Shown here piece by piece: positions 1 through 64,000 of a stretch of DNA of 64,000 bases (position 1 is its first letter; every line of letters begins with the position of its first letter). The notes beneath the pieces are model-generated. The model searched no databases, was not told where the DNA came from, and saw only the letters and a list, made by a program, of their open reading frames with translations. This DNA is from Cellulosimicrobium cellulans (lineage in GTDB: Bacteria > Actinomycetota > Actinomycetes > Actinomycetales > Cellulomonadaceae), in contig NZ_JAMXST010000001.1 in the NCBI RefSeq assembly GCF_024124905.1, positions 558,001 to 622,000 of the forward strand, read 5' to 3'. The translations under genes were made by a program, and so were the position numbers.

Positions 1-32
1 GCGTCCGGCGACGCCTGAGGCGCGCGCGAGCG

Positions 33-85
33 CTACCGCGACCCGCCTACGCGACCGCGCTACCGCGACCCGCCTACGCGACCGC
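33..85. repeat. 27-base tandem duplication over the P450 stop codon
   Basis: A unit beginning CTACCGCGACCCGCCTACGC occurs twice, at 33-59 and about 60-85. The second copy contains the P450 stop codon (TAG at 74-76 on the minus strand). The first copy would supply an equivalent stop if the second were lost. It looks like a simple slippage duplication. Confidence 0.8.
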
Positions 86-1441
86 CGGGGCGGGCGTCGG
101 CGTGGGCGCCACCGCCTCGCCCGGGGCCGTCTCCCCGCGGAGCCCGAACCGCAGGCCCAGGTGGTCCATCGTCGGCGGGAGCGGGTCCCGCGCGAGGTAG
201 CGCCCCCGGCCGACGACGAGGTCGAGGCGGGCGACGCGCACGAGCGTGTGCGACGCCAGGAGGAGCACCACGTTGCGGCCCGGGCAGGACACCGGGCCGC
301 CGCTGAACGGGACGAGCCCCCAGTCGGCGTCGGCCCGGCCGTCGAGCCACGCCTCCGGCGTGAACGCGTCGGCGAACGACAGGCGCCCGGGGTCCCGGTG
401 GAAGTACGCGCTGAGCACGACGAACCCCGTCCCCGCCGGGAAGGTGCGCGCGCCCCAGCGCACCGGACCCGTCGCGTCGCGCAGGATCGCGAGCGTCGTG
501 GGCCACAGCCGGACCGACTCCAGCACGCACCCCCGCGCGTACGGCAGCACGGCGGGCCCGCGTCCGGTCGTGACCGGCTCCGCGAGGAGGCGCTCGCGGA
601 CGACCGGGCGAGCGGACGCCACGGCCAGCGCGCGGAACGTGGCGGCGCCCGCGGCGTCGAACGCGAAGAGCCAGTGGGGGATCTGGCGGCGCACGGCGTC
701 CGCCCCGTCCCTGTCACGCCCGCGCGCGGCGAGGGTGCCCGGCTCGGCCACGGCGACGTGCTCGGCGATCCGGCGTTCCAGGGCCGCCCGCAGCCACGGG
801 CGGCGCGGCCGGAACCAGGACCAGTTCCCGTCACGGCGCAGCGCGTCGAGGACGGCGACGAGCCGCTCGTCGTCCCGGGCCGCGCGCCCGAGGACGACGG
901 TGCGGACCACACGCCACCACGAGGCCGCGAACGTGTCCCAGTCGAGCCGGCCCGACGCCTCGACCGTCGCGACGAGATCTCGCGTCTCCCGCTCGACCAC
1001 CGCGACCAGGGCGTCGCCGTCGTGGTGCACGGGCTCGGACGTGTCGAGCACCGCCTCGTTCTCGGGACGGCGCTCGCGTCGTGCCTCGGGCGGGGAGATC
1101 AGGACGCCGTCGGGCTGGAAGTGCCCGAGCGTCCCCCGCTTCTCCCACGACGCCGGGGTGAACGGCGCCGGCGACCCGACGAGGATCCGCTCGACGTGCT
1201 CGGGCCGGGTGGCCAGGACGAGCCGGCGCGCACCGAGCCGGACCATGAGCGGAGCCCCGTGGTACCGGGAGCGCAGGCGGTCCAGCAGCCGGCGGGCCGT
1301 GCGGTCCACCTGGCGACGCTCCGCCCACGCGGTCGCGCGGGGACGGCGCACGATCGCGCCCTGGGCGACGAGCGGACCGAGCACGTCCCGCAGGACGAGC
1401 CCGGTCTCGCGCGTCGTGAGGTCGACCGGCGTGTCGGTCAT
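74..1441 (-). CDS. Cytochrome P450
   Basis: This 455-residue protein is a haem-thiolate monooxygenase or peroxygenase of unknown substrate. The haem-binding loop PFSGGPVSCPGRN places the Cys ligand at residue 386, and the K-helix ExxR is ESVR at 308-311. The I-helix segment (about 260-275, FDAAGAATFRAL) lacks the usual acidic residue of the AGxxT motif: it reads AGAAT. The family normally needs that acid-alcohol pair for O2 activation, so a peroxide-driven reaction is possible (inference). It starts 40 bases after the stop of a manganese catalase on the same strand, so the two are probably cotranscribed. The C-terminus is Pro/Ala/Thr rich, and the stop codon lies in a 27-base tandem duplication. 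No redox partner gene is nearby. Confidence 0.92.
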   Translation of the reverse strand: MTDTPVDLTTRETGLVLRDVLGPLVAQGAIVRRPRATAWAERRQVDRTARRLLDRLRSRYHGAPLMVRLGARRLVLATRPEHVERILVGSPAPFTPASWEKRGTLGHFQPDGVLISPPEARRERRPENEAVLDTSEPVHHDGDALVAVVERETRDLVATVEASGRLDWDTFAASWWRVVRTVVLGRAARDDERLVAVLDALRRDGNWSWFRPRRPWLRAALERRIAEHVAVAEPGTLAARGRDRDGADAVRRQIPHWLFAFDAAGAATFRALAVASARPVVRERLLAEPVTTGRGPAVLPYARGCVLESVRLWPTTLAILRDATGPVRWGARTFPAGTGFVVLSAYFHRDPGRLSFADAFTPEAWLDGRADADWGLVPFSGGPVSCPGRNVVLLLASHTLVRVARLDLVVGRGRYLARDPLPPTMDHLGLRFGLRGETAPGEAVAPTPTPAPAVA

Positions 1442-1481
1442 GCGCCCGTCCCGAGGACGGCGGCGGTCAGGGGCACCCCGC

Positions 1482-2363
1482 TCAGTCCTTGTGCAGGGCG
1501 TCCTTGACGGCGCCCTTGGCCTTGTCGAGCGTCGACGGCGTGCGCGTCGTGCCGTGGAACCGCTCGTCGGGGGTCGTGGGCGGCGGCATCGGCACGCCCG
1601 CCGGTGGCTCCGCGACGTAGGTGAACTCGCCCTTGCCGTCCGGGGTCGGGCCGCTCGCCCAGCGTCCCTCGGACGCGTGCTCGCCGTCGGAGAAGTTGAT
1701 GTACTGGTACGCGACGTCGCGGTCCTCCTTCGAGAGCGGGAACGTGCTGGGGACGGGCAGCTCCTCGACGCCCTCGTCGCGCAGCTCCTGCGCCGCGGCG
1801 AGCCACTGGTTCTGGTGCATCGTGTCGCGCGCGAGCAGGAAGGCCAGGAGGTCCTTGACCCCCGCGTCGTCGGTCATGTGGTAGAGCCGGGCGACCTGCA
1901 GGCGGCCCTGCATCTCGGCGTTCGCGTTCGCCGTGAAGTCGGCGAGCAGGTTGCCGCTCGCGGTCACGTAGCCCGCCGACCACGGGTTCCCGTTCGAGTC
2001 GACCGGCCGGGCGCCCGCACCCGCGACGATCGCCTGCTGCGGGTCGGTCCCGCCGACGATCGCGGCCACGGTCGGGTCGTCCTGCACCGCGCCCTCGACG
2101 AGGCCGACGGGCGCCTTCTCCAGGAGCTGCGCGATCATCGTCGCCAGCATCTCGACGTGACCGAACTCCTCGGCGCCGATGCCGTAGAGCAGGTCGCGGT
2201 ACTTGCCCGGGAGGTGGGAGTTCCAGGACTGGAAGCCGTACTGCATCGCGACGGTGATCTCGCCGTACTGCCCGCCGAGCACCTCCTGGAGCTTGCGGGC
2301 GTAGACGGCGTCCGGCCGGTCGGGCGTGGCCTGGTGCTGGAGCTCTTGACGGTGGAAGAACAT
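1482..2363 (-). CDS. Manganese (non-haem) catalase
   Basis: The protein has 293 residues and would disproportionate hydrogen peroxide with a dimanganese centre in a ferritin-like four-helix bundle. The expected ligand clusters are present in order: GQYGEITVAMQY (Glu), AEEFGHVEM (Glu and His), NANAEMQGRL (Glu) and LLARDTMHQN (His). The ATG at 2363 (MFFHRQELQH) is chosen over an upstream in-frame ATG because a GGGAGA ribosome site precedes it and the family begins here. The tail (TLDKAKGAVKDALHKD) is lysine-rich. It is upstream of the P450 on the same strand and divergent from the DUF2231 gene. A general-stress role is likely from context. Confidence 0.95.
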   Translation of the reverse strand: MFFHRQELQHQATPDRPDAVYARKLQEVLGGQYGEITVAMQYGFQSWNSHLPGKYRDLLYGIGAEEFGHVEMLATMIAQLLEKAPVGLVEGAVQDDPTVAAIVGGTDPQQAIVAGAGARPVDSNGNPWSAGYVTASGNLLADFTANANAEMQGRLQVARLYHMTDDAGVKDLLAFLLARDTMHQNQWLAAAQELRDEGVEELPVPSTFPLSKEDRDVAYQYINFSDGEHASEGRWASGPTPDGKGEFTYVAEPPAGVPMPPPTTPDERFHGTTRTPSTLDKAKGAVKDALHKD

Positions 2364-2624
2364 GGTCTCTCCCTCGAGGAGGTCGGCCCTCACCACGCGG
2401 CGTGCGCGGAGGACCACGGCACGCGCCCCGTTCTCGACGCGTCGAGCGTCCCACCAGCGTGGAGCCCTCCGGTCCCGGTCGCATCTGGGCGGGGCACGCC
2501 CGACGCGGCGTCGCCGGGCTCCTCGGCGACGTGCGTCCGAGGTCGCGCGCGCGAGCGCGGCCGGACGTGCCTACGGTCGACCCAGGGCTTCGAGAACGGG
2601 AGCGCGACGACACGAGGAGCGCCC

Positions 2625-3230
2625 ATGTCCGAGCCGCGCAGCAGCACCACCATCCCGGACGACGCCGGCGCCCCCGTCCTCCTGCGCCTCGCGCGGCGGC
2701 TCGAGGACTCGACCGCGCTCGACGACCTCTCCAGCGCCGTCCGCGGCGTGGCGCTCGCCGTCGTCCCCTCCCACGGTCGGCTGCGCGAGGAGCTGCACGG
2801 CCGCTCGCTGGGCCACGCGCTCCACGCGACCCTCACCGACGTCCCCGTCGGCCTGTGGACCAGCGCCGCCGTGCTCGACCTCGTCGGGGGCGAGCGGAGC
2901 GCCCCGGCGGCGCAGCGGCTGGTCGGGCTGGGCGTGCTGGCCGTCGCGCCGACGGCACTGACCGGTCTCGCCGACTACCTCGACGTCGACCGGCGTGCCC
3001 GACGCGTCGGCGCGGTGCACGCGGCGCTCAACACCGGCGTCTCGCTGCTCTACGGGACGTCGTGGCTGCTGCGCCGCGGCGGGCGGCACCGGGCCGGGGT
3101 CGCGGTCTCGACGCTCGGCTACGCCGTCGCCGGGGCGAGCGCGTTCCTCGGCGGGCACCTCGCCCAGGCGCTGCGGGAGCCGCCCGCGGAGGTCGCGCTC
3201 GGCGACGACGACGCCCCGGACCTGCCGTGA
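2625..3230 (+). CDS. DUF2231 membrane protein
   Basis: This is a 201-residue predicted inner-membrane protein. A soluble N-terminal stretch with the family-type HGRSLGHALHATLTDVPVG segment (about 63-82) is followed by roughly four hydrophobic segments: WTSAAVLDLVG, LGVLAVAPTALTGLADYL, ALNTGVSLLYGTSWLL and STLGYAVAGASAFLGGHLA. Family members are often annotated as DUF2231 or Rieske-associated membrane proteins, and no reaction is established. The ATG at 2625 follows an ACGAGGAGC ribosome site. The stop overlaps the next gene's start as GTGA, so the SDR downstream is translationally coupled. The 261-base gap to the divergent catalase holds the promoters of both. Confidence 0.85.
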   Translation: MSEPRSSTTIPDDAGAPVLLRLARRLEDSTALDDLSSAVRGVALAVVPSHGRLREELHGRSLGHALHATLTDVPVGLWTSAAVLDLVGGERSAPAAQRLVGLGVLAVAPTALTGLADYLDVDRRARRVGAVHAALNTGVSLLYGTSWLLRRGGRHRAGVAVSTLGYAVAGASAFLGGHLAQALREPPAEVALGDDDAPDLP

Positions 3231-4075
3231 CCGCGGCACGACCCGCCCGGCGTGCGCTGCCGCCGGCGGACCGCGGCGCCGCCCTCGTGACCGGCGCGAC
3301 GAGCGGGATCGGGCGCGCGCTCGCGGTCGAGCTCGCCCGCCGCGGGGACGACGTGCTCGTGGTCGCGGACCGCGACGTCGAGCCCACCGTGCGCGACCTC
3401 GCCGCGCACGGCGGCGCGCACGAGGGACTGACGGTCGACCTGGCGACGCCGCGCGGGGTCGAGGCGACCGCCCGGCGCGCTCGCGACCTCGGCGTCTCGA
3501 CCGTCGCCCTCAACGCGGGGGTCGGCGTGCACGGCGCGTTCGCGCGCACCCCGCTCGAGGACCAGCTGCGCCTCCTGGACCTCAACGTGCGCTCGGTGGC
3601 GCACCTGACGCACCTGCTCCTGCCGGACCTCCTGGCGGAGGGCCGCGGCCGGATCCTCGTCACGTCGTCCGTCGCCGGGGAGATGCCCGCCCCGCACTTC
3701 GCCGGGTACGCCGCCTCGAAGGCGTTCCTGCGCTCCTTCGCGTGGTCGCTGCGCGGCGAGCTCGCCGGGACGGGCGTCACGGTCACCGCGCTCCTGCCGG
3801 GCCCGACGCGCACGCCGTTCTTCCGGGAGGCGGGGATGGAGCGCACCCACGTGGGCCGCCTGCCCAAGCCGCGACCGGCGACCGTGGCGCGGCGGGCGGT
3901 GGACGCGCTCCTCCGCGGGGACCCCGAGGTGGTCACGGGCGTCCAGGGCGGCGTGATGCTCGCCGCCGCGCGGGTGCTGCCCCAGCCGGCCCGCGCCGCG
4001 TTCCACGGCTGGTTCTACGCGCCCGTCCCGGCCTCGCTCGCCGTGGCGGGGCCGTCGTCGTCACCGCTGCGGTAG
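3227..4075 (+). CDS. Short-chain dehydrogenase/reductase (SDR)
   Basis: This 282-residue NAD(P)-dependent oxidoreductase carries the cofactor motif TGATSGIG (about 20-27), an NAG-type strand (ALNAGVG), the catalytic Ser in VTSSVAGE and YAASK as the Tyr/Lys pair. It resembles the YqjQ/DltE-like classical SDRs often fused or linked to stress genes. The substrate cannot be named. The GTG start at 3227 overlaps the stop of the DUF2231 gene. The last 61 bases (4015-4075) overlap the 3' end of the CDGSH gene on the other strand, so the two convergent messages would be complementary. Confidence 0.9.
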   Translation: MTAARPARRALPPADRGAALVTGATSGIGRALAVELARRGDDVLVVADRDVEPTVRDLAAHGGAHEGLTVDLATPRGVEATARRARDLGVSTVALNAGVGVHGAFARTPLEDQLRLLDLNVRSVAHLTHLLLPDLLAEGRGRILVTSSVAGEMPAPHFAGYAASKAFLRSFAWSLRGELAGTGVTVTALLPGPTRTPFFREAGMERTHVGRLPKPRPATVARRAVDALLRGDPEVVTGVQGGVMLAAARVLPQPARAAFHGWFYAPVPASLAVAGPSSSPLR

Positions 4076-4275
4076 CCGTTGACCTTGTGCGTGCCGTCGC
4101 ACCACGGCGGGATGGCCGTGCCGCCGCAGCGGCACAGCGCGACGGTCGCGCGGTGCCGCTCGATCTCGTGCCCCTCCTGGTCGACGAGACGGGCGGGACC
4201 GCGCACGAGCAGCGGGCCGTCGGGGCAGGCCGTCACGACGACCTCCTCCGCGCGCCCGCGCGGTTCGCCCGTCAC
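4015..4275 (-). CDS. CDGSH iron-sulfur domain protein
   Basis: The protein has 86 residues and binds a redox-active [2Fe-2S] cluster through three Cys and one His. The motif CRCGGTAIPPWCDGTH puts the ligands at Cys48, Cys50, Cys59 and His63, matching the CxCx2(S/T)x3PxCDGxH signature exactly. The GTG at 4275 overlaps the TGA of the upstream glycosyltransferase (4272-4274), which fixes the start. It is the last gene of a coupled trio behind a di-iron haem-oxygenase-like protein. An electron-transfer role with that enzyme is plausible but inferred. Confidence 0.93.
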   Translation of the reverse strand: MTGEPRGRAEEVVVTACPDGPLLVRGPARLVDQEGHEIERHRATVALCRCGGTAIPPWCDGTHKVNGYRSGDDDGPATASEAGTGA

Positions 4276-5285
4276 CGTGACCCCGCCCCGGTCGCGCGCC
4301 GCAGCGCGGCCACCGAGTGCGCGGCGCAGCGGATCCGCGTCCCGCGGTAGGGCACGCCTCCGCGGAGGCGCCACGCGAGCGCGACCCACACGCACACCGC
4401 GCGCTCCAGCAGCCACGCGGGCGCCCAGAGGGCCGCCGTCGGGGGCCACGCGGCGGCTCCCCCGGCGGTGCGCCGCCCGACCTCCGCGACGAGGACCGCG
4501 CTCCCGAGCACGACCGGGACCGCGGCCGTCCCCGCAGCGCGTCGTGCGCCGTCCGAGCGCGCCGCCCCGACGACGCACGCGGCCAGGAGCGGCGCCAGCG
4601 CGAGCTCGGCGACCAGGCGCGCGGGCTGGGCGAACGAGTCGTACGCCTGCCGCACGCGCTGCTCGAGGAACGCGCCGACGCCAGGCGGCCGGCGGACGAC
4701 GACGAGGTCCGGACGGTGCGCGACGCGCCCGCCCCGGGCCAGCACGGTGCGCTCGAGCTCGAGGTTCTCGAACAGCACCCGGGCGTCGTACCCCTGCGGC
4801 CCGAGCGCGTCACGGCGCAGCACGAGCGTCCCCGCCCAGTCGTGGCCGAGCGCACGGTTCACGAGCGAGCGCGCGGTGTCCCACCGCGCGTGCCACGGCG
4901 CCGGGTCGAACACGTTCTGCGGCACGACGACGTCCGCCTCGTCGAGGGCCGCGAGCGCCCGGTCGAGCGTCGCGACGTCCCACCGCACGTCGTCGTCGGC
5001 GACGACGACCGCCGGGGTGGTCGCCGCGGCGAGGCCGGCGAGGACGCCGACGACCTTGCCGTTGCACCCCGGCGGCGGCGCGGCGACCGCGACCGTCCGG
5101 ACGGCGTCGCCCCACGACGCCGCGTGGAGCGCGCGCACGGGGGCCGGCGACCCGTCGGCCACGACGACGTGCACGTGGCGCACGAGGTCCCCGAGGTACC
5201 GGGACAGCTCGGTCGTCGCACACGCGTCGAACCGGTCGCGGCGCAACGGGAGCACGTAGGTCGCGTCACGCACCGGGCGCGTCAC
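4272..5285 (-). CDS. Family 2 glycosyltransferase
   Basis: This 337-residue inverting GT-A type transferase has an N-terminal catalytic domain with the metal-binding triple Asp VVVADDD at 97-99. Its C-terminal half carries two or three membrane segments (RLVAELALAPLLAACVVGAA, GTAAVPVVLGSAVLVAEVG, WLLERAVCVWVALAWRL). The catalytic domain should face the cytoplasm. Sugar donor and acceptor are unknown. Its start overlaps the end of the upstream haem-oxygenase-like gene by 20 bases, and its stop overlaps the CDGSH start, so the three are one translation unit. Confidence 0.85.
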   Translation of the reverse strand: MTRPVRDATYVLPLRRDRFDACATTELSRYLGDLVRHVHVVVADGSPAPVRALHAASWGDAVRTVAVAAPPPGCNGKVVGVLAGLAAATTPAVVVADDDVRWDVATLDRALAALDEADVVVPQNVFDPAPWHARWDTARSLVNRALGHDWAGTLVLRRDALGPQGYDARVLFENLELERTVLARGGRVAHRPDLVVVRRPPGVGAFLEQRVRQAYDSFAQPARLVAELALAPLLAACVVGAARSDGARRAAGTAAVPVVLGSAVLVAEVGRRTAGGAAAWPPTAALWAPAWLLERAVCVWVALAWRLRGGVPYRGTRIRCAAHSVAALRRATGAGSR

Positions 5286-6543
5286 CGCCCTCGGCGGCCC
5301 TGCTCGACGACCGGCTCGACGACCGGCTCGGCGACCGGCTCGACGACCGGCGCGACACCGGGCTCGACGACGCGCTCGACGCCTGGTCCGGCAGGGGCGG
5401 GTCGAGCGGCGCGCGCAGCGCGGACTCGCCCGCCTGCCAGCGCTCGAGCACGTGCGCGGCGACGTCGCCCTCGACGGCGAGGCACGCGGCCGCGCCGAGC
5501 AGGACGTCGTCGCGCAGCGCGGGCTCCTGCTCCGCGAGGCCGCTGGCCAGGTCGCGCGCGGCGATCTGCTCGTGGACCGCGTCCGCCTCCACGTGCTCGT
5601 CGAAGTACCAGGTCGTGTCCGCGTCGTGGCCCAGGCGCCGGAACCCGTTGCCGTAGAGGCGGCTGGGCACCGACGACGTCATCTCGAACGCCGCGAGGTG
5701 CCCGACGACCGCGCCCCGCAGCCGGCGGTGCAGGCCGAACAGGGACATCGTGTTGACCGCCGCGAGGACCACCGCGGGCACGGCGTCGACGTAGCGTCCG
5801 TAGGTGTCGTCGAGCCCGACGCCGCGCATCGCCCGCGCGAAGAGCTCCGCGTGCATCCGGCCGGGTCGACCGCCGCCGTACTCGTCGGCCTGGATCTCCA
5901 CGAGCGCGGCCTTGGGCGTCCCGGCGAGCCGCGGCACCGCCCACGTGTGCGGGTCAGCCTCCTTGAGCTGGTACAGCGACTTGAGCGCCAGCAGCTCGCG
6001 CGCCTGCTCCGCGTCCGCGCGCTTGGCGACGTAGCGCGACAGGCTCGGGCCGTCGTCGGCGGCGAGCGCGAAGAGCCGGCGGGCCACCCCCGCGGCGTCC
6101 GTCTCCGTGCACGCCGGCCGGCCCGCGCGCTCGCGCACGGCGGCCTCGAAGGGGACCTCCAGGCGCGCGCGGACGGCCAGCAGCGCCGGAGCCCACTCCC
6201 ACGCGTCGTCGACGCCGTCCACCCCGCGGTAGTGCAGCTCGTAGAGGACCGTCAGGGCGAGCTGCACGTCGTCGTCGCGCAGGACCCGCCCGGCGGCGGC
6301 GTCCAGGGCGACCGGGAGGGCGTCCCGGACGGGACGCAGCCGCTCGGCCGCGTCGTCCCCGGGCGGGCCGTCGACGAGAGCCCTCACGAGCGCCGCGGTC
6401 AGCGGACCGCGCGGTCGCGGCAGCGGCAGCCGACCCGTGCCGGGCGCCGCGAGGGCGTCGGGCACGGGCTCGGTCGCCGCACGTGCGGTCGCGGACGCCG
6501 GTGCGGCGGGCGCGGTCTGGGCGGGGACGGCGGTGGAGGTCAT
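5266..6543 (-). CDS. Iron-containing redox enzyme (haem-oxygenase-like di-iron fold)
   Basis: The 425-residue protein belongs to the haem-oxygenase-like di-iron oxygenase/oxidase superfamily. Candidate metal ligands are in VLYELHYRG, the helix IQADEYGGGRPGRMHAELF and WYFDEHVEADAVHEQIA (acid and His residues at helix spacing). Related enzymes do oxidative decarboxylation, N-oxygenation or desaturation; the substrate here is unknown. The first 35 residues are Ala/Pro rich and the last 40 are an unusual Ser/Arg run encoded by a 12-base tandem repeat. It leads the operon with a glycosyltransferase and CDGSH protein. Confidence 0.85.
   Translation of the reverse strand: MTSTAVPAQTAPAAPASATARAATEPVPDALAAPGTGRLPLPRPRGPLTAALVRALVDGPPGDDAAERLRPVRDALPVALDAAAGRVLRDDDVQLALTVLYELHYRGVDGVDDAWEWAPALLAVRARLEVPFEAAVRERAGRPACTETDAAGVARRLFALAADDGPSLSRYVAKRADAEQARELLALKSLYQLKEADPHTWAVPRLAGTPKAALVEIQADEYGGGRPGRMHAELFARAMRGVGLDDTYGRYVDAVPAVVLAAVNTMSLFGLHRRLRGAVVGHLAAFEMTSSVPSRLYGNGFRRLGHDADTTWYFDEHVEADAVHEQIAARDLASGLAEQEPALRDDVLLGAAACLAVEGDVAAHVLERWQAGESALRAPLDPPLPDQASSASSSPVSRRSSSRSPSRSSSRSSSRAAEGGDAPGA
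5306..5356. repeat. Degenerate 12-base tandem repeat at the 3' end of the di-iron enzyme gene
   Basis: About four copies of a unit close to CTCGACGACCGG run in tandem and encode an RSSS/RSPS-type serine-arginine tail on the minus strand. The tail is outside the conserved domain, and copy number may vary between strains. Confidence 0.75.
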
Positions 6544-6660
6544 GCTGGGGGCTCCTCGCGCTCGCGCGGACGGCGCCCCTGCTCGACGCCACCGCCATGC
6601 TCCCCAGGGTCGGCCGCGCTCGCGAGCCGGGACGCGGCTCGTGCCGGCCCCGTCGCCGCG

Positions 6661-6918
6661 TCAGCCCTGCTGGGACCCCTGCGGTGACGTGGCGGACGTC
6701 CCGTGCCGCGTGAGCTCGGCGAGGAAGCGGTGGCACTGCTGGGCACGCTCGGAGTCCTCCGCCATGACCTTCTCGAAGAAGGTGGCGATCTCCTCCTTGC
6801 CCGCGTTGCGGGCGTCCCGCACGTACTGGCCGTAGTCGTGCCCGGCCTTGAGCGAGTGGTACTGCACCGAGATGAGGTCGAACGTGACGTCGTCGAACCC
6901 GGTCTCTCCTGTGGCCAT
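6661..6918 (-). CDS. Small helical protein of unknown function
   Basis: This 85-residue protein is not recognised. It begins MATGETGFDDVTFDLISVQY, has no Cys, signal peptide or membrane segment, and looks all-helical with His/Glu-containing helices (YHSLKAGHDYGQYV, EEIATFFEKVMAED, CHRFLAELTRHG, the last with its only Cys). The pattern suggests half of a ferritin-like bundle or a stress-associated small protein. The ATG at 6918 has a strong AGGAGG site eight bases upstream. It lies between the di-iron enzyme gene, downstream by 117 bases on the same strand, and the divergent envelope operon. Confidence 0.75.
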   Translation of the reverse strand: MATGETGFDDVTFDLISVQYHSLKAGHDYGQYVRDARNAGKEEIATFFEKVMAEDSERAQQCHRFLAELTRHGTSATSPQGSQQG

Positions 6919-7194
6919 GATCGTGGACCTCCTGCGCCCCGAGGGCGCCGTACGGCCGGGCGGCGCCCGGCACGGTGGCGGCCGGCTGCTCGACCGCTCC
7001 CACCGTCGCAAGGCCGCGGGCGCTCGCAACCGGGGGCCCGGGGGTGCGCCCCGGTTGTGTGCGGACGACCCCGGCCTACCGTGAGAGGTGGTCCAGGAGG
7101 TGGCCGTACCGGCGGAGCGGGAGCCCGGCACGGCCTCTCTGCTCCGTCGCCAGTCACGCCGCACCAGCGCGGCGACGACGACGGGAGTCCGACC
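6919..7194. other. Divergent intergenic region
   Basis: These 276 bases separate the small helical-protein gene from the envelope operon and must hold both promoters. No convincing operator, hairpin or small gene was seen; the stretch is GC-rich with a G/C-only run near 7021-7050. Confidence 0.5.
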
Positions 7195-8124
7195 ATGAGC
7201 GAGACGAACGTGCCGTACGGCTCGGGGCCCGGTTCGCCGGGTGCCGGGACGACGCAGGGAACCGGCGAGAGCGGCAGCGCCGCGACCGGGGTGAAGGAGC
7301 GCGCGAGCGAGGCCGCGTCCCACGTGGGCGACGCGGGCCGCGACGTCGCGCAGGACGCGAAGGAGAAGGCGCGCGACGTCGCGCACGAGGCGACGGACCG
7401 CGCGCGCGGTCTGGTCGACCAGACGAGGACCGAGCTCAGCGCGCAGGCGCGCACGCAGCAGGAGCGCCTCGCGGGCGGGCTGCGGTCCCTCGGCGACGAG
7501 CTCCGCCAGATGGCGGACGGCACCGAGGACCCGGGCTACGCCACCGACCTGGTGCGGCGCGCCGGGGACGTCACCGGGCAGGTGGCGCAGTGGTTCGAGG
7601 ACCGCGAGCCCTCGTCCGTGCTGCACGAGGTCGAGAGCTTCGCCCGGCGTCGTCCGGGCACGTTCCTCCTCCTCGCCGCCGGCGCGGGCCTCCTGGTCGG
7701 GCGGCTCGTGCGCGGCATGAAGGACGCGCCGGGCGCCGGCTCGGACCGCGGCGACGGCGCGTCCGGCGCGGGCACGTCGGGGACGCGCGGCGCGCACGCC
7801 GCGCCGGTCGGCACGTCGACCGGCAGCACGGGGACGACCGGGACCGCGGGACTCGCCGGGACCACGGGGTCGACCGGTACCACGGGCCTCGGTGGTACGG
7901 CCGGCACGAGCGGGACCGGCACCGCCGGGACAACGGGGACGCGGGGCGAGCCCGACATCGGGACCGCCGGGGCGTACCCGGGCCTCGCGAACGACCGGCT
8001 CGACCAGGACCCGGACGTCGCGACCTCGGCGGAGGGGGACCCGACGCCGCCGACGTTCCCGCCGACGACGTCCGGCACGGGCGCCGGCCGACCGGGAGGT
8101 GGCCCCGATGTCGTCCGTCCCTGA
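7195..8124 (+). CDS. LEA-like protein with one membrane segment and Gly/Thr-rich tail
   Basis: The 309-residue protein has four parts. Residues 1-30 are Gly/Ser rich. Residues 30-110 form an amphipathic Ala/Lys/Asp/Glu helical region resembling late-embryogenesis-abundant or apolipoprotein repeats (VKERASEAASHVGDAGRDVA). A single membrane helix at about 155-170 (RPGTFLLLAAGAGLLVGRLV) follows, and then about 100 residues of low-complexity Gly/Thr/Ser (TGTTGTAGLAGTTGSTG). Function is unknown, but this arrangement with holin-X and DUF3618 genes is typical of actinobacterial envelope stress operons. The ATG at 7195 fits the reading-frame bias. It overlaps the next gene by 17 bases. Confidence 0.8.
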   Translation: MSETNVPYGSGPGSPGAGTTQGTGESGSAATGVKERASEAASHVGDAGRDVAQDAKEKARDVAHEATDRARGLVDQTRTELSAQARTQQERLAGGLRSLGDELRQMADGTEDPGYATDLVRRAGDVTGQVAQWFEDREPSSVLHEVESFARRRPGTFLLLAAGAGLLVGRLVRGMKDAPGAGSDRGDGASGAGTSGTRGAHAAPVGTSTGSTGTTGTAGLAGTTGSTGTTGLGGTAGTSGTGTAGTTGTRGEPDIGTAGAYPGLANDRLDQDPDVATSAEGDPTPPTFPPTTSGTGAGRPGGGPDVVRP

Positions 8125-8620
8125 CCCGTTCGCCGCGGCGCACACCGCCCGGCACACGGCGGGCAGCGGGCCCGACCCGGGCGCCCCGCCCGCCCCGGCG
8201 ACCGCCGCGGGCGCGGCCGGCCCGACGGGGACCGGCGAGCAGCAGAGCCTCGGCGAGCTCGTCGCCGAGGTGAGCCGTGACCTGTCGACCCTCATGCGCC
8301 AGGAGGTCGAGCTCGCCAAGGCCGAGGCCAAGCAGTCCGCGCAGCGCGCCGGGAAGGGCGCCGGCATGCTCGCCGGTGCCGGGGTGGCGGGCCACATGGT
8401 CCTGCTGTTCCTCTCCGTGGCGCTGTGGTGGGCGCTCGGCGCCGTCATGGGCCGTGGCTGGTCGGCCGTCGTCGTCGCGGTGCTGTGGGCGATCGTCGCC
8501 GCGGTCCTCGCGGCGCGCGGACGCACGGAGCTGCGCACGGTCGAGGGCATGCCCGAGACCACGGACACCCTCAAGAAGATCCCGAACGCCGTCCGAGGAC
8601 ACGAGGAGAAGAACTCATGA
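8108..8620 (+). CDS. Holin-X family membrane protein
   Basis: The 170-residue protein has a disordered N-terminus (1-45), a charged amphipathic helix (SLGELVAEVSRDLSTLMRQE, then VELAKAEAKQSAQRA) and two membrane helices (MLAGAGVAGHMVLLFLSVAL and WSAVVVAVLWAIVAAVLAA). This is the layout of the actinobacterial Phage_holin_3_6 (holin-X) family, which despite its name is chromosomal and has no demonstrated lysis role. The start at 8108 lies inside the previous gene; the stop overlaps the DUF3618 start as ATGA. Confidence 0.87.
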   Translation: MSSVPDPFAAAHTARHTAGSGPDPGAPPAPATAAGAAGPTGTGEQQSLGELVAEVSRDLSTLMRQEVELAKAEAKQSAQRAGKGAGMLAGAGVAGHMVLLFLSVALWWALGAVMGRGWSAVVVAVLWAIVAAVLAARGRTELRTVEGMPETTDTLKKIPNAVRGHEEKNS

Positions 8621-9240
8621 GCACCAGCGATCCGGAGGAGATCCGGGCCGACATCGAGCGCACGCGGACCGAGCTGAGCCGGGACGTCGACGCCCTCGGG
8701 GAGAAGGTCAAGCCCGGCAACGTGGCGCGACGCCAGGTGGACCGGGTGCGGTCCGGCGTGACGAGCGTCAAGGACCGGGTCATGGGCACGGCGCACGACA
8801 CGGCGGACTCCGCCCGCGACGCGTCGCACGGCGTCGCCGAGCGTGGCCGCGAGGCGGCGTCGTCGGTCGCCGACTCGGCGCGCAGCACCGCGTCCTCGGT
8901 CGCCGAGACCGTGGGCTCCGCGCCGCGCGCGGTGCGCGAGCAGACGCAGGGCAACCCGCTCGCCGTCGGGCTCGTCGCGTTCGGCGTCGGCCTCGTCGTC
9001 GCCTCGCTCCTCCCGTCGAGCCGCGCCGAGCAGCGCGCCGCCGTCGGCGTCAAGGAGAAGGCGACCCCGCTCGTCGAGGACGTGAAGTCCACCGCGCAGG
9101 AGGTCGTGCAGGACCTCAAGGAGCCCGCGAAGGAGGGCGCCGAGGCCGTCCGCGACGCCGCGAAGGACGCCGCGCAGTCCGTGGGCCAGCACGGCAAGGA
9201 GGCCGCGGCCGACGTCCGCGACCAGGTCCGGGAGGGCTGA
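8617..9240 (+). CDS. DUF3618 protein
   Basis: The 207-residue protein has the DUF3618 signature at its N-terminus (DPEEIRADIERTRTELSRDV, 5-24), an Ala/Ser-rich amphipathic region, one membrane helix (PLAVGLVAFGVGLVVASLL, about 118-137) and a second LEA-like amphipathic tail. Its architecture mirrors that of the first gene of the operon, so the two may form a membrane-curvature or scaffold pair (inference). The function of the family is not known. Confidence 0.87.
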   Translation: MSTSDPEEIRADIERTRTELSRDVDALGEKVKPGNVARRQVDRVRSGVTSVKDRVMGTAHDTADSARDASHGVAERGREAASSVADSARSTASSVAETVGSAPRAVREQTQGNPLAVGLVAFGVGLVVASLLPSSRAEQRAAVGVKEKATPLVEDVKSTAQEVVQDLKEPAKEGAEAVRDAAKDAAQSVGQHGKEAAADVRDQVREG

Positions 9241-9252
9241 GCCCGACGCACC

Positions 9253-9290
9253 GACGGCCCGGGAGACGAGACCTCGTCTCCCGGGCCGTC
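9253..9290. terminator. 18-base perfect hairpin between convergent genes
   Basis: Arms 9253-9270 and 9273-9290 are exactly complementary with a two-base loop. There is no T-run, as is common in GC-rich actinobacteria. It can terminate the envelope operon from the left and the MBL hydrolase gene from the right. Confidence 0.85.
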
Positions 9291-9366
9291 GTCGACCTTC
9301 CTCCACACCACGTCGTGACCCGATGCACGTCGGCACGACGTGCGGCGACCGGTCCGGCGGAGGCGC

Positions 9367-10161
9367 TCAGTCGACGCGGAGGCTGACGGTCGCACCGCGG
9401 ACGACGGGGCGCAGCTCGACCCCCGGGAGCTCCGGCGATCGCGCCAGGAAGTCGCGCAGCGGGCTGCGGAAGACCCCGTAGTCGTCGTAGTGGACCGGCA
9501 CCACGAGCGGCACCCCGACCCGCCGCACCAGGTCGGCGCCCTGGACGTCGTCCATCGTCACCGTCCGGCCGAGGATCCGCGTCCCGCCGAGGTGCGCGAC
9601 GACCGAGTCGAGGTGCGGGAAGGCGTGCGCGACGACGTCGACGTGGTCGCCGGTGAGCGTGTCGCCCGTGACGTAGACCTGGGTCTGTCGGTCGCCGTCC
9701 ACGCGGTGGGTGTAGACGGTGACCATGACCTCCGGCAGGAGCGAGCGCAGGACGCCGCGCGCGTGGATCGCCGGGACCGACTCCACGTCGAGCGTCTCCT
9801 TGCCCGAGCGGAACGTCTCGATCGTGCCGGTCGGCATGCCGACCGTCGCGAAGTGGTGCCGCGCCAGGCGCCGCGCCGCGGACGGCGTGGTGAGGAGCGG
9901 CACCTGCCTCGTCAGGCCGCGCCGCGCGACGCGGTCGAAGTGGTCGCCGTGCAGGTGGGACAGGACGATCGCGTCGAGCGGCGGGAGGCCCGTCGGGCCG
10001 ATCGCGGGCTCGGTGCGCCGCCGCGACGCGAGACCCTTGCCGAGGTAGGCCCACTGGCCGCGGTGCAGGAAGTTGGGGTCGGTGAGCACGGTGAAGCGTC
10101 CGAACCGCAGGAGCGCGGTCGCCGTCCCGCCGAACGTGAGCGTCGCGTTCGCGCGGCTCAC
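9367..10161 (-). CDS. Metallo-beta-lactamase-fold hydrolase (UlaG/YfhI-like)
   Basis: The 264-residue metal-dependent hydrolase carries the signature SHLHGDHFD with ligands His69, His71, Asp73 and His74; further ligand candidates are in AIHARG, VTGDTL and VPVHYDDYG. The short type without an inserted helicase or nuclease domain resembles UlaG-like or N-acyl-phosphatidylethanolamine-phospholipase-D-like proteins. The substrate is unknown. The GTG at 10161 overlaps the stop of the aldehyde dehydrogenase gene (GTGA), so the two are coupled. Confidence 0.88.
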   Translation of the reverse strand: MSRANATLTFGGTATALLRFGRFTVLTDPNFLHRGQWAYLGKGLASRRRTEPAIGPTGLPPLDAIVLSHLHGDHFDRVARRGLTRQVPLLTTPSAARRLARHHFATVGMPTGTIETFRSGKETLDVESVPAIHARGVLRSLLPEVMVTVYTHRVDGDRQTQVYVTGDTLTGDHVDVVAHAFPHLDSVVAHLGGTRILGRTVTMDDVQGADLVRRVGVPLVVPVHYDDYGVFRSPLRDFLARSPELPGVELRPVVRGATVSLRVD

Positions 10162-11597
10162 GGCTCCCCCAGCGCTTCGAGGTGGACGGCCTTGCGGACG
10201 GTCATCTCGTCGAGCAGGTCCGGCCCGTAACCCGCTCCCCCGCCGCTGCCGCGGCGCGGGTCGGCCGACCCGCCCGGCGCGCCGCCGAACACCGCGTTGA
10301 CCTTGACCGTGCCGACGTCGAGCACGTCGGCCGCGCGCAGCGCGTGCGCGAGCGACGCCGTGAGCACCGTCGCCGCGAGCCCGTAGGCCGACGCCGACGC
10401 CCGGCGCAGCGCCTCGTCGAAGTCCGCCACGCGCACGACCGGCGCGACGGGCCCGAACGTCTCGACGGTCAGCAGGTCGACGTCGTCCGGACACCGGTCG
10501 AGCACGGTCGGCGCGTAGTACGACCCGGGACGGTCGAGCCGGCGCGCACCGGTCACGGCGCGGGCGCCGGCCGCGAGCGCTCCCTGGACGTGCGCGTCGA
10601 CGACGGCGAGCTGGTCCTCGTCCACGAGCGGGCCCATCGTCGTCGCGTCGTCGCCGGGGTCGCCCACCACGACCTCGTGCGCGAGGCGCGCGAGCTCGGC
10701 GACGACGGCGTCCGCGACCTCCTCGACGACGTAGGCGCGCTCGACCGCGGTGCAGAGCTGCCCGCCGTTGGTGAACGCGCCCGTCGCGATCTGGCGCGCG
10801 GCGACGACGGGGTCCACGCCCGCATCGACGACGAGCGGGTCCTTGCCGCCGTTCTCGAGCAGCGCCTTCGCCCCGCGCGCCCCGGCGACCGCCGCGATCC
10901 GGCGCCCCGCGGCCGTCGAGCCGACGTGCGCGACGAGCGCGACGCCGTCGTGCCCGACGAGCGCCTCCCCGGTCGCCCCGTCCCCGCTGACGACGCGCAG
11001 CACGTCCGCGGGCAGGGCCGCGGCCACGAGCTCGGCCAGGCGGACCCCGGGGGCGTCGCTGCGCTCGGACGGCTTGTGCACGACCACGTTGCCCGTGACG
11101 AGCGCCGCGGCGAGGAGCCCGGCGGCGGCCGGGTACGGGTCGTTCCAGGGCGTGACCACCGCGACGACGCCGCGCGGCTCGCGGCGCACGACGTCGAGCG
11201 CCGCGGGGTCGCCCGCGAGCACGCGGCCCGCCCGCCCGAGACCCGCGACCGCGGCCTCGTCGAGCAGGTCCGCCGCGACCAGGGCCGACGCGCGCGCCTC
11301 GGCCTCGAGCCGGCCCGTCGTCGCCCGCAGCAGCGCGCCCAGCTCGTCGGCGGCGTCGCGCACGGACCGCGCCGCGGCGCGCAGGGCGGCGGCGCGGTCG
11401 GCCGGGGCCGTCGCGCGCCACGCGGGCCACGCGGCCACGGCGGCGCGCACGGCGGCGTCGACCTCGTCGGCCGTCGCGCACCGGACAGGGGCGGCGGGTC
11501 GCCCGGTCGCGGGGTCGGTCCGCTCGATACGGCGGTCCTCCGGGGCGGGTGCGGCGAGGTCGTCGCGCGAGGTAGTGGGGGCGGTGGACGTGGTCAT
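10158..11597 (-). CDS. Aldehyde dehydrogenase family protein
   Basis: The 479-residue NAD(P)-dependent dehydrogenase has the catalytic Cys282 in NGGQLCTAVE and general base Glu248 in LLENGGKDP, the counterpart of the usual ELGGK. The cofactor region includes VTPWNDP and VHKPSERS. The aldehyde substrate cannot be told; the family includes succinate-semialdehyde and benzaldehyde-type enzymes. The ATG at 11597 is followed by a Thr/Ser-rich leader. It is divergent from the heptose/carbamoyl operon, 187 bases away, and leads the MBL hydrolase gene. Confidence 0.9.
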   Translation of the reverse strand: MTTSTAPTTSRDDLAAPAPEDRRIERTDPATGRPAAPVRCATADEVDAAVRAAVAAWPAWRATAPADRAAALRAAARSVRDAADELGALLRATTGRLEAEARASALVAADLLDEAAVAGLGRAGRVLAGDPAALDVVRREPRGVVAVVTPWNDPYPAAAGLLAAALVTGNVVVHKPSERSDAPGVRLAELVAAALPADVLRVVSGDGATGEALVGHDGVALVAHVGSTAAGRRIAAVAGARGAKALLENGGKDPLVVDAGVDPVVAARQIATGAFTNGGQLCTAVERAYVVEEVADAVVAELARLAHEVVVGDPGDDATTMGPLVDEDQLAVVDAHVQGALAAGARAVTGARRLDRPGSYYAPTVLDRCPDDVDLLTVETFGPVAPVVRVADFDEALRRASASAYGLAATVLTASLAHALRAADVLDVGTVKVNAVFGGAPGGSADPRRGSGGGAGYGPDLLDEMTVRKAVHLEALGEP

Positions 11598-11784
11598 GCG
11601 GGCCTCCCGGCGAGTGACACGAAGAGAACTACCCATAGGTGCGCCGTGGGCGTGCGAGAAGCGCTTCTCCGGGTGAGGGTGAAGTTCGGGGTTGCAGCAG
11701 AGCCGACCCGCACGCGTCAGGCGGTGCCCCACGTTCTCGAGGCGCACCACGAGCCTGACCCGATCCAGGGAGGCTCGCAGCCCC

Positions 11785-13461
11785 ATGCGCGTCCTCGGTG
11801 TCAACGCCCTGTTCCACGACCCGTCCGCCGCCCTCGTCGTCGACGGGCGCGTCGTCGCCGCCGCGGAGGAGGAGCGCTTCTCGCGGCGCAAGCACGGCAA
11901 GCGACCGCTGCCGTTCGCGGCCTGGGAGCTGCCCGAGAAGGCGATGGCGTGGTGCCTCGAGGAGGGCGGGCTGCGCCCCCAGGACCTCGACGCCGTCGCG
12001 TACTCGTTCGACCCGGCGCTGGCCAAGCCCGCCGAGGAGATGGGCCTGCCGGACCCGTGGGACTGGTTGCGCGTGCAGTACGCCGAGCGCGCGCCGCAGT
12101 TCCTCGCCACCGCGCTGCCGGGCCTGTCGCCGTCGACGGTGCGGTTCGTGCCGCACGAGGTCGCGCACGCCGCGTCGGCCGCGCTCGCCTCCCCGTTCCT
12201 GGTCGCGAGCGTGCTGTCGCTCGACGGCCGCGGCGAGCGCTCGTCCCACCTCGCGGGCCGCTACGACCACGGCCGCCTGGAGGTGCTCGCGAGCCAGGAG
12301 CTGCCGCACTCCCTCGGGCTGGTCTACGAGTCGCTCACCGAGCACCTGGGCTTCCTGCGGTCGAGCGACGAGTACAAGGTCATGGCGCTCGCCTCCTACG
12401 GCGAGCCGCGCTTCCTCGACGACCTGCGCGAGGTCCTCTACGCGACCGGCGACGGCGGGTTCGTCGCCGAGGTGCCCGACTGGGAGCGGTGGGCGCCCCC
12501 ACGCACCGACGACGGCACGTGGGGCACCGACCACGGCGGGCTGGCGGAGCACGCCGACCTGGCGGCCTCCGTGCAGGCCCGTCTCGAGGAGGTCCTCGTC
12601 GACCTCGCCACGTGGCTGCACGGGCAGACCGGGGACCGCGTGCTGACCATGGCCGGCGGGACGGCGCTGAACTGCGTCGCGAACTCGCGCGTCTGGCGCG
12701 AGTCTCCGTTCGAGGAGGTCTGGGTCCAGCCCGCGGCGGGCGACTCCGGCACGGCGCTCGGCGCCGCGCTCCAGCTCGCCGCGGAGGCGGGCGACACCGT
12801 GGAGCCCATGGGCTCGGCCGCGCTCGGCCGGGCGTGGGGCGACGACGCGCTCGCCCGGTGGCTCCGCACGGCGCACGTGCCGTTCACGACGCCCGACGAC
12901 CTGCCCGCCGAGGTCGGACGGATCCTCGCCGACGACGGGATCGTCGCGTGGTTCGACGGCCGCGCCGAGCTCGGGCCGCGCGCGCTCGGGCACCGCTCGC
13001 TGCTCGCGCACCCCGGACCGGTGGCGAACCTGGAACGGCTCAACGACGTGAAGGGCCGCGAGCAGTTCCGCCCGGTCGCCCCGATGGTGCTGCTGGAGGA
13101 CGCCCCGGAGATCTTCTCCGGCGGCCCGGTCCCCAGCCCCTACATGCTCTTCGTGCACGACGTCGCGCCCGCGTGGCGCGAGCGCATCGCGGCCGTCGTG
13201 CACGTGGACGGCACCGCGCGCATCCAGACCGTCGACGACTCCACGCCCCGCCTCCAGGCGACGATCCGCGCGTTCAAGGACCTCACCGGGCTGCCGGTCG
13301 TCGTCAACACGAGCCTCAACACCGCGGGCCGGCCCATGGTCGACGATCCCCGCGACGCGCTCGAGCTCTTCGGCTCGGCGCCCGTGGACGCGCTCGTGCT
13401 GGGCCCGCACCTCGTGCGACGGCCGGGCGTGTTCGCCGCGCCGACGGAGGTGGAGGCATGA
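11785..13461 (+). CDS. NodU/CmcH-type carbamoyltransferase
   Basis: The 558-residue enzyme should transfer a carbamoyl group from carbamoyl phosphate, via carbamoyl-adenylate, to a hydroxyl of a small molecule or sugar. It begins MRVLGVNALFHDPSAALV, typical of the family; the N-terminal Kae1-like domain includes EEERFSRRKHGKRPLP and SLDGRGERSS, and the C-terminal domain includes ELGPRALGHRSLLA and VVNTSLNTAGRPMVD. It is the first gene of the heptose operon, and its stop overlaps the next start as ATGA. The neighbours suggest a heptose hydroxyl as acceptor, comparable to the WapO-type 7-O-carbamoylation of Pseudomonas core heptose (inference). Confidence 0.93.
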   Translation: MRVLGVNALFHDPSAALVVDGRVVAAAEEERFSRRKHGKRPLPFAAWELPEKAMAWCLEEGGLRPQDLDAVAYSFDPALAKPAEEMGLPDPWDWLRVQYAERAPQFLATALPGLSPSTVRFVPHEVAHAASAALASPFLVASVLSLDGRGERSSHLAGRYDHGRLEVLASQELPHSLGLVYESLTEHLGFLRSSDEYKVMALASYGEPRFLDDLREVLYATGDGGFVAEVPDWERWAPPRTDDGTWGTDHGGLAEHADLAASVQARLEEVLVDLATWLHGQTGDRVLTMAGGTALNCVANSRVWRESPFEEVWVQPAAGDSGTALGAALQLAAEAGDTVEPMGSAALGRAWGDDALARWLRTAHVPFTTPDDLPAEVGRILADDGIVAWFDGRAELGPRALGHRSLLAHPGPVANLERLNDVKGREQFRPVAPMVLLEDAPEIFSGGPVPSPYMLFVHDVAPAWRERIAAVVHVDGTARIQTVDDSTPRLQATIRAFKDLTGLPVVVNTSLNTAGRPMVDDPRDALELFGSAPVDALVLGPHLVRRPGVFAAPTEVEA

Positions 13462-15128
13462 GCACGCCCGTCGCGCGCCCCGCCGGCGCGGTGCCGTACG
13501 CCGTCGTCGTGCCGTCGATCGGGCGCCCGTCGCTCGACCGGCTCCTGGAGACCCTCGTCGCCCAGGCCGACGGCCCGGACTCCCCCGGGCCGGCCGAGGT
13601 CGTCGTCGCGGACGACCGCCGGTTGCCGCCGCCCGGCGCGACCGCCCCGGTGCCCGACCCGCTCGATCTCGGGGACGCCGGCCGTGCGCTCGGCGCGCGC
13701 GTCGTGCGCACCGGGGGCCGGGGCCCGGCCGCCGCGCGCAATGCCGGGTGGCGCTCGACGTCCGCGCCGTGGGTCGTGCTCCTCGACGACGACGTCGAGC
13801 TCCCCGCCGGGTGGGCGCGCCACCTCGCGCACGACCTCGCGGCGGCGACGCCCCGCACCGGCGGCGTGCAGGGGCGCCTGCACGTGCCGCTGCCGACCGA
13901 CCGCCGGCCGACGGACTGGGAGCGCGGGACCGCCGGCCTGGAGCGCGCGGCGTGGGCGACCGCCGACATGGCGTACCGGCGCGCGGCGCTGGAGCAGGTC
14001 GGCGGGTTCGACGAGCGCTTCCCCCGCGCCTACCGCGAGGACGCCGACCTCGCGCTGCGCGTCCGCGAGGCGGGCTGGGAGCTCGTGCGCGGCACGCGCA
14101 CGACGACCCACCCCGTGCGCCCCGCGGACGACGCGGTGAGCCTGCGCGTGCAGGCCGGGACGCGCGACGACGCGACGTTCCGCGCCCTGCACGGACCCCG
14201 CTGGCGCGAGCGTGCCGAGACGGGCCGCGGCCGCCTCGCGTGGCACGTCGCGACCGTCGCCGCCGCCGCCGTCGGCGTCGGCGGGCTCCTGGCACGCCGC
14301 CCGCGCGTCGCCGCGCTCGGCGCCCTCGCCTGGGCCGGTCTCACCGCCCAGTTCCTGGGCCGCCGCCTCGCGCCGGGGCCGCGTCCGGGCGACGACGCGT
14401 TCGGGCCCGAGCTGCGGCGCATGGCGTGGACGAGCGCCGCCATCCCGTTCGCCGCGGTGCGGCACCGCGTCGTGGGCACGCTCGCCGCCCGACGCGGGCT
14501 CGAGCCCTGGCCGCCGCGGCTCGCGGCCGTGCTGCTCGACCGCGACGGCACGCTCGTGCACGACGTCCCGTACACCGGCGACCCCGCGGCGGTGCGTCCC
14601 GTGGACGGCGCCCGCGCGGTGCTCGACGACCTGCGCGCCCGCGGGGTCCGGCTCGGCGTGGTGTCCAACCAGTCCGGCGTCGGGCGCGGGCTCCTCACGC
14701 GCGCGCAGGTCGACGCCGTGAACGCGCGGGTCGAGGAGCTGCTCGGCCCGTTCGACACGTGGCAGGTGTGCCCGCACGCGCCCGACGACGGGTGCGCGTG
14801 CCGCAAGCCCGGCCCGGGCCTGGTGCTCGCCGCGGCCGCCGACCTCGGCGTCGAGCCGTGGCGGTGTGCGGTCGTCGGCGACATCGGCGCCGACGTGGGC
14901 GCGGCGCTCGCCGCGGGCGCGACGCCGGTCCTCGTGCCGACGCCTCTGACCCGCCCCGAGGAGGTCGCCGCCGCGCCGGTCGTCGCGGCCGACCTCGCCG
15001 GGGCGGTCCGCGCGCTCGACGGCCGCCTGCCCGGCGCCGCCACCCCCACCGACGCCGACCCCACCGACGCCGACCCGGACGCGGCCGACACGCCGGACGC
15101 GTCCCGGACCGGGGAGCGTGCCGCATGA
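13458..15128 (+). CDS. GT2 glycosyltransferase fused to heptose-1,7-bisphosphate phosphatase (GmhB-like)
   Basis: The 556-residue protein has two domains. Residues 1-250 form a GT2 fold: VVVPSIGRPSLDRLLETL, the Asp triple in VLLDDDVELP and the acceptor-side acid EDADLALRVREAGW. Membrane-associated hydrophobic segments follow at about 255-310. Residues 355-520 form a HAD-IIIA phosphatase with DRDGT at about 361, SNQSGVGRG, and the zinc loop CPHAPDDGCACRKPGPG that marks D-glycero-beta-D-manno-heptose-1,7-bisphosphate 7-phosphatase. The last 35 residues are an acidic Asp/Thr/Ala tail. Both ends overlap neighbours by four bases. The fusion ties donor synthesis to transfer. Confidence 0.9.
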   Translation: MSTPVARPAGAVPYAVVVPSIGRPSLDRLLETLVAQADGPDSPGPAEVVVADDRRLPPPGATAPVPDPLDLGDAGRALGARVVRTGGRGPAAARNAGWRSTSAPWVVLLDDDVELPAGWARHLAHDLAAATPRTGGVQGRLHVPLPTDRRPTDWERGTAGLERAAWATADMAYRRAALEQVGGFDERFPRAYREDADLALRVREAGWELVRGTRTTTHPVRPADDAVSLRVQAGTRDDATFRALHGPRWRERAETGRGRLAWHVATVAAAAVGVGGLLARRPRVAALGALAWAGLTAQFLGRRLAPGPRPGDDAFGPELRRMAWTSAAIPFAAVRHRVVGTLAARRGLEPWPPRLAAVLLDRDGTLVHDVPYTGDPAAVRPVDGARAVLDDLRARGVRLGVVSNQSGVGRGLLTRAQVDAVNARVEELLGPFDTWQVCPHAPDDGCACRKPGPGLVLAAAADLGVEPWRCAVVGDIGADVGAALAAGATPVLVPTPLTRPEEVAAAPVVAADLAGAVRALDGRLPGAATPTDADPTDADPDAADTPDASRTGERAA

Positions 15129-16201
15129 GCGCCGACGTTCTCGCCGTGCGCCTCGACAGCGACGGCGACGTCCTCCTCACCGGCCCGGCGGTCCGGGCCA
15201 TGGCGCGCACGGTCGCGCCGCGCGGCGGGCGGGTCGACGTGCTGGCCTCCCCCGCCGGGCACGCCGCGGCGGGGCTGCTCCCGGACGTGCGCGAGGTGCT
15301 CGTGTTCGACGCCCCGTGGTCCGGCTACCGACCTCCGCGCGTCGACCGCGCGCGCGTGCTCGACCTCGTCGCGACGCTCGCCGCGCGGCGCTACGCGTCG
15401 GCCGTGGTCTTCACGTCGTTCCACCAGAGCCCGCTGCCCGCGGCGATGCTCCTGCGGCTCGCCGGGGTCGAGCACGTCGCCGCGGTGAGCGAGGACTACC
15501 CCGGATCGCTCCTCGACGTGCGCCACGCACGACCCGACGGCCTGCACGAGGTGGAGGCCGCGCTCGACCTCGTCCGCGCGGCGGGCTTCGGCGCGCCGCC
15601 CGACGGTGACCGGCTGCGCGTGCGTCGCCCCCTCCCGGACGTGAGCGACCTCGTCCCGACCGGGCCGTACGTCGTCGTCCACCCCGGCGCGTCCGTGCCC
15701 GCGCGTGCCCCCGCGCCCGACCACGCGCGGGACGTCGTCGCGGCGCTCGCGGCGTCGGGCCGGGAGGTCGTGGTCAGCGGCGGGCCGGGCGAGACCGACC
15801 TCGCGGCGCACGTCGCCGCGGGGCGCGCGCTGGACCTGTCGGGGCGCACGGACCTCGCGCGTCTCGCGGCGGTGCTCGCCGGCGCCCGCTGCGTCGTCGT
15901 CGGCAACACGGGGCCCGCGCACCTGGCCGCCGCGGTCGGCACGCCCGTCGTGTCGCTCTTCGCCCCCGTGGTCCCCGCGGAGCGCTGGGCGCCGTGGGGC
16001 GTGCCGACCGTCCTGCTCGGCGACCAGGAGGCCGCGTGCCGCGGCACCCGCGCCCGGCTGTGCCCGGTGCCCGGCCACCCGTGCCTGGGCGTCGACCCCG
16101 CCGACGTCGTGGCGGCGGTCGACCGCCTCGCCGCACCGCACGTCGTCGGGACGCCCGCGCCCCGCACGTCCCTGCCCCGGACCGTGGGGGTGACCCGATG
16201 A
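15125..16201 (+). CDS. Family 9 glycosyltransferase (heptosyltransferase family)
   Basis: The 358-residue GT-B enzyme resembles ADP-heptose:LPS heptosyltransferases. Supporting segments are RLDSDGDVLLTGPAVRAM at the N-terminus (counterpart of the GDxLLTTP motif), VVHPGASVP, and the nucleotide-binding C-terminal region CVVVGNTGPAHLAAAVGTP (family GxDTGxxHxAAAxxxP; here Asn replaces Asp). The host makes no LPS, so the acceptor must be another glycan or small molecule. It is coupled by ATGA on both sides within the heptose operon. Confidence 0.9.
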   Translation: MSADVLAVRLDSDGDVLLTGPAVRAMARTVAPRGGRVDVLASPAGHAAAGLLPDVREVLVFDAPWSGYRPPRVDRARVLDLVATLAARRYASAVVFTSFHQSPLPAAMLLRLAGVEHVAAVSEDYPGSLLDVRHARPDGLHEVEAALDLVRAAGFGAPPDGDRLRVRRPLPDVSDLVPTGPYVVVHPGASVPARAPAPDHARDVVAALAASGREVVVSGGPGETDLAAHVAAGRALDLSGRTDLARLAAVLAGARCVVVGNTGPAHLAAAVGTPVVSLFAPVVPAERWAPWGVPTVLLGDQEAACRGTRARLCPVPGHPCLGVDPADVVAAVDRLAAPHVVGTPAPRTSLPRTVGVTR

Positions 16202-17196
16202 GGATCCTCGTGTGGCACGTGCACGGGTCGTGGGCGACGTCCTTCGTCGCAGGCGGCCACGAGTACCTGGTCCCGGTCGTCCCCGACCGCGGGCCCGACG
16301 GCCGCGGCCGCGCGCGCACCTGGGACTGGCCGCCGGGCGCGCGCGAGGTGGCGCCGGACGAGCTCGCCGACCTCGCGGCGGACGGGTCGATCGACGTCGT
16401 GGTGCTCCAGCGCCCCGAGGAGGTCGAGCTGCTGCGCCGCTGGACCGGGCTCGTGCCCGGCCGCGACGTGCCCGCCGTCTACGTCGAGCACAACGCCCCG
16501 ACCGGCCATGCGGCCGCGACCCGGCACCCCCTCGCCGAGCTCGACGTGGTCGAGGAGGGCCTCGTGCCGATCGTGCACGTCACGGCGTTCAACGCGCTCA
16601 TGTGGGACACGGGCGACGCGCGCACGCTCGTCGTCGACCACGGCGTCCCCGACCCCGGCCCGCTGTACACCGGGGAACGGGCGAGCGTCGGCGCCGTCGT
16701 CAACGAGCCCGTGCGGCGCTGGCGCGTCGCCGGGACCGACGTGCTCGTCGGGCTGGGGCGGCACGTGCCGCTCGCCGTCTACGGCATCGGCGTCGGCAAG
16801 CTCGCCGAGCACCTCGTCGCGCCGCCCGGGGACCTCCCCCACCGGCTGCACGACGACGTCCCCCAGGCCGCGATGCACGCGCGCCTCGCGACGTCGCGCG
16901 TCTACCTGCACCCCTACCGCTGGACGAGCCTCGGGCTCTCCCTGCTGGAGGCGATGGCGCTCGGGATGCCGGTCCTCGCGCTGCCGACCACCGAGGCGCC
17001 CGTCGCGGTGCCCCCGGCCGCGGGGCTCCTCAGCGCCCGTCCCGACGAGCTCGCCGCGACCGCGCGGCGCTGGCTCGCCGACCCCGACGACGCCCGCGAG
17101 CACGGCCGGGCGGCACGCGCCCACGTGCTCCAGCACTACTCCCACGCCGCGTTCCTGCGGCGCTGGGACACGGTCCTGACGGAGGTGACCTCATGA
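16198..17196 (+). CDS. GT4-type glycosyltransferase
   Basis: The 332-residue GT-B-fold transferase is short for the family, with a reduced N-terminal domain (MRILVWHVHGSWATSFVAGG). The C-terminal half has the family's acceptor/nucleotide signature around TSLGLSLLEAMALGMPVLAL. A conserved YVEHNAPTGHA segment lies near residue 95. Donor and acceptor are unknown. The start at 16198 overlaps the stop of the GT9 gene, and the stop overlaps the next GT4 start. Confidence 0.85.
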   Translation: MRILVWHVHGSWATSFVAGGHEYLVPVVPDRGPDGRGRARTWDWPPGAREVAPDELADLAADGSIDVVVLQRPEEVELLRRWTGLVPGRDVPAVYVEHNAPTGHAAATRHPLAELDVVEEGLVPIVHVTAFNALMWDTGDARTLVVDHGVPDPGPLYTGERASVGAVVNEPVRRWRVAGTDVLVGLGRHVPLAVYGIGVGKLAEHLVAPPGDLPHRLHDDVPQAAMHARLATSRVYLHPYRWTSLGLSLLEAMALGMPVLALPTTEAPVAVPPAAGLLSARPDELAATARRWLADPDDAREHGRAARAHVLQHYSHAAFLRRWDTVLTEVTS

Positions 17197-18467
17197 AGAT
17201 CGCGATGATCTCCGAGCACGCCAGCCCCCTCGCCGCGCTCGGCGGCGTCGACGCGGGCGGGCAGAACGTCCACGTCGCGTCGCTCGCCACCCGGCTCGGC
17301 GCCCAGGGCCACCGCGTCGAGGTGTTCACGCGCCGCGACGACGCGTCCCTCCCCGAGCGCGTGCCCCTCGCGCGCGGCGTGGACGTCGTCCACGTGGACG
17401 CCGGCCCGCCGGTGGCCGTGCCCAAGGACGACCTGCTCCCCCACATGGACGCGTTCGGCGCGGACCTGCTGCGGCGCTGGGTCGAGCCCGGGCCGCGCCC
17501 CGACGTCGTGCACGCGCACTTCTGGATGTCCGGGATCGCGGGCCTGCTGTCCGCGCCCGCGCTCGGCGTCCCCCTCGTGCAGACGTTCCACGCGCTCGGG
17601 TCCGTCAAACGCCGCCACCAGGGCGCGCACGACACGAGCCCGGCCGAGCGCGTGGCCCGCGAGCGCCTGCTGTGCCGCGCGGTCGACCGGATCGTCGCGA
17701 CGTGCGCCGACGAGGTCGCCGAGCTCGTCGCGCTCGGCGCGGACCCCGACCGCATCGACGTGGTCCCCTGCGGGGTCGACCTCGGCCGCTTCCTGCCCGA
17801 CGCCGACCGCTCGGACCACCTGCACCGCGAGCCCGGGCGCCTGCGCCTGCTCTCGGTCGGCCGCCTCGTCGAGCGCAAGGGCGTGGACACCGTGATCGAG
17901 GCGCTCGCGGAGCTGCCGGGCGCCGAGCTCGTCGTGGCGGGCGGACCGGCCGCGGACGCCCTCGACCACGACCCCGAGGTGCTCCGGCTGCGCGCGGTCG
18001 CGGACGCGTCGGGGGTGCCGGACCGGGTGCGGTTCGTCGGCAGCGTGACCCAGGACGACGTGCGTGACCTCATGCACGCCGCCGACGCCGTGGTGTGCGA
18101 CCCCTGGTACGAGCCGTTCGGCATCGTCCCGCTCGAGGCCGCCGCGTGCGGACGCCCCGTCGTCGGCGCGGCCGTCGGCGGCCTGCTCGACTCGGTCGTC
18201 GACGGGCGCACCGGCCTGCTCGTCCCGCCGCGGGACCCCGGGGCGCTCGCGGCGGCCCTCCGGCGGCTCGCCGACGACCCGGCGTTCGCGGAGCGCCTCG
18301 GCTCGGCCGCGCGCGTCCGGGCCGAGCACCTGTACGGGTGGTCGACGGTCGCGGCCCGCACCGCCGAGTCGTACGAGCTCGTCGTGGCCGCGCGCCGCGC
18401 CGAGCCGGGGCGCGCACGGCCCGTCGTCGGTGCCCGCGCCGCGCTGCGGGCGGTGAGCGCACCGTGA
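17193..18467 (+). CDS. Family 4 glycosyltransferase
   Basis: The 424-residue retaining GT-B enzyme opens with MKIAMISEHASPLAALGGVD then AGGQNVHV, the donor-loop form seen in sucrose-phosphate-synthase and MshA-like GT4 enzymes. The EX7E motif is EPFGIVPLE near residue 308, followed by AACGRPVVGAAVGG. A UDP- or GDP-sugar donor is likely for this subfamily. It sits between another GT4-like gene and the GmhA-HldE fusion and overlaps each by four bases. Confidence 0.92.
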   Translation: MKIAMISEHASPLAALGGVDAGGQNVHVASLATRLGAQGHRVEVFTRRDDASLPERVPLARGVDVVHVDAGPPVAVPKDDLLPHMDAFGADLLRRWVEPGPRPDVVHAHFWMSGIAGLLSAPALGVPLVQTFHALGSVKRRHQGAHDTSPAERVARERLLCRAVDRIVATCADEVAELVALGADPDRIDVVPCGVDLGRFLPDADRSDHLHREPGRLRLLSVGRLVERKGVDTVIEALAELPGAELVVAGGPAADALDHDPEVLRLRAVADASGVPDRVRFVGSVTQDDVRDLMHAADAVVCDPWYEPFGIVPLEAAACGRPVVGAAVGGLLDSVVDGRTGLLVPPRDPGALAAALRRLADDPAFAERLGSAARVRAEHLYGWSTVAARTAESYELVVAARRAEPGRARPVVGARAALRAVSAP

Positions 18468-20695
18468 CGGCGCACCGGCCCGGGGGCAGCGCCGGCCCGC
18501 AGGACGCGGCGCGACGCTGGCTGCGCGAGCACGCCGCGGACCTGCACGACGGCCTCGACCTGCTCACGGCCGAGGCCGGGCGCCTCGACGCGTGGGGCGC
18601 GCGGCTGGCCGACACCGTGCTCGCGGGCGGGCGGCTGCTCGTCGCGGGCAACGGCGGCAGCGCCGCCGAGGCGCAGCACCTCACGGCCGAGCTCGTGGGG
18701 CGCTTCGACGGCGAGCGGACGCCCCTCTCCGCGATCAGCCTGCACGCCGAGACGTCGAGCCTCACCGCGATCGTCAACGACTACGGCGTCGGCGAGATGT
18801 ACGCGCGGCAGGTCGCCGCGCACGGGCGGCCGGGCGACGTCCTCGTGCTGCTGTCGACGTCGGGCGAGAGCGAGAACGTCGTCGCCGCGGCCCGCCGGGC
18901 GCGCGAGCTCGGCCTCACGACGTGGGCGCTCACCGGTCCGCGGGACTGCGCGCTGGCCGCCGCGTGCGACGACGTGCTCGCCCTGCGCGGGGCGTCGACG
19001 TCGTCGGTCCAGGAGCTCCACCTCGTCGTCGTGCACGCGCTGTGCGCGGCGCTCGACGCGCACGTGCGCCACCGGGAGGCGGCCGCCCGGGGCGACGCAC
19101 CCGGTGCCCCGCCCGACGGTCTGCCCGGCGAGGGGCCCGTGGACGGGCGGGCCGCGCAGGATCCCGCCGCAGCGACCGCGGCGGTGCTCCCACCGTCGTC
19201 CACGGCAGCGCAGGGCCCGCGCGTCGTCGTGGTCGGCGACGTGCTGCTCGACCGCGACGTCGACGGCCAGGTGACGCGCTTCTCCCCCGACGGGCCCGTG
19301 CCCGTGGTCGACACGCTCGGCGTCCGGCGCAGCCCCGGTGGCGCGGGGCTGACGGCCCTGCTCGCCGCCGACGCGGCGCGCGTGCGGCTCGTCGCGCCGT
19401 TCGGCGACGACGAGGCGGGCGGCGAGCTGCGTGCGCTGCTGCGTCCGCACCTCGACGTCGTGGCGCTGCCCCAGGTGGGCACCACGCGGCGCAAGACCCG
19501 CGTGCGCTCGGGCGGGCAGACCGTCGTCCGGGTCGACGACGGCGGTCCGGCGGGTCCCGACGACGTGCCCGAGCGCTCCGTGCGGGCGGCGCTCGCGGGC
19601 GCCGACGTCGTCCTCGTCTCGGACTACGGGGCCGGCACGACGCACGCCGGCCCCGTGCGCGACGCGCTCCAGCACGCGGCCCGCGACCGGACGGTCGTGT
19701 GGGACCCCCACCCGCGCGGCGGGGCACCCGTGCCCGGGACCGCGCTCGTCACGCCCAACCTCGCCGAGGCGCTCGACGCGGCGGAGGCCCTCGGGCTCGA
19801 CGCGTGCGCCGACGACCCGGGCGGCCTGGCCCGGGCGCTCGCCGCCGCCTGGGGCGTGCGGGCGGTGTGCGTCACCGCGGGCGAGCACGGAGCGTTCGTC
19901 GCGCGCGCCGACGGGGAGCCCGCGTACGTGCCCGCGACCGTCGCGCACGGCGACCCCTGCGGCGCGGGCGACCGGTTCGCCTCGACGGCGGCGGTCGCGC
20001 TCGCCCGGGGCGCCGAGCTCGTCGAGGCGGTCGTCGCGGCGGTCGCCGCGGCCTCGGCCTGGGTCGCGGCCGGCGGCGCCGAGGGCTACCGGCGCCGCGC
20101 CGACGTCCCGGGTCGGCGCGCGCCCGACGCGGTGACGGACGGGGTGCCGGACCGCGCGCCCCGCGACGTCGGGGCTGCCTCCGACGCGGCCCCGCCGCAG
20201 GACCCGGGCGGGCCCGAGGCGGTGGCCGCGCGGCTGCGCGCGGCGGGCGGCACCGTCGTCGCCACCGGCGGGTGCTTCGACATCCTCCACGCGGGCCACG
20301 TCGCGACGCTCGAGGCCGCGGCGCGCCTCGGCGACCACCTCGTGGTCCTCCTCAACGGCGACGCGTCCGTGCGGCGGCTCAAGGGGCCGCAGCGACCCGT
20401 CGTCGGGCAGGCCGACCGGGCCCGCGTCCTCGCCGCGCTCGACTGCGTGTCGGCCGTCGTCGTCTTCGACGAGGACGACCCGCGCTCCGCGCTCGACCGC
20501 CTGCGCCCGGACGTGTGGGCGAAGGGCGGCGACTACACCGAGGAGGCCCTGCCCGAGGCCGAGGTGGTCCGGCGCCACGGCGGGCGGGTCGTCGTCCTGC
20601 CCTACGTCGACGGCCGCTCCACGACCTCGATCCTCGAACGCTCCGGGCGGTTCGCGCCCGGGCTCCCGACCCTGACGGAGGAGACCACCGCATGA
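18464..20695 (+). CDS. Three-domain GmhA-HldE fusion: sedoheptulose-7-P isomerase, heptose-7-P kinase, heptose-1-P adenylyltransferase
   Basis: The 743-residue protein joins three enzymes. Residues 1-205 are GmhA-like: GNGGSAAEAQHLTAELVGRF at about 62, STSGESENV, and VQELHLVVVH with metal ligand positions. Residues 250-555 are a PfkB/ribokinase-fold kinase (HldE-1): VVVVGDVLLDRD at about 253, SPGGAGLTALLA and the GAGD catalytic loop HGDPCGAGDRF near 500. Residues 590-725 are a cytidylyltransferase-fold domain (HldE-2): GGCFDILHAGHVATLEAA near 602 with the HxGH motif, and VRRLKGPQRPV. Two Ala/Pro-rich linkers connect them. Apart from the 7-phosphatase, which is on the GT2 fusion upstream, this one chain covers ADP-D,D-heptose synthesis. 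The GTG start overlaps the GT4 stop. Confidence 0.93.
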   Translation: MTAHRPGGSAGPQDAARRWLREHAADLHDGLDLLTAEAGRLDAWGARLADTVLAGGRLLVAGNGGSAAEAQHLTAELVGRFDGERTPLSAISLHAETSSLTAIVNDYGVGEMYARQVAAHGRPGDVLVLLSTSGESENVVAAARRARELGLTTWALTGPRDCALAAACDDVLALRGASTSSVQELHLVVVHALCAALDAHVRHREAAARGDAPGAPPDGLPGEGPVDGRAAQDPAAATAAVLPPSSTAAQGPRVVVVGDVLLDRDVDGQVTRFSPDGPVPVVDTLGVRRSPGGAGLTALLAADAARVRLVAPFGDDEAGGELRALLRPHLDVVALPQVGTTRRKTRVRSGGQTVVRVDDGGPAGPDDVPERSVRAALAGADVVLVSDYGAGTTHAGPVRDALQHAARDRTVVWDPHPRGGAPVPGTALVTPNLAEALDAAEALGLDACADDPGGLARALAAAWGVRAVCVTAGEHGAFVARADGEPAYVPATVAHGDPCGAGDRFASTAAVALARGAELVEAVVAAVAAASAWVAAGGAEGYRRRADVPGRRAPDAVTDGVPDRAPRDVGAASDAAPPQDPGGPEAVAARLRAAGGTVVATGGCFDILHAGHVATLEAAARLGDHLVVLLNGDASVRRLKGPQRPVVGQADRARVLAALDCVSAVVVFDEDDPRSALDRLRPDVWAKGGDYTEEALPEAEVVRRHGGRVVVLPYVDGRSTTSILERSGRFAPGLPTLTEETTA

Positions 20696-21426
20696 CCTCG
20701 ACCACCTCGACCACCCCGCAGCCCGACCGGGCCCCGGCCCCGCGCGAGCTCGGCACCGTCTACGTCACGGGCGGCGCGAGCGGCCTGGGCGCCGCGCTCG
20801 TCGACGCCGTCACGGCGGCGGGCGGCAAGCCGGTCGTCCTCGACCGGGTCGCGCCCGCGGGCGGTGCGCCCCACGCCGTCGTCGACCTGTCCGACTCGGC
20901 CGCGGCGGCCGCGGCGGTCGAGCGCCTGGCCCTGGAGGTCGGCCCGCCCGACGCGGTCGTCACCGCCGCGGGCACCGACGCGTGCGGGCGGCTCGACGAG
21001 ATCGACGTCGAGACGTGGGAGCGCGTCGTGCGCGTCAACCTCTTCGGGACGGTCGCCGTCGTGCGCGCCGCGCTGCCGTTCCTCGAGGAGCGGCGCGGGA
21101 CGGTCGTCACCGTCGCGTCGACCCTCGGCCTCAAGGGCGTGTCCGACGCGACCGCGTACTGCGCGTCCAAGTTCGCCGTCCGCGGGTTCTCCCAGGCGCT
21201 CGCCGCCGAGCTCGCGGGACGCGTCGGCGTGACGTGCCTCGTGCCCGGCGGGATGCGCACCGCGTTCTTCGACGGCCGCACCGAGCAGTACAAGCCTGGC
21301 CCGGACGCCGACCTCAACGACCCGCGCGCGACCGCGGCCGCCGTCGTGACGGCGCTGCGCCAGCCGGTCGGCTGCGAGATCCGCGAGATGCTCGTCATGG
21401 CGTCCGGCGAGACGTCGTGGCCGTGA
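20692..21426 (+). CDS. SDR family oxidoreductase
   Basis: The 244-residue classical SDR has YVTGGASGLG (cofactor), TAAGTDACG, VASTLGLKG (catalytic Ser) and YCASK. It is not an HldD-type extended SDR: it is too short and lacks that family's epimerase layout. It may oxidise or reduce a sugar or its precursor within the heptose pathway (inference). It overlaps the fusion gene before it (ATGA) and the GT9 after it (GTGA). Confidence 0.9.
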   Translation: MTSTTSTTPQPDRAPAPRELGTVYVTGGASGLGAALVDAVTAAGGKPVVLDRVAPAGGAPHAVVDLSDSAAAAAAVERLALEVGPPDAVVTAAGTDACGRLDEIDVETWERVVRVNLFGTVAVVRAALPFLEERRGTVVTVASTLGLKGVSDATAYCASKFAVRGFSQALAAELAGRVGVTCLVPGGMRTAFFDGRTEQYKPGPDADLNDPRATAAAVVTALRQPVGCEIREMLVMASGETSWP

Positions 21427-22505
21427 CGACCGACGCCACCGGGCTCGCGCCCGACCTGCCGGGGCTCGGGGGCCAGGACGCGGGCACGGTCCTCGTGCTG
21501 CGTGCGCTCGGGCTCGGGGACGCGCTCACCGCGGTCCCGGCCCTGCGCGGCGTGCGGCGCGCCTGGCCCGGGCGCCGCGTCCTGCTCGCCGCTCCGGAGG
21601 AGGTGGGCGGCTGGCTCCGCGACCTCGGGCTCGTCGACGGCGTCGTGCCCTCGCAGGGCCTCGCACCCCTCGCGTGGGTCGAGGAGTCCGCGGCGGTGTC
21701 CGGCGCCCCGCCCTCCGGGCACGTCGCCGTGAACCTGCACGGCAGCGGGCCCCAGAGCCACCGCGTGCTCCTCGACACCGCGCCCGAGCACGTCGTCGCG
21801 TTCGCGTCGCGCGAGGCGGGCGTCGCCGGGCCGGGCTGGGACCCCGACGAGCACGAGGTCGACCGCTGGTGCCGCCTGGTCACGGCCGCGGGCGGAGCGT
21901 GCTCGCGCGAGGACCTGCGGCTCGACCCGCCCGCGTCGCGCGGGCGGCACGTCGTCGTCCACCCGGGTGCGGCCTCGGGGTCCCGGCGCTGGCCCGCGGA
22001 CCGCTTCGCCGCCGTCGCGCGCGACCTCGCCGTCGCGGGGCACGACGTCGTCGTCACGGGCGGCCCGGACGAGCGCGACCTCGGCGCGCGCGTCGTCGCG
22101 GACGCCACCGCGTCCCTCGCGGAGGCGACGAGCGCGACGGGCGCCGTGACCGACACCGCGGGCACGCTCGACCTGCCCGCGCTCGCCGACGTCGTCGCGA
22201 CCGCGCGCCTCGTGGTGTGCGGCGACACGGGCGTCGCGCACCTCGCGACGGCGTTCGGCACCCCGTCGGTCGTCCTGTTCGGGCCGACCCCGCCGTCGGC
22301 GTGGGGCCCGGCGATCGACCCGGAGCGCCACGTCGTGCTCTGGCACGGCGGCGACGCGGCGCCCGCGCGGCCTGGTGGGCAGCCGGACGGATACCGCGGC
22401 GACCCGCACGCCGCCGCCCTCGACCCGGCGCTCGAGCGGGTCACCGTCGACGAGGTCGTGGCCGCGGCCCGAGCGCTGCTCGCGGTGGCACCGCGGCGGG
22501 CCTGA
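21423..22505 (+). CDS. Second family 9 glycosyltransferase (heptosyltransferase family)
   Basis: The 360-residue GT-B enzyme shows stronger family motifs than the first GT9: VLRALGLGDALTAVPALRGV at the N-terminus, HPGAASGSRRWPADRFA (the ADP-heptose synthase/transferase HPGxSxxxKxWP pattern) and VCGDTGVAHLATAFGTPSV with DTGxxH intact. ADP-heptose is the expected donor. It is the last gene of the operon and converges on the UDP-glucose dehydrogenase gene with a 25-base gap and no obvious hairpin. Confidence 0.9.
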   Translation: MTTDATGLAPDLPGLGGQDAGTVLVLRALGLGDALTAVPALRGVRRAWPGRRVLLAAPEEVGGWLRDLGLVDGVVPSQGLAPLAWVEESAAVSGAPPSGHVAVNLHGSGPQSHRVLLDTAPEHVVAFASREAGVAGPGWDPDEHEVDRWCRLVTAAGGACSREDLRLDPPASRGRHVVVHPGAASGSRRWPADRFAAVARDLAVAGHDVVVTGGPDERDLGARVVADATASLAEATSATGAVTDTAGTLDLPALADVVATARLVVCGDTGVAHLATAFGTPSVVLFGPTPPSAWGPAIDPERHVVLWHGGDAAPARPGGQPDGYRGDPHAAALDPALERVTVDEVVAAARALLAVAPRRA

Positions 22506-22530
22506 CCTCGTCGCCGCTGCTCACCGCCGG

Positions 22531-23871
22531 CTACGCCGTCGGGCTGCTCGACCGCGGCCGTCCCGCGCGGACGCCGGCGACGCCGAGCGAGCGGACGTCC
22601 CACCCCGCCGCGCGCCACCGGCCGCGGTCGACGGCGTTGCGCGCGTCGACGAGGCGAGGCGCGCGCACGACGCCGACGAGGTCGTCCGGGTCGAGCGCGC
22701 GGTACTCGTCCCACTCGGTCGCGAGGACGACGACGTCGGCCCCGGCGGCCGCCTCGCGCGCGTCGGCCGCGTAACCGAGCTCGGGGGCGGCGGCCTGCGC
22801 CAGAGCCAGCGCCTGGGGGTCGGTGACGACGACGTCGGCGCCCTCGGCGGCGATCGCCCGCGCGAGCGCGAGCGCGGGCGAGCTGCGCACGTCGTCGCTG
22901 TCGGGCTTGAACGCGGCACCGAGCACCGCGACCCGCCGGGCCGCGAGCGAGCCGCCGCACGCCGCGCGGGCGAGCTCGACCGCCCGGTCCCGGCAGCGGT
23001 CGTTGATCGCGTCGACCTCGTCGAGGAAGGACACGGCCGGCCCGACGCCGAGCTCGCGCGCCCGGGCCGCGAACGCGCGGATGTCCTTGGGCAGGCAGCC
23101 GCCGCCGAACCCGAGACCCACCCCCAGGTAGTCCCCGCCGATGCGGCGGTCCAGCGCCATCGTGCCGACGAGCGCGACGGCGTCGCCGCCCGCGGCCTCG
23201 CACACCTCCGCGACCGCGTTCGCGAACGAGATCTTCGTCGCGAGGAACGCGTTCGCCGCCACCTTGGCCAGCTCCGCCGTGGCGAGGTCGGTCACGAGGC
23301 GCGGGACGCCGTCGTCCAGGAGCCGCGCGTAGACCGCGTCGAGGCGCGCCACGAGGGCGTCGCCGTCGTCGGGCACGCCGTAGACCAGCCGGTCGGGGTG
23401 CAGCGTGTCCACGACGGCGTGACCCTCGCGCAGGAACTCGGGGTTCCACGCGAGGCCGACGCCGTCGGGCAGGTCGCGGGCGAGCCGCTCCGCCGTCCCG
23501 ACGGGCACCGTCGACTTGCCGACCACGACGGCGCCGGGCCGCAGGTGCGGGCGCAGCGCGGCGAGCGCCGCGTCGAGCTGCTGCAGGTCGGCCACCCCGC
23601 TCCCGGCCGACTGCGGCGTGCCGACGCACAGGAAGTGGACGTCCGAGCCCGCGGCGCGCGCGGCCTCGGTCGAGAACCTGAGGGAGCCGGGGCCGTCGGA
23701 GCCGGCCAGCAGCGCCGTGAGCCCCGGCTCGAAGAACGGCGCCCGGCCCTCGGCCAGCGCGTCGACCCGGGCGCGGTCGACGTCCACCCCGACGACGTCG
23801 TGGCCGAGCCGTGCCATCGCCGCGGCGTGCACGGCCCCGAGGTAGCCGCACCCGTGCACCGAGAGCCTCAT
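22531..23871 (-). CDS. UDP-glucose 6-dehydrogenase
   Basis: The 446-residue protein oxidises UDP-glucose to UDP-glucuronate in two NAD steps. It has an N-terminal Rossmann motif HGCGYLGAVHAAAMARLGHD, the catalytic Cys in FGGGCLPKDIRAFA, a conserved ELAKVAANAFLATKISFANA helix and the C-terminal GAAFKPDSDDVRSSPAL. The ATG at 23871 overlaps the stop of the decarboxylase gene upstream. GDP-mannose dehydrogenase is the main alternative, but the paired decarboxylase favours UDP-glucose. Common symbols are ugd or udg. Confidence 0.92.
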   Translation of the reverse strand: MRLSVHGCGYLGAVHAAAMARLGHDVVGVDVDRARVDALAEGRAPFFEPGLTALLAGSDGPGSLRFSTEAARAAGSDVHFLCVGTPQSAGSGVADLQQLDAALAALRPHLRPGAVVVGKSTVPVGTAERLARDLPDGVGLAWNPEFLREGHAVVDTLHPDRLVYGVPDDGDALVARLDAVYARLLDDGVPRLVTDLATAELAKVAANAFLATKISFANAVAEVCEAAGGDAVALVGTMALDRRIGGDYLGVGLGFGGGCLPKDIRAFAARARELGVGPAVSFLDEVDAINDRCRDRAVELARAACGGSLAARRVAVLGAAFKPDSDDVRSSPALALARAIAAEGADVVVTDPQALALAQAAAPELGYAADAREAAAGADVVVLATEWDEYRALDPDDLVGVVRAPRLVDARNAVDRGRWRAAGWDVRSLGVAGVRAGRPRSSSPTA

Positions 23872-24917
23872 GCGTCCGCCCCTCCCGACCCCCCGGCGGC
23901 GCCGGTCGCGACCGCCACGGCGGGTCCGCGCCCTGCCTCCTCGCGGAACCACGCGACCGTGCGGGCCAGGCCCTCGGGCCAGGGCGTGCGCGCGCGCCAG
24001 CCGAGGACGCGCTCCGCGAGCGCGGTGTCGGGTCGACGGCGGCGGGGGTCGTCCTCGGGCAGGTCGACGTGGACGATCCCCGCGTCGCTGCCCGTCGCGG
24101 CGAGCACGTCCTCGGCCACGCGGGCCACGGTGAGCTCGGTGGGGTCGCCCAGGTTCACCGGCCCCGGGTGGTCCGAGCGGGCGAAGGCGAGGATCCCCTC
24201 CACGAGGTCGTCCACGTAGCAGACCGAGCGGGTCTGGGAGCCGTCGCCCGCCACGGTGAGCGGCTCGCCCGCGAGCGCCTGGCGGACGAACGTGGGCACC
24301 ATGCGCCCGTCGTGGCCGCGCATGCGCGGCCCGTAGGTGTTGAAGATCCGCACGATGCCCGCGTCCACGCCGCGCGCGCGGCGGTACGCGGCCGTGGTCG
24401 CCTCGGCGAACCGCTTGGACTCGTCGTAGACGCTGCGCGGGCCGACCGGGTTCACGTGGCCCCAGTAGTCCTCGCGCTGCGGGTGCACGTCGGGGTCCCC
24501 GTAGACCTCCGACGTCGAGGCGAGCACGAACCGTGCCCCGGCCCGCCCGGCGAGCTCGAGCCCGTGGCGGGTCCCTGCCGAGCCCACGAGCAGGGTCTCG
24601 AGCGGGAGCCGCAGGTAGTCCACCGGCGAGGCGGGCGACGCGAGGTGCAGCACGAGGTCGACCCGGTCGGGGTCCGGGACGTCGATCCCCGCGCTGACGT
24701 CGGCCTCCACGAACCGGAACCGGGGCTCGTCGCGCAGCGCGTCGAGGTTGCGGACCTCGCCCGTCGACAGGTCGTCCACGCACACGACCTCCGTGCCCCG
24801 GGCCACGAGCGCCTCGCACACGTGGCTGCCCACGAACCCGGCGCCGCCCAGGACCACGGCACGGCGCGCACGACGTCCCGTCGAGCCCGCGCCTCGCACC
24901 ACCGACGTGTCGCCCAT
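23868..24917 (-). CDS. UDP-glucuronate decarboxylase (UDP-xylose synthase)
   Basis: This 349-residue extended SDR has LGGAGFVGSHVCEALVARG for NAD, the family-specific ASPASPVDYLRLP, YxxxK as YDESK, and the long signature NTYGPRMRGHDGRMVPTF. It converts UDP-glucuronate to UDP-xylose and CO2. A 17-residue Arg-rich leader precedes the Rossmann strand. It is the first gene of a two-gene unit with the dehydrogenase, and together they give UDP-Glc to UDP-Xyl. It is about 200 bases from the divergent APC transporter gene. Confidence 0.92.
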   Translation of the reverse strand: MGDTSVVRGAGSTGRRARRAVVLGGAGFVGSHVCEALVARGTEVVCVDDLSTGEVRNLDALRDEPRFRFVEADVSAGIDVPDPDRVDLVLHLASPASPVDYLRLPLETLLVGSAGTRHGLELAGRAGARFVLASTSEVYGDPDVHPQREDYWGHVNPVGPRSVYDESKRFAEATTAAYRRARGVDAGIVRIFNTYGPRMRGHDGRMVPTFVRQALAGEPLTVAGDGSQTRSVCYVDDLVEGILAFARSDHPGPVNLGDPTELTVARVAEDVLAATGSDAGIVHVDLPEDDPRRRRPDTALAERVLGWRARTPWPEGLARTVAWFREEAGRGPAVAVATGAAGGSGGADA

Positions 24918-25118
24918 GCTCGTCTCCTCGCGACCGCGCGCGACGGGCCGACGACGCCTGGTCCCGGCCGGTCACGCTCGTGCGGACGGGCTCGCTGCTG
25001 GACCCGGGACCTCCACGCTCGCACGGGCCCACCCGGCTCGCACACGCTCCCGCCGGCCTGCCCGCGGGCCGTCGCCGCCCGGGCCGCGAGCGGGACGGGC
25101 CCGTGGCACGGTGACCCG

Positions 25119-26459
25119 ATGAGCGCACCCCCGGCACCCCAGGACCAGGCCGTCGACCCGCAGACCCGGCTGTCCCGGTCGGTCGGGGGCCGGCTCCTCT
25201 ACCTGTTCATCCTCGGGGACGTGCTGGGCGCGGGCGTCTACGCGCTCGTGGGCGAGATGGCCGGCGAGGTCGGCGGCGCGGTGTGGCTGCCCCTGCTCGT
25301 GGCGCTGGGCCTCGCCCTGCTCACCGCCGGCTCGTACGCCGAGCTCGTCACCAAGTACCCGCGGGCCGGGGGCGCGGCGGTGTTCGCCGACCGGGCGTTC
25401 CGCAGCCCGCTCGTGTCGTTCCTCGTCGGGTTCTCCATGCTCGCCGCCGGGGTGACGAGCGCGGCGGGGCTCTCGCTCGCGTTCGCGGGCGACTACCTCG
25501 CGACCTTCGTCGACGCGCCCGACCGGCTCGTGGCCGTGATCTTCCTCGCGCTCGTCGCCGCGCTCAACGCGCGCGGCATCAAGGAGTCGCTGCGCGCCAA
25601 CGTCGCGATGACCGCGATCGAGCTGTCCGGCCTGGTCCTCGTGGTCGTGCTGGCCGCGGTCGTGCTGGGCCGCGGCGAGGGCTCCCCGGGGCGGGTCACG
25701 CAGTTCGCGGAGGGCACGACGCCGGCGCTCGCCGTCCTCGCGGCGGCGATCCTCGCGTACTACTCGTTCGTCGGGTTCGAGACCTCGGCGAACCTCGCGG
25801 AGGAGGTGCGCGACGTCCGGCGCACCTACCCGCGCGCGCTCTTCGGGGCGCTCGTCACCGCCGGGGTGGTCTACGTGGCGGTCGGCGTGGCCGCCGTCGC
25901 GGTCGTCGACCCGCAGACGCTCGCCGGGTCCACGGGCCCGCTGCTCGAGGTCGTCGACGCCGAGGGGTCCGTGCCTGCGTGGGTGTTCTCGCTCGTGGCC
26001 CTGATCGCCGTGGCGAACGGCGCGCTGCTGACGATGATCATGTCGAGCCGGCTCGCCTACGGCATGGCGGAACAGGGCCTGCTCCCGTCGGTCCTCGGCC
26101 GGGTGCTCCCGCACCGCCGCACCCCGTGGGTCGCGATCGTCGTGACGACGGCGGTCGCCATGGGGCTCGTCTTCACGGGCGACGTGGCCGGGCTCGCCGA
26201 GACCGTCGTGCTGCTCCTGCTGCTCGTCTTCGCCTCGACGAACGTCGCGGTCCTCGTGCTGCGACGCGACCCGGTCGACGCGCCGCACTTCCGCGTCGCG
26301 ACGGTCGTGCCGGTGCTGGGCGTGGCGTCGTGCGTCCTGCTGCTCACCCAGCAGGACGCCGTGACGTGGCTGCGCGCGGGCATCCTGCTCGCCGTCGGCG
26401 CGGTGCTGTACGTCGTCGTGCGCTGGACCCGACGGGCCGCGGACGCGCGCGCGGCATGA
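25119..26459 (+). CDS. APC-family amino acid permease
   Basis: The 446-residue integral membrane transporter has about 12 hydrophobic segments. The first helix has the family's unwound substrate motif (LFILGDVLGAGVYALVGEMA), and the YSFVGFETSANLAEEVRDVR region matches the conserved TM6/loop of APC transporters. A 25-residue Pro/Gln-rich cytoplasmic N-terminus precedes it. The amino acid is not identified. It stands alone; the downstream small ORF is uncertain. Confidence 0.9.
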   Translation: MSAPPAPQDQAVDPQTRLSRSVGGRLLYLFILGDVLGAGVYALVGEMAGEVGGAVWLPLLVALGLALLTAGSYAELVTKYPRAGGAAVFADRAFRSPLVSFLVGFSMLAAGVTSAAGLSLAFAGDYLATFVDAPDRLVAVIFLALVAALNARGIKESLRANVAMTAIELSGLVLVVVLAAVVLGRGEGSPGRVTQFAEGTTPALAVLAAAILAYYSFVGFETSANLAEEVRDVRRTYPRALFGALVTAGVVYVAVGVAAVAVVDPQTLAGSTGPLLEVVDAEGSVPAWVFSLVALIAVANGALLTMIMSSRLAYGMAEQGLLPSVLGRVLPHRRTPWVAIVVTTAVAMGLVFTGDVAGLAETVVLLLLLVFASTNVAVLVLRRDPVDAPHFRVATVVPVLGVASCVLLLTQQDAVTWLRAGILLAVGAVLYVVVRWTRRAADARAA

Positions 26460-26481
26460 CGATCCGGACGGAGGGGGAACC

Positions 26482-26601
26482 GTGGAGCCGGTGCGCAGAG
26501 AACGGCACCTGGTCCGCGCCGCCTTGCTCCGTGCCGCCCGTGGACCGCTAGCCGCGGGCGCTGCGGTCGTGGTCCTCACCCCGCCGCTGGTCGCGACGTG
26601 A
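26482..26601 (+). CDS. Possible 39-residue hydrophobic peptide
   Basis: A GTG start at 26482 follows the purine-rich GGAGGGGGAACC, and the frame ends at TGA 26599-26601, 22 bases from the convergent lacI stop. The product has a basic N-terminus (VEPVRRERHLVRAALLRAA) and a short hydrophobic end (AAGAAVVVLTPPLVA). Codon third positions are GC-rich, which is weak evidence in this genome. It could be a chance frame. Confidence 0.3.
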   Translation: MEPVRRERHLVRAALLRAARGPLAAGAAVVVLTPPLVAT

Positions 26602-26622
26602 GGTACGACGGCGGAGAACCCC

Positions 26623-27645
26623 TCAGCGGTCGGCGGGCCGCGACACCGAGCCCCGCACGACGAGGTGCAGGGGCAGGACGGTGCGGGCGGGCGCCCCGGT
26701 CCGACGCTCGCCCGTCATCGACCGCTCGATCGCGTCCATCGCGGCGAGCGCGAGCGCCGCGACGGGCTGCTCGAGCGTCGTGAGCTTGGGGCGCAGCCAC
26801 TGGCCGACACGGATGCCGTCGCACCCGACGACCGAGAGGTCGTCGGGGATGGAGATGCCGTGCAGCTCGGCCGCGCCCAGCATCCCGACGGCGACGATGT
26901 CGCTGCCGACGAACACGGCCGTCGGCGCGTTCCCGGGCCGCGTGAGGTAGGGGAACGTCGAGGCGCCGAACTGCTCGGTGTACGGGCCGTGGCGCACGAG
27001 GTCCGGGTCGACGTCGAGGCCGGCGTCGTGCATCGCGTCGACGTAGCCCCGCAGGCGGTCCTGGGTCGTGGACAGCTCGGCCGGTCCGGCGACGTGCGCG
27101 ATGCGCCGGTGCCCCTGCTGCACGAGGTAGCTCGTGGCCTGGTAGGCGCCGCCGTAGTTGTCGACGGTGATCGTCTCGACGGGCAGGTCGAGGTCGACCT
27201 CCTCGTCGATGACGACGACGGGCAGCCCGTCCGCGACGGCGCGCGCGAGCCGGTCGTCGGTGCGCGACATGCCCACGTACACGACGCCGCCGAGCGACCC
27301 GTCGCTCGCGAGGAGCTGCCCGAGGCCCGACTCCGCGTCGCCGTGCCGGGTCGACAGCGCGACGACGAGCGGGACCCGGCGGTCGCCCGCGAGGCGTGCG
27401 ACCTCCTCCGCGAGCGCGGTGAAGAACGGGTTGACGAAGTCGGGCACGACGAGCGCGACGACCCCGGTGCGGCGCTCGTGCTCGCGCGCCGCCGGGCCGG
27501 GCGCGGGGACGACGTACCCCACCTCGCGCACCGCGGCGTCGATCCGCGCCGCCGTCTCCGGCTGGACGTTGAGCTGCCCGCGCAGGTAGCGCGACGCCGT
27601 CGAGGCCGACACGCCGGCACGTTGCGCAACACGCGTGAGCGTCAT
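26623..27645 (-). CDS. LacI-family transcriptional regulator
   Basis: The 340-residue repressor has an N-terminal helix-turn-helix (TLTRVAQRAGVSASTASRYL, 2-21), a hinge, and a periplasmic-binding-protein-like sensor domain (VVALVVPDFVNPFF through VVGCDGIRVG). The ATG at 27645 is preferred to an upstream in-frame ATG because the HTH begins here as in the family. It is divergent from the sugar operon whose promoter region carries TTGCGCAA palindromes, which it very probably binds. The effector is unknown but should be a sugar or nucleoside handled by that operon. Confidence 0.93.
   Translation of the reverse strand: MTLTRVAQRAGVSASTASRYLRGQLNVQPETAARIDAAVREVGYVVPAPGPAAREHERRTGVVALVVPDFVNPFFTALAEEVARLAGDRRVPLVVALSTRHGDAESGLGQLLASDGSLGGVVYVGMSRTDDRLARAVADGLPVVVIDEEVDLDLPVETITVDNYGGAYQATSYLVQQGHRRIAHVAGPAELSTTQDRLRGYVDAMHDAGLDVDPDLVRHGPYTEQFGASTFPYLTRPGNAPTAVFVGSDIVAVGMLGAAELHGISIPDDLSVVGCDGIRVGQWLRPKLTTLEQPVAALALAAMDAIERSMTGERRTGAPARTVLPLHLVVRGSVSRPADR
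27619..27630. promoter_or_regulatory. Candidate LacI operator inside the lacI coding start
   Basis: ACGTTGCGCAAC matches 12 of the 14 bases of the intergenic palindrome at 27762-27775. It lies within codons 5-8 of the regulator gene, so it may serve autoregulation or looping. Confidence 0.55.
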
Positions 27646-27713
27646 GGCTCCCCTCCAACGGCTCGCGTCCCAGAACCCCTGCACCCTACCGGCACCGCGT
27701 CACACAGACGGTG

Positions 27714-27743
27714 TTGACAGGCCGAGCATCTCCACCCTACGGT
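27714..27743 (+). promoter_or_regulatory. Sigma-70 promoter of the sugar operon
   Basis: TTGACA (27714-27719) and TACGGT (27738-27743) are separated by 18 bases. The first operator begins two bases after the -10 box, an arrangement typical of direct LacI-type repression. Confidence 0.75.
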
Positions 27744-27744
27744 C

Positions 27745-27775
27745 TTGCGCAACGCCACACAACGTTGCGCAACGT
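27745..27775. promoter_or_regulatory. Paired LacI operators
   Basis: TTGCGCAA at 27745-27752 and the perfect 14-base palindrome ACGTTGCGCAACGT at 27762-27775 share the core TTGCGCAA. Their centres are 20 bases apart, two helical turns. They overlap the transcription start and leader of the operon. Confidence 0.8.
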
Positions 27776-27818
27776 CGTCGCCGACGTCGCCGCGCGACCT
27801 GATCGCAAGGAGGCCGGG

Positions 27819-28562
27819 ATGAGCCGGGTTCTGCTCGCCGGGGAGTCGTGGATCAACGCGACCACCGACTACAAGGGGTACGACGCGTTCCCCCACGCCC
27901 AGCTCGAGATCGGGTGCGCGCGCCTTCTCGAGGCGCTGGCCGCCGAGGGCCACGAGGTCACGCACCTCCCCTCGCACCTCGTCGCCGAGGACTTCCCCTC
28001 CACGCTCGACGAGCTCGACGCCTACGACGTCGTGATCCTGTCCGACATCGGCGCCAACTCGCTCCTGCTGCCGCCCGTCGTGTTCTCCCAGGGGCGCCCG
28101 TTCCCGAACCGGCTCAAGCTCCTCGCCGAGTGGGTCCGCCGCGGCGGCGGCCTCATGATGGCCGGCGGCTATCTCAGCTTCCAGGGCTTCCAGGCCAAGG
28201 CCAACTACCACGGCACCGCCGTCGAGGCCGTCCTGCCCGTCGACATCCTCCCGTACGACGACCGCGAGGAGACCCCCGAGGGCATCGGCGGCACCCTGAC
28301 CGACGTCGAGCACCCCGTCACCGCCGGCCTCGACCGCGAGTGGCCGATCCTCCTCGGCTACCAGCGCCTCACCGCCAAGGCCGACGCGACCGTCCTGGCC
28401 ACCATCGAGGGCCGCCCGCTCGTCGCCGTCCGCACCGAGGGCGAGGGGCGCACGCTCGCGTTCGCCTCCGACATCTCCCCGCACTGGGCCCCGCGCGAGT
28501 TCATGGACTGGGCCGGCTACGGCCCGCTGTTCGGCCAGGCCGTCACCTGGCTCGCGGGCTGA
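27819..28562 (+). CDS. GATase1-like protein (STM3548/ThuA-type family)
   Basis: The 247-residue cytoplasmic protein has a class I glutamine-amidotransferase-like fold: an N-terminal strand MSRVLLAGESWINATTDYKG, a conserved LPSHLVAEDFP, VILSDIGANSLLLPP, GGGLMMAGGYLSFQGFQ and FASDISPHWAPREF. It lacks a recognisable GATase Cys nucleophile elbow, so true amidotransferase activity is doubtful. An AAGGAGG ribosome site precedes the ATG. It is the first gene of the LacI-controlled operon and its stop overlaps the kinase start (TGATG). Its role in sugar catabolism is not known. Confidence 0.8.
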   Translation: MSRVLLAGESWINATTDYKGYDAFPHAQLEIGCARLLEALAAEGHEVTHLPSHLVAEDFPSTLDELDAYDVVILSDIGANSLLLPPVVFSQGRPFPNRLKLLAEWVRRGGGLMMAGGYLSFQGFQAKANYHGTAVEAVLPVDILPYDDREETPEGIGGTLTDVEHPVTAGLDREWPILLGYQRLTAKADATVLATIEGRPLVAVRTEGEGRTLAFASDISPHWAPREFMDWAGYGPLFGQAVTWLAG

Positions 28563-29482
28563 TGACGCCCGAGGTGGTGGTCGTCGGCAGCCTGAACATG
28601 GACCTCCGGCTGACCGTCGACCGCCTGCCCCGCTCGGGCGAGACCGTCTCCGCGACGGGCCTCGTCCGCTCCCCCGGCGGCAAGGGCGCCAACCAGGCCG
28701 TCGCCGCCGCCCGGCTCGGCCGCCGCGTCGCCATGGTCGGCGCCGTCGGCGACGACGACGACGGCCGCGCGATCCGCCGCCGCCTCGCCGTCGAGGGCCT
28801 CGTCCTCGACGGACTCGCGACGGCGGACCGCCCCACCGGCGTCGCCGTCGTGCTGTGGGAGCAGCCCGAGTCGACGATCGTCATCGAGCCCGGCGCGAAC
28901 GCCGTCGTCGACGAGGCGTTCGTCGCCGAGCGCGCCGACCTCGTCCGCGACGCGGCGGCCGTCCTGTGCCAGTGCGAGACGCCGCTCGGCGCCCTGCGCG
29001 CCGTCGCCGCCACCGCGACGGGCACCACGGTCCTCAACCCGGCGCCCGCCGTCCCGCTGCCCGCCCCCGTGCGCGCCGCGTTCCGCGTGCTCGTGCCCAA
29101 CCGGTTCGAGCTCGCGACCCTCGTCGGCGCGAGCGACGAGCCCGTCGGCACCGACGCCGTGCTCGCCATGGTCCGCGCGCTCGACCACCCCGGGGACGTC
29201 GTCGTCACCCTCGGGGCCGACGGCGCGCTCGTCGTCCCCGCGGGAGGCGCACCCGTCGCCGTCCCGGCGGAGCGCGTCGACGCCGTCGACACGACCGCCG
29301 CCGGCGACTCGTTCTGCGCGGCGCTCGCGGACGGCCTCCTCCACGGCGGCGACCTCGTCGAGTCCGCCCGCTGGGCGGCGCACGTCGCCGCCTCCACCAC
29401 CACCCGCCACGGCGCCGTCGACTCCCTGCCGCGCGCCACCGACCTGGCCCCCGAGGGCACCAGGATTCCGCTCCACAGCTAA
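28562..29482 (+). CDS. Ribokinase-type PfkB carbohydrate kinase
   Basis: The 306-residue sugar kinase has VVGSLNMDLRLTVDRLPRSG at the N-terminus, the substrate-binding SPGGKGANQAVAAARLG, NPAPA and VPNRFE motifs of ribokinases, and the catalytic loop DTTAAGDSFCAALADGL, as in E. coli RbsK. The substrate could be ribose, deoxyribose or a nucleoside. It is translationally coupled to the preceding gene and in an operon with a transporter and a phosphotriesterase-family hydrolase. Confidence 0.9.
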   Translation: MTPEVVVVGSLNMDLRLTVDRLPRSGETVSATGLVRSPGGKGANQAVAAARLGRRVAMVGAVGDDDDGRAIRRRLAVEGLVLDGLATADRPTGVAVVLWEQPESTIVIEPGANAVVDEAFVAERADLVRDAAAVLCQCETPLGALRAVAATATGTTVLNPAPAVPLPAPVRAAFRVLVPNRFELATLVGASDEPVGTDAVLAMVRALDHPGDVVVTLGADGALVVPAGGAPVAVPAERVDAVDTTAAGDSFCAALADGLLHGGDLVESARWAAHVAASTTTRHGAVDSLPRATDLAPEGTRIPLHS

Positions 29483-29518
29483 GTCCGACGTACCGTCGGA
29501 GGAAGGCACGGTCACGCA

Positions 29519-30625
29519 ATGAAGCACACCACGCCGGCGACCACCGGTTCCCCGTCCGGCACTCAGGGAGGTGCTCTGAACTCGTCAGCCCGCCGCAGCA
29601 GGGTCAAGGACACCGCGACCGCCCTGCTCGTCGTCGCGACCGTCCTCGCGGGGGCCCTCGGCCCGATGCAGGCGGCCGTCAACGGCCAGCTCGGCAAGAC
29701 GATCGGCGACGGGCACGCCGCCGCCCTCATCTCGTTCGGGACCGGCCTGGTCCTCATGTTCGTCGTCGTGTTCGCGCGCCCCGCCACCCGGCGCGAGGCG
29801 CTCGCGATCCCCGGCCTGATCCGCTCGCGCACCATCCCGTGGTGGAACTACCTCGCGGGCCTGTGCGGCGCCGTCATCGTCCTCTCCGAGGGCGTCACCG
29901 TCGGCGTCCTCGGTGTGGCCACGTTCCAGATCTCGCTCATCTCCGGCCTCGTGATCTCCGGCGTCATCTGCGACCGCATCGGCGTCACGGCGTCGGTCAA
30001 GCAGCCGCTCACCGCGACGCGACTCCTGGGCGCCGCGCTCGCCATCGCGGCGACCGTCGTCGTCATCTCGCCGAGCTTCTCCGTGCCGCACACGATCGTC
30101 CTGGCGATCATGCCGTTCGTGGGCGGCCTGCTCGCGGGCTGGCAGCCGGCCGGGAACGCGGCCGTCGCCGACGTCACCGGGTCGATGCTCGTCTCGATCG
30201 GCTGGAACTTCCTCGTGGGCTTCACGGCCCTGCTGATCGCCTACCTGGTGCGGGCGGCCACGGGCGGCGTCGACTTCCAGCTCCCGAGCGAGTGGTGGAT
30301 GTACCTGGGCGGTCCGCTCGGCCTGCTGTCCATCGCGCTCATGGCGCTCCTCGTGCGCGGCCTCGGCCTGCTGCTGCTGGGCCTCGCGTCGGTCGCGGGC
30401 CAGCTCGTCGGCTCGCTCGTCCTGGACGCCGCGATCCCGGCGCTCGGGCACACCGTCCACGTCGCGACCGTCGTCGGCACCGTCATCGCGCTCGTGGCCG
30501 CCGGGATCGGCATGATCCCGTCGGGCAAGGCGGCCCACCCCGACGAGCCGGGCGACGGCGCGCACGAGGACGCCGTGGCCGCGGCGGTCGCGGGCGGCGA
30601 GGCGGGCGAGGCGAGCCCGCGATGA
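29519..30625 (+). CDS. DMT-superfamily transporter (DUF606/YdcZ type)
   Basis: The 368-residue membrane protein has ten hydrophobic segments in two five-helix halves, each starting with a Gln/Asn motif (GPMQAAVNGQLGKTIGD and GLLAGWQPAGNAAVADVTGS). This duplicated layout is that of two fused DUF606 units. The C-terminus is acidic and cytoplasmic. It is the likely importer for the operon's substrate. The ATG at 29519 has only a distant GGAGGAAGG; an internal start further in is possible because the first 30 residues are not membrane-like. A 7-base hairpin (29484-29500) sits just upstream. Confidence 0.82.
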   Translation: MKHTTPATTGSPSGTQGGALNSSARRSRVKDTATALLVVATVLAGALGPMQAAVNGQLGKTIGDGHAAALISFGTGLVLMFVVVFARPATRREALAIPGLIRSRTIPWWNYLAGLCGAVIVLSEGVTVGVLGVATFQISLISGLVISGVICDRIGVTASVKQPLTATRLLGAALAIAATVVVISPSFSVPHTIVLAIMPFVGGLLAGWQPAGNAAVADVTGSMLVSIGWNFLVGFTALLIAYLVRAATGGVDFQLPSEWWMYLGGPLGLLSIALMALLVRGLGLLLLGLASVAGQLVGSLVLDAAIPALGHTVHVATVVGTVIALVAAGIGMIPSGKAAHPDEPGDGAHEDAVAAAVAGGEAGEASPR

Positions 30626-31671
30626 GCGTCACGCCCGCCGGCCACGTCCAGACCGTCACCGGCCGCGCCGGGGCCGCCGACCTCGGCCTCACGCTCCCGC
30701 ACGAGCACCTCTTCAACGACCTGTCGGGCGTGCTCGACCCGCCGAGCTACCGCTTCTCCGCGGCGGTCGTCGAGGCCCCGGTCTCCGCGTCGGTCGCGTG
30801 GGCGCTGCGCCAGGACCCGTACTGCTGCGCGGACAACATCGCCGACAAGCCGGTCGCCGCGGTCGCCGCGGAGCTCGAGAGCTTTGCGGCGCTGGGCGGG
30901 CGCACGATCGTCGACGCGACGTCGAGCGCCGCGATCGGGCGCAACCCCGAGCGCCTCGCGGAGGTCGCGCGCCGGACGGGCCTGCACGTGGTCGCGGGCT
31001 GCGGCGCGTACCTCGAGAAGTTCGAGGGCGACCGCATCGCCGCGGCGGCCGTGGACGCGCAGGCGTCCGCGATCGTCGCGGAGCTCGCCGACGGGATCGG
31101 CGGGACCGGCGTGCGGCCCGGCATCATCGGCGAGATCGGCGTCTCGCCGTCGTTCACCGCGGGCGAGGCCGCGTCGCTGCGCGCGGCGGCCCTCGCGCAG
31201 CGCGAGCACCCGCACGTGGCGCTCCAGGTGCACCTGCCCGGGTGGCAGCGCCGCGCGCACGAGGTGCTCGACCTCGTGCTCGACGAGGTGGGCGTGCGCC
31301 CGGAGAAGGTCGTGCTGTGCCACATGGACCCGTCCGCCGACGACCCGGACTACCAGCGGTCCGTGGCCGAGCGCGGCGTCTGGCTCGAGTTCGACATGGT
31401 CGGCATGGACATCACCTTCCCGAAGGAGGGCGTGTCCCCCGACCCGCACACGACCGCGACCGCGGTGCAGCGCCTCGTCGAGGCCGGCCACGCGGGCCAG
31501 GTGCTGCTCAGCCACGACGTGTTCCTCAAGCAGATGTGGGTGCAGCACGGCGGCAACGGGTTCGCGTACGTCCCGACCGTCTTCACGGAGATGCTCGCGT
31601 CGCGCGGCGTGCCGCGCGACGTGCTCGCCCGGCTCACCCACGACAACCCGGTGGCGATGCTCACCGCGTGA
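30622..31671 (+). CDS. Phosphotriesterase-family metal-dependent hydrolase
   Basis: The 349-residue TIM-barrel amidohydrolase has the metal HxH in LPHEHLFND, a bridging acid in GIIGEIGVS (Glu instead of the carboxylated Lys of classic phosphotriesterases, as in the E. coli Php subgroup), His in LQVHLPGWQ and LCHMDPS, and Asp in LLSHDVFLK. Members hydrolyse lactones, phosphoesters or sugar derivatives; genuine organophosphate hydrolysis is unlikely. It is the last gene of the operon, overlaps the transporter stop as ATGA, and is followed by a strong terminator. Confidence 0.9.
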   Translation: MSVTPAGHVQTVTGRAGAADLGLTLPHEHLFNDLSGVLDPPSYRFSAAVVEAPVSASVAWALRQDPYCCADNIADKPVAAVAAELESFAALGGRTIVDATSSAAIGRNPERLAEVARRTGLHVVAGCGAYLEKFEGDRIAAAAVDAQASAIVAELADGIGGTGVRPGIIGEIGVSPSFTAGEAASLRAAALAQREHPHVALQVHLPGWQRRAHEVLDLVLDEVGVRPEKVVLCHMDPSADDPDYQRSVAERGVWLEFDMVGMDITFPKEGVSPDPHTTATAVQRLVEAGHAGQVLLSHDVFLKQMWVQHGGNGFAYVPTVFTEMLASRGVPRDVLARLTHDNPVAMLTA

Positions 31672-31693
31672 CGCGACGCCCTCCGCCACCCGC

Positions 31694-31723
31694 ACGGCCG
31701 GGACCCGCACGGGTCCCGGCCGT
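31694..31723 (+). terminator. Terminator of the sugar operon
   Basis: A perfect 14-base-pair stem (31694-31707 with 31710-31723) and two-base loop lies 22 bases after the hydrolase stop. Confidence 0.85.
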
Positions 31724-31781
31724 CGGCGCGCCCGGGACCTCCGGCCCTGGTCAGGGCGTCGCGCTCTGAGAGGATCGGCGC

Positions 31782-32366
31782 ATGAGACGACGTGCCCTCC
31801 CGACCCTCGTGGCCGCCGTGGCCGCCACCGCCCTCGTGCTCGCCGGCTGCTCCGGCGGGTCCGGCGACTCCCCCGAACCCTCCGCGCTGGACGCGCTGCT
31901 CGACCGTCACGATCTCGCCGGGCTCAGCGGCCAGGAGGTGGTGGACCGGCTCGAAGGCCTCGAGACGGCCGACCGGCCGACCGACCTCGTCGCCTCGGTC
32001 CGCGCGGCGGAGCTCGTGCTCGCGGACGAGACGTACGAGACCACGGTCCCGCTGCCCGAGGACACGTTCTACCTCTCCGTCGCGCCCTTCGTGGACGAGA
32101 CGCACGAGTGCTTCTACCACTCGCTGACGACGTGCCAGGGCGAGCTCGCGGACGAGCCCGTGTCCGTCACGGTCGTCGACGCGGCGACCGGCGAGGTCCT
32201 CGTCGAGGAGGACACGACGCTCGGCGCGAACGGGTTCGTCGGCCTCTGGCTCCCGCGCGACGTGGACGCCGAGCTGCGCGTGGAGCACGAGGGGCGGGTC
32301 GGCACGACGACCGTCTCGACCGGCGCCGACGACCCCACCTGCCTCACGTCGTTGCAGCTCGTCTGA
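31782..32366 (+). CDS. CueP-family copper-binding lipoprotein
   Basis: The 194-residue secreted lipoprotein has a signal peptide with lipobox VLAGC (Cys23). The CueP fold is marked by HECFYHSLTTCQGELADE (two Cys with His between) and a further Cys near the C-terminus (DPTCLTSLQLV). The Salmonella CueP protein binds periplasmic copper with these cysteines; here it would act outside the membrane. It stands alone, with its stop one base from the convergent sigma-factor gene. No CueR box or copper regulator was recognised. Confidence 0.88.
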   Translation: MRRRALPTLVAAVAATALVLAGCSGGSGDSPEPSALDALLDRHDLAGLSGQEVVDRLEGLETADRPTDLVASVRAAELVLADETYETTVPLPEDTFYLSVAPFVDETHECFYHSLTTCQGELADEPVSVTVVDAATGEVLVEEDTTLGANGFVGLWLPRDVDAELRVEHEGRVGTTTVSTGADDPTCLTSLQLV

Positions 32367-32367
32367 C

Positions 32368-34332
32368 TCAGCCGACGACGGTGAAGCGCGTCGTGACGAC
32401 GGGGCCGTGCTCCCCGGTCGCGGGGTCGACGACGCGCAGCCCGAGCGAGTGCTCGCCGAGCGAGAGCCCGGTCACCTGCCGGACCAGCGGCGCGTCGGCG
32501 AGCGTGTGGAGGTTGCCCGTCGGACGGTCGTCGACGAAGGCCTCGACGACCAGCCCGGGGGTCCCGGCGATCTCGGCGTCGACCGCGTAGCCCGTGGGCT
32601 CCCACGGCAGGCCGGAAGGCCGTCCCGTGACCGTCGCCCCGGGGCCGGGCGAGAGCAGCACGGGCACGTCGAAGGCGAACGGCCCCAGCGGCACGGACGG
32701 CGCGGACGTGACGCCCTCGACCACCTGCACCACCCGGAGCCGGTGCTCGCCCGCGGCGCCGAGACCGTCGGCGACCGCCTCCCACGCGCCGTCGTGCCCG
32801 GCCTCTGCCGTCCCGACGACGGCGCCCGCCGCGTCCAGGACCCGGACCGTCGCGCCGGGGGCGCCGGTGCCGCGCAGCACCGGGAACACCGCGAGCGCGC
32901 CGGGCGCCGGGGCCGACGCGACGACCGGGGCCGCCGGGGGCTGCGGCGCGGGCTCCTCCGTGCCCGGGTCCGTGCCGGGGTCCGGTTCCGGGGGCTCCGG
33001 CGCGGGCGGTGGGGCCGGGGTGGGAGGGATCCCGACCGCCGGGATCGACGGCCCCGTGACGGGGGGCGTCGCCCTCCCGGTGCTGGGTACCGGCCCGGGG
33101 TCGAGCGGGCCCGTCGTGGGCACGTCGGCGGGGCCCGGGGCGGCGTCCGGGGCGGCGTCGGGCGCCGTGCCGGGCTCGACGGCCGGCCCGTGCGCCTCGT
33201 CCTCGGGCGCGGCGGGGGCGGCCGGCACCTCGTCGGCCTGCACGCCCGGGGAGGCGAGCGCGCCCACGGCCTGGCCTGCTGCCGGCGTCGGTTCGCCGCC
33301 GCCCCACCACCCGGCGACGGCGCCGACGCCCACGACCGCCGCGACGACCGTCGCCGCCACGCCCCCGAGGACGAGGCCCGGGAGCGCGCCGGCTGCGCCG
33401 CCCGCGCCGGCGGAGGTCGCGACCGGGGTGGCCGCGGCGTGGGACGTGGCGGCCGGGGCGACCGGGGACGCGGCGGCCGCGGCGGCCGTGGGCGCGACCA
33501 CCGTGCCCGCGGCCCCGAGGGCGGCCGGCACGCCGAGGACGAGCGGCAGCAGCACGAGGCGCAGGCGCGAGGCGACGTCGTCCACCTCCTCGGCGAGGAT
33601 CGAGCACGCGAGGCACCCCGTCAGGTGGTCCTCGACGCGGTCGCGGGCGCTCGGCGAGAGCGTGCCGCGCGCGTGGTCGCCCAGGCGCTCGGCCGTCCAG
33701 CGGCACTCCGGCGCGACGGCGTCGGTCTCGACGTGGGCCTGCAGCCACTCCCGGCGCAGCCCCTCGCGCGCCCGGTACGCGAGGGCCGCCGTGGCGGGCG
33801 CGGACAGGCCCAGGAGCGGCCCCGCCTCGCGCGGCTCCATCCCCTCGACCTCCGTGTACCAGAGCACGGACTGCCAGCGCTCGGGCAGGCGTCGGAACGC
33901 CCGCACCGTGACCGACCGCTCGAGCACCTCGGTCGTGGCGTCCCGCGCGTCGGCGACCTCGGGGACCTCGTCGACGGGGAACGGGGCGGGCGTACGCGAC
34001 CACGACGCGGCGACCGCGCGCAGCGTCGTGTAGAGGTAGGGGCGGAACGGGCCCGTCGGGCCGGCCCCCGCCTGGAGGGCGTGCAGGATGCGCGCGAACG
34101 CCTCCTGGAGGAGGTCGTCGGGGTCGTAGGTCGCGGTGAGACGCCGCGCCGCGGCCCTCCCGGCCCCGGCGTGGCGCCCCCAGAGCTCCGCGTAGGCGTC
34201 GACGTCCCCCGCGCGCACGGCGTCGGCGAGCTCGACGTCGTCCCGCGCGGGAGCGGGCTCGACGTCGTGCTCGTCGTGCGGGACCGCGCCGGCCCGGGTG
34301 CCGACGGCTGCGGTCTGGTGGTGCGCGTGCAT
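32368..34332 (-). CDS. ECF sigma factor fused to zinc anti-sigma, membrane and Ig-like domains
   Basis: The 654-residue protein has, in order, sigma-70 region 2 (about 33-110, TYDPDDLLQEAFARILHALQ), region 4 (about 135-192, VTVRAFRRLPERWQSVLWYT), an anti-sigma zinc finger (His236, Cys240, Cys243 in DHLTGCLACS), hydrophobic segments at 257-285 and 317-342, a Pro/Asp/Glu-rich stalk (350-460), and two beta-rich Ig-like domains to the end. It is thus a membrane-tethered sigma factor carrying its own inhibitor and probable extracellular sensor. If both hydrophobic segments span the membrane, the C-terminus would be inside, so one may not. It lies 121 bases downstream of the surface adhesin gene. 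Confidence 0.88.
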   Translation of the reverse strand: MHAHHQTAAVGTRAGAVPHDEHDVEPAPARDDVELADAVRAGDVDAYAELWGRHAGAGRAAARRLTATYDPDDLLQEAFARILHALQAGAGPTGPFRPYLYTTLRAVAASWSRTPAPFPVDEVPEVADARDATTEVLERSVTVRAFRRLPERWQSVLWYTEVEGMEPREAGPLLGLSAPATAALAYRAREGLRREWLQAHVETDAVAPECRWTAERLGDHARGTLSPSARDRVEDHLTGCLACSILAEEVDDVASRLRLVLLPLVLGVPAALGAAGTVVAPTAAAAAASPVAPAATSHAAATPVATSAGAGGAAGALPGLVLGGVAATVVAAVVGVGAVAGWWGGGEPTPAAGQAVGALASPGVQADEVPAAPAAPEDEAHGPAVEPGTAPDAAPDAAPGPADVPTTGPLDPGPVPSTGRATPPVTGPSIPAVGIPPTPAPPPAPEPPEPDPGTDPGTEEPAPQPPAAPVVASAPAPGALAVFPVLRGTGAPGATVRVLDAAGAVVGTAEAGHDGAWEAVADGLGAAGEHRLRVVQVVEGVTSAPSVPLGPFAFDVPVLLSPGPGATVTGRPSGLPWEPTGYAVDAEIAGTPGLVVEAFVDDRPTGNLHTLADAPLVRQVTGLSLGEHSLGLRVVDPATGEHGPVVTTRFTVVG

Positions 34333-34424
34333 GGTCGCCTCTCGTCCGGGGCAGCGCGGTCGGCGCGACCCCTCTGGTGGAGAGACCGCCCCGGCGCACG
34401 ATCATGACGCCGGGACGGCCTCGC

Positions 34425-34440
34425 GGTGACGAACGTCACC
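34425..34440. promoter_or_regulatory. Palindrome upstream of the sigma-fusion gene
   Basis: GGTGACGAACGTCACC is a seven-base inverted repeat around AA between the adhesin stop and the sigma-fusion start. It may be an operator; the stem is too short for confident termination. Confidence 0.4.
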
Positions 34441-34453
34441 CCGCCCAGGTCCC

Positions 34454-36304
34454 TCAGGCCCGGGCGCGGCGCCGCGCGACGACGACCACCACCCCGGTCG
34501 CGACGAGCAGGGCCGCGACGAGGGCCGCGACACCGAGGGTCGTGCCGGTGACCGCCAGGGCCCCGTTCGGGGCCGGCGTGCTGGGCTGCGTCCCGGGTGC
34601 CGGGGGCTCGGCGGTCTCCGCGGGGCCGCCGGGCTCGGCGGGCACGTCCGGGACGTCGGCCTCGTTCGTCAGGACGACCTCCGCCGTCGTGCCGTCGCCG
34701 ACCACGACGCGCGCCGCACCGTCCGCGAGCACCTCGACCCCCTCGCCGGAGAACGACGGCGCCCGCCACGCCACCCCGTCGAGCGCCGCGGGAGCGGCCT
34801 CGGCGAGCGTGACGACCGTGCCCGCGGGCAGGTCCGCGAGCGACGCCGTGGACCCGTCGGTGACGACCAGCTCCCCGGTCACCTCGCCCTCGGGACCCTC
34901 GTACGCGTAGGCGACGACGAACGTGGTCCCCTCGGCCACGGCGTCGGCGGCGGCCCCCGTCACGCGCTTGGTCACGGCGATCCCCCCGACGTGCGCGTCG
35001 AAGGTGTTCGTCGCGACGACGTCGATCGTCGCGGGCGAGGCCGCCGTGACCTCGATCGGGCCGGCGGGGGCGAAGGTCACGCGGTCGGCTCCGCCGTCGT
35101 CCGTCTCGGTCAGCCCGCACACGGCACCCACCGGCACGCCCGCGAACGTCGTCGTGCCCCCGGCGGAGAGCGTGGCGGCACGGGGGAACCCGGCCAGCGT
35201 CTCGCCGTCCGCGTCGGTGCAGACCAGCTCGAACCCGAACGGACCGGTCACGCCCTCCGCGGCGTCGCCGTCGAGCTGCTTGGTGAGCCGGATCGAGCGC
35301 ACGCCCTCGCCCCCGCCGGTCCCGCCGGCGCCCGCGTACTCCGCGGACGCCTCGACGTCGCCGACCGCGAGGCCGGTCACCGTGTTCTCGTACCGGTCGC
35401 CGTCGCGCGCGTCGTCGGGGACCGCGGTCGCGTACGTGAGCACGTAGACGTACTCGGCTCCGTGGGCGTCGGGCACGCTGAACCGGAACTGGTTCGCGGC
35501 CGGTCCCGTCTCGACGACGTAGTCCGCAGGATCCATCCAGAAGCCCGCGTCCCAGAAGTCGCCGTCGTCCCAGCGGTCGACGGGCACCGCGAGCGCCCCG
35601 ACGCTGCCCTCGACCAGGGTGAGGCGCGGGTCGAACGTGTCCGTGAGCACGACGGGGTCGCCGTCCGGGCCGGTGAGGTACTGGCCGGGCACGTACACGT
35701 CCCAGCGCACGACGTCGGCCGAGCGGTCGTACCACCCGCCCTTGACGGGGTAGGTGGGCGGCTGCCAGCCTCCGCCGCCCTCGCCCTCGCCGATGCCGGC
35801 GGGGACGTCGACGCGGATCTCGACGCCGCCGCCCGTGGTGAACACGAGCACGTCGGCGTCGGTCGTCTCGGTGACCTGGGCCCAGAAGAACAGCGTCCCC
35901 GCGACCCCCGTGTGCGTCGCGACGTAGTCGCCGAGCGTGCAGACGAACTGCGACTCGTCCACGGTGCACGATCCGACCACCGCCCCCGAGGGGTCGGCGA
36001 GGTCGAACGTGTCGGTGAACCCGACGATGCGGGGGCTCGTGGGAAGCGCGAGGCGGAACGTGTCGCCCGGGCGCGCGCCGTCGGGCACGGCCCAGGTGGC
36101 GTCGAGGCGGATCGAGTCCCACTGGTGGATCTCCCCGGTGGGTCGGGTGATCTCGACGCCGGTGATCGCGTCGAGCTCGGTGGCGCTCGCGGCCGTGGGG
36201 ACGGCGGCGAGGCCCAGCAGGGCGAGCAGCAGCGCGACCGCGCCGGCGAGGGCGCGGCGCGCGGGCGAGGTGCTCGCACGCGGGGGGCGGGCGGTGGGGG
36301 GCAC
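34454..36304 (-). CDS. LAxTG-anchored surface protein with Ig-like and DUF5979-type repeats
   Basis: The 616-residue cell-wall protein has a signal peptide ending near ASA (40-42), an adhesin-like Ig domain pair (ITGVEITRPTGEIHQWDSIR onward; TDTFDPRLTLVEGSVGAL), then two repeats starting TKQLDGDAAEGVTGPFGFEL and TKRVTGAAADAVAEGTTF, and a Pro-rich spacer. It ends in a sorting signal: LAVTG at 583-587, a hydrophobic helix and RRRARA. LAxTG is the form recognised by class E sortases; no sortase gene is in the window. An AAGGAG site precedes the ATG. The neighbouring sigma fusion may control it. Confidence 0.88.
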   Translation of the reverse strand: MPPTARPPRASTSPARRALAGAVALLLALLGLAAVPTAASATELDAITGVEITRPTGEIHQWDSIRLDATWAVPDGARPGDTFRLALPTSPRIVGFTDTFDLADPSGAVVGSCTVDESQFVCTLGDYVATHTGVAGTLFFWAQVTETTDADVLVFTTGGGVEIRVDVPAGIGEGEGGGGWQPPTYPVKGGWYDRSADVVRWDVYVPGQYLTGPDGDPVVLTDTFDPRLTLVEGSVGALAVPVDRWDDGDFWDAGFWMDPADYVVETGPAANQFRFSVPDAHGAEYVYVLTYATAVPDDARDGDRYENTVTGLAVGDVEASAEYAGAGGTGGGEGVRSIRLTKQLDGDAAEGVTGPFGFELVCTDADGETLAGFPRAATLSAGGTTTFAGVPVGAVCGLTETDDGGADRVTFAPAGPIEVTAASPATIDVVATNTFDAHVGGIAVTKRVTGAAADAVAEGTTFVVAYAYEGPEGEVTGELVVTDGSTASLADLPAGTVVTLAEAAPAALDGVAWRAPSFSGEGVEVLADGAARVVVGDGTTAEVVLTNEADVPDVPAEPGGPAETAEPPAPGTQPSTPAPNGALAVTGTTLGVAALVAALLVATGVVVVVARRRARA

Positions 36305-36322
36305 GGCGGTTCTCCTTCACTT

Positions 36323-36338
36323 CTGGACGGTCGTCCAG
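36323..36338. promoter_or_regulatory. Palindrome just upstream of the adhesin start
   Basis: CTGGACGGTCGTCCAG has seven-base arms around GT and lies 19 bases from the start codon, next to the ribosome site. It could be an operator or an RNA hairpin affecting translation. Confidence 0.4.
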
Positions 36339-36458
36339 GAGTGAGGACGCGACGCGAGGCGGATCATCACGCGACGTGTCGGACGTCACACCGGCTCGAC
36401 GACGGAGCGGCGGCCCGAGCAGCCCGGCCCGGGGCGCCGCGACCGTGCCGGGACGCAC

Positions 36459-36496
36459 GACGGCGCCCGTCGCACGCAGGTGCGACGGGCGCCGTC
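36459..36496 (-). terminator. Terminator of the secreted ThuA-like gene
   Basis: A perfect 17-base-pair stem (36459-36475 with 36480-36496) and loop GCAG lies 20 bases after the stop codon at 36516. Confidence 0.88.
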
Positions 36497-36515
36497 GGGT
36501 GCGCGGAGCGACGCG

Positions 36516-37961
36516 TCAGGCCGTGCCGGCGTAGGCGAGCACGATCTCCTCGGTGACGGTCTCGCCGTCGCGCTCGACGGTGGCCGTGACGGTCACCTCT
36601 CCGGCCGGGGCCTCGACGAGCCGGGTCGCGAACGCCTGGTAGGCGTTCTTCCCGGGCGCCACGTCGGCGTACTCCTTGCTGCCGTACGGCGTCGCGAGGG
36701 TGATGTCGACGGGGGCGTCGTCCTCGTTGAGCACGCGCACGGCGACGTACTGCTTGCCGCCCATGGTCCGCAGCTCGGCCTCGGCCGCGAGGTCGATCGC
36801 CGGGCCGTCGTCGACGAGCCCGGTCTGCCAGTCGACGAGGTCGTCGATCTTGGACGCGAGCAGGTCCCGGTCTCCCGCGGCCGCGGACAGGTGGTCGACG
36901 AGCGACCGCGCGCCGCCGAGCACCTGGACCGCGGTCGCGGGGTCGCCCGCCTCGGCCGCGGCGCGCGCGCTGCCGAGCAGCGAGGTGATCGCGCCCGCGA
37001 TCACGCTGTCGCCCACCGCGGAGGTGTCCAGGCCGGCCACGACGCCGTCGACCTCGGGGAACGTCACGCAGTTGCCGCCGCCCTCGACGACGCCCGCGGT
37101 CCACTCGACGCCCTTGAGCACGTGCTCGCGGAAGAGCGGGTCCGTCCAGGACTCGTCGGTGTGCCCGGCGCCCTCGTACCAGGAGCGGCCGCCCTCGAAG
37201 TTCTGGCACCACGAGAGCGGGTGGTCCTCGCCCATCGCGCCGTTGCCGGGCGAGTACGTCGACTCGTCGAGCGTGACGAGCACGTGCACGTCCGCGCGAG
37301 GGTTGACCGAGTAGTTGTACCACTCGTCGAACCGCTCCCAGACGGCCGGCAGGTGCGCGGTCGAGGGGTGCGACGGGCTCTCGACGCGCATCGTCGCCGT
37401 CTGCTGCTGCGGGTGGCTGACGAACCGCGCGCCGCCGCCCGTCAGCTCGCTGTACCAGGGGACGGTGTGCATCGTGTCGGTCGCGGCGTGCAGCCCGACG
37501 AACCCGCCGCCGTCGTGGATGTAGCCCTGGAGCGCCGCGAGCTCGGTGTCGTCGAGCAGGCGCGGCGCCGCCGGGTCGAGCGAGTTGGTGTTGTCGACCG
37601 GCGAGACGAAGACCAGGGTCGCGTACTGCGACAGGTCCTCCGCGCTCGTGAACGGCGTCGAGTCGAGCGTGAGGTCGGGCTGGCCCGGCGAGCCGCTCCC
37701 CCACCAGCCCGCGGAGTCGTTCGGCGGGTCCCACACGTCGACCGTGAAACCGTTGTCCTCACCGAGCTCGATCAGCGCGCGCGTCGTGTCGTCGATGTGC
37801 GAGTGCCGGAACCCCAGCGTCTTGCCGACGACGAGGATCTTGTAGTCCTCCTCGTCGGCGGCCGCCGGCCCCGCGGCCACGAGCGTCGCCCCTCCCGCGA
37901 GGGGCAGCGCGACCGCGGCCGCCACCGCCCGCCTGACCGTCGTACCGCTGAACAAATCCAT
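36516..37961 (-). CDS. Secreted ThuA-domain protein
   Basis: The 481-residue exported protein has a signal peptide (MDLFSGTTVRRAVAAAVALP, cleavage near AAA-DEED). The ThuA/GATase-like domain is at about 38-290: KILVVGKTLGFRHSHIDDTT, VFVSPVDNT, GGGFVGLHAATDTMH, PLSWCQNFEGGRSWYEGAGH. A helical segment and a beta-rich C-terminal domain (KQYVAVRVLNEDDAPVDITL) follow. ThuA domains occur in trehalose or sugar utilisation, but the exported forms have no settled reaction. The ATG at 37961 is preceded by GGGAGAAGC; the upstream ATG at 38039 would bury the signal peptide. Confidence 0.85.
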   Translation of the reverse strand: MDLFSGTTVRRAVAAAVALPLAGGATLVAAGPAAADEEDYKILVVGKTLGFRHSHIDDTTRALIELGEDNGFTVDVWDPPNDSAGWWGSGSPGQPDLTLDSTPFTSAEDLSQYATLVFVSPVDNTNSLDPAAPRLLDDTELAALQGYIHDGGGFVGLHAATDTMHTVPWYSELTGGGARFVSHPQQQTATMRVESPSHPSTAHLPAVWERFDEWYNYSVNPRADVHVLVTLDESTYSPGNGAMGEDHPLSWCQNFEGGRSWYEGAGHTDESWTDPLFREHVLKGVEWTAGVVEGGGNCVTFPEVDGVVAGLDTSAVGDSVIAGAITSLLGSARAAAEAGDPATAVQVLGGARSLVDHLSAAAGDRDLLASKIDDLVDWQTGLVDDGPAIDLAAEAELRTMGGKQYVAVRVLNEDDAPVDITLATPYGSKEYADVAPGKNAYQAFATRLVEAPAGEVTVTATVERDGETVTEEIVLAYAGTA

Positions 37962-38101
37962 GCGTGCTTCTCCCTCGTCGTCGAGAGCGCTGGCCGGCGC
38001 CGGCCCCCGGCCGACCGCCGGTCGATCTCCAGGGGACATCTCCAGGCCCGGCGGCGCGCACTCCTGCGTGCGTGGACGTCGGCTGCTGCCGATGCCGCGA
38101 G

Positions 38102-38123
38102 TTTTGACGGCGACCGATCAAAA
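38102..38123. promoter_or_regulatory. Operator-like inverted repeat TTTTGA-N10-TCAAAA
   Basis: The AT-rich symmetric arms stand out in a GC-rich background, 140 bases upstream of the secreted ThuA-like gene. On the minus strand a TTGACT box (38123-38128) overlaps them, so a repressor binding here could block transcription. Repressor identity is unknown. Confidence 0.5.
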
Positions 38124-38187
38124 GTCAAGGATTCAACGACCGTGGCGCACCGATCTCACCCGCTCCCACCCCGAGACGACCGCCCCC

Positions 38188-38247
38188 GTCGAGCAGGTGG
38201 TCGTGGCACGTCCGCCTGAGCGGACGCGCCACGACCACCTGCTCGAC
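38188..38247 (-). terminator. 28-base-pair hairpin after rtcB
   Basis: Arms 38188-38215 and 38220-38247 pair with one mismatch around the loop CTGA. It lies 33 bases beyond the rtcB stop. It is long enough to block transcription in either direction. Confidence 0.88.
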
Positions 38248-38279
38248 GCGCCGGGACCGCCTGGTCGGCGTGGAGGTGG

Positions 38280-39512
38280 TCAGCCCTTGACGCAGAGGAG
38301 CGTCGTGAGGCGGGCGACGACCTCGACGAGGTCGGACTGCGCGCGGACGACCTCGTCGAGGTCCTTGTACGCACCCGGGATCTCGTCGAGCACCCCGGCG
38401 TCCTTGCGGCACTCCACGCCGGCTGTCTGGGCGGCGAGGTCGTCGAGCGTGAAGGTCTTCTTCGCCCTGGTTCGGGACATGCGACGGCCCGCGCCGTGCG
38501 ACGCCGACCAGTAGGACTCCGGGTTCCCCAGCCCGCGCACGATGTACGAGCCGGTGCCCATGGACCCGGGGATGAGACCGAGGTCGCCCTTCCCGGCCCG
38601 GATCGCGCCCTTGCGGGTCACGACGAGCTCCTGCCCGTCGACGCGCTCGACCGCGACGTAGTTGTGGTGGACGTTCACGGCCTCGTCGAACGCGATCTCG
38701 CGACCGGGGAACGACGCACGCACCGCGTCGGCCACGAGCGTCATCATGACCGCGCGCGACCGCGCCGCGTACTCCTGAGCCCACCACAGGTCGGCGAGGT
38801 ACGCATCCATCTCCGGCGTCCCGCCGAGGAACACCGCGAGCTCGCGGTCGACGAGCCCCTGGTTGTGCTCGAGGCGCTTCGCGACGGCGACGTGCTGCTC
38901 GGCGAGCGTCTTGCCGATGTTGCGCGACCCCGAGTGCAGCTGGAGCCACACAGAACCGGACTCATCCACACACAACTCAACAAAGTGGTTGCCTCCACCA
39001 AGCGTTCCGAGCTGGCGGCGCGCCCGACCCTCGATGTCCGAGACCCGCCCGTGCAGCCCGGAGAACCGCGACCAGAAGGCGTCCGCGCCGCGTGCGACCT
39101 CGGCCGGGCCACGCCCGGAGATCGAGCGCAGCCGGTGCGGGTCGACCGGCTCGTCGTGCGCGTGGAACCCGACGGGGATCGCCGCCTCGATGCGCGCGCG
39201 GACCGGCCCGAGGTCGTCGGGGAGGTCCTCGGCCGTGAGCGACGTGCGGACGCCGATCATGCCGCAGCCGATGTCGACGCCGACCGCGTTGGGCGACACG
39301 GCGTCGCGCATGGCGATGACCGAGCCGACGGTCGCACCCTTGCCCAGGTGGACGTCGGGCATGACGCGCACGCCCTCGACCCACGGCAGCGCCGCGATGT
39401 TGCGCAGCTGCTGCAGCGCGGCGGGCTCGACGGCGTGCTCGTGCGCCCACATGAGGGTCGGCGCCTTCGCGCCGGAGAGCGGGACGGGGAACGCGTGGGC
39501 CTCGGTGCTCAC
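38280..39512 (-). CDS. rtcB: RNA-splicing ligase RtcB
   Basis: The 410-residue enzyme joins 2',3'-cyclic phosphate (or 3'-phosphate) and 5'-OH RNA ends with GTP and Mn2+. Signatures are MPDVHLGKGATVGSVIAM, AVGVDIGCGMIGVRT (Asp/Cys metal ligands), LGGGNHFVEL, LHSGSRNIGK and the guanylylated His in SASHGAGRRMSRTRAKK. Archease and RtcA are absent nearby. It lies directly downstream of two tRNA-Arg genes on the same strand, separated by a hairpin. About 21 codons around LGGGNHFVELCVDESG have unusually AT-rich third positions. Confidence 0.96.
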   Translation of the reverse strand: MSTEAHAFPVPLSGAKAPTLMWAHEHAVEPAALQQLRNIAALPWVEGVRVMPDVHLGKGATVGSVIAMRDAVSPNAVGVDIGCGMIGVRTSLTAEDLPDDLGPVRARIEAAIPVGFHAHDEPVDPHRLRSISGRGPAEVARGADAFWSRFSGLHGRVSDIEGRARRQLGTLGGGNHFVELCVDESGSVWLQLHSGSRNIGKTLAEQHVAVAKRLEHNQGLVDRELAVFLGGTPEMDAYLADLWWAQEYAARSRAVMMTLVADAVRASFPGREIAFDEAVNVHHNYVAVERVDGQELVVTRKGAIRAGKGDLGLIPGSMGTGSYIVRGLGNPESYWSASHGAGRRMSRTRAKKTFTLDDLAAQTAGVECRKDAGVLDEIPGAYKDLDEVVRAQSDLVEVVARLTTLLCVKG

Positions 39513-39548
39513 GGTGCTGACCTCCTCGGGTCGTCCTGACGATCACGA

Positions 39549-39569
39549 CGCCGCCCCGGAGGGGCGGCG
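39549..39569 (-). terminator. Hairpin between tRNA-Arg(CCG) and rtcB
   Basis: CGCCGCCCC and GGGGCGGCG form a nine-base-pair stem around GGA, directly after the tRNA 3' end. It probably terminates or defines the tRNA 3' end; read-through could reach rtcB. Confidence 0.75.
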
Positions 39570-39570
39570 C

Positions 39571-39646
39571 TGGTGCGCGCGGGAGGACTCGAACCCCCGC
39601 CGCCCGGCTCCGGAAGCCGGCGCTCTGTTCGCTGAGCTACGCGCGC
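39571..39646 (-). tRNA. tRNA-Arg (anticodon CCG)
   Basis: The 76-base gene includes an encoded CCA end. The acceptor stem GCGCGCG pairs with CGCGCGC, the D stem is GCTC/GAGC, the anticodon stem CCGGC/GCCGG holds loop TTCCGGA (anticodon CCG), and the T loop is TTCGAGT on a GGGGG/CCTCC stem. Confidence 0.95.
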
Positions 39647-39690
39647 TGGTGCTCCTTAACGTCGAGCAGACGGGACGCGAGGCGTCCAGG

Positions 39691-39762
39691 TGCCCTCGGA
39701 GGGAGTCGAACCCCCGTCTCCGCTTCCGTAGAGCGGCGTCGTGTCCGTTGGACCACGAAGGC
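39691..39762 (-). tRNA. tRNA-Arg (anticodon ACG)
   Basis: The 72-base gene has no encoded CCA. The acceptor stem is GCCTTCG/CGAGGGC with one G-U pair, the anticodon stem CCGCT/AGCGG carries loop CTACGGA (anticodon ACG, read as ICG), and the T loop is TTCGACT. The D stem is weak (GTCC against CGAC, one mismatch). It is 44 bases upstream of tRNA-Arg(CCG) and probably cotranscribed with it. Confidence 0.88.
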
Positions 39763-39871
39763 AGTGCTCTTCTCCACAGGCGCACGACAAATGCGCACCG
39801 GCGGTGAAAAGAGCCGAATGACAGCACGAGAAATACGCCCCGGCCGGGGCGCGTTCATGCACAAGAAAAAA

Positions 39872-39897
39872 GCCGTCCCGGCGATGTCCGGGACGGC
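39872..39897 (-). terminator. Rho-independent terminator with T-run
   Basis: GCCGTCCCGG and CCGGGACGGC pair (10 base pairs, six-base loop). On the minus strand the stem is followed by TTTTTTCTTGT. This is the only classical T-tailed terminator seen in the window, and it lies 18 bases after the small gene's stop. Confidence 0.93.
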
Positions 39898-39915
39898 CTG
39901 TCGTGCGACGCTGGG

Positions 39916-40047
39916 TCAGACGACAGGACCGCCGGAGTCGCCGGCGAGGAACGAGGACACGCCGAGATACACCGCGGGCAGCACGACGCGCGGCTGCTCG
40001 CAGGGCAGCACGGGACGTCGCCGGTCCTGCTGGACGGGTTCGCGCAC
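39916..40047 (-). CDS. Small gene, 43-residue peptide of unknown function
   Basis: The frame has strong third-position GC and its own promoter and terminator. The GTG at 40047 (VREPVQQDRRRPVLP) is chosen because GAGAGGAG stands seven bases upstream; an in-frame ATG at 40068 would give 50 residues but lacks a ribosome site. The product has a basic N-terminal half with one Cys (LPCEQPRVV) and a hydrophobic C-terminal half (LPAVYLGVSSFLAGDSGGPV, then V). A leader-plus-core layout would fit a modified peptide precursor, but no modifying enzyme is nearby. It may equally be a small membrane-active or regulatory protein. It lies 154 bases upstream of the tRNA-Arg pair. Confidence 0.6.
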   Translation of the reverse strand: MREPVQQDRRRPVLPCEQPRVVLPAVYLGVSSFLAGDSGGPVV

Positions 40048-40068
40048 GGCACTGCTCCTCTCGGTCAT

Positions 40069-40372
40069 GTCGGGTGGCCCACGCACCGGAATGTCGTCGA
40101 CCGAGGAAGACCGTACGCGCCTTTTCGGTTCGACACAACCTCATTTCCAGAATTCATCGGAAATGCGCTGCGAGCTCCGCCGTCCGGGGCCGGCCCGGCG
40201 GCCCCCTCCCGGGCTCGTCGGCGCTTGGCACACTTTTCCCCACCGGTACATCCGCGCCCTGACGGCCCTCCGGTGCTGTCGGCGGCACCCGGTAGGGTTC
40301 CGGACGTTCCGGACAACACCTCCCGACGCCGACGAACCACCCGGCCGGGCCGACGACAGGAGACCCGCCGCC
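40069..40372. other. Divergent intergenic region
   Basis: These 304 bases separate the small gene from the YdjM-type gene. They contain the small gene's promoter and an AT-richer patch at 40138-40170 (CAGAATTCATCGG region). No clear promoter for the rightward gene was recognised. Confidence 0.5.
40110..40138 (-). promoter_or_regulatory. Promoter of the small gene
   Basis: On the minus strand TTGTGT (40138-40133) and TACGGT (40115-40110) are 17 bases apart. Transcription would start near 40103 and end after the terminator, giving an RNA of about 235 bases. Confidence 0.7.
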
Positions 40373-41200
40373 ATGATGGGCGCCCACCACGCCGCGACCG
40401 GAGCCGCCGCCTGGGTGGCGGTGACGTCCACCGCCCCGTTCGCGCTCGGGTGGCACCCCGTGTCGTCGGTCGGCGTCATGACGGGCGCCGTCGTGTGCGC
40501 CGGGGCCGCCCTCCTCCCGGACGCGGACCACCACAACGGCACGTTCGCGCACTCGCTCCCGCCCGTGAGCGAGTGGGTGTCCGACGCCGTCGAGACGGTC
40601 TCCGGCGGCCACCGGCAGGGCACGCACTCGTTCCTCGGCATCGCGGTGTTCACGGCGCTCGCGTGGCTCGTCGGGCTGGTCACGGTCGAGACGGAGAGCT
40701 TCGGCACGGTCTACGTGGGCGGCGGCCTCCTCGCGGTCCTGCTCGTCGCCCTCGCGCTCAAGGCGCTCAAGCTCACGCGGCGCGGCAAGCTCATGCCGTG
40801 GGTCACGTCGCTCACCGTCGCGGTGCTCGTCGCACTCTTCTCCCCCGAGGAGTGGAACTGGCTCCCGGTCGCCGTCGGGATCGGCGTGACCGTGCACATC
40901 CTGGGCGACGTGCTCACGACCAACGGCGCGCCGCTGCTGTGGCCGGTGAAGATCCGCTCCCCACGCTGGGTGCGTCGATCCCTCGTCGTCGACGACGTGT
41001 GGCGCCCCAGCGGCAGCTTCGCCCTGCCCCTGCTCGGCGACACCGGCTCCGTGCGCGAGTGGATCCTCGCGACGGCCGTCGGCCTCTACGCGACGGTCGG
41101 GTTCGTGTGGTCCGCGCTCGACCAGATGGGCTACGACACCTACGGGACGTACGAGCGCGTCGCGTCGGCGATCCAGGCGCTGGCCACCGGCGCCGCGTGA
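40373..41200 (+). CDS. YdjM-type membrane-bound metal-dependent hydrolase
   Basis: The 275-residue multi-pass membrane protein has the family's metal-binding pattern: GAHHAATGAAAW near the start, LLPDADHHNGTFAHSLPPVS and GGHRQGTHSFLGIA, followed by hydrophobic helices and VTVHILGDVLTTNGAPLLWP. In E. coli the homologue YdjM is an SOS-regulated inner membrane protein of unknown reaction; no LexA box was seen here. Two adjacent ATGs give the start. It is monocistronic. Confidence 0.87.
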   Translation: MMGAHHAATGAAAWVAVTSTAPFALGWHPVSSVGVMTGAVVCAGAALLPDADHHNGTFAHSLPPVSEWVSDAVETVSGGHRQGTHSFLGIAVFTALAWLVGLVTVETESFGTVYVGGGLLAVLLVALALKALKLTRRGKLMPWVTSLTVAVLVALFSPEEWNWLPVAVGIGVTVHILGDVLTTNGAPLLWPVKIRSPRWVRRSLVVDDVWRPSGSFALPLLGDTGSVREWILATAVGLYATVGFVWSALDQMGYDTYGTYERVASAIQALATGAA

Positions 41201-41212
41201 GCCGTCCCGCCT

Positions 41213-41250
41213 GACGACCGACGACCGACGACCGACGACCGACGACCGAC
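41213..41250. repeat. Seven-base tandem repeat
   Basis: Five perfect copies of GACGACC plus a partial sixth lie 13 bases after the YdjM-type stop codon. The tract is noncoding and prone to slippage. Confidence 0.9.
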
Positions 41251-41338
41251 GGTAATTCGCTTGCCCCGGGCCGCGCCCGGGTGGGACGGTCACCAGACGT
41301 CGCCCGCGCCGTCGGGCACCGGAGGAAGGAGGAACGCC

Positions 41339-41398
41339 ATGAGCTGGACGACCCACGCTCGCGTGTCCACCACCCCCGGGAGCACCGACCGCCGCTAG
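41339..41398 (+). CDS. Possible 19-residue leader peptide
   Basis: ATG at 41339 follows a strong AAGGAGGAACGCC ribosome site; the peptide is MSWTTHARVSTTPGSTDRR, ending in TAG. Seventeen of the 18 following codons end in G or C. Two hairpins (41407-41429 and 41436-41459) stand between it and the RIO-kinase start 95 bases on, a layout like a translational attenuator. It has no run of one amino acid that would name a signal, though Thr and Arg are frequent. Confidence 0.5.
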   Translation: MSWTTHARVSTTPGSTDRR

Positions 41399-41406
41399 AC
41401 GGTCCA

Positions 41407-41459
41407 GGGCCCGTCCCGTGAGACGGCCCGCGCCCGCCGCTCGCCCTCGAGGCGACGGC
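41407..41459 (+). promoter_or_regulatory. Two leader hairpins before the RIO-type kinase
   Basis: GGGCCCGTC can pair with GACGGCCC (one bulge) and GCCGCTCGCC with GGCGACGGC (one bulge). They follow the candidate leader peptide and precede the kinase ribosome site GAAGGAG. A regulatory role is inferred from position only. Confidence 0.4.
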
Positions 41460-41493
41460 AGCGCCGTGCGCTCCCCGCCCGAAGGAGCCCACC

Positions 41494-42435
41494 GTGCCCG
41501 AGCACGACCTGCTGTACCCCGACCCGTACCTCCCGCCGACGTTCGCGGGAGACCCCCGCACTCCCCCTCCCCGCCGCCTGCGGCGCCATGACGACGCTGC
41601 CGACCTCGACGACGCCGGTGCCGCCACGGGCGTCCTCGACGCCGCGCTCGGCGACGACCAGCGCTGGTCCACGTGGTCCGCCGTCGAGAAGGGGCAGCGC
41701 GGACCCGAGCCGCGCCCCGACTGGGTGGTCACCGCCGACGCGGCCGTCGACACCGAGCTGGGCGTGCTCAAGACCGGCAAGGAGGCGGACGTGTTCCTCG
41801 TCGAGCGCGCCGTCCCCGACGACGCCGCCCAGCGCTCGCTGCTCGCCGCCAAGCGCTACCGGGACCTCGACCACCGCGCGTTCCGGCGCGACACCGTCTA
41901 CACCGAGGACCGCCGCGTGCGCCGCACGCGCGACCGGCGCGCGCTCGACCGCAAGTCTCGCTACGGCCGCCAGGTCGCCGCCGGGCAGTGGGCGGCGGCG
42001 GAGTTCGCCGCGCTCGGCGAGCTGTGGTCGGCCGGCGCCCCCGTGCCCTACCCGGTGCAGATCGACGGCAACGAGATCCTCATGGAGTTCGTCGGCACGT
42101 CGGACGGCGTCGCGCACGAGGCCGCGCCCCGGCTCGCGCGCACGCGGCCCGACCCGGACCTCCTCGCGTCGTGGTGGGACCAGCTCCGCGACGGGATGGC
42201 CGTGCTCGCGCGCCTCGGCTTCGCGCACGGCGACCTCTCCCCGTACAACGTCCTCGCGGACGGCGACCGGCTCGTCATCATCGACCTGCCGCAGGTGGTC
42301 GACCTCGTGGCCAACCCGTTCGGCACCGAGCTCCTGCTGCGCGACTGCCGCACGATGTCCGCGTGGTTCGCCGCGCGCGGTCTGGAGACCGACGCCGACG
42401 AGCTCTTCGCGCTCCTCCTCGCCGAGGCGTGGTGA
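41494..42435 (+). CDS. RIO1-like atypical protein kinase
   Basis: The 313-residue kinase has the RIO nucleotide-binding motif LKTGKEADVFLVE (about 91-103), catalytic loop HGDLSPYNVL at 245-254 and the DFG-equivalent VIIDLPQVVD at about 260. The 85-residue N-terminus is variable and charged. Bacterial RIO-like proteins are of unclear function; ribosome-related roles are known for archaeal and eukaryotic members. The GTG at 41494 follows GAAGGAG. It may be controlled by the upstream leader. Confidence 0.9.
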   Translation: MPEHDLLYPDPYLPPTFAGDPRTPPPRRLRRHDDAADLDDAGAATGVLDAALGDDQRWSTWSAVEKGQRGPEPRPDWVVTADAAVDTELGVLKTGKEADVFLVERAVPDDAAQRSLLAAKRYRDLDHRAFRRDTVYTEDRRVRRTRDRRALDRKSRYGRQVAAGQWAAAEFAALGELWSAGAPVPYPVQIDGNEILMEFVGTSDGVAHEAAPRLARTRPDPDLLASWWDQLRDGMAVLARLGFAHGDLSPYNVLADGDRLVIIDLPQVVDLVANPFGTELLLRDCRTMSAWFAARGLETDADELFALLLAEAW

Positions 42436-42497
42436 CCGCACCGCACCCTCCGCGCCGCGACCGCGCCGACGCCGGACGGACGCGGTAGAACGGGAGC

Positions 42498-42899
42498 ATG
42501 GAACCCACCACCGAGTCCTTCGACGCCGACGACGTCCAGACGTTCCTCACGACCTACGGGGTCGCGCTCTCGACGGGTGACCTCGACACGATCGGCGAGA
42601 GCTACGCGTTCCCCGCGCTCGTCGTCGGAGCGACCGGGTCGGTGCTCCTCGCCGACCCGGAGTCCGTCCGGGAGTCGACGGCCGAGCTCGCCCGCGGGTT
42701 CCGCGAGCGCGGGCTCGTGGGCGTCGTGGCCCACCTCGTCGGCGTCGAGGAGGTGGGCGACGCGCTCGTGTGGGCGCACGCGCGCTGGAGCTACCGCGAC
42801 GAGTACGCCAACGAGCAGGAGGCGCAGGAGGTCCGCTACCTGCTGCGCCGCGCGCGCGACACGTTCGAGGTCTGCGTCACCGCGCCGGTCGCTCCGTAG
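42498..42899 (+). CDS. NTF2/SnoaL-like small protein
   Basis: The 133-residue protein has the length and secondary-structure pattern of the cystatin/NTF2-like fold: an N-terminal helix (DADDVQTFLTTYGVALSTGD), FPALVVGATGSVLLADPESV, and a C-terminal sheet ending YLLRRARDTFEVCVT. Such proteins are ligand-binding or isomerase-like; no function can be given. It is 62 bases downstream of the RIO-type gene and may be cotranscribed. Confidence 0.75.
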   Translation: MEPTTESFDADDVQTFLTTYGVALSTGDLDTIGESYAFPALVVGATGSVLLADPESVRESTAELARGFRERGLVGVVAHLVGVEEVGDALVWAHARWSYRDEYANEQEAQEVRYLLRRARDTFEVCVTAPVAP

Positions 42900-42958
42900 C
42901 GTCGACCGGTCAGCGCGTCACGGGCCCAGGGATCCGTGGCGCGCCGACAGGTCGCCGG

Positions 42959-43240
42959 TCAGGACAGCCGGTTGTCGCGGTCCTCCCACGGGGTCGGGGT
43001 CGCCTCCTTGCGCGGGGAGTCGTCGGGCTGCAGCGCCCGGACCAGGAACGAGCCGGCGGCCAGCACGATGCCGCCGGTGAACACGACGTGCAGCAGCACG
43101 GAGGCGGCCTCGAGGACGCCCAGCGGCACGGGCACGCTGAACATCACGCGCGGGAGGAGGACGCTGCGGAACAGCTCGCCGACGACCGCGAGCGCCAGCC
43201 CGGTCCAGAGCATCGTGCGGGGAGTCAGACGGGGTGGCAT
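42959..43240 (-). CDS. Small membrane protein
   Basis: The 93-residue protein is not recognised. It has two or three hydrophobic segments (MLWTGLALAVVGELFRSVLL; LGVLEAASVLLHVVFTGGIV, LAAGSFLV) and an acidic/Pro-rich cytoplasmic tail (SPRKEATPTPWEDRDNRLS). It is separated from the neighbours and has no signal peptide. The frame is supported by codon bias and the membrane pattern. Confidence 0.7.
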   Translation of the reverse strand: MPPRLTPRTMLWTGLALAVVGELFRSVLLPRVMFSVPVPLGVLEAASVLLHVVFTGGIVLAAGSFLVRALQPDDSPRKEATPTPWEDRDNRLS

Positions 43241-43405
43241 CGCAGGGTCCTCTCGTCGGTGAGCCGGTGCGCGGGTGCCGACCCGTCGTCGCGCGCGGCG
43301 ACGGGGCCTGCGTCCGGTCCGTTCCTACCACGGGACCGCGCTCCGGAGCGCAAGGACCCCGAGGTTCCGGAGCCGGGGCGTCGGACCGCACGCCCGGGCG
43401 CGGCG

Positions 43406-46400
43406 TCAGTGGAAGTCGCGCGACGTCGTCGCGACCTGGAGGGAGAGCGGGGCGAGGTGCTCCGCGACGAGGTTCGTGGCGCCGTCGGCCCGTTCGAGCC
43501 GCCCGCGCACGACGAGCGCCGCGGACCCGCGCGCGACCTTCCGGAACCGCTGCCACAGCCCCGGCGAGCACACGACGTTGAGGATCCCCGTCTCGTCCTC
43601 GAGCGACAGGAACGTCACGCCCCCGGCCGTCCCGGGTCGCTGACGGTGCGTGACGACGCCACCCACCGCGACGCGCGACGACGGGTGGGGGCGCGTCCCG
43701 GGCACCTCGCCCGCGGCGCGCTCCGCCTCGTCGACGCGTTCGATCTCGCGCGACACCGCGACCGCGCCCACGACGGTGAGCACCCCGGCCGCGGTGAGGC
43801 CGTCGCGCACGTACTGCGTCGGGTAGGAGTCGGCGGACACGCCCGTGGCCCACACGTCGGCGACGGCGGTCTCGACGTCGGTCATGCCGGGCAGCGCCGG
43901 CGCCTCGACGCCGACGCTCACGCCCGGTAGTGTCCCCGGACCCTCCTGCGCGAGAGCGCCGGCCGCCCACAGCGCCTCGCGCCGGGTCACGCCGAGGCAG
44001 TCCGTCGCACCGGCGGTCGCGAGCCCCTCGAGCTGGGCGGTCGTGAGGTCGACGCGCCGCACGAGGTCGCGCAGGTCGCTGAACGGCCGCCCCTCCCCCG
44101 GCGTCCCACGCGCCGCGACGACGCGCTCGGCCGCGTCCTTGCCGAGCCCGCGCACGCTCGCGAGACCGAGCCGCACCGCGAGCCCGAGGTCGGGCTCCGG
44201 CCCGAACGCGGTGTCGACCCGCACCTCCCCGCCGAGCAGGCGGCTGTCGCCCGTCCGGGCGCCAGGACGGTCGGTACCGTCGGCGGGCGCAGCCGCACGG
44301 TCGGCGGGCAGCCGCTCGACCGTCGCCTCGACGTCGGACGCGTTGACGTCGGGGCGCAGCACGGTGACGCCGTGGCGGCGCGCGTCCGCCACGAGAGACT
44401 GCGGCGAGTAGAACCCCATGGGCTGCGCCGCGAGCAGTCCCGCGTAGAACGCGGCGGGGTGGTGCACCTTGAGCCACGAGCTCGCGTAGACGAGGAACGC
44501 GAACGAGTACGCGTGCGACTCGGGGAACCCGAAGTCCGCGAACGCCTTGAGCTTGTCGTAGATCTCCTCGCGCACGGCCGGGTCGGTGACGCCCTTCTCC
44601 CGCATCCCGTCCATGAGCCGCCCCCGCAGCTCCTCCATGCGCTCGACCGACCGCTTGGACCCCATCGCGCGCCGGAGCTGGTCGGACTCCTTCGGGGAGA
44701 AGCCCGCGACGTCGATCGCCATCTGCATGAGCTGCTCCTGGAACAGCGGCACGCCGAGCGTCTTGCCGAGCGACGGTCGCAGGAGGTCGTGCAGGAACGT
44801 CACCTCCTCCCGCCCCCGCGCGCGGTTGATGTACGGGTGCACGGACCCGCCCTGGATGGGCCCGGGGCGGATGAGCGCGACCTCGATGACGATGTCGTAG
44901 AACTTTCGGGGACGCAGCCGCGGCAGCGTCGCCATCTGCGCGCGCGACTCGACCTGGAACACGCCAACGGTGTCGGCCGCGCACAGCAGGTCGTACACCG
45001 CCGGGTCGTCCTCCGGCAGCGTGTGCAGCGCGAGGCGCGGGCCGCCCTCGTGCCGCTCGACCAGGTCGAACCCGATGCGCAGCGCCGTGAGCATCCCGAG
45101 TCCCAGGAGATCGAACTTCACGAGCCCCGCGTCCGCGCAGTCCTCCTTGTCCCACTGCAGGACGGTGCGGCCCTCCATGCGCGCCCACTCGACGGGGCAC
45201 ACCTCGATGACGGGGCGGTCGCACATGACCATGCCGCCCGAGTGGATGCCCAGGTGCCGCGGGAGGCGCAGCATCCGGTCGGCGAGGTCGAGCACCGCGT
45301 CCGGGATCTCGCCCTCCTGCGCGGCCGACGGCGGCCGGTGCGCGGGCACGACGTCGTGCGTGTCGTCCGCGCGCAGGACGTCGCCCTCGTCCACCGCGAG
45401 CGGGTCGACGACGCGCGGTCGCCGCGCGCCCCGGCCGCTCAGGTCGGGCGACCAGTCGCCACGACGCCCGGTGTGCGGACGTTCGTCGCGAGAGGCGTCG
45501 GCGCGGGAGGTGCCGGTGCGCGACGATCCCACCTCCCTCCCCGCCGAGCCCACGTCGCGCGATCCCCACAGGCGAGCCTTCTCGGCGTCCTTCTCGGCGG
45601 TCTTCGTCGCGATGGCGACCTCCTTGGCCTTGCGGTCGGCCGCGGGCGACGACGGGTCGGGGCCGCGCAGCGACCCCCAGCGCTCGATCGACTTGCTCCA
45701 CGCGTCGGCCTGCCCGACGTCGTACCCCAGCGCCCGGGCCGCGTCGCGCACCGCCGACTTGGGCCGGTAGGAGATGACGTTCGCGACCTGCGCGGCGTGC
45801 GTGCGGCCGAACGTCGCGTAGACGTGCTGGATGACCTCCTCGCGCCGCGCCGACTCGATGTCGATGTCGATGTCCGGCGGGCCGTCGCGCTCGGGCGCGA
45901 GGAAGCGCTCGAACAGCAGGCCGTGCTTCACCGCGTCGACGGCCGTGATGCCGAGCGCGTAGCAGACCGCGGAGTTCGCGGCCGAGCCGCGCCCCTGGGC
46001 GAGGATCCCGTTCCTGCGGCAGAACTCGACGAGGTCGTAGACCACGAGGAAGTACCCCGGGAAGTGCAGGTCCTCGATGACGCGCAGCTCGTGGTCGATC
46101 TGCGCCCACGCGCCCGTGATCTTCTCCTGGCCGCGCGGCCCGTACCGGTCCTCGCCGCCGCGCCGCACGAGCTCGCGCAGCCAGGTCGCCTCGGTGTGCC
46201 CGTCCGGCACCGGGTAGGGCGGCAGGTCGGGTGCGACGAGGTGCAGGTCGAACGCGCACTCGTCCCCCAGCGCGGCCGCGGTCGCGACGGCCTGCGGGTG
46301 CCGGGGGTGGCGCGCGAGCATCTCCGCCGCCGAGCGCAGGTGGGTCGTCGGGGCGCCGGGCAGCCACCCGTCGAGGTCGTCGAGCGACGAGCGCGCGCGC

Positions 46401-47113
46401 ACCGCGGCGAGCGCCCCCGCGAGGTCGGCGTCGCGCGGGTGGGCGTAGTGCGCGGCGGTCGTCGCGACGAGCGGCAGCCGGGCGTCCGCGGCGAGGTCGG
46501 CGAGCGCCGCGTGCAGGTCGGCGTCGCGCGGGTCGTCGGTCGTGGTGATCTCGACGGCCACGTTGTCGGCGCCGAAGACGGCGACGAGCCGGTCGAGCTC
46601 GCGACGCGCCGCGGCACGTCCAGACGTGACGAGCGCGCGGCGCACCGAACCCTTGCGGCAGCCGGTGAGCACGAGCCACTGGCCCGCGGCCTCCTCGCCG
46701 AGCTGGTCCAGGCGGTAGTCGGCGGCCCCCTTGGTCCCGGTCGCGAGGTGCGCGGTCGCGATGGCGCGCGACAGGTTGCGGTAGCCCTGCGTGCCGCGCG
46801 CGAGCACGAGCAGGTGGGTCGAGCGCGGGTCGGGCACGCCGGTGGGCGGGTCGAGCACGGGCGCACCCGTGGCCGTGGGCGCCGGAAGATGCAGCTCGGC
46901 CCCGAAGACCGTGGGGAGCCCGACCTTGCGCGCGGCCTCGGCGAAGCGCACGACACCGTACAGGCCGTCGTGGTCGGTGATCGCGAGCGCCGACAGCCCG
47001 AGCCGCGCGCCCTCGGCGGCGAGCTCCTCGGGGTGGGACGCGCCGTCGAGGAAGCTGAACGCGGAGTGCGCGTGGAGCTCGGCGTAGCGGGGGCCGGTGG
47101 TCCGGTCAGTCAT
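43406..47113 (-). CDS. dnaE2: Error-prone DNA polymerase DnaE2 (ImuC)
   Basis: The 1235-residue C-family polymerase is the catalytic subunit of the SOS mutasome. It has an N-terminal PHP domain (YAELHAHSAFSFLDGASHPE), palm aspartates PDIDIDIE, a helix-hairpin-helix region (LASVRGLGKDAAERVVAARG) and an OB fold near the C-terminus (FLSLEDETGILNVVCSPGLW). Members are usually about 1,050-1,150 residues; the extra length is a charged insert at about 480-597 between SIERWG and IPDAVLDLADRML. The ATG at 47113 overlaps the imuB stop by eight bases. It needs ImuB to reach the sliding clamp. Confidence 0.96.
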   Translation of the reverse strand: MTDRTTGPRYAELHAHSAFSFLDGASHPEELAAEGARLGLSALAITDHDGLYGVVRFAEAARKVGLPTVFGAELHLPAPTATGAPVLDPPTGVPDPRSTHLLVLARGTQGYRNLSRAIATAHLATGTKGAADYRLDQLGEEAAGQWLVLTGCRKGSVRRALVTSGRAAARRELDRLVAVFGADNVAVEITTTDDPRDADLHAALADLAADARLPLVATTAAHYAHPRDADLAGALAAVRARSSLDDLDGWLPGAPTTHLRSAAEMLARHPRHPQAVATAAALGDECAFDLHLVAPDLPPYPVPDGHTEATWLRELVRRGGEDRYGPRGQEKITGAWAQIDHELRVIEDLHFPGYFLVVYDLVEFCRRNGILAQGRGSAANSAVCYALGITAVDAVKHGLLFERFLAPERDGPPDIDIDIESARREEVIQHVYATFGRTHAAQVANVISYRPKSAVRDAARALGYDVGQADAWSKSIERWGSLRGPDPSSPAADRKAKEVAIATKTAEKDAEKARLWGSRDVGSAGREVGSSRTGTSRADASRDERPHTGRRGDWSPDLSGRGARRPRVVDPLAVDEGDVLRADDTHDVVPAHRPPSAAQEGEIPDAVLDLADRMLRLPRHLGIHSGGMVMCDRPVIEVCPVEWARMEGRTVLQWDKEDCADAGLVKFDLLGLGMLTALRIGFDLVERHEGGPRLALHTLPEDDPAVYDLLCAADTVGVFQVESRAQMATLPRLRPRKFYDIVIEVALIRPGPIQGGSVHPYINRARGREEVTFLHDLLRPSLGKTLGVPLFQEQLMQMAIDVAGFSPKESDQLRRAMGSKRSVERMEELRGRLMDGMREKGVTDPAVREEIYDKLKAFADFGFPESHAYSFAFLVYASSWLKVHHPAAFYAGLLAAQPMGFYSPQSLVADARRHGVTVLRPDVNASDVEATVERLPADRAAAPADGTDRPGARTGDSRLLGGEVRVDTAFGPEPDLGLAVRLGLASVRGLGKDAAERVVAARGTPGEGRPFSDLRDLVRRVDLTTAQLEGLATAGATDCLGVTRREALWAAGALAQEGPGTLPGVSVGVEAPALPGMTDVETAVADVWATGVSADSYPTQYVRDGLTAAGVLTVVGAVAVSREIERVDEAERAAGEVPGTRPHPSSRVAVGGVVTHRQRPGTAGGVTFLSLEDETGILNVVCSPGLWQRFRKVARGSAALVVRGRLERADGATNLVAEHLAPLSLQVATTSRDFH

Positions 47114-48821
47114 ACAGGCCCTCCACGGTCCACCGCCCGCGCGCGCTCGCGAGGAGCAGGCCGCGGCCGTCGTCGAGCAGGACCTGCACGTGCACGCGGC
47201 GCCGGGGCGCGGGCGTCCACCAGCGCTCGGCGAGCGGCCACGGCCCGGCCCAGTCCACGACGGCGCGCGCGGACCCCGGCCCGGGCAGCGCCGTCTCGCC
47301 CCGGGGCGCCGCCGCACGGCGCGGGCCCTCCTCCGGCGCGGGGGCCGGCCACCGCACGGTCGCGGGCTCGCCGCTCATCGCGAGGCGCGCGTCGACGACG
47401 ACGGGCCGCCCGGCGTCGTCGAGCACGACGACGTCCTGCGGCTCGACGGGCACGAGCGCGGGGGCGGGGCTCGGCAGCGCGCCGGGCCACGGCAGGGCCG
47501 GGTCGCGCGGGCGCACGACGTCCTCCCCGAACGGCACGAGGTGCACGCGGTCGGTCGCGTCGCGGCCGCCCTGGACCTGGACGCGCAGGACCGCGTCGCC
47601 CCCGAGGATGCCCTGCACGCGCCCGAGCGCGCGGTGGGCCCGCGCGTCCTCGCCGCTCGACGCGCCCCACAGGCGCGGCTGCTCCGCCCCCGCGGGGACG
47701 ACCTCCTCCGCCGTGAGGGACAGGCGGGCCAGCGGCGCGACCCCCGGGACGACGTCAGCCCCGCCGGGCGAGCCGTGCTCGCCGCCACGACGCCCGGCCC
47801 GGGCCGCGCGCCCGGCGCGGACGGACGTGGTGGTGAGCCAGCCCTCGAGCTGCCACCGGACCTTGTCCGTGAGGCGCGCCGGGCTCATCGCGCCCGGCCC
47901 GTCGAGCCGCCAGGTGCGCTCGAGGTCGTCGCCCTCGACGGTCCGCGCCGTGATGCGCAGGCGCCCGGCGACGAGCGAGCGCGCGACGAGCTGGTCGTGC
48001 AGGTCCTCGGAGAGCCGCCGCGCGGCGAAGGTCGCGACGTCGACGCGCTCGGCGGGCGGGTCGAGCTCGGCGCTCACCGCGACGTCGGGCTCGACGCGGC
48101 GCCGCGCGGGCGGGCGCAGGTCCTCGCCGCGCGCGAGCCGGTGCGCCCACGCGCCGAGGTCGCCGAAGCGCCCCTCGACGGTCGCGGGCGGCAGGGCCGC
48201 GAGCGCCCCGAGGGTGCGCACGCCGAGCCGGCCCAGGAGGTCGACGAGCTCGTCGACCGCGACGGCGGCGTCCGGCCGGGCGGTGACGTGCACGAGGTCG
48301 CGCGCGGGCCGGGGCGCGAGGAACGCGGCGGAGCGGCCGGGCGGGACGACGGCGGCGTCCCGCCCGGCGAGCACGGCGGCGAGGATGCCGTCGGCGACGC
48401 CCACCTGGCTCTCATGGCCGGTGCGCTCGGCGACGCGCGCGACGAGCGCCTCCGCGAGCGCGGCGTCCGACCCGTGGTACCGGCTCGCCCCGGCGGCGGG
48501 CAGGAGCAGCAGGCCGGGCCGGGTGATCTCCAGCCCCGCGACGACGGTCTCGGCCGCGAGCGCCACGGGCTCGAACTCGCGGGCGTCGCGCGCGTCGTCG
48601 ACGTCGAGCAGCTCGAGCTCGGGGCAGCACTCGCGGGCCCGACGGCGGCGCATGCCCCGGCGCACGCCCTGGGCGCGCGCGGTCGCGGAGACGGCGACGA
48701 CGCGGCGGCCGTCGTGCGTCGCGGCGGGGACGTGCGCGGGGACGTCGCGCACCGCCATCGCCGCGAGCACCGGCCAGTCCGGCACCCACAGGGCCGCCGT
48801 GCGGGTCGGGCTTGTGGTCAT
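47106..48821 (-). CDS. imuB: ImuB, Y-family polymerase-like mutasome protein
   Basis: The 571-residue protein resembles Y-family polymerases but lacks their catalytic acids and acts as the hub linking ImuA', DnaE2 and the beta clamp. The family start AALWVPDWPVLAAMAVRDVP and the HhH region LLGRLGVRTLGALAALPPAT are clear. A variable Arg/Gly-rich stretch (about 355-380) precedes the C-terminal part. The ATG at 48821 overlaps the imuA' stop (ATGA). It is expressed from the LexA-controlled promoter upstream of imuA'. Confidence 0.93.
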   Translation of the reverse strand: MTTSPTRTAALWVPDWPVLAAMAVRDVPAHVPAATHDGRRVVAVSATARAQGVRRGMRRRRARECCPELELLDVDDARDAREFEPVALAAETVVAGLEITRPGLLLLPAAGASRYHGSDAALAEALVARVAERTGHESQVGVADGILAAVLAGRDAAVVPPGRSAAFLAPRPARDLVHVTARPDAAVAVDELVDLLGRLGVRTLGALAALPPATVEGRFGDLGAWAHRLARGEDLRPPARRRVEPDVAVSAELDPPAERVDVATFAARRLSEDLHDQLVARSLVAGRLRITARTVEGDDLERTWRLDGPGAMSPARLTDKVRWQLEGWLTTTSVRAGRAARAGRRGGEHGSPGGADVVPGVAPLARLSLTAEEVVPAGAEQPRLWGASSGEDARAHRALGRVQGILGGDAVLRVQVQGGRDATDRVHLVPFGEDVVRPRDPALPWPGALPSPAPALVPVEPQDVVVLDDAGRPVVVDARLAMSGEPATVRWPAPAPEEGPRRAAAPRGETALPGPGSARAVVDWAGPWPLAERWWTPAPRRRVHVQVLLDDGRGLLLASARGRWTVEGLYD

Positions 48822-49888
48822 CCGACGAGCCGGAGCCGGGAGGGCCGGTCGGGGTCGTCGGCCTGGACGGGGCCGACGGCGGTCCCGTGAGCGGCCTCGT
48901 GGGCGGTCGCAGCGGTCTCGGCCACGGTGGCCCCGGCCCCGGCCGCGGGCCGGGTGCCGCGGACATCCTCGGCGAGGAACGCGGGCCAGTCCTCGTGGAC
49001 GAGCGGGAGCTCGACCTCGAGCCGCGCGGGGCGCGCGGCTCCCCCGCGGCCCGCGCGCTCGACGACGAGGGTGCGACGGCGCAGCCAGCCCGCCCCGCGG
49101 TCCGCCCCGGACCAGCCGCCGCCCGTCACGGTGAGCGCGACGTGCGCGCCCGGCCACGTCCCCGCGGCGACGAGCAGCGCCCCGCGCTCGCGCGCCCGCG
49201 CGGCCAGGCGCCGTCGGTCGGGGTCGGTGAGGGCGGCGTCGGGCCCGACGACCACGACGTCCAGGCCGTCGACGAGCGCCGAGATCGCGAGCGCCGCGTC
49301 CGGTCCAGGTCGCGGGACGAGCACGACGCGGTCGAGGTCCGCGCCGGCGTCGGCGGCCGCGAGCAGCCCGACGGCGGGGAACCCGACGGCGGCGGTCCAC
49401 GCCCCGGCCCGCGACGGCCGCGCGACGAGCGCGAGCAGGAGGCTCGTCGAGCCGCGCACCGCCAGCACGGTGCCGCGCTGCAGGGCGCCGAGCGGGAGGA
49501 GCGGCGCGAGCGCGTCGTGCACCGGCCACACCCGCTCGTCCGGGATCGCGTCCCGGTTCGTGTCCCGCATCGCGACGCGGCGGCCGCGGGAGCGCGCCGG
49601 AGGGTCGGGCAGCGCGGGGGCGGGTCGCACGACCGGCGACACGGCGGCGTCCGCGAGCGGGGCGACCTCGGCGAGGAGAGCAGTCCCGGCGCGCGGGACG
49701 ACGGCCGGTGCGGCGGAGGCGGTGCGCGGTTCCGGGGCTGCGGGGGCGACGACGGGACGGTGTCGGCGGACGCCCGTACGCTCCTCCGCACGGCGCAGGA
49801 CGGCGCGGGCGCGCTCGGCCTTGTCGACGGCCGCAGCCGTCGGGCCTGGTGCCCCCGCCCGTTCGGCGGGGTCGGCGAGAAGGGTCAT
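48818..49888 (-). CDS. imuA': ImuA', mutasome accessory protein
   Basis: The 356-residue RecA-like-fold protein works with ImuB and DnaE2 in induced mutagenesis and tolerance of DNA damage. The core includes LGALQRGTVLAVRGSTSLLL, a Walker-A-like region that is not canonical, and a beta-rich stretch (RRTLVVERAGRGGAARPARL). The N-terminal 70 residues are Ala/Pro rich. The start at 49888 follows GGGAGG. It is the first gene of imuA'-imuB-dnaE2, with a LexA box 82 bases upstream. Confidence 0.88.
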   Translation of the reverse strand: MTLLADPAERAGAPGPTAAAVDKAERARAVLRRAEERTGVRRHRPVVAPAAPEPRTASAAPAVVPRAGTALLAEVAPLADAAVSPVVRPAPALPDPPARSRGRRVAMRDTNRDAIPDERVWPVHDALAPLLPLGALQRGTVLAVRGSTSLLLALVARPSRAGAWTAAVGFPAVGLLAAADAGADLDRVVLVPRPGPDAALAISALVDGLDVVVVGPDAALTDPDRRRLAARARERGALLVAAGTWPGAHVALTVTGGGWSGADRGAGWLRRRTLVVERAGRGGAARPARLEVELPLVHEDWPAFLAEDVRGTRPAAGAGATVAETAATAHEAAHGTAVGPVQADDPDRPSRLRLVG

Positions 49889-49969
49889 CTCGCCTCCCGG
49901 GATGCTGCTCGGACGGGACGCGCACCGCGCGTCGACTGCTGGGGGCGTCGTTCTGCACCCACCCTTCGT

Positions 49970-49985
49970 TCGAACAGGCGTTCGA
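49970..49985. promoter_or_regulatory. LexA (SOS) box
   Basis: TCGAACAGGCGTTCGA matches the actinobacterial SOS consensus TCGAAC-N4-GTTCGA at every fixed base. It lies upstream of imuA' and should repress the mutasome operon until DNA damage. Confidence 0.92.
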
Positions 49986-50065
49986 ACACTTCCAGTGAAC
50001 GACCGACGCTGCGGGGTGTCAACTCCGCAGGTGAGAGCCGTCGGCTTCGTCCCGGATGCCCGGCA

Positions 50066-50090
50066 AACCTTCGACCTCTCCTCGAAGGTT
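50066..50090. promoter_or_regulatory. Nine-base inverted repeat upstream of the PEBP gene
   Basis: AACCTTCGA and TCGAAGGTT flank seven bases, and a third ACCTTCGACC follows at about 50098. It lies in the divergent region between the SOS box and the PEBP gene and may be an operator for an unknown regulator. Confidence 0.45.
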
Positions 50091-50167
50091 CGCCCCGACC
50101 TTCGACCTCTACCTGAACCTGATCCGGCGGGCGTGCCACGGTGCGGTCGGTTCGGCACGATGGGTCC

Positions 50168-50728
50168 ATGGCCGACGTGAACCTCGACTCCCGACCCCAG
50201 GCCCCCGACCCCTACTCCCTCCTGCCCGCCGTGCCGTCCTTCGCGCTGACGAGCACCGACCTCTCCGACGGCGAGCCGCTCCCCCGGGCGTTCGCCGCCG
50301 AGGGCGAGAACCGGTCCCCGGCTCTCGCGTGGTCGGGCTTCCCGGAGAGCACGCGCTCGTTCGTCGTGAGCTGCTTCGACCCCGACGCCCCGACGCCTGC
50401 GGGGTTCTGGCACTGGACCGTCGCCGACGTCCCCTCGTCCGTGACGTCGCTGCCCGCGGGCGCCGGGGCGACGGACGGCTCCGGGCTGCCCGCCGGCGCG
50501 TTCCACGTCCGGCACGACGGCGGCGCCCCCGGCTACACGGGCGCCGCACCGCCCGCCGGGGACCGCCCGCACCGGTACGTGTTCGCCGTGCACGCGCTCG
50601 ACGTCGGCTCCCTCGCCGACGCCGCCGGTCTCGGCCCGGACGCGACGCCGACCGCCGTCGCCTTCAACGCCTTGTTCCGCACGCTGGCCCGTGCGACGCT
50701 CACGGTCACGTACCGCGCCGCGGACTGA
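50168..50728 (+). CDS. PEBP/YbhB-family phospholipid-binding-like protein
   Basis: The 186-residue cytoplasmic protein has the ligand-pocket motifs of the family: [40 protein letters not shown] and GPAPPxGxxPHxY as [15 protein letters not shown]. Bacterial members (YbhB, YbcL) have no agreed substrate; eukaryotic relatives bind phospholipid headgroups and regulate kinases. It is probably cotranscribed with the YbaK gene 43 bases downstream. Confidence 0.92.
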
Positions 50729-50771
50729 CCCGGACCACCCGCTCGCCACCCGCCCGACAGCCGAAGGACCC

Positions 50772-51353
50772 ATGGACGCCCCGACGACCCTGCCCACGCT
50801 CGGCTCTCTCACCTGGGAGCCGGCCCTCGACCACCTCGACCTCGTCGCCCCCGTGACCGCCGACGCGCTGCGCCGGTGGGCCGACGCCGACCCGGACGTC
50901 GCGACGCTCGTCGCCGTGACGGAGATCGACCCCGACCTCGCCGACACCGCGACGCTCAACGCCGCGTTCGACCTGCCCGTCGAGGCGTCGGCGAACTGCG
51001 TCGTCGTCGGCGGCGCGCGGGCGGGCGACGAGCGGATCGCCGCCGCCGTGGTGCGCGCGCACACGCGCGCCGACGTCAACACCCGCATCCGCAAGCTGCT
51101 CGACGTGCGCAAGGCGTCGTTCCTGCCGACCGACCGCGCGACGGCCGAGTCCGGCATGGAGTACGGCGGCATCACGCCCGTCGGGCTGCCCGCCGGGTGG
51201 CGCGTGCTCGTGGACTCGCGCGTCGTGACGGACGGCGCGCTCGCGCTGATCGGCAGCGGCGTGCGGCGCTCGAAGCTGCTGCTCCCCGGCGACCTGCTGG
51301 GCCGCCTGCCCGGCGTCGAGGTCGTCGAGGACCTGGCCGTCCCGGTCGCCTGA
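50772..51353 (+). CDS. YbaK/EbsC-type aminoacyl-tRNA deacylase
   Basis: The 193-residue trans-editing protein is likely to hydrolyse mischarged aminoacyl-tRNA, such as Cys- or Ala-tRNA-Pro. The core EASANCVVVGG, RKLLDVRKASFLPTDRA (Lys of the active pocket) and GMEYGGITPVGLPAGW match the family. The exact amino acid cannot be deduced. It ends at a large hairpin shared with the convergent helR gene. Confidence 0.9.
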   Translation: MDAPTTLPTLGSLTWEPALDHLDLVAPVTADALRRWADADPDVATLVAVTEIDPDLADTATLNAAFDLPVEASANCVVVGGARAGDERIAAAVVRAHTRADVNTRIRKLLDVRKASFLPTDRATAESGMEYGGITPVGLPAGWRVLVDSRVVTDGALALIGSGVRRSKLLLPGDLLGRLPGVEVVEDLAVPVA

Positions 51354-51362
51354 CCCACCCAA

Positions 51363-51427
51363 CCCGCCGAGCACGACATGGAGGTCGCCATCGGCTCCTT
51401 GGCGACCTCCATGTCGTGTTCGGCGGG
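51363..51427. terminator. 28-base-pair hairpin between convergent genes
   Basis: Arms 51363-51390 and 51400-51427 pair fully apart from one G-U, with a nine-base loop. It serves the YbaK-type gene and helR, whose stop is six bases away. Confidence 0.93.
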
Positions 51428-51433
51428 AGATCG

Positions 51434-53686
51434 TCAGCGATCCAGGACGACGAGCCGCTGCGTCGCGCGCGTCATCGCGACATAGCGGTCGACCGCGCCC
51501 TCGACGCCGTCGCCGAACGCCTGCGGGTCCACGAGGACGACGAGGTCGAACTCGAGGCCCTTCGCCGTCTCGGGCGTGAGCACCCGCACGCGCGACGCCC
51601 CGTCCTCGCCGAGCCGCGCCGCGACCGACTCGGTCGACGCCGCGACGGACCCCGCGCCGCCGATCACGCAGGCCGTGCCTTCGGCGTGCTCGGCGAGCCA
51701 CGCGTCGAGGATCCCGTCGAGGTCCGCGACCGCCCCGTGGGCGACCGGCACGCCCGTGCTGCGCACCGACGTCGGGACGTTGGCGTCCGGGAGCGCCGCC
51801 CGGATGACGGGCTCCGCCGCCGCCATGACCTCCTGCGGCGTGCGGTAGTTGACGCTCAGCGACGCCTCCGCGACCCGGTCGAACCCGACGCGCCCGAGCC
51901 GCTCGCGCCAGCTCTCCGCGAACCCGTGGCGGGCCTGCGCCCGGTCGCCGACCACCGTGACGCTGCGCGACGGGCAGCGGCTGAGCACCATCTGCCACTC
52001 GGCGTCGGTGAGCTCCTGCGCCTCGTCGACGACGACGTGCGCGAACGGACCGGCGAGCCGGTCGGGCGTGGCCGTGACCATCGCCCCCTCGTCGACGAGC
52101 GCGTCGCGCAGGTCCTGACCCTTGAGCATCGTCATGACCAGGAGCTCGCTGTCGTCGGACGCGACGAGGTGGTCGACGACGTCGTCCATGCGGGCCCGCT
52201 CCGCCGCCGCGGCGGCCTCGTTGCGGCGCCGGCGGCGCGACGCCTCCGGGTCGCCCAGGCGCTGCCGCGCGGCGTCGAGCAGCGGCAGGTCCGCCGTCGT
52301 CCAGGCGTGCGCGTCCGCGCGCTGGAGCGCGCGCACCTCCTCGGGCGTGAGCGACGGCGCGCACAGCCGCAGGTAGGCGGGCACCGACCACAGGTCGGCC
52401 ACGAGGTCGGTGGCCTCGACGAGCGGCCACGCGCGGTCGAACGCGGCGCCGAGCCCGCGATGGCCCCGCAGCGCGCGGCGCACGTCGTCGGCGTCGAGGT
52501 CCGGGACCTCGCCCACCGCCTTGTCGACGAGGATCTCCACGAGCGCGCCCCAGACGTCGTCGCGCCCCTCGTTGTGCGGGGTGCCGGGGTCCGAGGACTC
52601 GAACGCCTCCGCCCAGTCGGCGGTGGAGAGCCAGACGTCGGCCCACGGCGTCTCGACCTCCATGCCCTCGGTGGGCGGCCGCTCGGAGAAGCGCACGGCC
52701 GGCTCGATCGCCGCGACGAGCGCGGCGGACGCCTTGAGCCGGGCCACCTCGGGGTCGGGCTCCTCGCGCGCCGTCGCGCCCTCGGGGACGAGGTCGCGCA
52801 GCGTGCACGTCTGGACGCCCTCCTCGCCGAGGCCGGGCAGCACGTCGGCGACGTAGGAGAGGTAGGGGCGGCTCGGCCCGACGACGAGCACGCCCCCGTG
52901 CCCGCCCCTCACCTGGGGGTCGGCGTAGAGCAGGTAGGCGGCGCGGTGCAGCGCCACGACCGTCTTGCCCGTGCCGGGGCCGCCGTCGACGACGAGCGCG
53001 CCGCGCGAGCCCGCGCGCACGATCGCGTCCTGGTCGGCCTGGATCGTGCCGAGCACGTCGCGCATGCGCGGCGAGCGGCTCGCGCCGAGGCTCGCGACGA
53101 ACGCCGACTGGTCGTCGAGCGCCGCGCCCGACCCCGCGCCGTCGGGCACGAGCTCCTCGTCCCAGTAGTCCGTCACGCGACCGCGCGTCCACCGGTAGCG
53201 GCGCCGCGCCGCGAGGCCGAGCGGGTGCGCGGGCGTCGCGGCGAAGTACGGCTCCGCGGCGGGCGAGCGCCAGTCCACGAGCAGCCGCTCCCCCGCCGGG
53301 TCCGTGAGGCCCACGCGCCCGACGTAGACCGGGGCGGAGCCGTCGGCGAACGTCATGCGGCCCAGGCACAGGTCGACGCCGTAGCGCTGGAGCAGCCGGA
53401 GCCGGCCGCTGAGCCGGTGGATCTCCTGGTCGCGCTCGAGCGCCTCGGTCCCGCTCCCGCCGGGCGCGCGGCGCGCCGTGTCGAGGCGCTGCGCGAGGTC
53501 TGCGACGGCGTGCTCGAGGCTCGCCGCGATCGCGGCGAAGTGGCGCTCGTCGGCGGCGACGAGCGCGGAGTCGGCCTTCGCGGCCAGGCGGTCGGGAAGG
53601 TCGAAGACCCGGGCGGCGCCCGGGGTCGGACGTGCGGTCGGGTCGGTCGTGCGGTCGGCGGTCACGGGGGCGTCGGGCAACGTCAT
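51434..53686 (-). CDS. helR: HelR/HelD-type RNA polymerase-recycling helicase-like ATPase
   Basis: The 750-residue superfamily 1 (UvrD-like) ATPase has an N-terminal coiled-coil arm (about 45-115), Walker A DGGPGTGKTVVALHRAAYLL near 235, motif II HVVVDEAQELTDAEWQMVL, motif III VTVVGDRAQARHG, motif IV region SVNYRTPQEVM and motif VI YVAMTRATQRLVVL. HelD-family proteins remove stalled RNA polymerase from DNA; the HelR branch protects polymerase from rifamycins. The start at 53686 (MTLPDAPVTADRT) is supported by GGAGC and family length. A rifamycin-associated-element-like palindrome lies upstream, supporting the HelR assignment. A second family member is at the right edge. Confidence 0.85.
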   Translation of the reverse strand: MTLPDAPVTADRTTDPTARPTPGAARVFDLPDRLAAKADSALVAADERHFAAIAASLEHAVADLAQRLDTARRAPGGSGTEALERDQEIHRLSGRLRLLQRYGVDLCLGRMTFADGSAPVYVGRVGLTDPAGERLLVDWRSPAAEPYFAATPAHPLGLAARRRYRWTRGRVTDYWDEELVPDGAGSGAALDDQSAFVASLGASRSPRMRDVLGTIQADQDAIVRAGSRGALVVDGGPGTGKTVVALHRAAYLLYADPQVRGGHGGVLVVGPSRPYLSYVADVLPGLGEEGVQTCTLRDLVPEGATAREEPDPEVARLKASAALVAAIEPAVRFSERPPTEGMEVETPWADVWLSTADWAEAFESSDPGTPHNEGRDDVWGALVEILVDKAVGEVPDLDADDVRRALRGHRGLGAAFDRAWPLVEATDLVADLWSVPAYLRLCAPSLTPEEVRALQRADAHAWTTADLPLLDAARQRLGDPEASRRRRRNEAAAAAERARMDDVVDHLVASDDSELLVMTMLKGQDLRDALVDEGAMVTATPDRLAGPFAHVVVDEAQELTDAEWQMVLSRCPSRSVTVVGDRAQARHGFAESWRERLGRVGFDRVAEASLSVNYRTPQEVMAAAEPVIRAALPDANVPTSVRSTGVPVAHGAVADLDGILDAWLAEHAEGTACVIGGAGSVAASTESVAARLGEDGASRVRVLTPETAKGLEFDLVVLVDPQAFGDGVEGAVDRYVAMTRATQRLVVLDR

Positions 53687-53763
53687 CAGCTCCGGTCCGA
53701 GGTCGAGCGGGACGGCGCGGACCGACGACGGCCCACGCACGAACGGAGATTCTGCGCCCCCAG

Positions 53764-53786
53764 GGGGCCCTTGCCGCAAGGCCCCC
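53764..53786. promoter_or_regulatory. Rifamycin-associated-element-like palindrome upstream of helR
   Basis: Read on the minus strand the core is GGGCCTTGCGGCAAGGGCCC, 78 bases before the helR start. As I recall it, the rifamycin-associated element described before rifamycin-inducible genes in actinomycetes has the core CTTGCGGCAAG flanked by G and C runs, which fits here. A -10-like TATAGC (53797-53792) is just upstream. Confidence 0.75.
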
Positions 53787-53801
53787 CGTGCGCTATACCT
53801 T

Positions 53802-53831
53802 GGAAAGGGAGGCCGCTGGGCCTCCTTTTCC
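53802..53831. other. 13-base-pair hairpin upstream of the helR promoter region
   Basis: Arms 53802-53814 and 53819-53831 pair with one G-U around GCTG. It lies upstream of the TATAGC box and may be the -35 side of the promoter region or a transcription barrier; its role is unclear. Confidence 0.5.
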
Positions 53832-53891
53832 GTTCCCGCCGTCGACGGGCGGTGGCCCGGCCCGTGCGGCCACGACCACCGGCCGAGATGT

Positions 53892-53933
53892 GAGAAGTGG
53901 CCCCTCACCGCGCTCGGTGAGGGGCCACTTCTC
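53892..53933 (-). terminator. Terminator of the siderophore-interacting protein gene
   Basis: A perfect 19-base-pair stem (53892-53910 with 53915-53933) and loop CGCT lies 18 bases beyond the stop codon at 53951. Confidence 0.92.
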
Positions 53934-53950
53934 GCGTCTCGTGGAGCGCG

Positions 53951-54943
53951 TCAGCTCTCGGCGCGGCCTTCGCGCCAGTAGCCCATGAACGCGACGGCGC
54001 GGCGGTCGACGCCGAGGTCGGTCACGAGGTGGCGGCGCAGGGTCTTGATCGCGCTCGCCTCGCCCGCGAGCCACGCGTACAGGACCGTGTCCTCCTCGAG
54101 CAGGCCGGGGACCTCCCAGAGGATCGACGCGTCGACGTCGACGTCCTCGAGGTCCTCGGCGGTGCGGCACTGGGCGGGCGGGTCGGTGCCGAGGACGCCC
54201 GCGCCGAGGATGCGCGCGGCGGCCTCCTGGACGGCGGGCACGAGGCGCGCGCCGTGCGCGTCGTGCGGACCGCCGGGGACGTCGTCGCGCGCGAGGAACG
54301 TCACGCGCACCCCGGGCGGGGTGACGAGGTCGCGCGCGTCGCCCCCGTGCGGCACCTCGACGTAGACCTCGCCCCACGCGTCGGCGGGCAGGTCCTCGCA
54401 GATCGCGGCGATCGCGGGCAGCGCGGTCTCGTCGCCCGCGAGCAGGAGCGCGTGGGGGCGCGTCGGCGGGCGGAACTCGATGCCGCCGGCGGGGCCGTCG
54501 AACGTCGCGTCCGGGCCGAGCAGGACGAGCGGCGTGCCGACCTCCGCGGCGAGCGCCCAGCGCGAGGCGGGACCGGCGTCGCCGTGCAGCACGACGTCGA
54601 CGTCGACCTCGCGCGCCTCGGGGCGCACCGCGACGGTCGTGTAGGTGCGCAGCGGGTTGCGGCGCTCCTCGGGCTGGTCGCGCCACGCGGCGTACCAGGA
54701 CTCGGCGTCGCGCACGAGGTGCTCGTAGCCGCCGTCGGGCGCGGGAAGGACGAACTTGATCCGCACGTCGAGGCCGGGATCGCCGAAGAGGTCGAGCTCC
54801 GGGCCGGTGAACGTGAACCGGCGGAAGCTGGGCGAGACCTGCTCGACGCGGGCCACCTCGACGTCGAAGAAGCGCCACGGCGCGGTCGCCCGGGCGACGG
54901 GGCGACGGGCTCGGGTGCGGGGTGCGACGACGGTCTGGCTCAC
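53951..54943 (-). CDS. Siderophore-interacting protein (ferric-siderophore reductase)
   Basis: The 330-residue flavin- and NAD(P)H-dependent reductase releases iron from imported siderophores. It has an FAD-binding barrel with [31 protein letters not shown], and an NAD(P)-binding domain with [16 protein letters not shown] and [17 protein letters not shown]. It is about 50 residues longer than the shorter ViuB-type members, partly through a C-terminal insert. The start is GTG at 54943, immediately abutting an iron box, so the message has almost no leader. The uptake genes follow upstream on the same strand. Confidence 0.94.
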
Positions 54944-54962
54944 ACAGGTGAGGCTAACCTAC
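54944..54962. promoter_or_regulatory. DmdR/IdeR-type iron box
   Basis: The site reads ACAGGTGAGGCTAACCTAC and matches 15 of 19 positions of TTAGGTTAGGCTAACCTAA. It abuts the reductase GTG start, so iron-bound repressor would block transcription initiation. Confidence 0.9.
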
Positions 54963-55023
54963 GCACCCTCGCCGGGGTCAACCCGTCCGAGCCTCGGATC
55001 CCGCCCCCGCAGGGTGAGACGCG

Positions 55024-57228
55024 TCACGCTCCCCGGCCGCGGCTGCGCCACAGCAGGTAGACGAAGTACGGCGCGCCCAGGAGCGCCGTCCCGAGGCCCG
55101 CGGGGATCTGCTCGGGGGCGATGACGACGCGCCCGAGCGTGTCCGCGACGGACACGAGGAGCGCGCCGAGCAGCATCGCGACGGGGACGACCCGACCGTG
55201 CCGCGCACCGACCAGCGCCCGCGCGGCGTGCGGCGCGACGAGGCCCACGAACGCGAGCGCCCCGATGGCGCACACCGCGGCGGCCGTGAGCAGCGCGGCG
55301 GCCGCGAGGAGGAGCAGGCGCGTGCGGTCGAGCGCGACGCCGAGGACGCGCGGGGTGTCGTCGTCGAGCGCCAGGACGTCGAGGTCGCGGCGGTAGACCG
55401 CCGTGAGCGGCGTGAGCACGAGCAGCGCGAGCGCGACCGGGATGAGCTGCTCGAGCGTGCGCCCGTACGTCGAGCCCGAGAGCCACGTGAGCGCGAGGTT
55501 CACGTCCCACGGCGCGACGACGACCACGAGCAGCGTGATGAGCGCCATGACCCCGGCCTGGGCGCCGATGCCGATGAGCACGAGCCGGTCCGAGCTGAGC
55601 CCGCCGCGGTAGGACAGCCCGTAGACGAGGCCGAACACCGCGAACGCCCCGATCGCCGCGGCGGCGGACATGGGCCAGATCCCGACGCCGGGGACGAGGA
55701 GGATCATCGTCACGGCACCGAGCCCGGCGCCCGACGTGACGCCCAGCAGGCTCGGCTCGGCGAGCGGGTTGCGGCACACGGCCTGCACGATCGTGCCGGC
55801 GAGCGCGAGCGCCGCGCCGGCCAGGAGCGCGGCGAGGACGCGCGGGAAGCGCTGGTCGAGGACGAACGTCACGTGGCGCCCGGAGAGGCCGTTCCACCAG
55901 TTCGCCACGTCGCCCAGCAGCACCACCCGGTCCCCGAGCAGCATGCCTGCGACGGCGGCCGCGGCGACGGCGAGCGCCAGCACGGCGACGACCACGAGCA
56001 CGGCCCGCCGCGAGCGCGGGCGGCTCAGCGCGCCGTGCGCGCCGCGCGACGACGCCAGCCCGGAGTCGCGCAGGCGCCGCGCGAGCCAGATGAGCAGGAC
56101 CGCGCCGAGGACGGTCGTCACGATGCCGGTCGGCACGGCGATGGACAGCATGCCCGGCAGCAGCAGGCGGAGCAGGACGTCGGCGCCGAGGACCACGATC
56201 ACGCCGACGATCGCCGCGAACGGCAGGAGCAGCACGTGCCGGCCGAGCCCCGGCACGCGACGCGCGACGAGCCGCGCGACGACGGGCGCCGCGAGACCGA
56301 CGAAGCCGACCGGTCCGGCGACGGTGACCGCGATCGAGGCGAGGAGCACCGCGACGAGGACGGACAGGACGCGTGTGCGGCGCACGTCGATGCCGAGCAC
56401 GGTCGCGGCGTCGTCCCCGAGCCCGAGGAGGTCGAGACGGCGCGAGAGGAGCAGGGCGGCGAGCACGCCCACCGCGACGACGGGCGTCGCCAGCGAGACC
56501 GTGCGCGTGCCCGACTGGACGATGGACCCGCTCCCCCACGCGAACAGGCCCATCGTCTCCTGCTCGAACAGCACGAGGAGGACCATCGTCAGCGAGTGCA
56601 GCGCGAGCATGATCGCCGACCCGGCGAGCACGAGGCGCGTCGGGCCGTCGGCGCCGCCGCGCGCGAGGACGAGCACGAGCCCGGCCGCGGCGAGCCCACC
56701 GAGGAACGCGAGGCCGCCCTGGAGGTAGAACGGGATCGAGATGCCGAACGCGGCGACGACCACGACCGTCAGGTACGCGCCCGCGTTGACCGCGAGCGTG
56801 TCGGGCGACGCGAGCGGGTTGCGCGCGACCGACTGGAGCACCGCACCGGCGACGCCGAGCGCGACGCCCAGCAGGAGGCCCGCGAGCAGCCGGGGCACGC
56901 GCGAGGCGACGAGGACGGCGACCGTCTGGTCGACGCCGTCGCCCCCGGTCGCCAAGCGCAGCAGGTCCAGCGGGCCGACGTCGGCCGTGCCCTGGGTGAG
57001 GTGCACGGCGGCGAGCACCGCCGCGACCACGACCGCTGCGACGAACACCCCCACGATCCCGAGGCGCGACGTCCGCACGCGGGGCGCGGTCACCGTCGGG
57101 CCCGCGGGCGCGCCGTCCCCCGCGCCCGCGTCGCCCGTGCCGTCCGGCCCGGGGACGACGGCCGGAGCCGGGTCCTCCAGGAGGAGGGTGTCCGGCTCCG
57201 CCGTCGTGCGCTGCTCCGGCCGCGTCAC
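55024..57228 (-). CDS. Fused FecCD-type iron-siderophore ABC permease (FhuB-like)
   Basis: The 734-residue protein contains two complete permease halves, each about 320 residues and ten helices. Each half has the family motifs: VPRLLAGLLLGVALGVAGAV with ARNPLASPDTL in the first; FPRVLAALLAGAALALAGTI with CRNPLAEPSLLGVTSGAGLG in the second; GPVGFVGLAAPVVARLV and GALAFVGLVAPHAARALVG are the ATPase-contacting loops. A 60-residue Pro/Ala/Asp-rich N-terminal extension precedes the first helix. The GTG start at 57228 lies 83 bases after the binding-protein gene's stop. It works with that protein and the ATPase. Confidence 0.94.
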   Translation of the reverse strand: MTRPEQRTTAEPDTLLLEDPAPAVVPGPDGTGDAGAGDGAPAGPTVTAPRVRTSRLGIVGVFVAAVVVAAVLAAVHLTQGTADVGPLDLLRLATGGDGVDQTVAVLVASRVPRLLAGLLLGVALGVAGAVLQSVARNPLASPDTLAVNAGAYLTVVVVAAFGISIPFYLQGGLAFLGGLAAAGLVLVLARGGADGPTRLVLAGSAIMLALHSLTMVLLVLFEQETMGLFAWGSGSIVQSGTRTVSLATPVVAVGVLAALLLSRRLDLLGLGDDAATVLGIDVRRTRVLSVLVAVLLASIAVTVAGPVGFVGLAAPVVARLVARRVPGLGRHVLLLPFAAIVGVIVVLGADVLLRLLLPGMLSIAVPTGIVTTVLGAVLLIWLARRLRDSGLASSRGAHGALSRPRSRRAVLVVVAVLALAVAAAAVAGMLLGDRVVLLGDVANWWNGLSGRHVTFVLDQRFPRVLAALLAGAALALAGTIVQAVCRNPLAEPSLLGVTSGAGLGAVTMILLVPGVGIWPMSAAAAIGAFAVFGLVYGLSYRGGLSSDRLVLIGIGAQAGVMALITLLVVVVAPWDVNLALTWLSGSTYGRTLEQLIPVALALLVLTPLTAVYRRDLDVLALDDDTPRVLGVALDRTRLLLLAAAALLTAAAVCAIGALAFVGLVAPHAARALVGARHGRVVPVAMLLGALLVSVADTLGRVVIAPEQIPAGLGTALLGAPYFVYLLWRSRGRGA

Positions 57229-57311
57229 GATGTCCTCGTCAGCACTGTGGTTCTCGTCAGCCTTCTCGTCGTCCCGGGCGCGCCCGCGCCCGGTGGTGGT
57301 GCGGACCGGTG

Positions 57312-58313
57312 TCAGGCCGCGGTGAGCGCCTCGACGACCGCGTCGGCGTAGGCCGCCGCGGACAGCGGGCCGCCGAACATCCAGATGCCGTCGGGCAGAC
57401 GGTGCACGTTCCCGGCCGTGACGAACGGGAGCTGCTCCCACACCGCGTTGCCGGCGAGGCCGTCCGTGAACGGGTCGGCCTCGGAGTCGCTCGCGACGTA
57501 GAGGAACTGCACGTCGCCGAGCTGGGTCAGGCCCTCGACGTCGGTCTGGGCGAGCCCGTAGTCGGGGTCCCCGCCCTCGGTCCACGCGTTGACGAGCCCG
57601 ATCTCCTCGCCGATCGCGCCGAAGAACGAGCCCGGCGTGTACATGCGGACGGAGACGGCACCGTTGGTGACCCAGCCGTCCGCCATCGTGAAGTCGGCGC
57701 CGGCGAGCCCGGCCTCGTCGAGCGCCGCCGTGGCGTCGGCGATCTTCGCGTCGTAGGTCTCGAGCGCGGCGGCCGCCTCGTCCTCGCGACCGGTCACGGT
57801 GCCGAGCGTCTCCACCGTGGAGCGCATGTAGCCGATCGGGTCCTCGCCGTCGGAGCCGCGCAGCGCGAGCACCGGCGCGACCTCCTCGATCTGCGCGATG
57901 ACGTTCTCCGGCAGGTCGGTCGTCGTGACGACGAGGTCCGGCTCGAGCGCGGAGATCGCGTCGAGACTGGGCTCGCCGCGCGTGCCGACGTCGGGCGTGC
58001 TCGCGTCGATCGGCGCGACGGTGTCCCACGTGTTGTAGCCCTCGACGTCCGCCTGCCCGACGGGCTCGATGCCGAGCGCGACGAGGTTCTCCGTGAGACC
58101 CCACTCGAGCGAGACGATGTCGGTCGCCGGGGCGTCGAGCGTGACCTCGCCGCGCTCGTCGGTGACGGTGACGGGGCCGGACGCGGCGTCCGTCGTCGCG
58201 TCGGCGTCGCCGTCGGCGGCCGCGGGGTCCTCGGTCGTGCCGCACGCGGTGAGCGCGAGCGCCGTGGCGAGCGCGAGGGCGCCCGCGGCGAGGGAACGGG
58301 TGGTCGAGCGCAT
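57312..58313 (-). CDS. Iron-siderophore substrate-binding lipoprotein
   Basis: The 333-residue exported lipoprotein has a signal peptide with lipobox LTAC (Cys24), an acidic Ala/Asp-rich spacer and a class III (helical-backbone) binding domain: VTVTDERGEVTLDAPATDIV, LEPDLVVTTTDLPENVIAQI, NAWTEGGDPDYGLAQTDVEG. It delivers a ferric siderophore to the fused permease. The siderophore type cannot be read from sequence. It is probably expressed with the upstream ATPase gene across a 129-base gap. Confidence 0.93.
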   Translation of the reverse strand: MRSTTRSLAAGALALATALALTACGTTEDPAAADGDADATTDAASGPVTVTDERGEVTLDAPATDIVSLEWGLTENLVALGIEPVGQADVEGYNTWDTVAPIDASTPDVGTRGEPSLDAISALEPDLVVTTTDLPENVIAQIEEVAPVLALRGSDGEDPIGYMRSTVETLGTVTGREDEAAAALETYDAKIADATAALDEAGLAGADFTMADGWVTNGAVSVRMYTPGSFFGAIGEEIGLVNAWTEGGDPDYGLAQTDVEGLTQLGDVQFLYVASDSEADPFTDGLAGNAVWEQLPFVTAGNVHRLPDGIWMFGGPLSAAAYADAVVEALTAA

Positions 58314-58442
58314 GGGTGTCCTTCGGGGTCGGTCGGTGCCCGGTCCGTGCTCCGTCGGGCGGGCCGGTGGGCGCGCGTCGGGGCCGGGCGGTGGGTCGGT
58401 GCGGGGTTCGTCGTGGGGTGGTGCGTCGGGATGGTGCGGAGG

Positions 58443-59303
58443 TCAGACGAGGACGGCCGCGTCGAGCCGCGCGGCGTGCCGCCCGAGCGGCTCGCAGCAC
58501 GTGCGCCCCGTGAGGGGGTGCGTGTAGACGTCGACGTGGATGCCGTAGACCTCGGTGAGGAGCTCGGACGTGAGGACCTCGTCGGCGGGCCCGGTGGCAC
58601 GCACGACGCCCGAGTGGAGCAGGACGACGCGGTCGGCGACCGCGGCCGCCTGGTTGAGGTCGTGCAGCACGACGCCGACGGCCACGCCGTGCTCGGTCGC
58701 GAGGTCGCGCACGAGGTCGAGCAGCTCGACCTGGTAGCGCAGGTCGAGGTACGTCGTCGGCTCGTCGAGCAGGAGCACCCGCGTGTCCTGCGCGAGGCAC
58801 GTCGCGAGCCACACGCGCTGCAGCTCGCCGCCGGAGAGCTCGTCGACGCCGCGGTCGGCCATCGTCGTGATGCCCGTGACGTCCATGGCGTGCGCGATCG
58901 CGCGCGGGCCGTCGGGGTCGTTGGCGCGGAACCGGCCGCGGTAGGGGTGGCGCCCGTACGCGACGACGTCGCGCACGCTCACGCCCGACGGCGTGGGCCG
59001 ACTCTGGGACAGGAGCGTCACCCGCCGCGCGAAGTCCTTGGGGTGCAGCGCGAGCGCGTCGGGCGCGTCGTCGAGCGCGACCGTCCCGGCGTCGGGGCGG
59101 TGCAGGCGCGCGAGCGAGCGCAGGAGCGTCGACTTGCCCGAGCCGTTGGGACCGATCAGCGCCGTGACGGCTCCGGGCGCGAGCTCGAGCGCGGCGCCGT
59201 GGACGACCGTGCGCGCGTCGTAGGACAGCCGCAGGTCGTGCCCGGCGAGGGCCGGGGCGCCGGGCGCTCCGGCCGGGCTCGGGACAACTGAGGTTCCACT
59301 CAC
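58443..59303 (-). CDS. Iron-siderophore ABC transporter ATPase
   Basis: The 286-residue ATPase of the FecE/FhuC type has Walker A GPNGSGKST at 51-59, Q-loop TLLSQSRPTPSG, signature LSGGELQRV, Walker B RVLLLDEPTTYLD and the switch His in VLHDLNQAA. The C-terminus holds a CC pair (LTGRTCCEPLG), common in this subfamily. The start is GTG at 59303, touching an iron box exactly as in the reductase gene. It is the first gene of the ATPase, binding protein, permease and reductase set. Confidence 0.95.
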   Translation of the reverse strand: MSGTSVVPSPAGAPGAPALAGHDLRLSYDARTVVHGAALELAPGAVTALIGPNGSGKSTLLRSLARLHRPDAGTVALDDAPDALALHPKDFARRVTLLSQSRPTPSGVSVRDVVAYGRHPYRGRFRANDPDGPRAIAHAMDVTGITTMADRGVDELSGGELQRVWLATCLAQDTRVLLLDEPTTYLDLRYQVELLDLVRDLATEHGVAVGVVLHDLNQAAAVADRVVLLHSGVVRATGPADEVLTSELLTEVYGIHVDVYTHPLTGRTCCEPLGRHAARLDAAVLV

Positions 59304-59322
59304 ATAGGTGAGGCTAATCTAT
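59304..59322. promoter_or_regulatory. DmdR/IdeR-type iron box
   Basis: The site reads ATAGGTGAGGCTAATCTAT and matches 15 of 19 consensus positions. It abuts the ATPase GTG start, so iron repression of the uptake genes is expected. Confidence 0.9.
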
Positions 59323-59365
59323 GCCGCCGGGTCCGAACCAGACCCTGCCGCCCGTGTGACGCGGT

Positions 59366-60262
59366 TCACGAGGGACCGCGCGTCAGCCCTCGGCCGTCGG
59401 TGCGGCGGTACCGGTCCCCCGCACCCGCCGTCGGGGGCGCATGGTCCTCGTCCGCCGCGTGCGATCTCGTCGGGGAGGCGTGGTGCTCCCCGCCCAGAGC
59501 CACGGGGACGACCAGCGCACGGTGGTCGGACAGGCCCGTGTCGACCGCCACCGCGGGCTCCGTCGCGCGGACCGCCCCGTGGGCGAGCACGTGGTCGAGC
59601 TGACGCGCGGGCTCGCCGACCGGGAACGTCGCGGCCGACGCCAGCGGGCGCCACCCGCTCGTCCGGGCCGCCTGGGGCGCGTCGACGTTGAGGTCGCCGA
59701 GCAGCACGACCGGTTCGCCGTCGGGGGCCTCGGCGACGAGCGACCGGGTCAGCCGCACGAGCTGGGTCAGGTTGCGCCCGGGGACGAAGGTCAGGTGCGT
59801 GCACGCGACGGTCAGGGGACCGCCGGGGGCCTCGACCCGTGCCACGAGCGCCGCGCGCGGCTCGTCGCGCACGAGCGTCGGCAGCCGGCTCCCGGGGAAC
59901 CGGACCGGGACGCGCGTGCGAGGAGCGGGCAGGAGGACGGTGCGCCAGCCGGTGACGGGGTACCTGCTCACGACGGCGATCCCGTAGGCGGCCCGGCCCG
60001 GCTGGTGCTCGCCGGTCGGCGCGGTCCACACGCCCGGCTCGCCGACCAGCGTGGCGACGAACCGGTGCTCGACGGCGCCCGCCGCCTCCGCCGCGACCGC
60101 CGTGAGGTCCGCGCGGTGCGAGCGCGGCTGGTCCCGGTCCACCTCCTGGAGCGCGAGGACGTCGGCGTCGAGGTCGCGGACGGCGCCGGCGAAGCGGTCG
60201 ACGTCGACCCGGTCGTCGACGAGCGACCGTCCGTGCAGGATGTTGAACGTCGCGAGGCGCAC
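59366..60262 (-). CDS. Endonuclease/exonuclease/phosphatase-family protein
   Basis: The 298-residue metal-dependent phosphodiesterase fold has RLATFNILHGRSLVDDRVDV (Asn), VLALQEVDRDQPRSH (Glu metal ligand), THLTFVPGRNLTQL, VLLGDLNVDAP (Asp/Asn) and TGLSDHRALVV (catalytic Asp-His). All active-site motifs are present. Without a signal peptide it is probably cytoplasmic; the substrate may be nucleic acid, a phosphoinositide or another phosphodiester. The GTG at 60262 is preferred because the family begins at this strand. The last 40 residues are disordered. Confidence 0.88.
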   Translation of the reverse strand: MRLATFNILHGRSLVDDRVDVDRFAGAVRDLDADVLALQEVDRDQPRSHRADLTAVAAEAAGAVEHRFVATLVGEPGVWTAPTGEHQPGRAAYGIAVVSRYPVTGWRTVLLPAPRTRVPVRFPGSRLPTLVRDEPRAALVARVEAPGGPLTVACTHLTFVPGRNLTQLVRLTRSLVAEAPDGEPVVLLGDLNVDAPQAARTSGWRPLASAATFPVGEPARQLDHVLAHGAVRATEPAVAVDTGLSDHRALVVPVALGGEHHASPTRSHAADEDHAPPTAGAGDRYRRTDGRGLTRGPS

Positions 60263-60374
60263 CCTCCCGATTCTGGGTACGCCTGCTCCGGGTCGCACGC
60301 GCACCGGCGCCCCTCGCCCGACCGGGCACGCGCGGTGACGTGCCAGCGCACCGGGGGTGGTGTAGACCCTGGGC

Positions 60375-61007
60375 ATGGTGGACGACAGGGACGCGCTGCA
60401 CGACGGCCTCCGCATGACCGCCGCGGCGCTCGCCGAGGCCGACATCCCCCACGCCCTCGTCGGCGGGTACGCCGCGTGGGCGCGCGGCGCGCCGGAGCCG
60501 AGCCACGACGCCGACTTCGCGATCCGCGAGGTCGACGTGGACCGCGCTCGCGAGGTGCTGCGGGCCGCAGGGCTCGAGATCACGGAGCCGACGGAGAACT
60601 GGCTCTTCAAGGCCCACCACGGCGGGGAGCTCATCGACGTCCTCTACCGGATGGTCGGAGAGCCGATCGACGACGACCTGCTCGCGCGCACCGATGAGAT
60701 CGAGGTGCTCGCGGTCCGCATGCCCGTGCTGTCCGCGACCGAGATCATGACGTCGAAGCTGCGCGTCGTGGGCGAGCACTACTGCGACTTCTCGCGCCTC
60801 CTGCCGGTCGCGCGCGCGATGCGCGAGCAGATCGACTGGCCGGAGGTCCGCGCACGGGTCGACGACAACCCGTACGCGCGCGCGTTCCTCTTCCTCCTCG
60901 ACGAGCTCGGCGTCGTGGAGGCGGAGCAGATGCAGGACGACGCGCTCGGGTCGCGGGCCGCGCCGGCCGAGCCCGCGTCGGGCGACCCGTCGAGCCCGCT
61001 CGAGTGA
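60375..61007 (+). CDS. Nucleotidyltransferase-fold protein
   Basis: The 210-residue protein has the polymerase-beta-like pattern LVGGYAAWARGAPEPSHDAD (GG, then the DxD pair as DADF) followed by a helical domain (MPVLSATEIMTSKLRVVGEH). It resembles lone nucleotidyltransferases of the DUF/AbiEii-like type. Without an adjacent AbiEi-type antitoxin it is not clearly a toxin. The C-terminal 30 residues are Pro/Ala rich. It is divergent from the phosphatase-family gene. Confidence 0.75.
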   Translation: MVDDRDALHDGLRMTAAALAEADIPHALVGGYAAWARGAPEPSHDADFAIREVDVDRAREVLRAAGLEITEPTENWLFKAHHGGELIDVLYRMVGEPIDDDLLARTDEIEVLAVRMPVLSATEIMTSKLRVVGEHYCDFSRLLPVARAMREQIDWPEVRARVDDNPYARAFLFLLDELGVVEAEQMQDDALGSRAAPAEPASGDPSSPLE

Positions 61008-61062
61008 CCCTCCCGGCGAGGGATACCGCGCGCGACCCCGGCCGGGCCCGCATGCTGGTGCG

Positions 61063-61875
61063 ATGACCGCGCGCGCCTCGTCCCGGACGACGCCCGACGC
61101 CGCCGAGGTGCGCTTCGTGGTCGGCGGCCTGCGGGCGACGGCGCACGTGTCGGGCGAGCCCGCTCCGACGCTCGCCGTGGTGCTCGTCCACGGCGTCGGG
61201 TCGTCCGCGCGAGCGTTCGACCCCGTGCGACGCGCGCTCCTGCGTCCCGGGCCGGGCCCGGGCGTCGCCGTGCACGCGATCGACCTGCCGGGCTTCGGCG
61301 CCGCCCCGCGCGCGCGACGCGACGTGCCGATCGAGGAGCACGCGGCCGTCGTCGCGGGCTACGTGCGCCGGTTCGTCCTCGACGCCCCGGCCGGTCCGCC
61401 GTCCGCCGTCGTGCTCGTCGGCCACTCGATGGGCGCCCAGGTCGTGGGCCAGGCGATGGCCGACCACCCGCTCGAGGCGCCCGCCGGGGTGCTGATCGGC
61501 CCGACGGCGGACCGGCGGGCTCGGACCGTGCCACGCCAGGCGCTGCGGCTCGCCCGCGACGCGGTCGGCGAGCGTCCGCGCGCGCTCGCGACGCTCGCGG
61601 TCGACTACGTGCTGCGCTGCTCGCTGCCGTACTACGCGCGGCAGGTGCGGAGCATGCTGCGGCACCGCCTCGAGGAGGTCCTCCCGCAGGTGCCGGGTCG
61701 GGTCGTCGTGCTGCGCGGCGCGCACGACCCGGTCACCCCCCGCGCGTGGGTCCGCGAGCTCGCGGCCGCCGCGCCGCACGGCACGTCTGGCGAGGTCCGC
61801 GGGCGGCACCACGCGATGGACGCCGACCCGGAAGCGGTCGTCGCGGCCGTCCTCGACGCCGGCGGCCTCGCGTGA
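61063..61875 (+). CDS. Alpha/beta hydrolase
   Basis: The 270-residue alpha/beta-fold hydrolase has an oxyanion HGVGSS, the nucleophile elbow VLVGHSMGAQVVG (Ser), an Asp in LRGAHDPVTP and the terminal His in RHHAMDADPE, a complete triad. Ester or related hydrolysis is expected; the substrate is unknown. It is cytoplasmic. The stop overlaps the next hydrolase start as GTGA, so the two are coupled. Confidence 0.87.
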   Translation: MTARASSRTTPDAAEVRFVVGGLRATAHVSGEPAPTLAVVLVHGVGSSARAFDPVRRALLRPGPGPGVAVHAIDLPGFGAAPRARRDVPIEEHAAVVAGYVRRFVLDAPAGPPSAVVLVGHSMGAQVVGQAMADHPLEAPAGVLIGPTADRRARTVPRQALRLARDAVGERPRALATLAVDYVLRCSLPYYARQVRSMLRHRLEEVLPQVPGRVVVLRGAHDPVTPRAWVRELAAAAPHGTSGEVRGRHHAMDADPEAVVAAVLDAGGLA

Positions 61876-62576
61876 GCACGCCGCGGCGGGCAGGGAGGCT
61901 GCGGCTGCGTGACCGCGCGGCGGACTACGCGTACGTCGCGGCGCGCCAGGTCGCGGGCGCCCTGCGGCCACGGCGCCCCGTCCCGGACGGCCCGGGCGGG
62001 CGCGATCCCGTCGTGCTGCTGCCCGGCGTCTACGAGACGTGGCAGCTCCTCGCGCCCGTCGCGACGGCGCTGGTGCGGGCCGGGCACCCGGTGCACGCCG
62101 TGCCGGGGCTCGGGTACAACCGGCGCCCCTTCGCCGACGCCGCCGACCGCACCGCGGCGTTCCTCGCGGAGGCCGACCTGCACGGCGTCGTCCTCGTCGC
62201 GCACAGCAAGGGCGGGCTCGTGGGCAAGAGCGTCATGCTGTCCCCCGCCGGCTCGCGCGTCGTCGGCATGGTGGCGGTCGCGACGCCGTTCAACGGCTCG
62301 ACGTACGCGCGCTACCTCCTGGGCCGCACGCTGCGGGCCTTCTCGCCGCGGGACGCGGCGCTGCTCGCGCTCGCCGCGGAGCGCCGCGTGGACGCGCGGA
62401 TCACGGCCGTCTACCCGCGCTTCGACCCGCACATCCCCGAGACGGGGCGGCTCGAGGGCGCGCGCAACGTCGAGCTGCCCCTCGCGGGCCACTTCCTCCC
62501 GCTCGGCGACCCGACGCTCGTCGACGTCGTGGTGCGGGAGGTCGACCGGCTCGCCCGGCCGACCTCCCCCACCTGA
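61872..62576 (+). CDS. Lipase-like alpha/beta hydrolase
   Basis: The 234-residue protein has VVLLPGVYETWQLLAPVATA, an unusual nucleophile elbow VLVAHSKGGLVGKSVM with Ser in AHSKGG, and a possible terminal His in LAGHFLPLGD. It resembles esterase or triacylglycerol-lipase-like proteins (EstA type) without a signal peptide. The GTG at 61872 is fixed by overlap with the previous gene. The pair may act on one substrate in sequence. Confidence 0.82.
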   Translation: MSTPRRAGRLRLRDRAADYAYVAARQVAGALRPRRPVPDGPGGRDPVVLLPGVYETWQLLAPVATALVRAGHPVHAVPGLGYNRRPFADAADRTAAFLAEADLHGVVLVAHSKGGLVGKSVMLSPAGSRVVGMVAVATPFNGSTYARYLLGRTLRAFSPRDAALLALAAERRVDARITAVYPRFDPHIPETGRLEGARNVELPLAGHFLPLGDPTLVDVVVREVDRLARPTSPT

Positions 62577-62586
62577 GGCGGGAGCG

Positions 62587-64000
62587 TCAGCCGGTCCCGG
62601 ACGGCGCGCCCACGCTGACGCGCGCGAGCTCCTGCGTGCACCGGGTCATCGCGACGTACAGGCCGTTCCCGCCGCGCGGCTCGGCGGCGATGCCGTCGGG
62701 GTCGACGACGACGACCGCGTCCCACTCGAGCCCCTTCGCCTCCGAGGTGCTGAGGACGGGAACCCCGCTCACGGCGGCGCCCAAGCGGCAGAGCCGGTCG
62801 CGCGGCGCCACGACGCCGACGGAACCGCCGTCGTACCGCTCCGCGAGACGCGCGACCTCGGCCGCGACCGCCGCGCCCAGCGTCGCGTCCGACGCGTCGG
62901 CGGGCACGACGACGTCGCGCGGCGCGACCCCCGCGTCGCGCACCGCGCGTGGGGGTGCGTTGCGGCTGCCCGCCGCGCGCAGCACGGGCCCGACGAGCTC
63001 CATGACCTCGCGGGGCGTGCGGTAGCAGATCGTCAGGTCCGCGCGGTGCCAGCGCTCCCCGAAGACCGGGCCGACGACGTCCGCCCAGTCCGTGTGACGG
63101 TGCGGCGCCTCGGTCTGGTCGACGTCCCCGACGGCGGTCACCGAACGGGTCGGGCAGCGGCGCAGCACCATGTGCCACTGCATGGGCGAGAGCTCCTGCG
63201 CCTCGTCGACCACGACGTGCCCGTAGACCCAGTCGCGGCGCGTCGTCGCGCGCTGCGCGAGGAACTCGCCCTGCTCGCCGGGCGCGTCCGGGGTGCCCAG
63301 CGCGTCGGCGAGCGCGTCGAGGAGCGGGACGTCGCTCGGTGCGAGACCGACGGGCTCGCCCACCACGAGGCCGACCTCCGCGGCCGAGAGCTCGGGCGCG
63401 TGCCGCGCGAGCAGCGCGGCGTCACCCAGCAGGTCCGCGAGCGCCGTGCGCGCGTCCGTGACGGGCCACCAGGCGTCGACGGCGGTCGTGAACCCGGGCT
63501 CGCCCGCGAGGTCGTCGCGCAGCCGGTCCAGGTCGTCGTCCGTGAGCTCGCCGTCGACGTCGCCGCCGCGCGCGCCGGTGGTCGGGGCGCGGTCGTCGTG
63601 CGCGGCGAGCCCGGCGTCGAGCTTCCCGAGCACGTCCTCGAACCCCTCCTCGACGCGTTCGAGCAGCTCGGCGTGCCGTGCCGCGGCCTCGTCGACGAGC
63701 GCGTCGAGCAGGAAGTCGACGGCCCGGCGGCGCGCGGCCAGCACGCTGCGGCCGCCCGCGCGGGCCGCGCGCAGGACCTGTCCGATCCGCGCCGCGTCGA
63801 GCGTCAGCGGCTCGCCGTCGAGCCGCACCGTGAGCGCTCGCGCGTCCGGGACCAGGGAGTCGGCGTAGCGCGCCACGACGTCCTGCCACAGCGCGCGGCC
63901 CTTGAGCTCGGCGATCTCCCGCGACTCGTCGCGCTCGGGCGCGGCGCCGGGCACGAGCGTGTCGCACGTGGCGGACACGACCGCCGTCTCCCCCAGCGCG
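62587..64000 (-). CDS. HelD-type helicase-like ATPase (3' part, cut by window edge)
   Basis: The visible 471 residues are the C-terminal two thirds of a HelD-family protein; the frame stays open to the right edge. The start therefore lies outside the window. Motif II is YGHVVVDEAQELSPMQWHMV, motif III SVTAVGDVDQTEAPH, motif IV region TICYRTPREVMELV, motif V STSEAKGLEWDAVVVVDPD and motif VI YVAMTRCTQELA. The Walker A region is missing because of the edge. It shares the fold of HelR but has the general HelD pattern. Confidence 0.85.
   Translation of the reverse strand, partial: ALGETAVVSATCDTLVPGAAPERDESREIAELKGRALWQDVVARYADSLVPDARALTVRLDGEPLTLDAARIGQVLRAARAGGRSVLAARRRAVDFLLDALVDEAAARHAELLERVEEGFEDVLGKLDAGLAAHDDRAPTTGARGGDVDGELTDDDLDRLRDDLAGEPGFTTAVDAWWPVTDARTALADLLGDAALLARHAPELSAAEVGLVVGEPVGLAPSDVPLLDALADALGTPDAPGEQGEFLAQRATTRRDWVYGHVVVDEAQELSPMQWHMVLRRCPTRSVTAVGDVDQTEAPHRHTDWADVVGPVFGERWHRADLTICYRTPREVMELVGPVLRAAGSRNAPPRAVRDAGVAPRDVVVPADASDATLGAAVAAEVARLAERYDGGSVGVVAPRDRLCRLGAAVSGVPVLSTSEAKGLEWDAVVVVDPDGIAAEPRGGNGLYVAMTRCTQELARVSVGAPSGTG

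Follow-up and report, generated by a model that had tools for sequence, protein, structure and literature searches.

In Gram-negative bacteria, the heptose of the LPS core is made and transferred by GmhA, HldE, GmhB, HldD and heptosyltransferases of family GT9, and the conversion of sedoheptulose-7-phosphate to NDP-D-glycero-D-manno-heptose is a pathway established elsewhere. Tridomain NDP-heptose synthetases of actinobacteria were reportedly described by Tang et al. in 2022, and the cwg operon of Streptomyces coelicolor is said to have been described by Hong et al. in 2002. In the available part of PMC6767563, cwg is presented as a putative "cell wall glycan" operon of 12 genes (sco6179-sco6190) with a promoter that is under the control of sigma-E and induced by vancomycin, and sco6178 is listed as a deacetylase. 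Extracts of two further studies label cwgH as a phosphoheptose isomerase, cwgI as bifunctional and cwgD as a 'dehydratase' (PMC5839063), and cwgE as a putative heptosyl transferase (PMC5882110). The tridomain synthetase type is described in an extract of PMC11573728. A 2026 paper, in the portion available, still treats cwg as cell-wall genes without a structure (PMC13011467). Judged by titles and abstracts, we recognised no account of the cwg product in the literature, and a fuller prior account may exist.

The window, that is, the whole stretch of 64,000 nucleotides of Cellulosimicrobium cellulans DNA analysed here, holds an operon which, by gene content and order, is a known kind of system in another host, the Cellulosimicrobium counterpart of cwg. 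It is not new in kind, given that an operon of matching order was already known in S. coelicolor.

The operon and its cwg counterpart

Frame-specific GC scoring gives exactly eight genes on the + strand between 11785 and 22505, and six of the seven junctions between them are 4-base overlaps. At the junction of the SDR gene with the last GT9 gene the overlap is 10 bases from the called start at 21417, and an in-frame GTG at 21423 would give a 4-base GTGA overlap. The gene calls agree with the predicted run of one-strand genes overlapping by four bases, the seventh junction fitting if the start is at 21423. Pfam and NCBIfam profiles assigned all eight proteins to families and bore out the GT2, the two GT4, the carbamoyltransferase and the SDR that had been read from the letters; together with two GT9, the operon has five glycosyltransferase domains. 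The nearest relatives of its proteins are from Cellulosimicrobium (98%; best 120 of 3613 matches). The features discussed are as follows.

10158..11597, − strand: divergent aldehyde dehydrogenase (PF00171, 391 bits)
11656..11669, between the aldehyde dehydrogenase and the operon: palindrome GAGAAGCGCTTCTC, candidate operator, conserved upstream of the first gene
11689..11700, + strand: block GGGTTGCAGCAG, shared without mismatch by the window and ten close loci ahead of the first gene, and present once in the genome
11785..13461, + strand: O-carbamoyltransferase (CT), cwgB-like (PF02543, PF16861; related to TobZ, GdmN and the carbamoyltransferase of novobiocin; cwg match at 69%)
13458..15128, + strand: GT2 fused to a GmhB-type HAD phosphatase, cwgC- and cwgD-like (profiles, GmhB motifs, cwg match)
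15125..16201, + strand: GT9a, a non-canonical GT9, cwgE-like (profiles, motifs, cwg match)
16198..17196, + strand: GT4a (PF13524), cwgF-like (profile, cwg match)
17193..18467, + strand: GT4b, an MshA-like GT4, cwgG-like (profiles, cwg match)
18464..20695, + strand: GmhA, heptose-7-phosphate kinase and heptose-1-phosphate nucleotidyltransferase in one protein (SIS, PfkB and cytidylyltransferase), cwgH- and cwgI-like (profiles, motifs, cwg match)
20692..21426, + strand: SDR oxidoreductase (profile), without a match in the cwg loci
21417..22505 (start may be 21423), + strand: GT9b, a canonical-motif GT9, cwgJ-like (profiles, motifs, cwg match)
22531..23871, − strand: nucleotide-sugar dehydrogenase, UDP-glucose type (TIGR03026 above cut-off; beside the operon in 10 of 78 loci)
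23868..24857, − strand: probable UDP-glucuronate decarboxylase, that is, UDP-xylose synthase (UXS), cwgA-like (human UXS1 match; beside the operon in 42 of 78 loci)

To locate the cwg locus, 392 genomes from the genus of G106 were searched for the published sigma-E promoter as a pattern, which gave one exact match (L091) and three matches with one mismatch (L092-L094). Downstream of the promoter in L091, tblastn found the order UXS-CT-GT2-GmhB-GT9a-GT4a-GT4b-GmhA-HldE-GT9b followed by two GT2, giving 12 genes, and a divergent polysaccharide deacetylase beside the operon agrees with the label of sco6178. The published labels of cwgE, cwgH and cwgI fit the L091 genes position by position; the 'dehydratase' CwgD we take to be the GmhB-like protein. 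Nine of the twelve cwg genes match the window operon with their order kept, at 50-69% identity per domain, and cwgA, the first cwg gene, is the tenth, matching the flanking UXS at 62%. The window has the gene content and order UXS-CT-GT2-GmhB-GT9-GT4-GT4-GmhA-HldE-GT9, with UXS adjacent and on the other strand. The ten components of L091 are also found in L093 and L094, the GT9a and the kinase of L093 being matched in pieces. The search of L092, which is Streptomyces-like, yielded GT2, GT4b and part of GmhB and nothing else, and the product would thus be dispensable, since this locus retains no more than remnants of the operon.

The window operon differs from cwg in the fusion of GmhB to GT2 and of GmhA to HldE, in the insertion of the SDR gene, which has no match in any of the four cwg-promoter loci, and in the position of UXS beside the operon rather than inside it. 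Nor does the neighbourhood hold the pair of GT2 genes that closes cwg: the genes at the cwgK and cwgL positions have just a 27% match within the window, to the operon's own GT2, and relatives occur near the operon in other loci. The upstream palindrome takes the place of the published promoter.

The gene at 23868-24857 is likely to be a UDP-xylose synthase and the counterpart of cwgA. Compared with solved epimerases and dehydratases, its product scores 309 bits to human UXS1 and 125 bits to the next family. An assignment as HldD was rejected, given that UDP-glucuronate decarboxylase is closest and TIGR02197 reaches only 60.8 of 274.6 bits. Acting together, UDP-glucose dehydrogenase and UXS would make UDP-xylose, and four loci (L007-L010), three from Isoptericola and one from Cellulomonas, have the two as a single open frame. 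This adjoining pair had been overlooked in the original prediction and came to light through the UXS1 and TIGR03026 matches. On the other side, an empty gap of 1.6 kb before the operon was considered and rejected, as the stretch contains the aldehyde dehydrogenase; this family is present in 22 of the 80 fetched loci, and all 22 cluster members match PF00171.

Heptose-nucleotide enzymes and the GT9 pair

Two operon genes carry the four steps of the NDP-heptose route. Alignment to solved structures makes visible the GmhA motifs of the 18464 protein, GAGD in its kinase domain and HAGH, KGGDY and GRSTT in its nucleotidyltransferase domain, as well as DRDGT...CPH...CACRKP in the GmhB domain; the carbamoyltransferase, aligned to solved relatives, has the expected motifs. 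We take the motifs of these five enzymes to be catalytic. The NCBIfam heptose equivalog models match the operon domains mostly below their curated cut-offs (gmhA, 144.9 against 209.45; rfaE_dom_I, 141.9 against 345; GmhB, 107.9 against 178; rfaE_dom_II, 177.8 against 181.5, and above it, at 182.0, in the genome search). For the HldD 6-epimerase, the best match in the genome stayed below cut-off, at 110.7 of 274.6 bits, and D,D-heptose is therefore expected.

An extract of PMC11573728 ties the STTR5 arginine, part of the (F/L)XXGRSTT motif for broad nucleotide use, to the use of CTP and UTP. The motif in the window is YVDGRSTT, with the arginine present and Y at the first position. The arginine is found in 71 of the 79 readable nucleotidyltransferases, and in those 71 the first position is F or L in 16 and Y in 55. 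Broad nucleotide use by the 18464 nucleotidyltransferase is possible, and because it has the arginine linked to CTP and UTP, the donor need not be ADP-heptose. From the prediction that all steps to ADP-heptose are encoded, the complete enzyme set for a D-glycero-D-manno-heptose nucleotide is retained, but ADP as the nucleotide is not required.

The 18464 protein is like the tridomain NDP-heptose synthetases in having isomerase, kinase and nucleotidyltransferase in one frame with the motifs and the GRSTT arginine, and differs in having Y, not F or L, at the first motif position. With the Gram-negative LPS-core pathway the locus shares the first four steps and one canonical-motif GT9, whereas it has no HldD above cut-off and its GT9a is without two of the motifs.

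Both heptosyltransferase-family enzymes of the original prediction do belong to GT9, but the canonical motifs are together only in GT9b. The GT9b encoded in the window shows each of the three, namely GD close to the N terminus, [KR].WP and DTG..H. Its family has GD in 67 of 71 members, [KR].WP in 71 of 71 and DTG..H in 64 of 71. In the GT9a family, NTG..H is found in 55 of 62 members, [KR].WP is absent in 58 and GD is kept in 61, both sets being the best match per locus, so that a few non-counterparts may be included. The motif split suggests that GT9a may use another donor.

The predicted product and its alternatives

We consider it likely that the operon, as the cwg counterpart, makes a carbamoylated, heptose- and probably xylose-containing glycan of the cell envelope. 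Judged by their motifs, the GmhA, kinase, GmhB and nucleotidyltransferase domains would convert sedoheptulose-7-phosphate to NDP-D-glycero-D-manno-heptose, from which GT9b, and perhaps GT9a too, would transfer the heptose. GT2 and the two GT4 would attach other sugars, among them probably xylose supplied by the neighbouring UDP-glucose dehydrogenase and UXS, and the carbamoyltransferase would decorate the glycan. A membrane lipid would be the probable carrier during assembly in the cytoplasm, which would be followed by export by a protein encoded elsewhere and placement in the cell envelope, as the published regulation of cwg suggests. A dedicated palindromic operator probably governs transcription, to judge by the conservation described below. 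A surface glycan is favoured over a secreted product because the operon matches cwg, which is induced by vancomycin through sigma-E; the original prediction had left the choice between a surface heptose glycan and a secreted molecule, and the second has lost ground.

The operon encodes no exporter, polymerase or ligase, no protein in the genome matches PF01943, and the one Wzy_C protein above cut-off in the genome is on a different contig. A simple hydropathy scan found no multi-spanning operon protein and one candidate segment in the GT2 part. Such a set could also attach a carbamoylated oligosaccharide containing heptose to a protein or to some other acceptor inside the cell, as neither a multi-spanning protein nor an exporter is found in the operon, and autotransporter heptosylation by ADP-heptose has been published for Gram-negatives, in sources available in part. 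We regard this as unlikely, since no acceptor candidate is linked, the combination of five glycosyltransferase domains with carbamoylation speaks for an oligosaccharide, and the regulation of cwg points to the envelope. The least probable reading, demoted after the cwg match, is that of a small secreted heptose natural product instead of a wall component, made by sugar chemistry like that of septacidin or bleomycin: septacidins and spicamycins are, according to published extracts, built by way of heptose nucleotides, the carbamoyltransferase is akin to the antibiotic enzymes TobZ, GdmN and that of novobiocin, and exporter and wall ligase are missing from the operon, but no scaffold enzyme was found among the Pfam-scanned neighbours (part of the window's genes), the gene set is kept over many genera, unlike a typical antibiotic cluster, and the cwg counterpart is under envelope-stress control.

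With an envelope glycan as the preferred product, the cwg label becomes a checkable composition, namely D-glycero-D-manno-heptose, a carbamoyl ester and probably xylose, for a gene set found over much of the class. UXS as the likely cwgA counterpart, the alternative fusions in different lineages, the GT9 motif split and the upstream palindrome are added here, and the predictions that go with them make the old cwg question testable. The handles gained are a GT9 pair differing at two motifs, fusions suggesting joint steps and an operator candidate for a regulator.

Distribution, upstream palindrome and gene fusions

Relatives were sought by scanning genome contigs with the tridomain protein, and the best 80 of 197 loci were kept. 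Within these, translated searches and gene calls show the operon order to be common to Cellulosimicrobium, Isoptericola, Cellulomonas, Georgenia, Quadrisphaera, Pedococcus, Knoellia and Kocuria, and it is also found in Tersicoccus, Dietzia, Nakamurella, Kribbella, Actinoplanes, Micromonospora and others. A search for the gene order in related genomes had been suggested originally; its recurrence in so many genera is the reason why the operon is not a product of chance. All ten core components are present in 42 of the 78 loci with any called component, and many others end at contig edges. Partial or rearranged sets occur (e.g. L019, L048-L051, L053, L066-L069 and L079), and the two loci without a called component, titled as a Gammaproteobacterium (L078) and Candidatus Aquirickettsiella (L080), have the kinase and nucleotidyltransferase only. 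Kocuria, Tersicoccus, Dietzia, Nakamurella and Modestobacter have the operon without the SDR.

Among 296 sampled genomes of the class, 79 have GT4a (E ≤ 1e-30), and the idea that the system is special to this organism is not supported. Among the matches listed, an rfaE-II match lies within 12 kb of GT4a in 70 of these 79 genomes and within 5 kb in 45; the rfaE-II family is above cut-off in 65 of the 296. A wider proposal, which we advance tentatively, is that bacteria without LPS across much of Actinomycetes may carry a carbamoylated heptose/xylose envelope glycan resembling a core oligosaccharide, made by repeatedly and alternatively fused enzymes, with a dedicated operator in several families, and that the pathway may be a general Gram-positive source of NDP-heptose sensed by ALPK1.

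Of 47 sequences, the window included, 15 have AGAAGCGCTTCT with no more than one mismatch in the 300 bases that precede CT, eight of them as an exact copy; the remaining 1,045,596 bases of the 47 sequences hold no exact copy and eight with one mismatch. As the palindrome was first spotted in an alignment of nine upstream regions, the deciding count is that of the other 38 sequences, nine of which have it at this threshold: Isoptericola, Georgenia, Pedococcus, an uncultured Tetrasphaera, Kribbella, Knoellia, two Spongiactinospora and an unclassified actinomycete. Of these, the Isoptericola stands close to the discovery set, while L048 and L050 belong to a single genus and their start codon is uncertain. 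It is missing at up to one mismatch in 32 of the 47, including the Micromonospora, Kocuria, Tersicoccus, Dietzia and Nakamurella rows. Genome-wide, the exact 12-mer occurs 0-4 times per genome in ten relatives, against 0-3 for the reversed control (forward counts), and the 14-mer with at most one mismatch four times against three in the own genome. The exact copies outside the operon, one in the own genome and nine in six relatives, are all in coding-like open frames, and a single long gene, homologous between the genomes, accounts for seven of the ten; we take it to be that of alpha-ketoglutarate decarboxylase. Given this control-like frequency and the coding-like setting of the outside copies, it is the place of the palindrome, not its number, that is conserved. 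An attempt to reach the regulator through further operator copies failed for the same lack of excess over the control. The palindrome may resemble LacI-family operators. A promoter scan for sigma-70 types found none.

The fusions were counted over the window, the 78 loci and L091-L094 (83 in total). GmhA forms one protein with the kinase in 20 and with GT4b in 12, stands alone in 41 and is unreadable in 10. GmhB is joined to GT2 in 35 and to GT9a in 12, stands alone in 17 and is unreadable in 19. Contig ends interrupt several loci, and some of the GmhB counted as standing alone may be truncated calls. A tree of 60 rows was built from GT9a, GT4a, GT4b and the nucleotidyltransferase by a quick search, with long branches flagged by the program. 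On this tree, the GmhA state changes at least five times and the GmhB state at least eight times, the former number being the firmer and the latter soft. The repeated fusion of neighbouring genes suggests enzymes that work together. The tree follows taxonomy for the most part; Dietzia groups with Kocuria and Tersicoccus, a placement that hints at transfer.

Remnant and possible variant forms of the heptose operon

In five comparison loci (L053, L066, L068, L069 and L079), an extra, second kinase-nucleotidyltransferase stretch and a GT9 glycosyltransferase gene in opposite orientation lie close to the operon genes, an arrangement that possibly represents a variant pathway. Locus L092, in genome G423, has retained the cwg-type promoter with one mismatch; of the operon itself, GT2, GT4b and a fragment of GmhB are all that is found downstream of this promoter. 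In three Isoptericola loci and one from Cellulomonas (L007, L008, L009 and L010), the heptose operon adjoins a single open frame of 769-799 aa on the minus strand, in which UDP-xylose synthase and UDP-glucose dehydrogenase are joined, and which may encode a bifunctional UDP-xylose enzyme.

Placement of a Sphaerisporangium record

Locus L006, whose record title is Sphaerisporangium cinnabarinum ATCC 31213, was placed within Cellulosimicrobium in the operon tree, and this position suggests that the assembly is mislabelled or mixed.

Other genes of the window

32368-36304, minus strand: single-frame protein that combines sigma-70 region 2 with zinc-finger and bacterial Ig domains
38280-39762, minus strand: RtcB-type RNA ligase gene, adjoining two tRNA-Arg genes
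43406-49570, minus strand: DNA polymerase III alpha-type protein, ImpB/MucB/SamB-family protein and 250 aa protein, consecutive (Pfam)

The sigma-70 region 2 protein is adjoined by a DUF5979/Ig-domain protein. The 250 aa protein had no match in the Pfam search; the gene row to which it belongs resembles the ImuA-ImuB-DnaE2 mutagenesis cassette.
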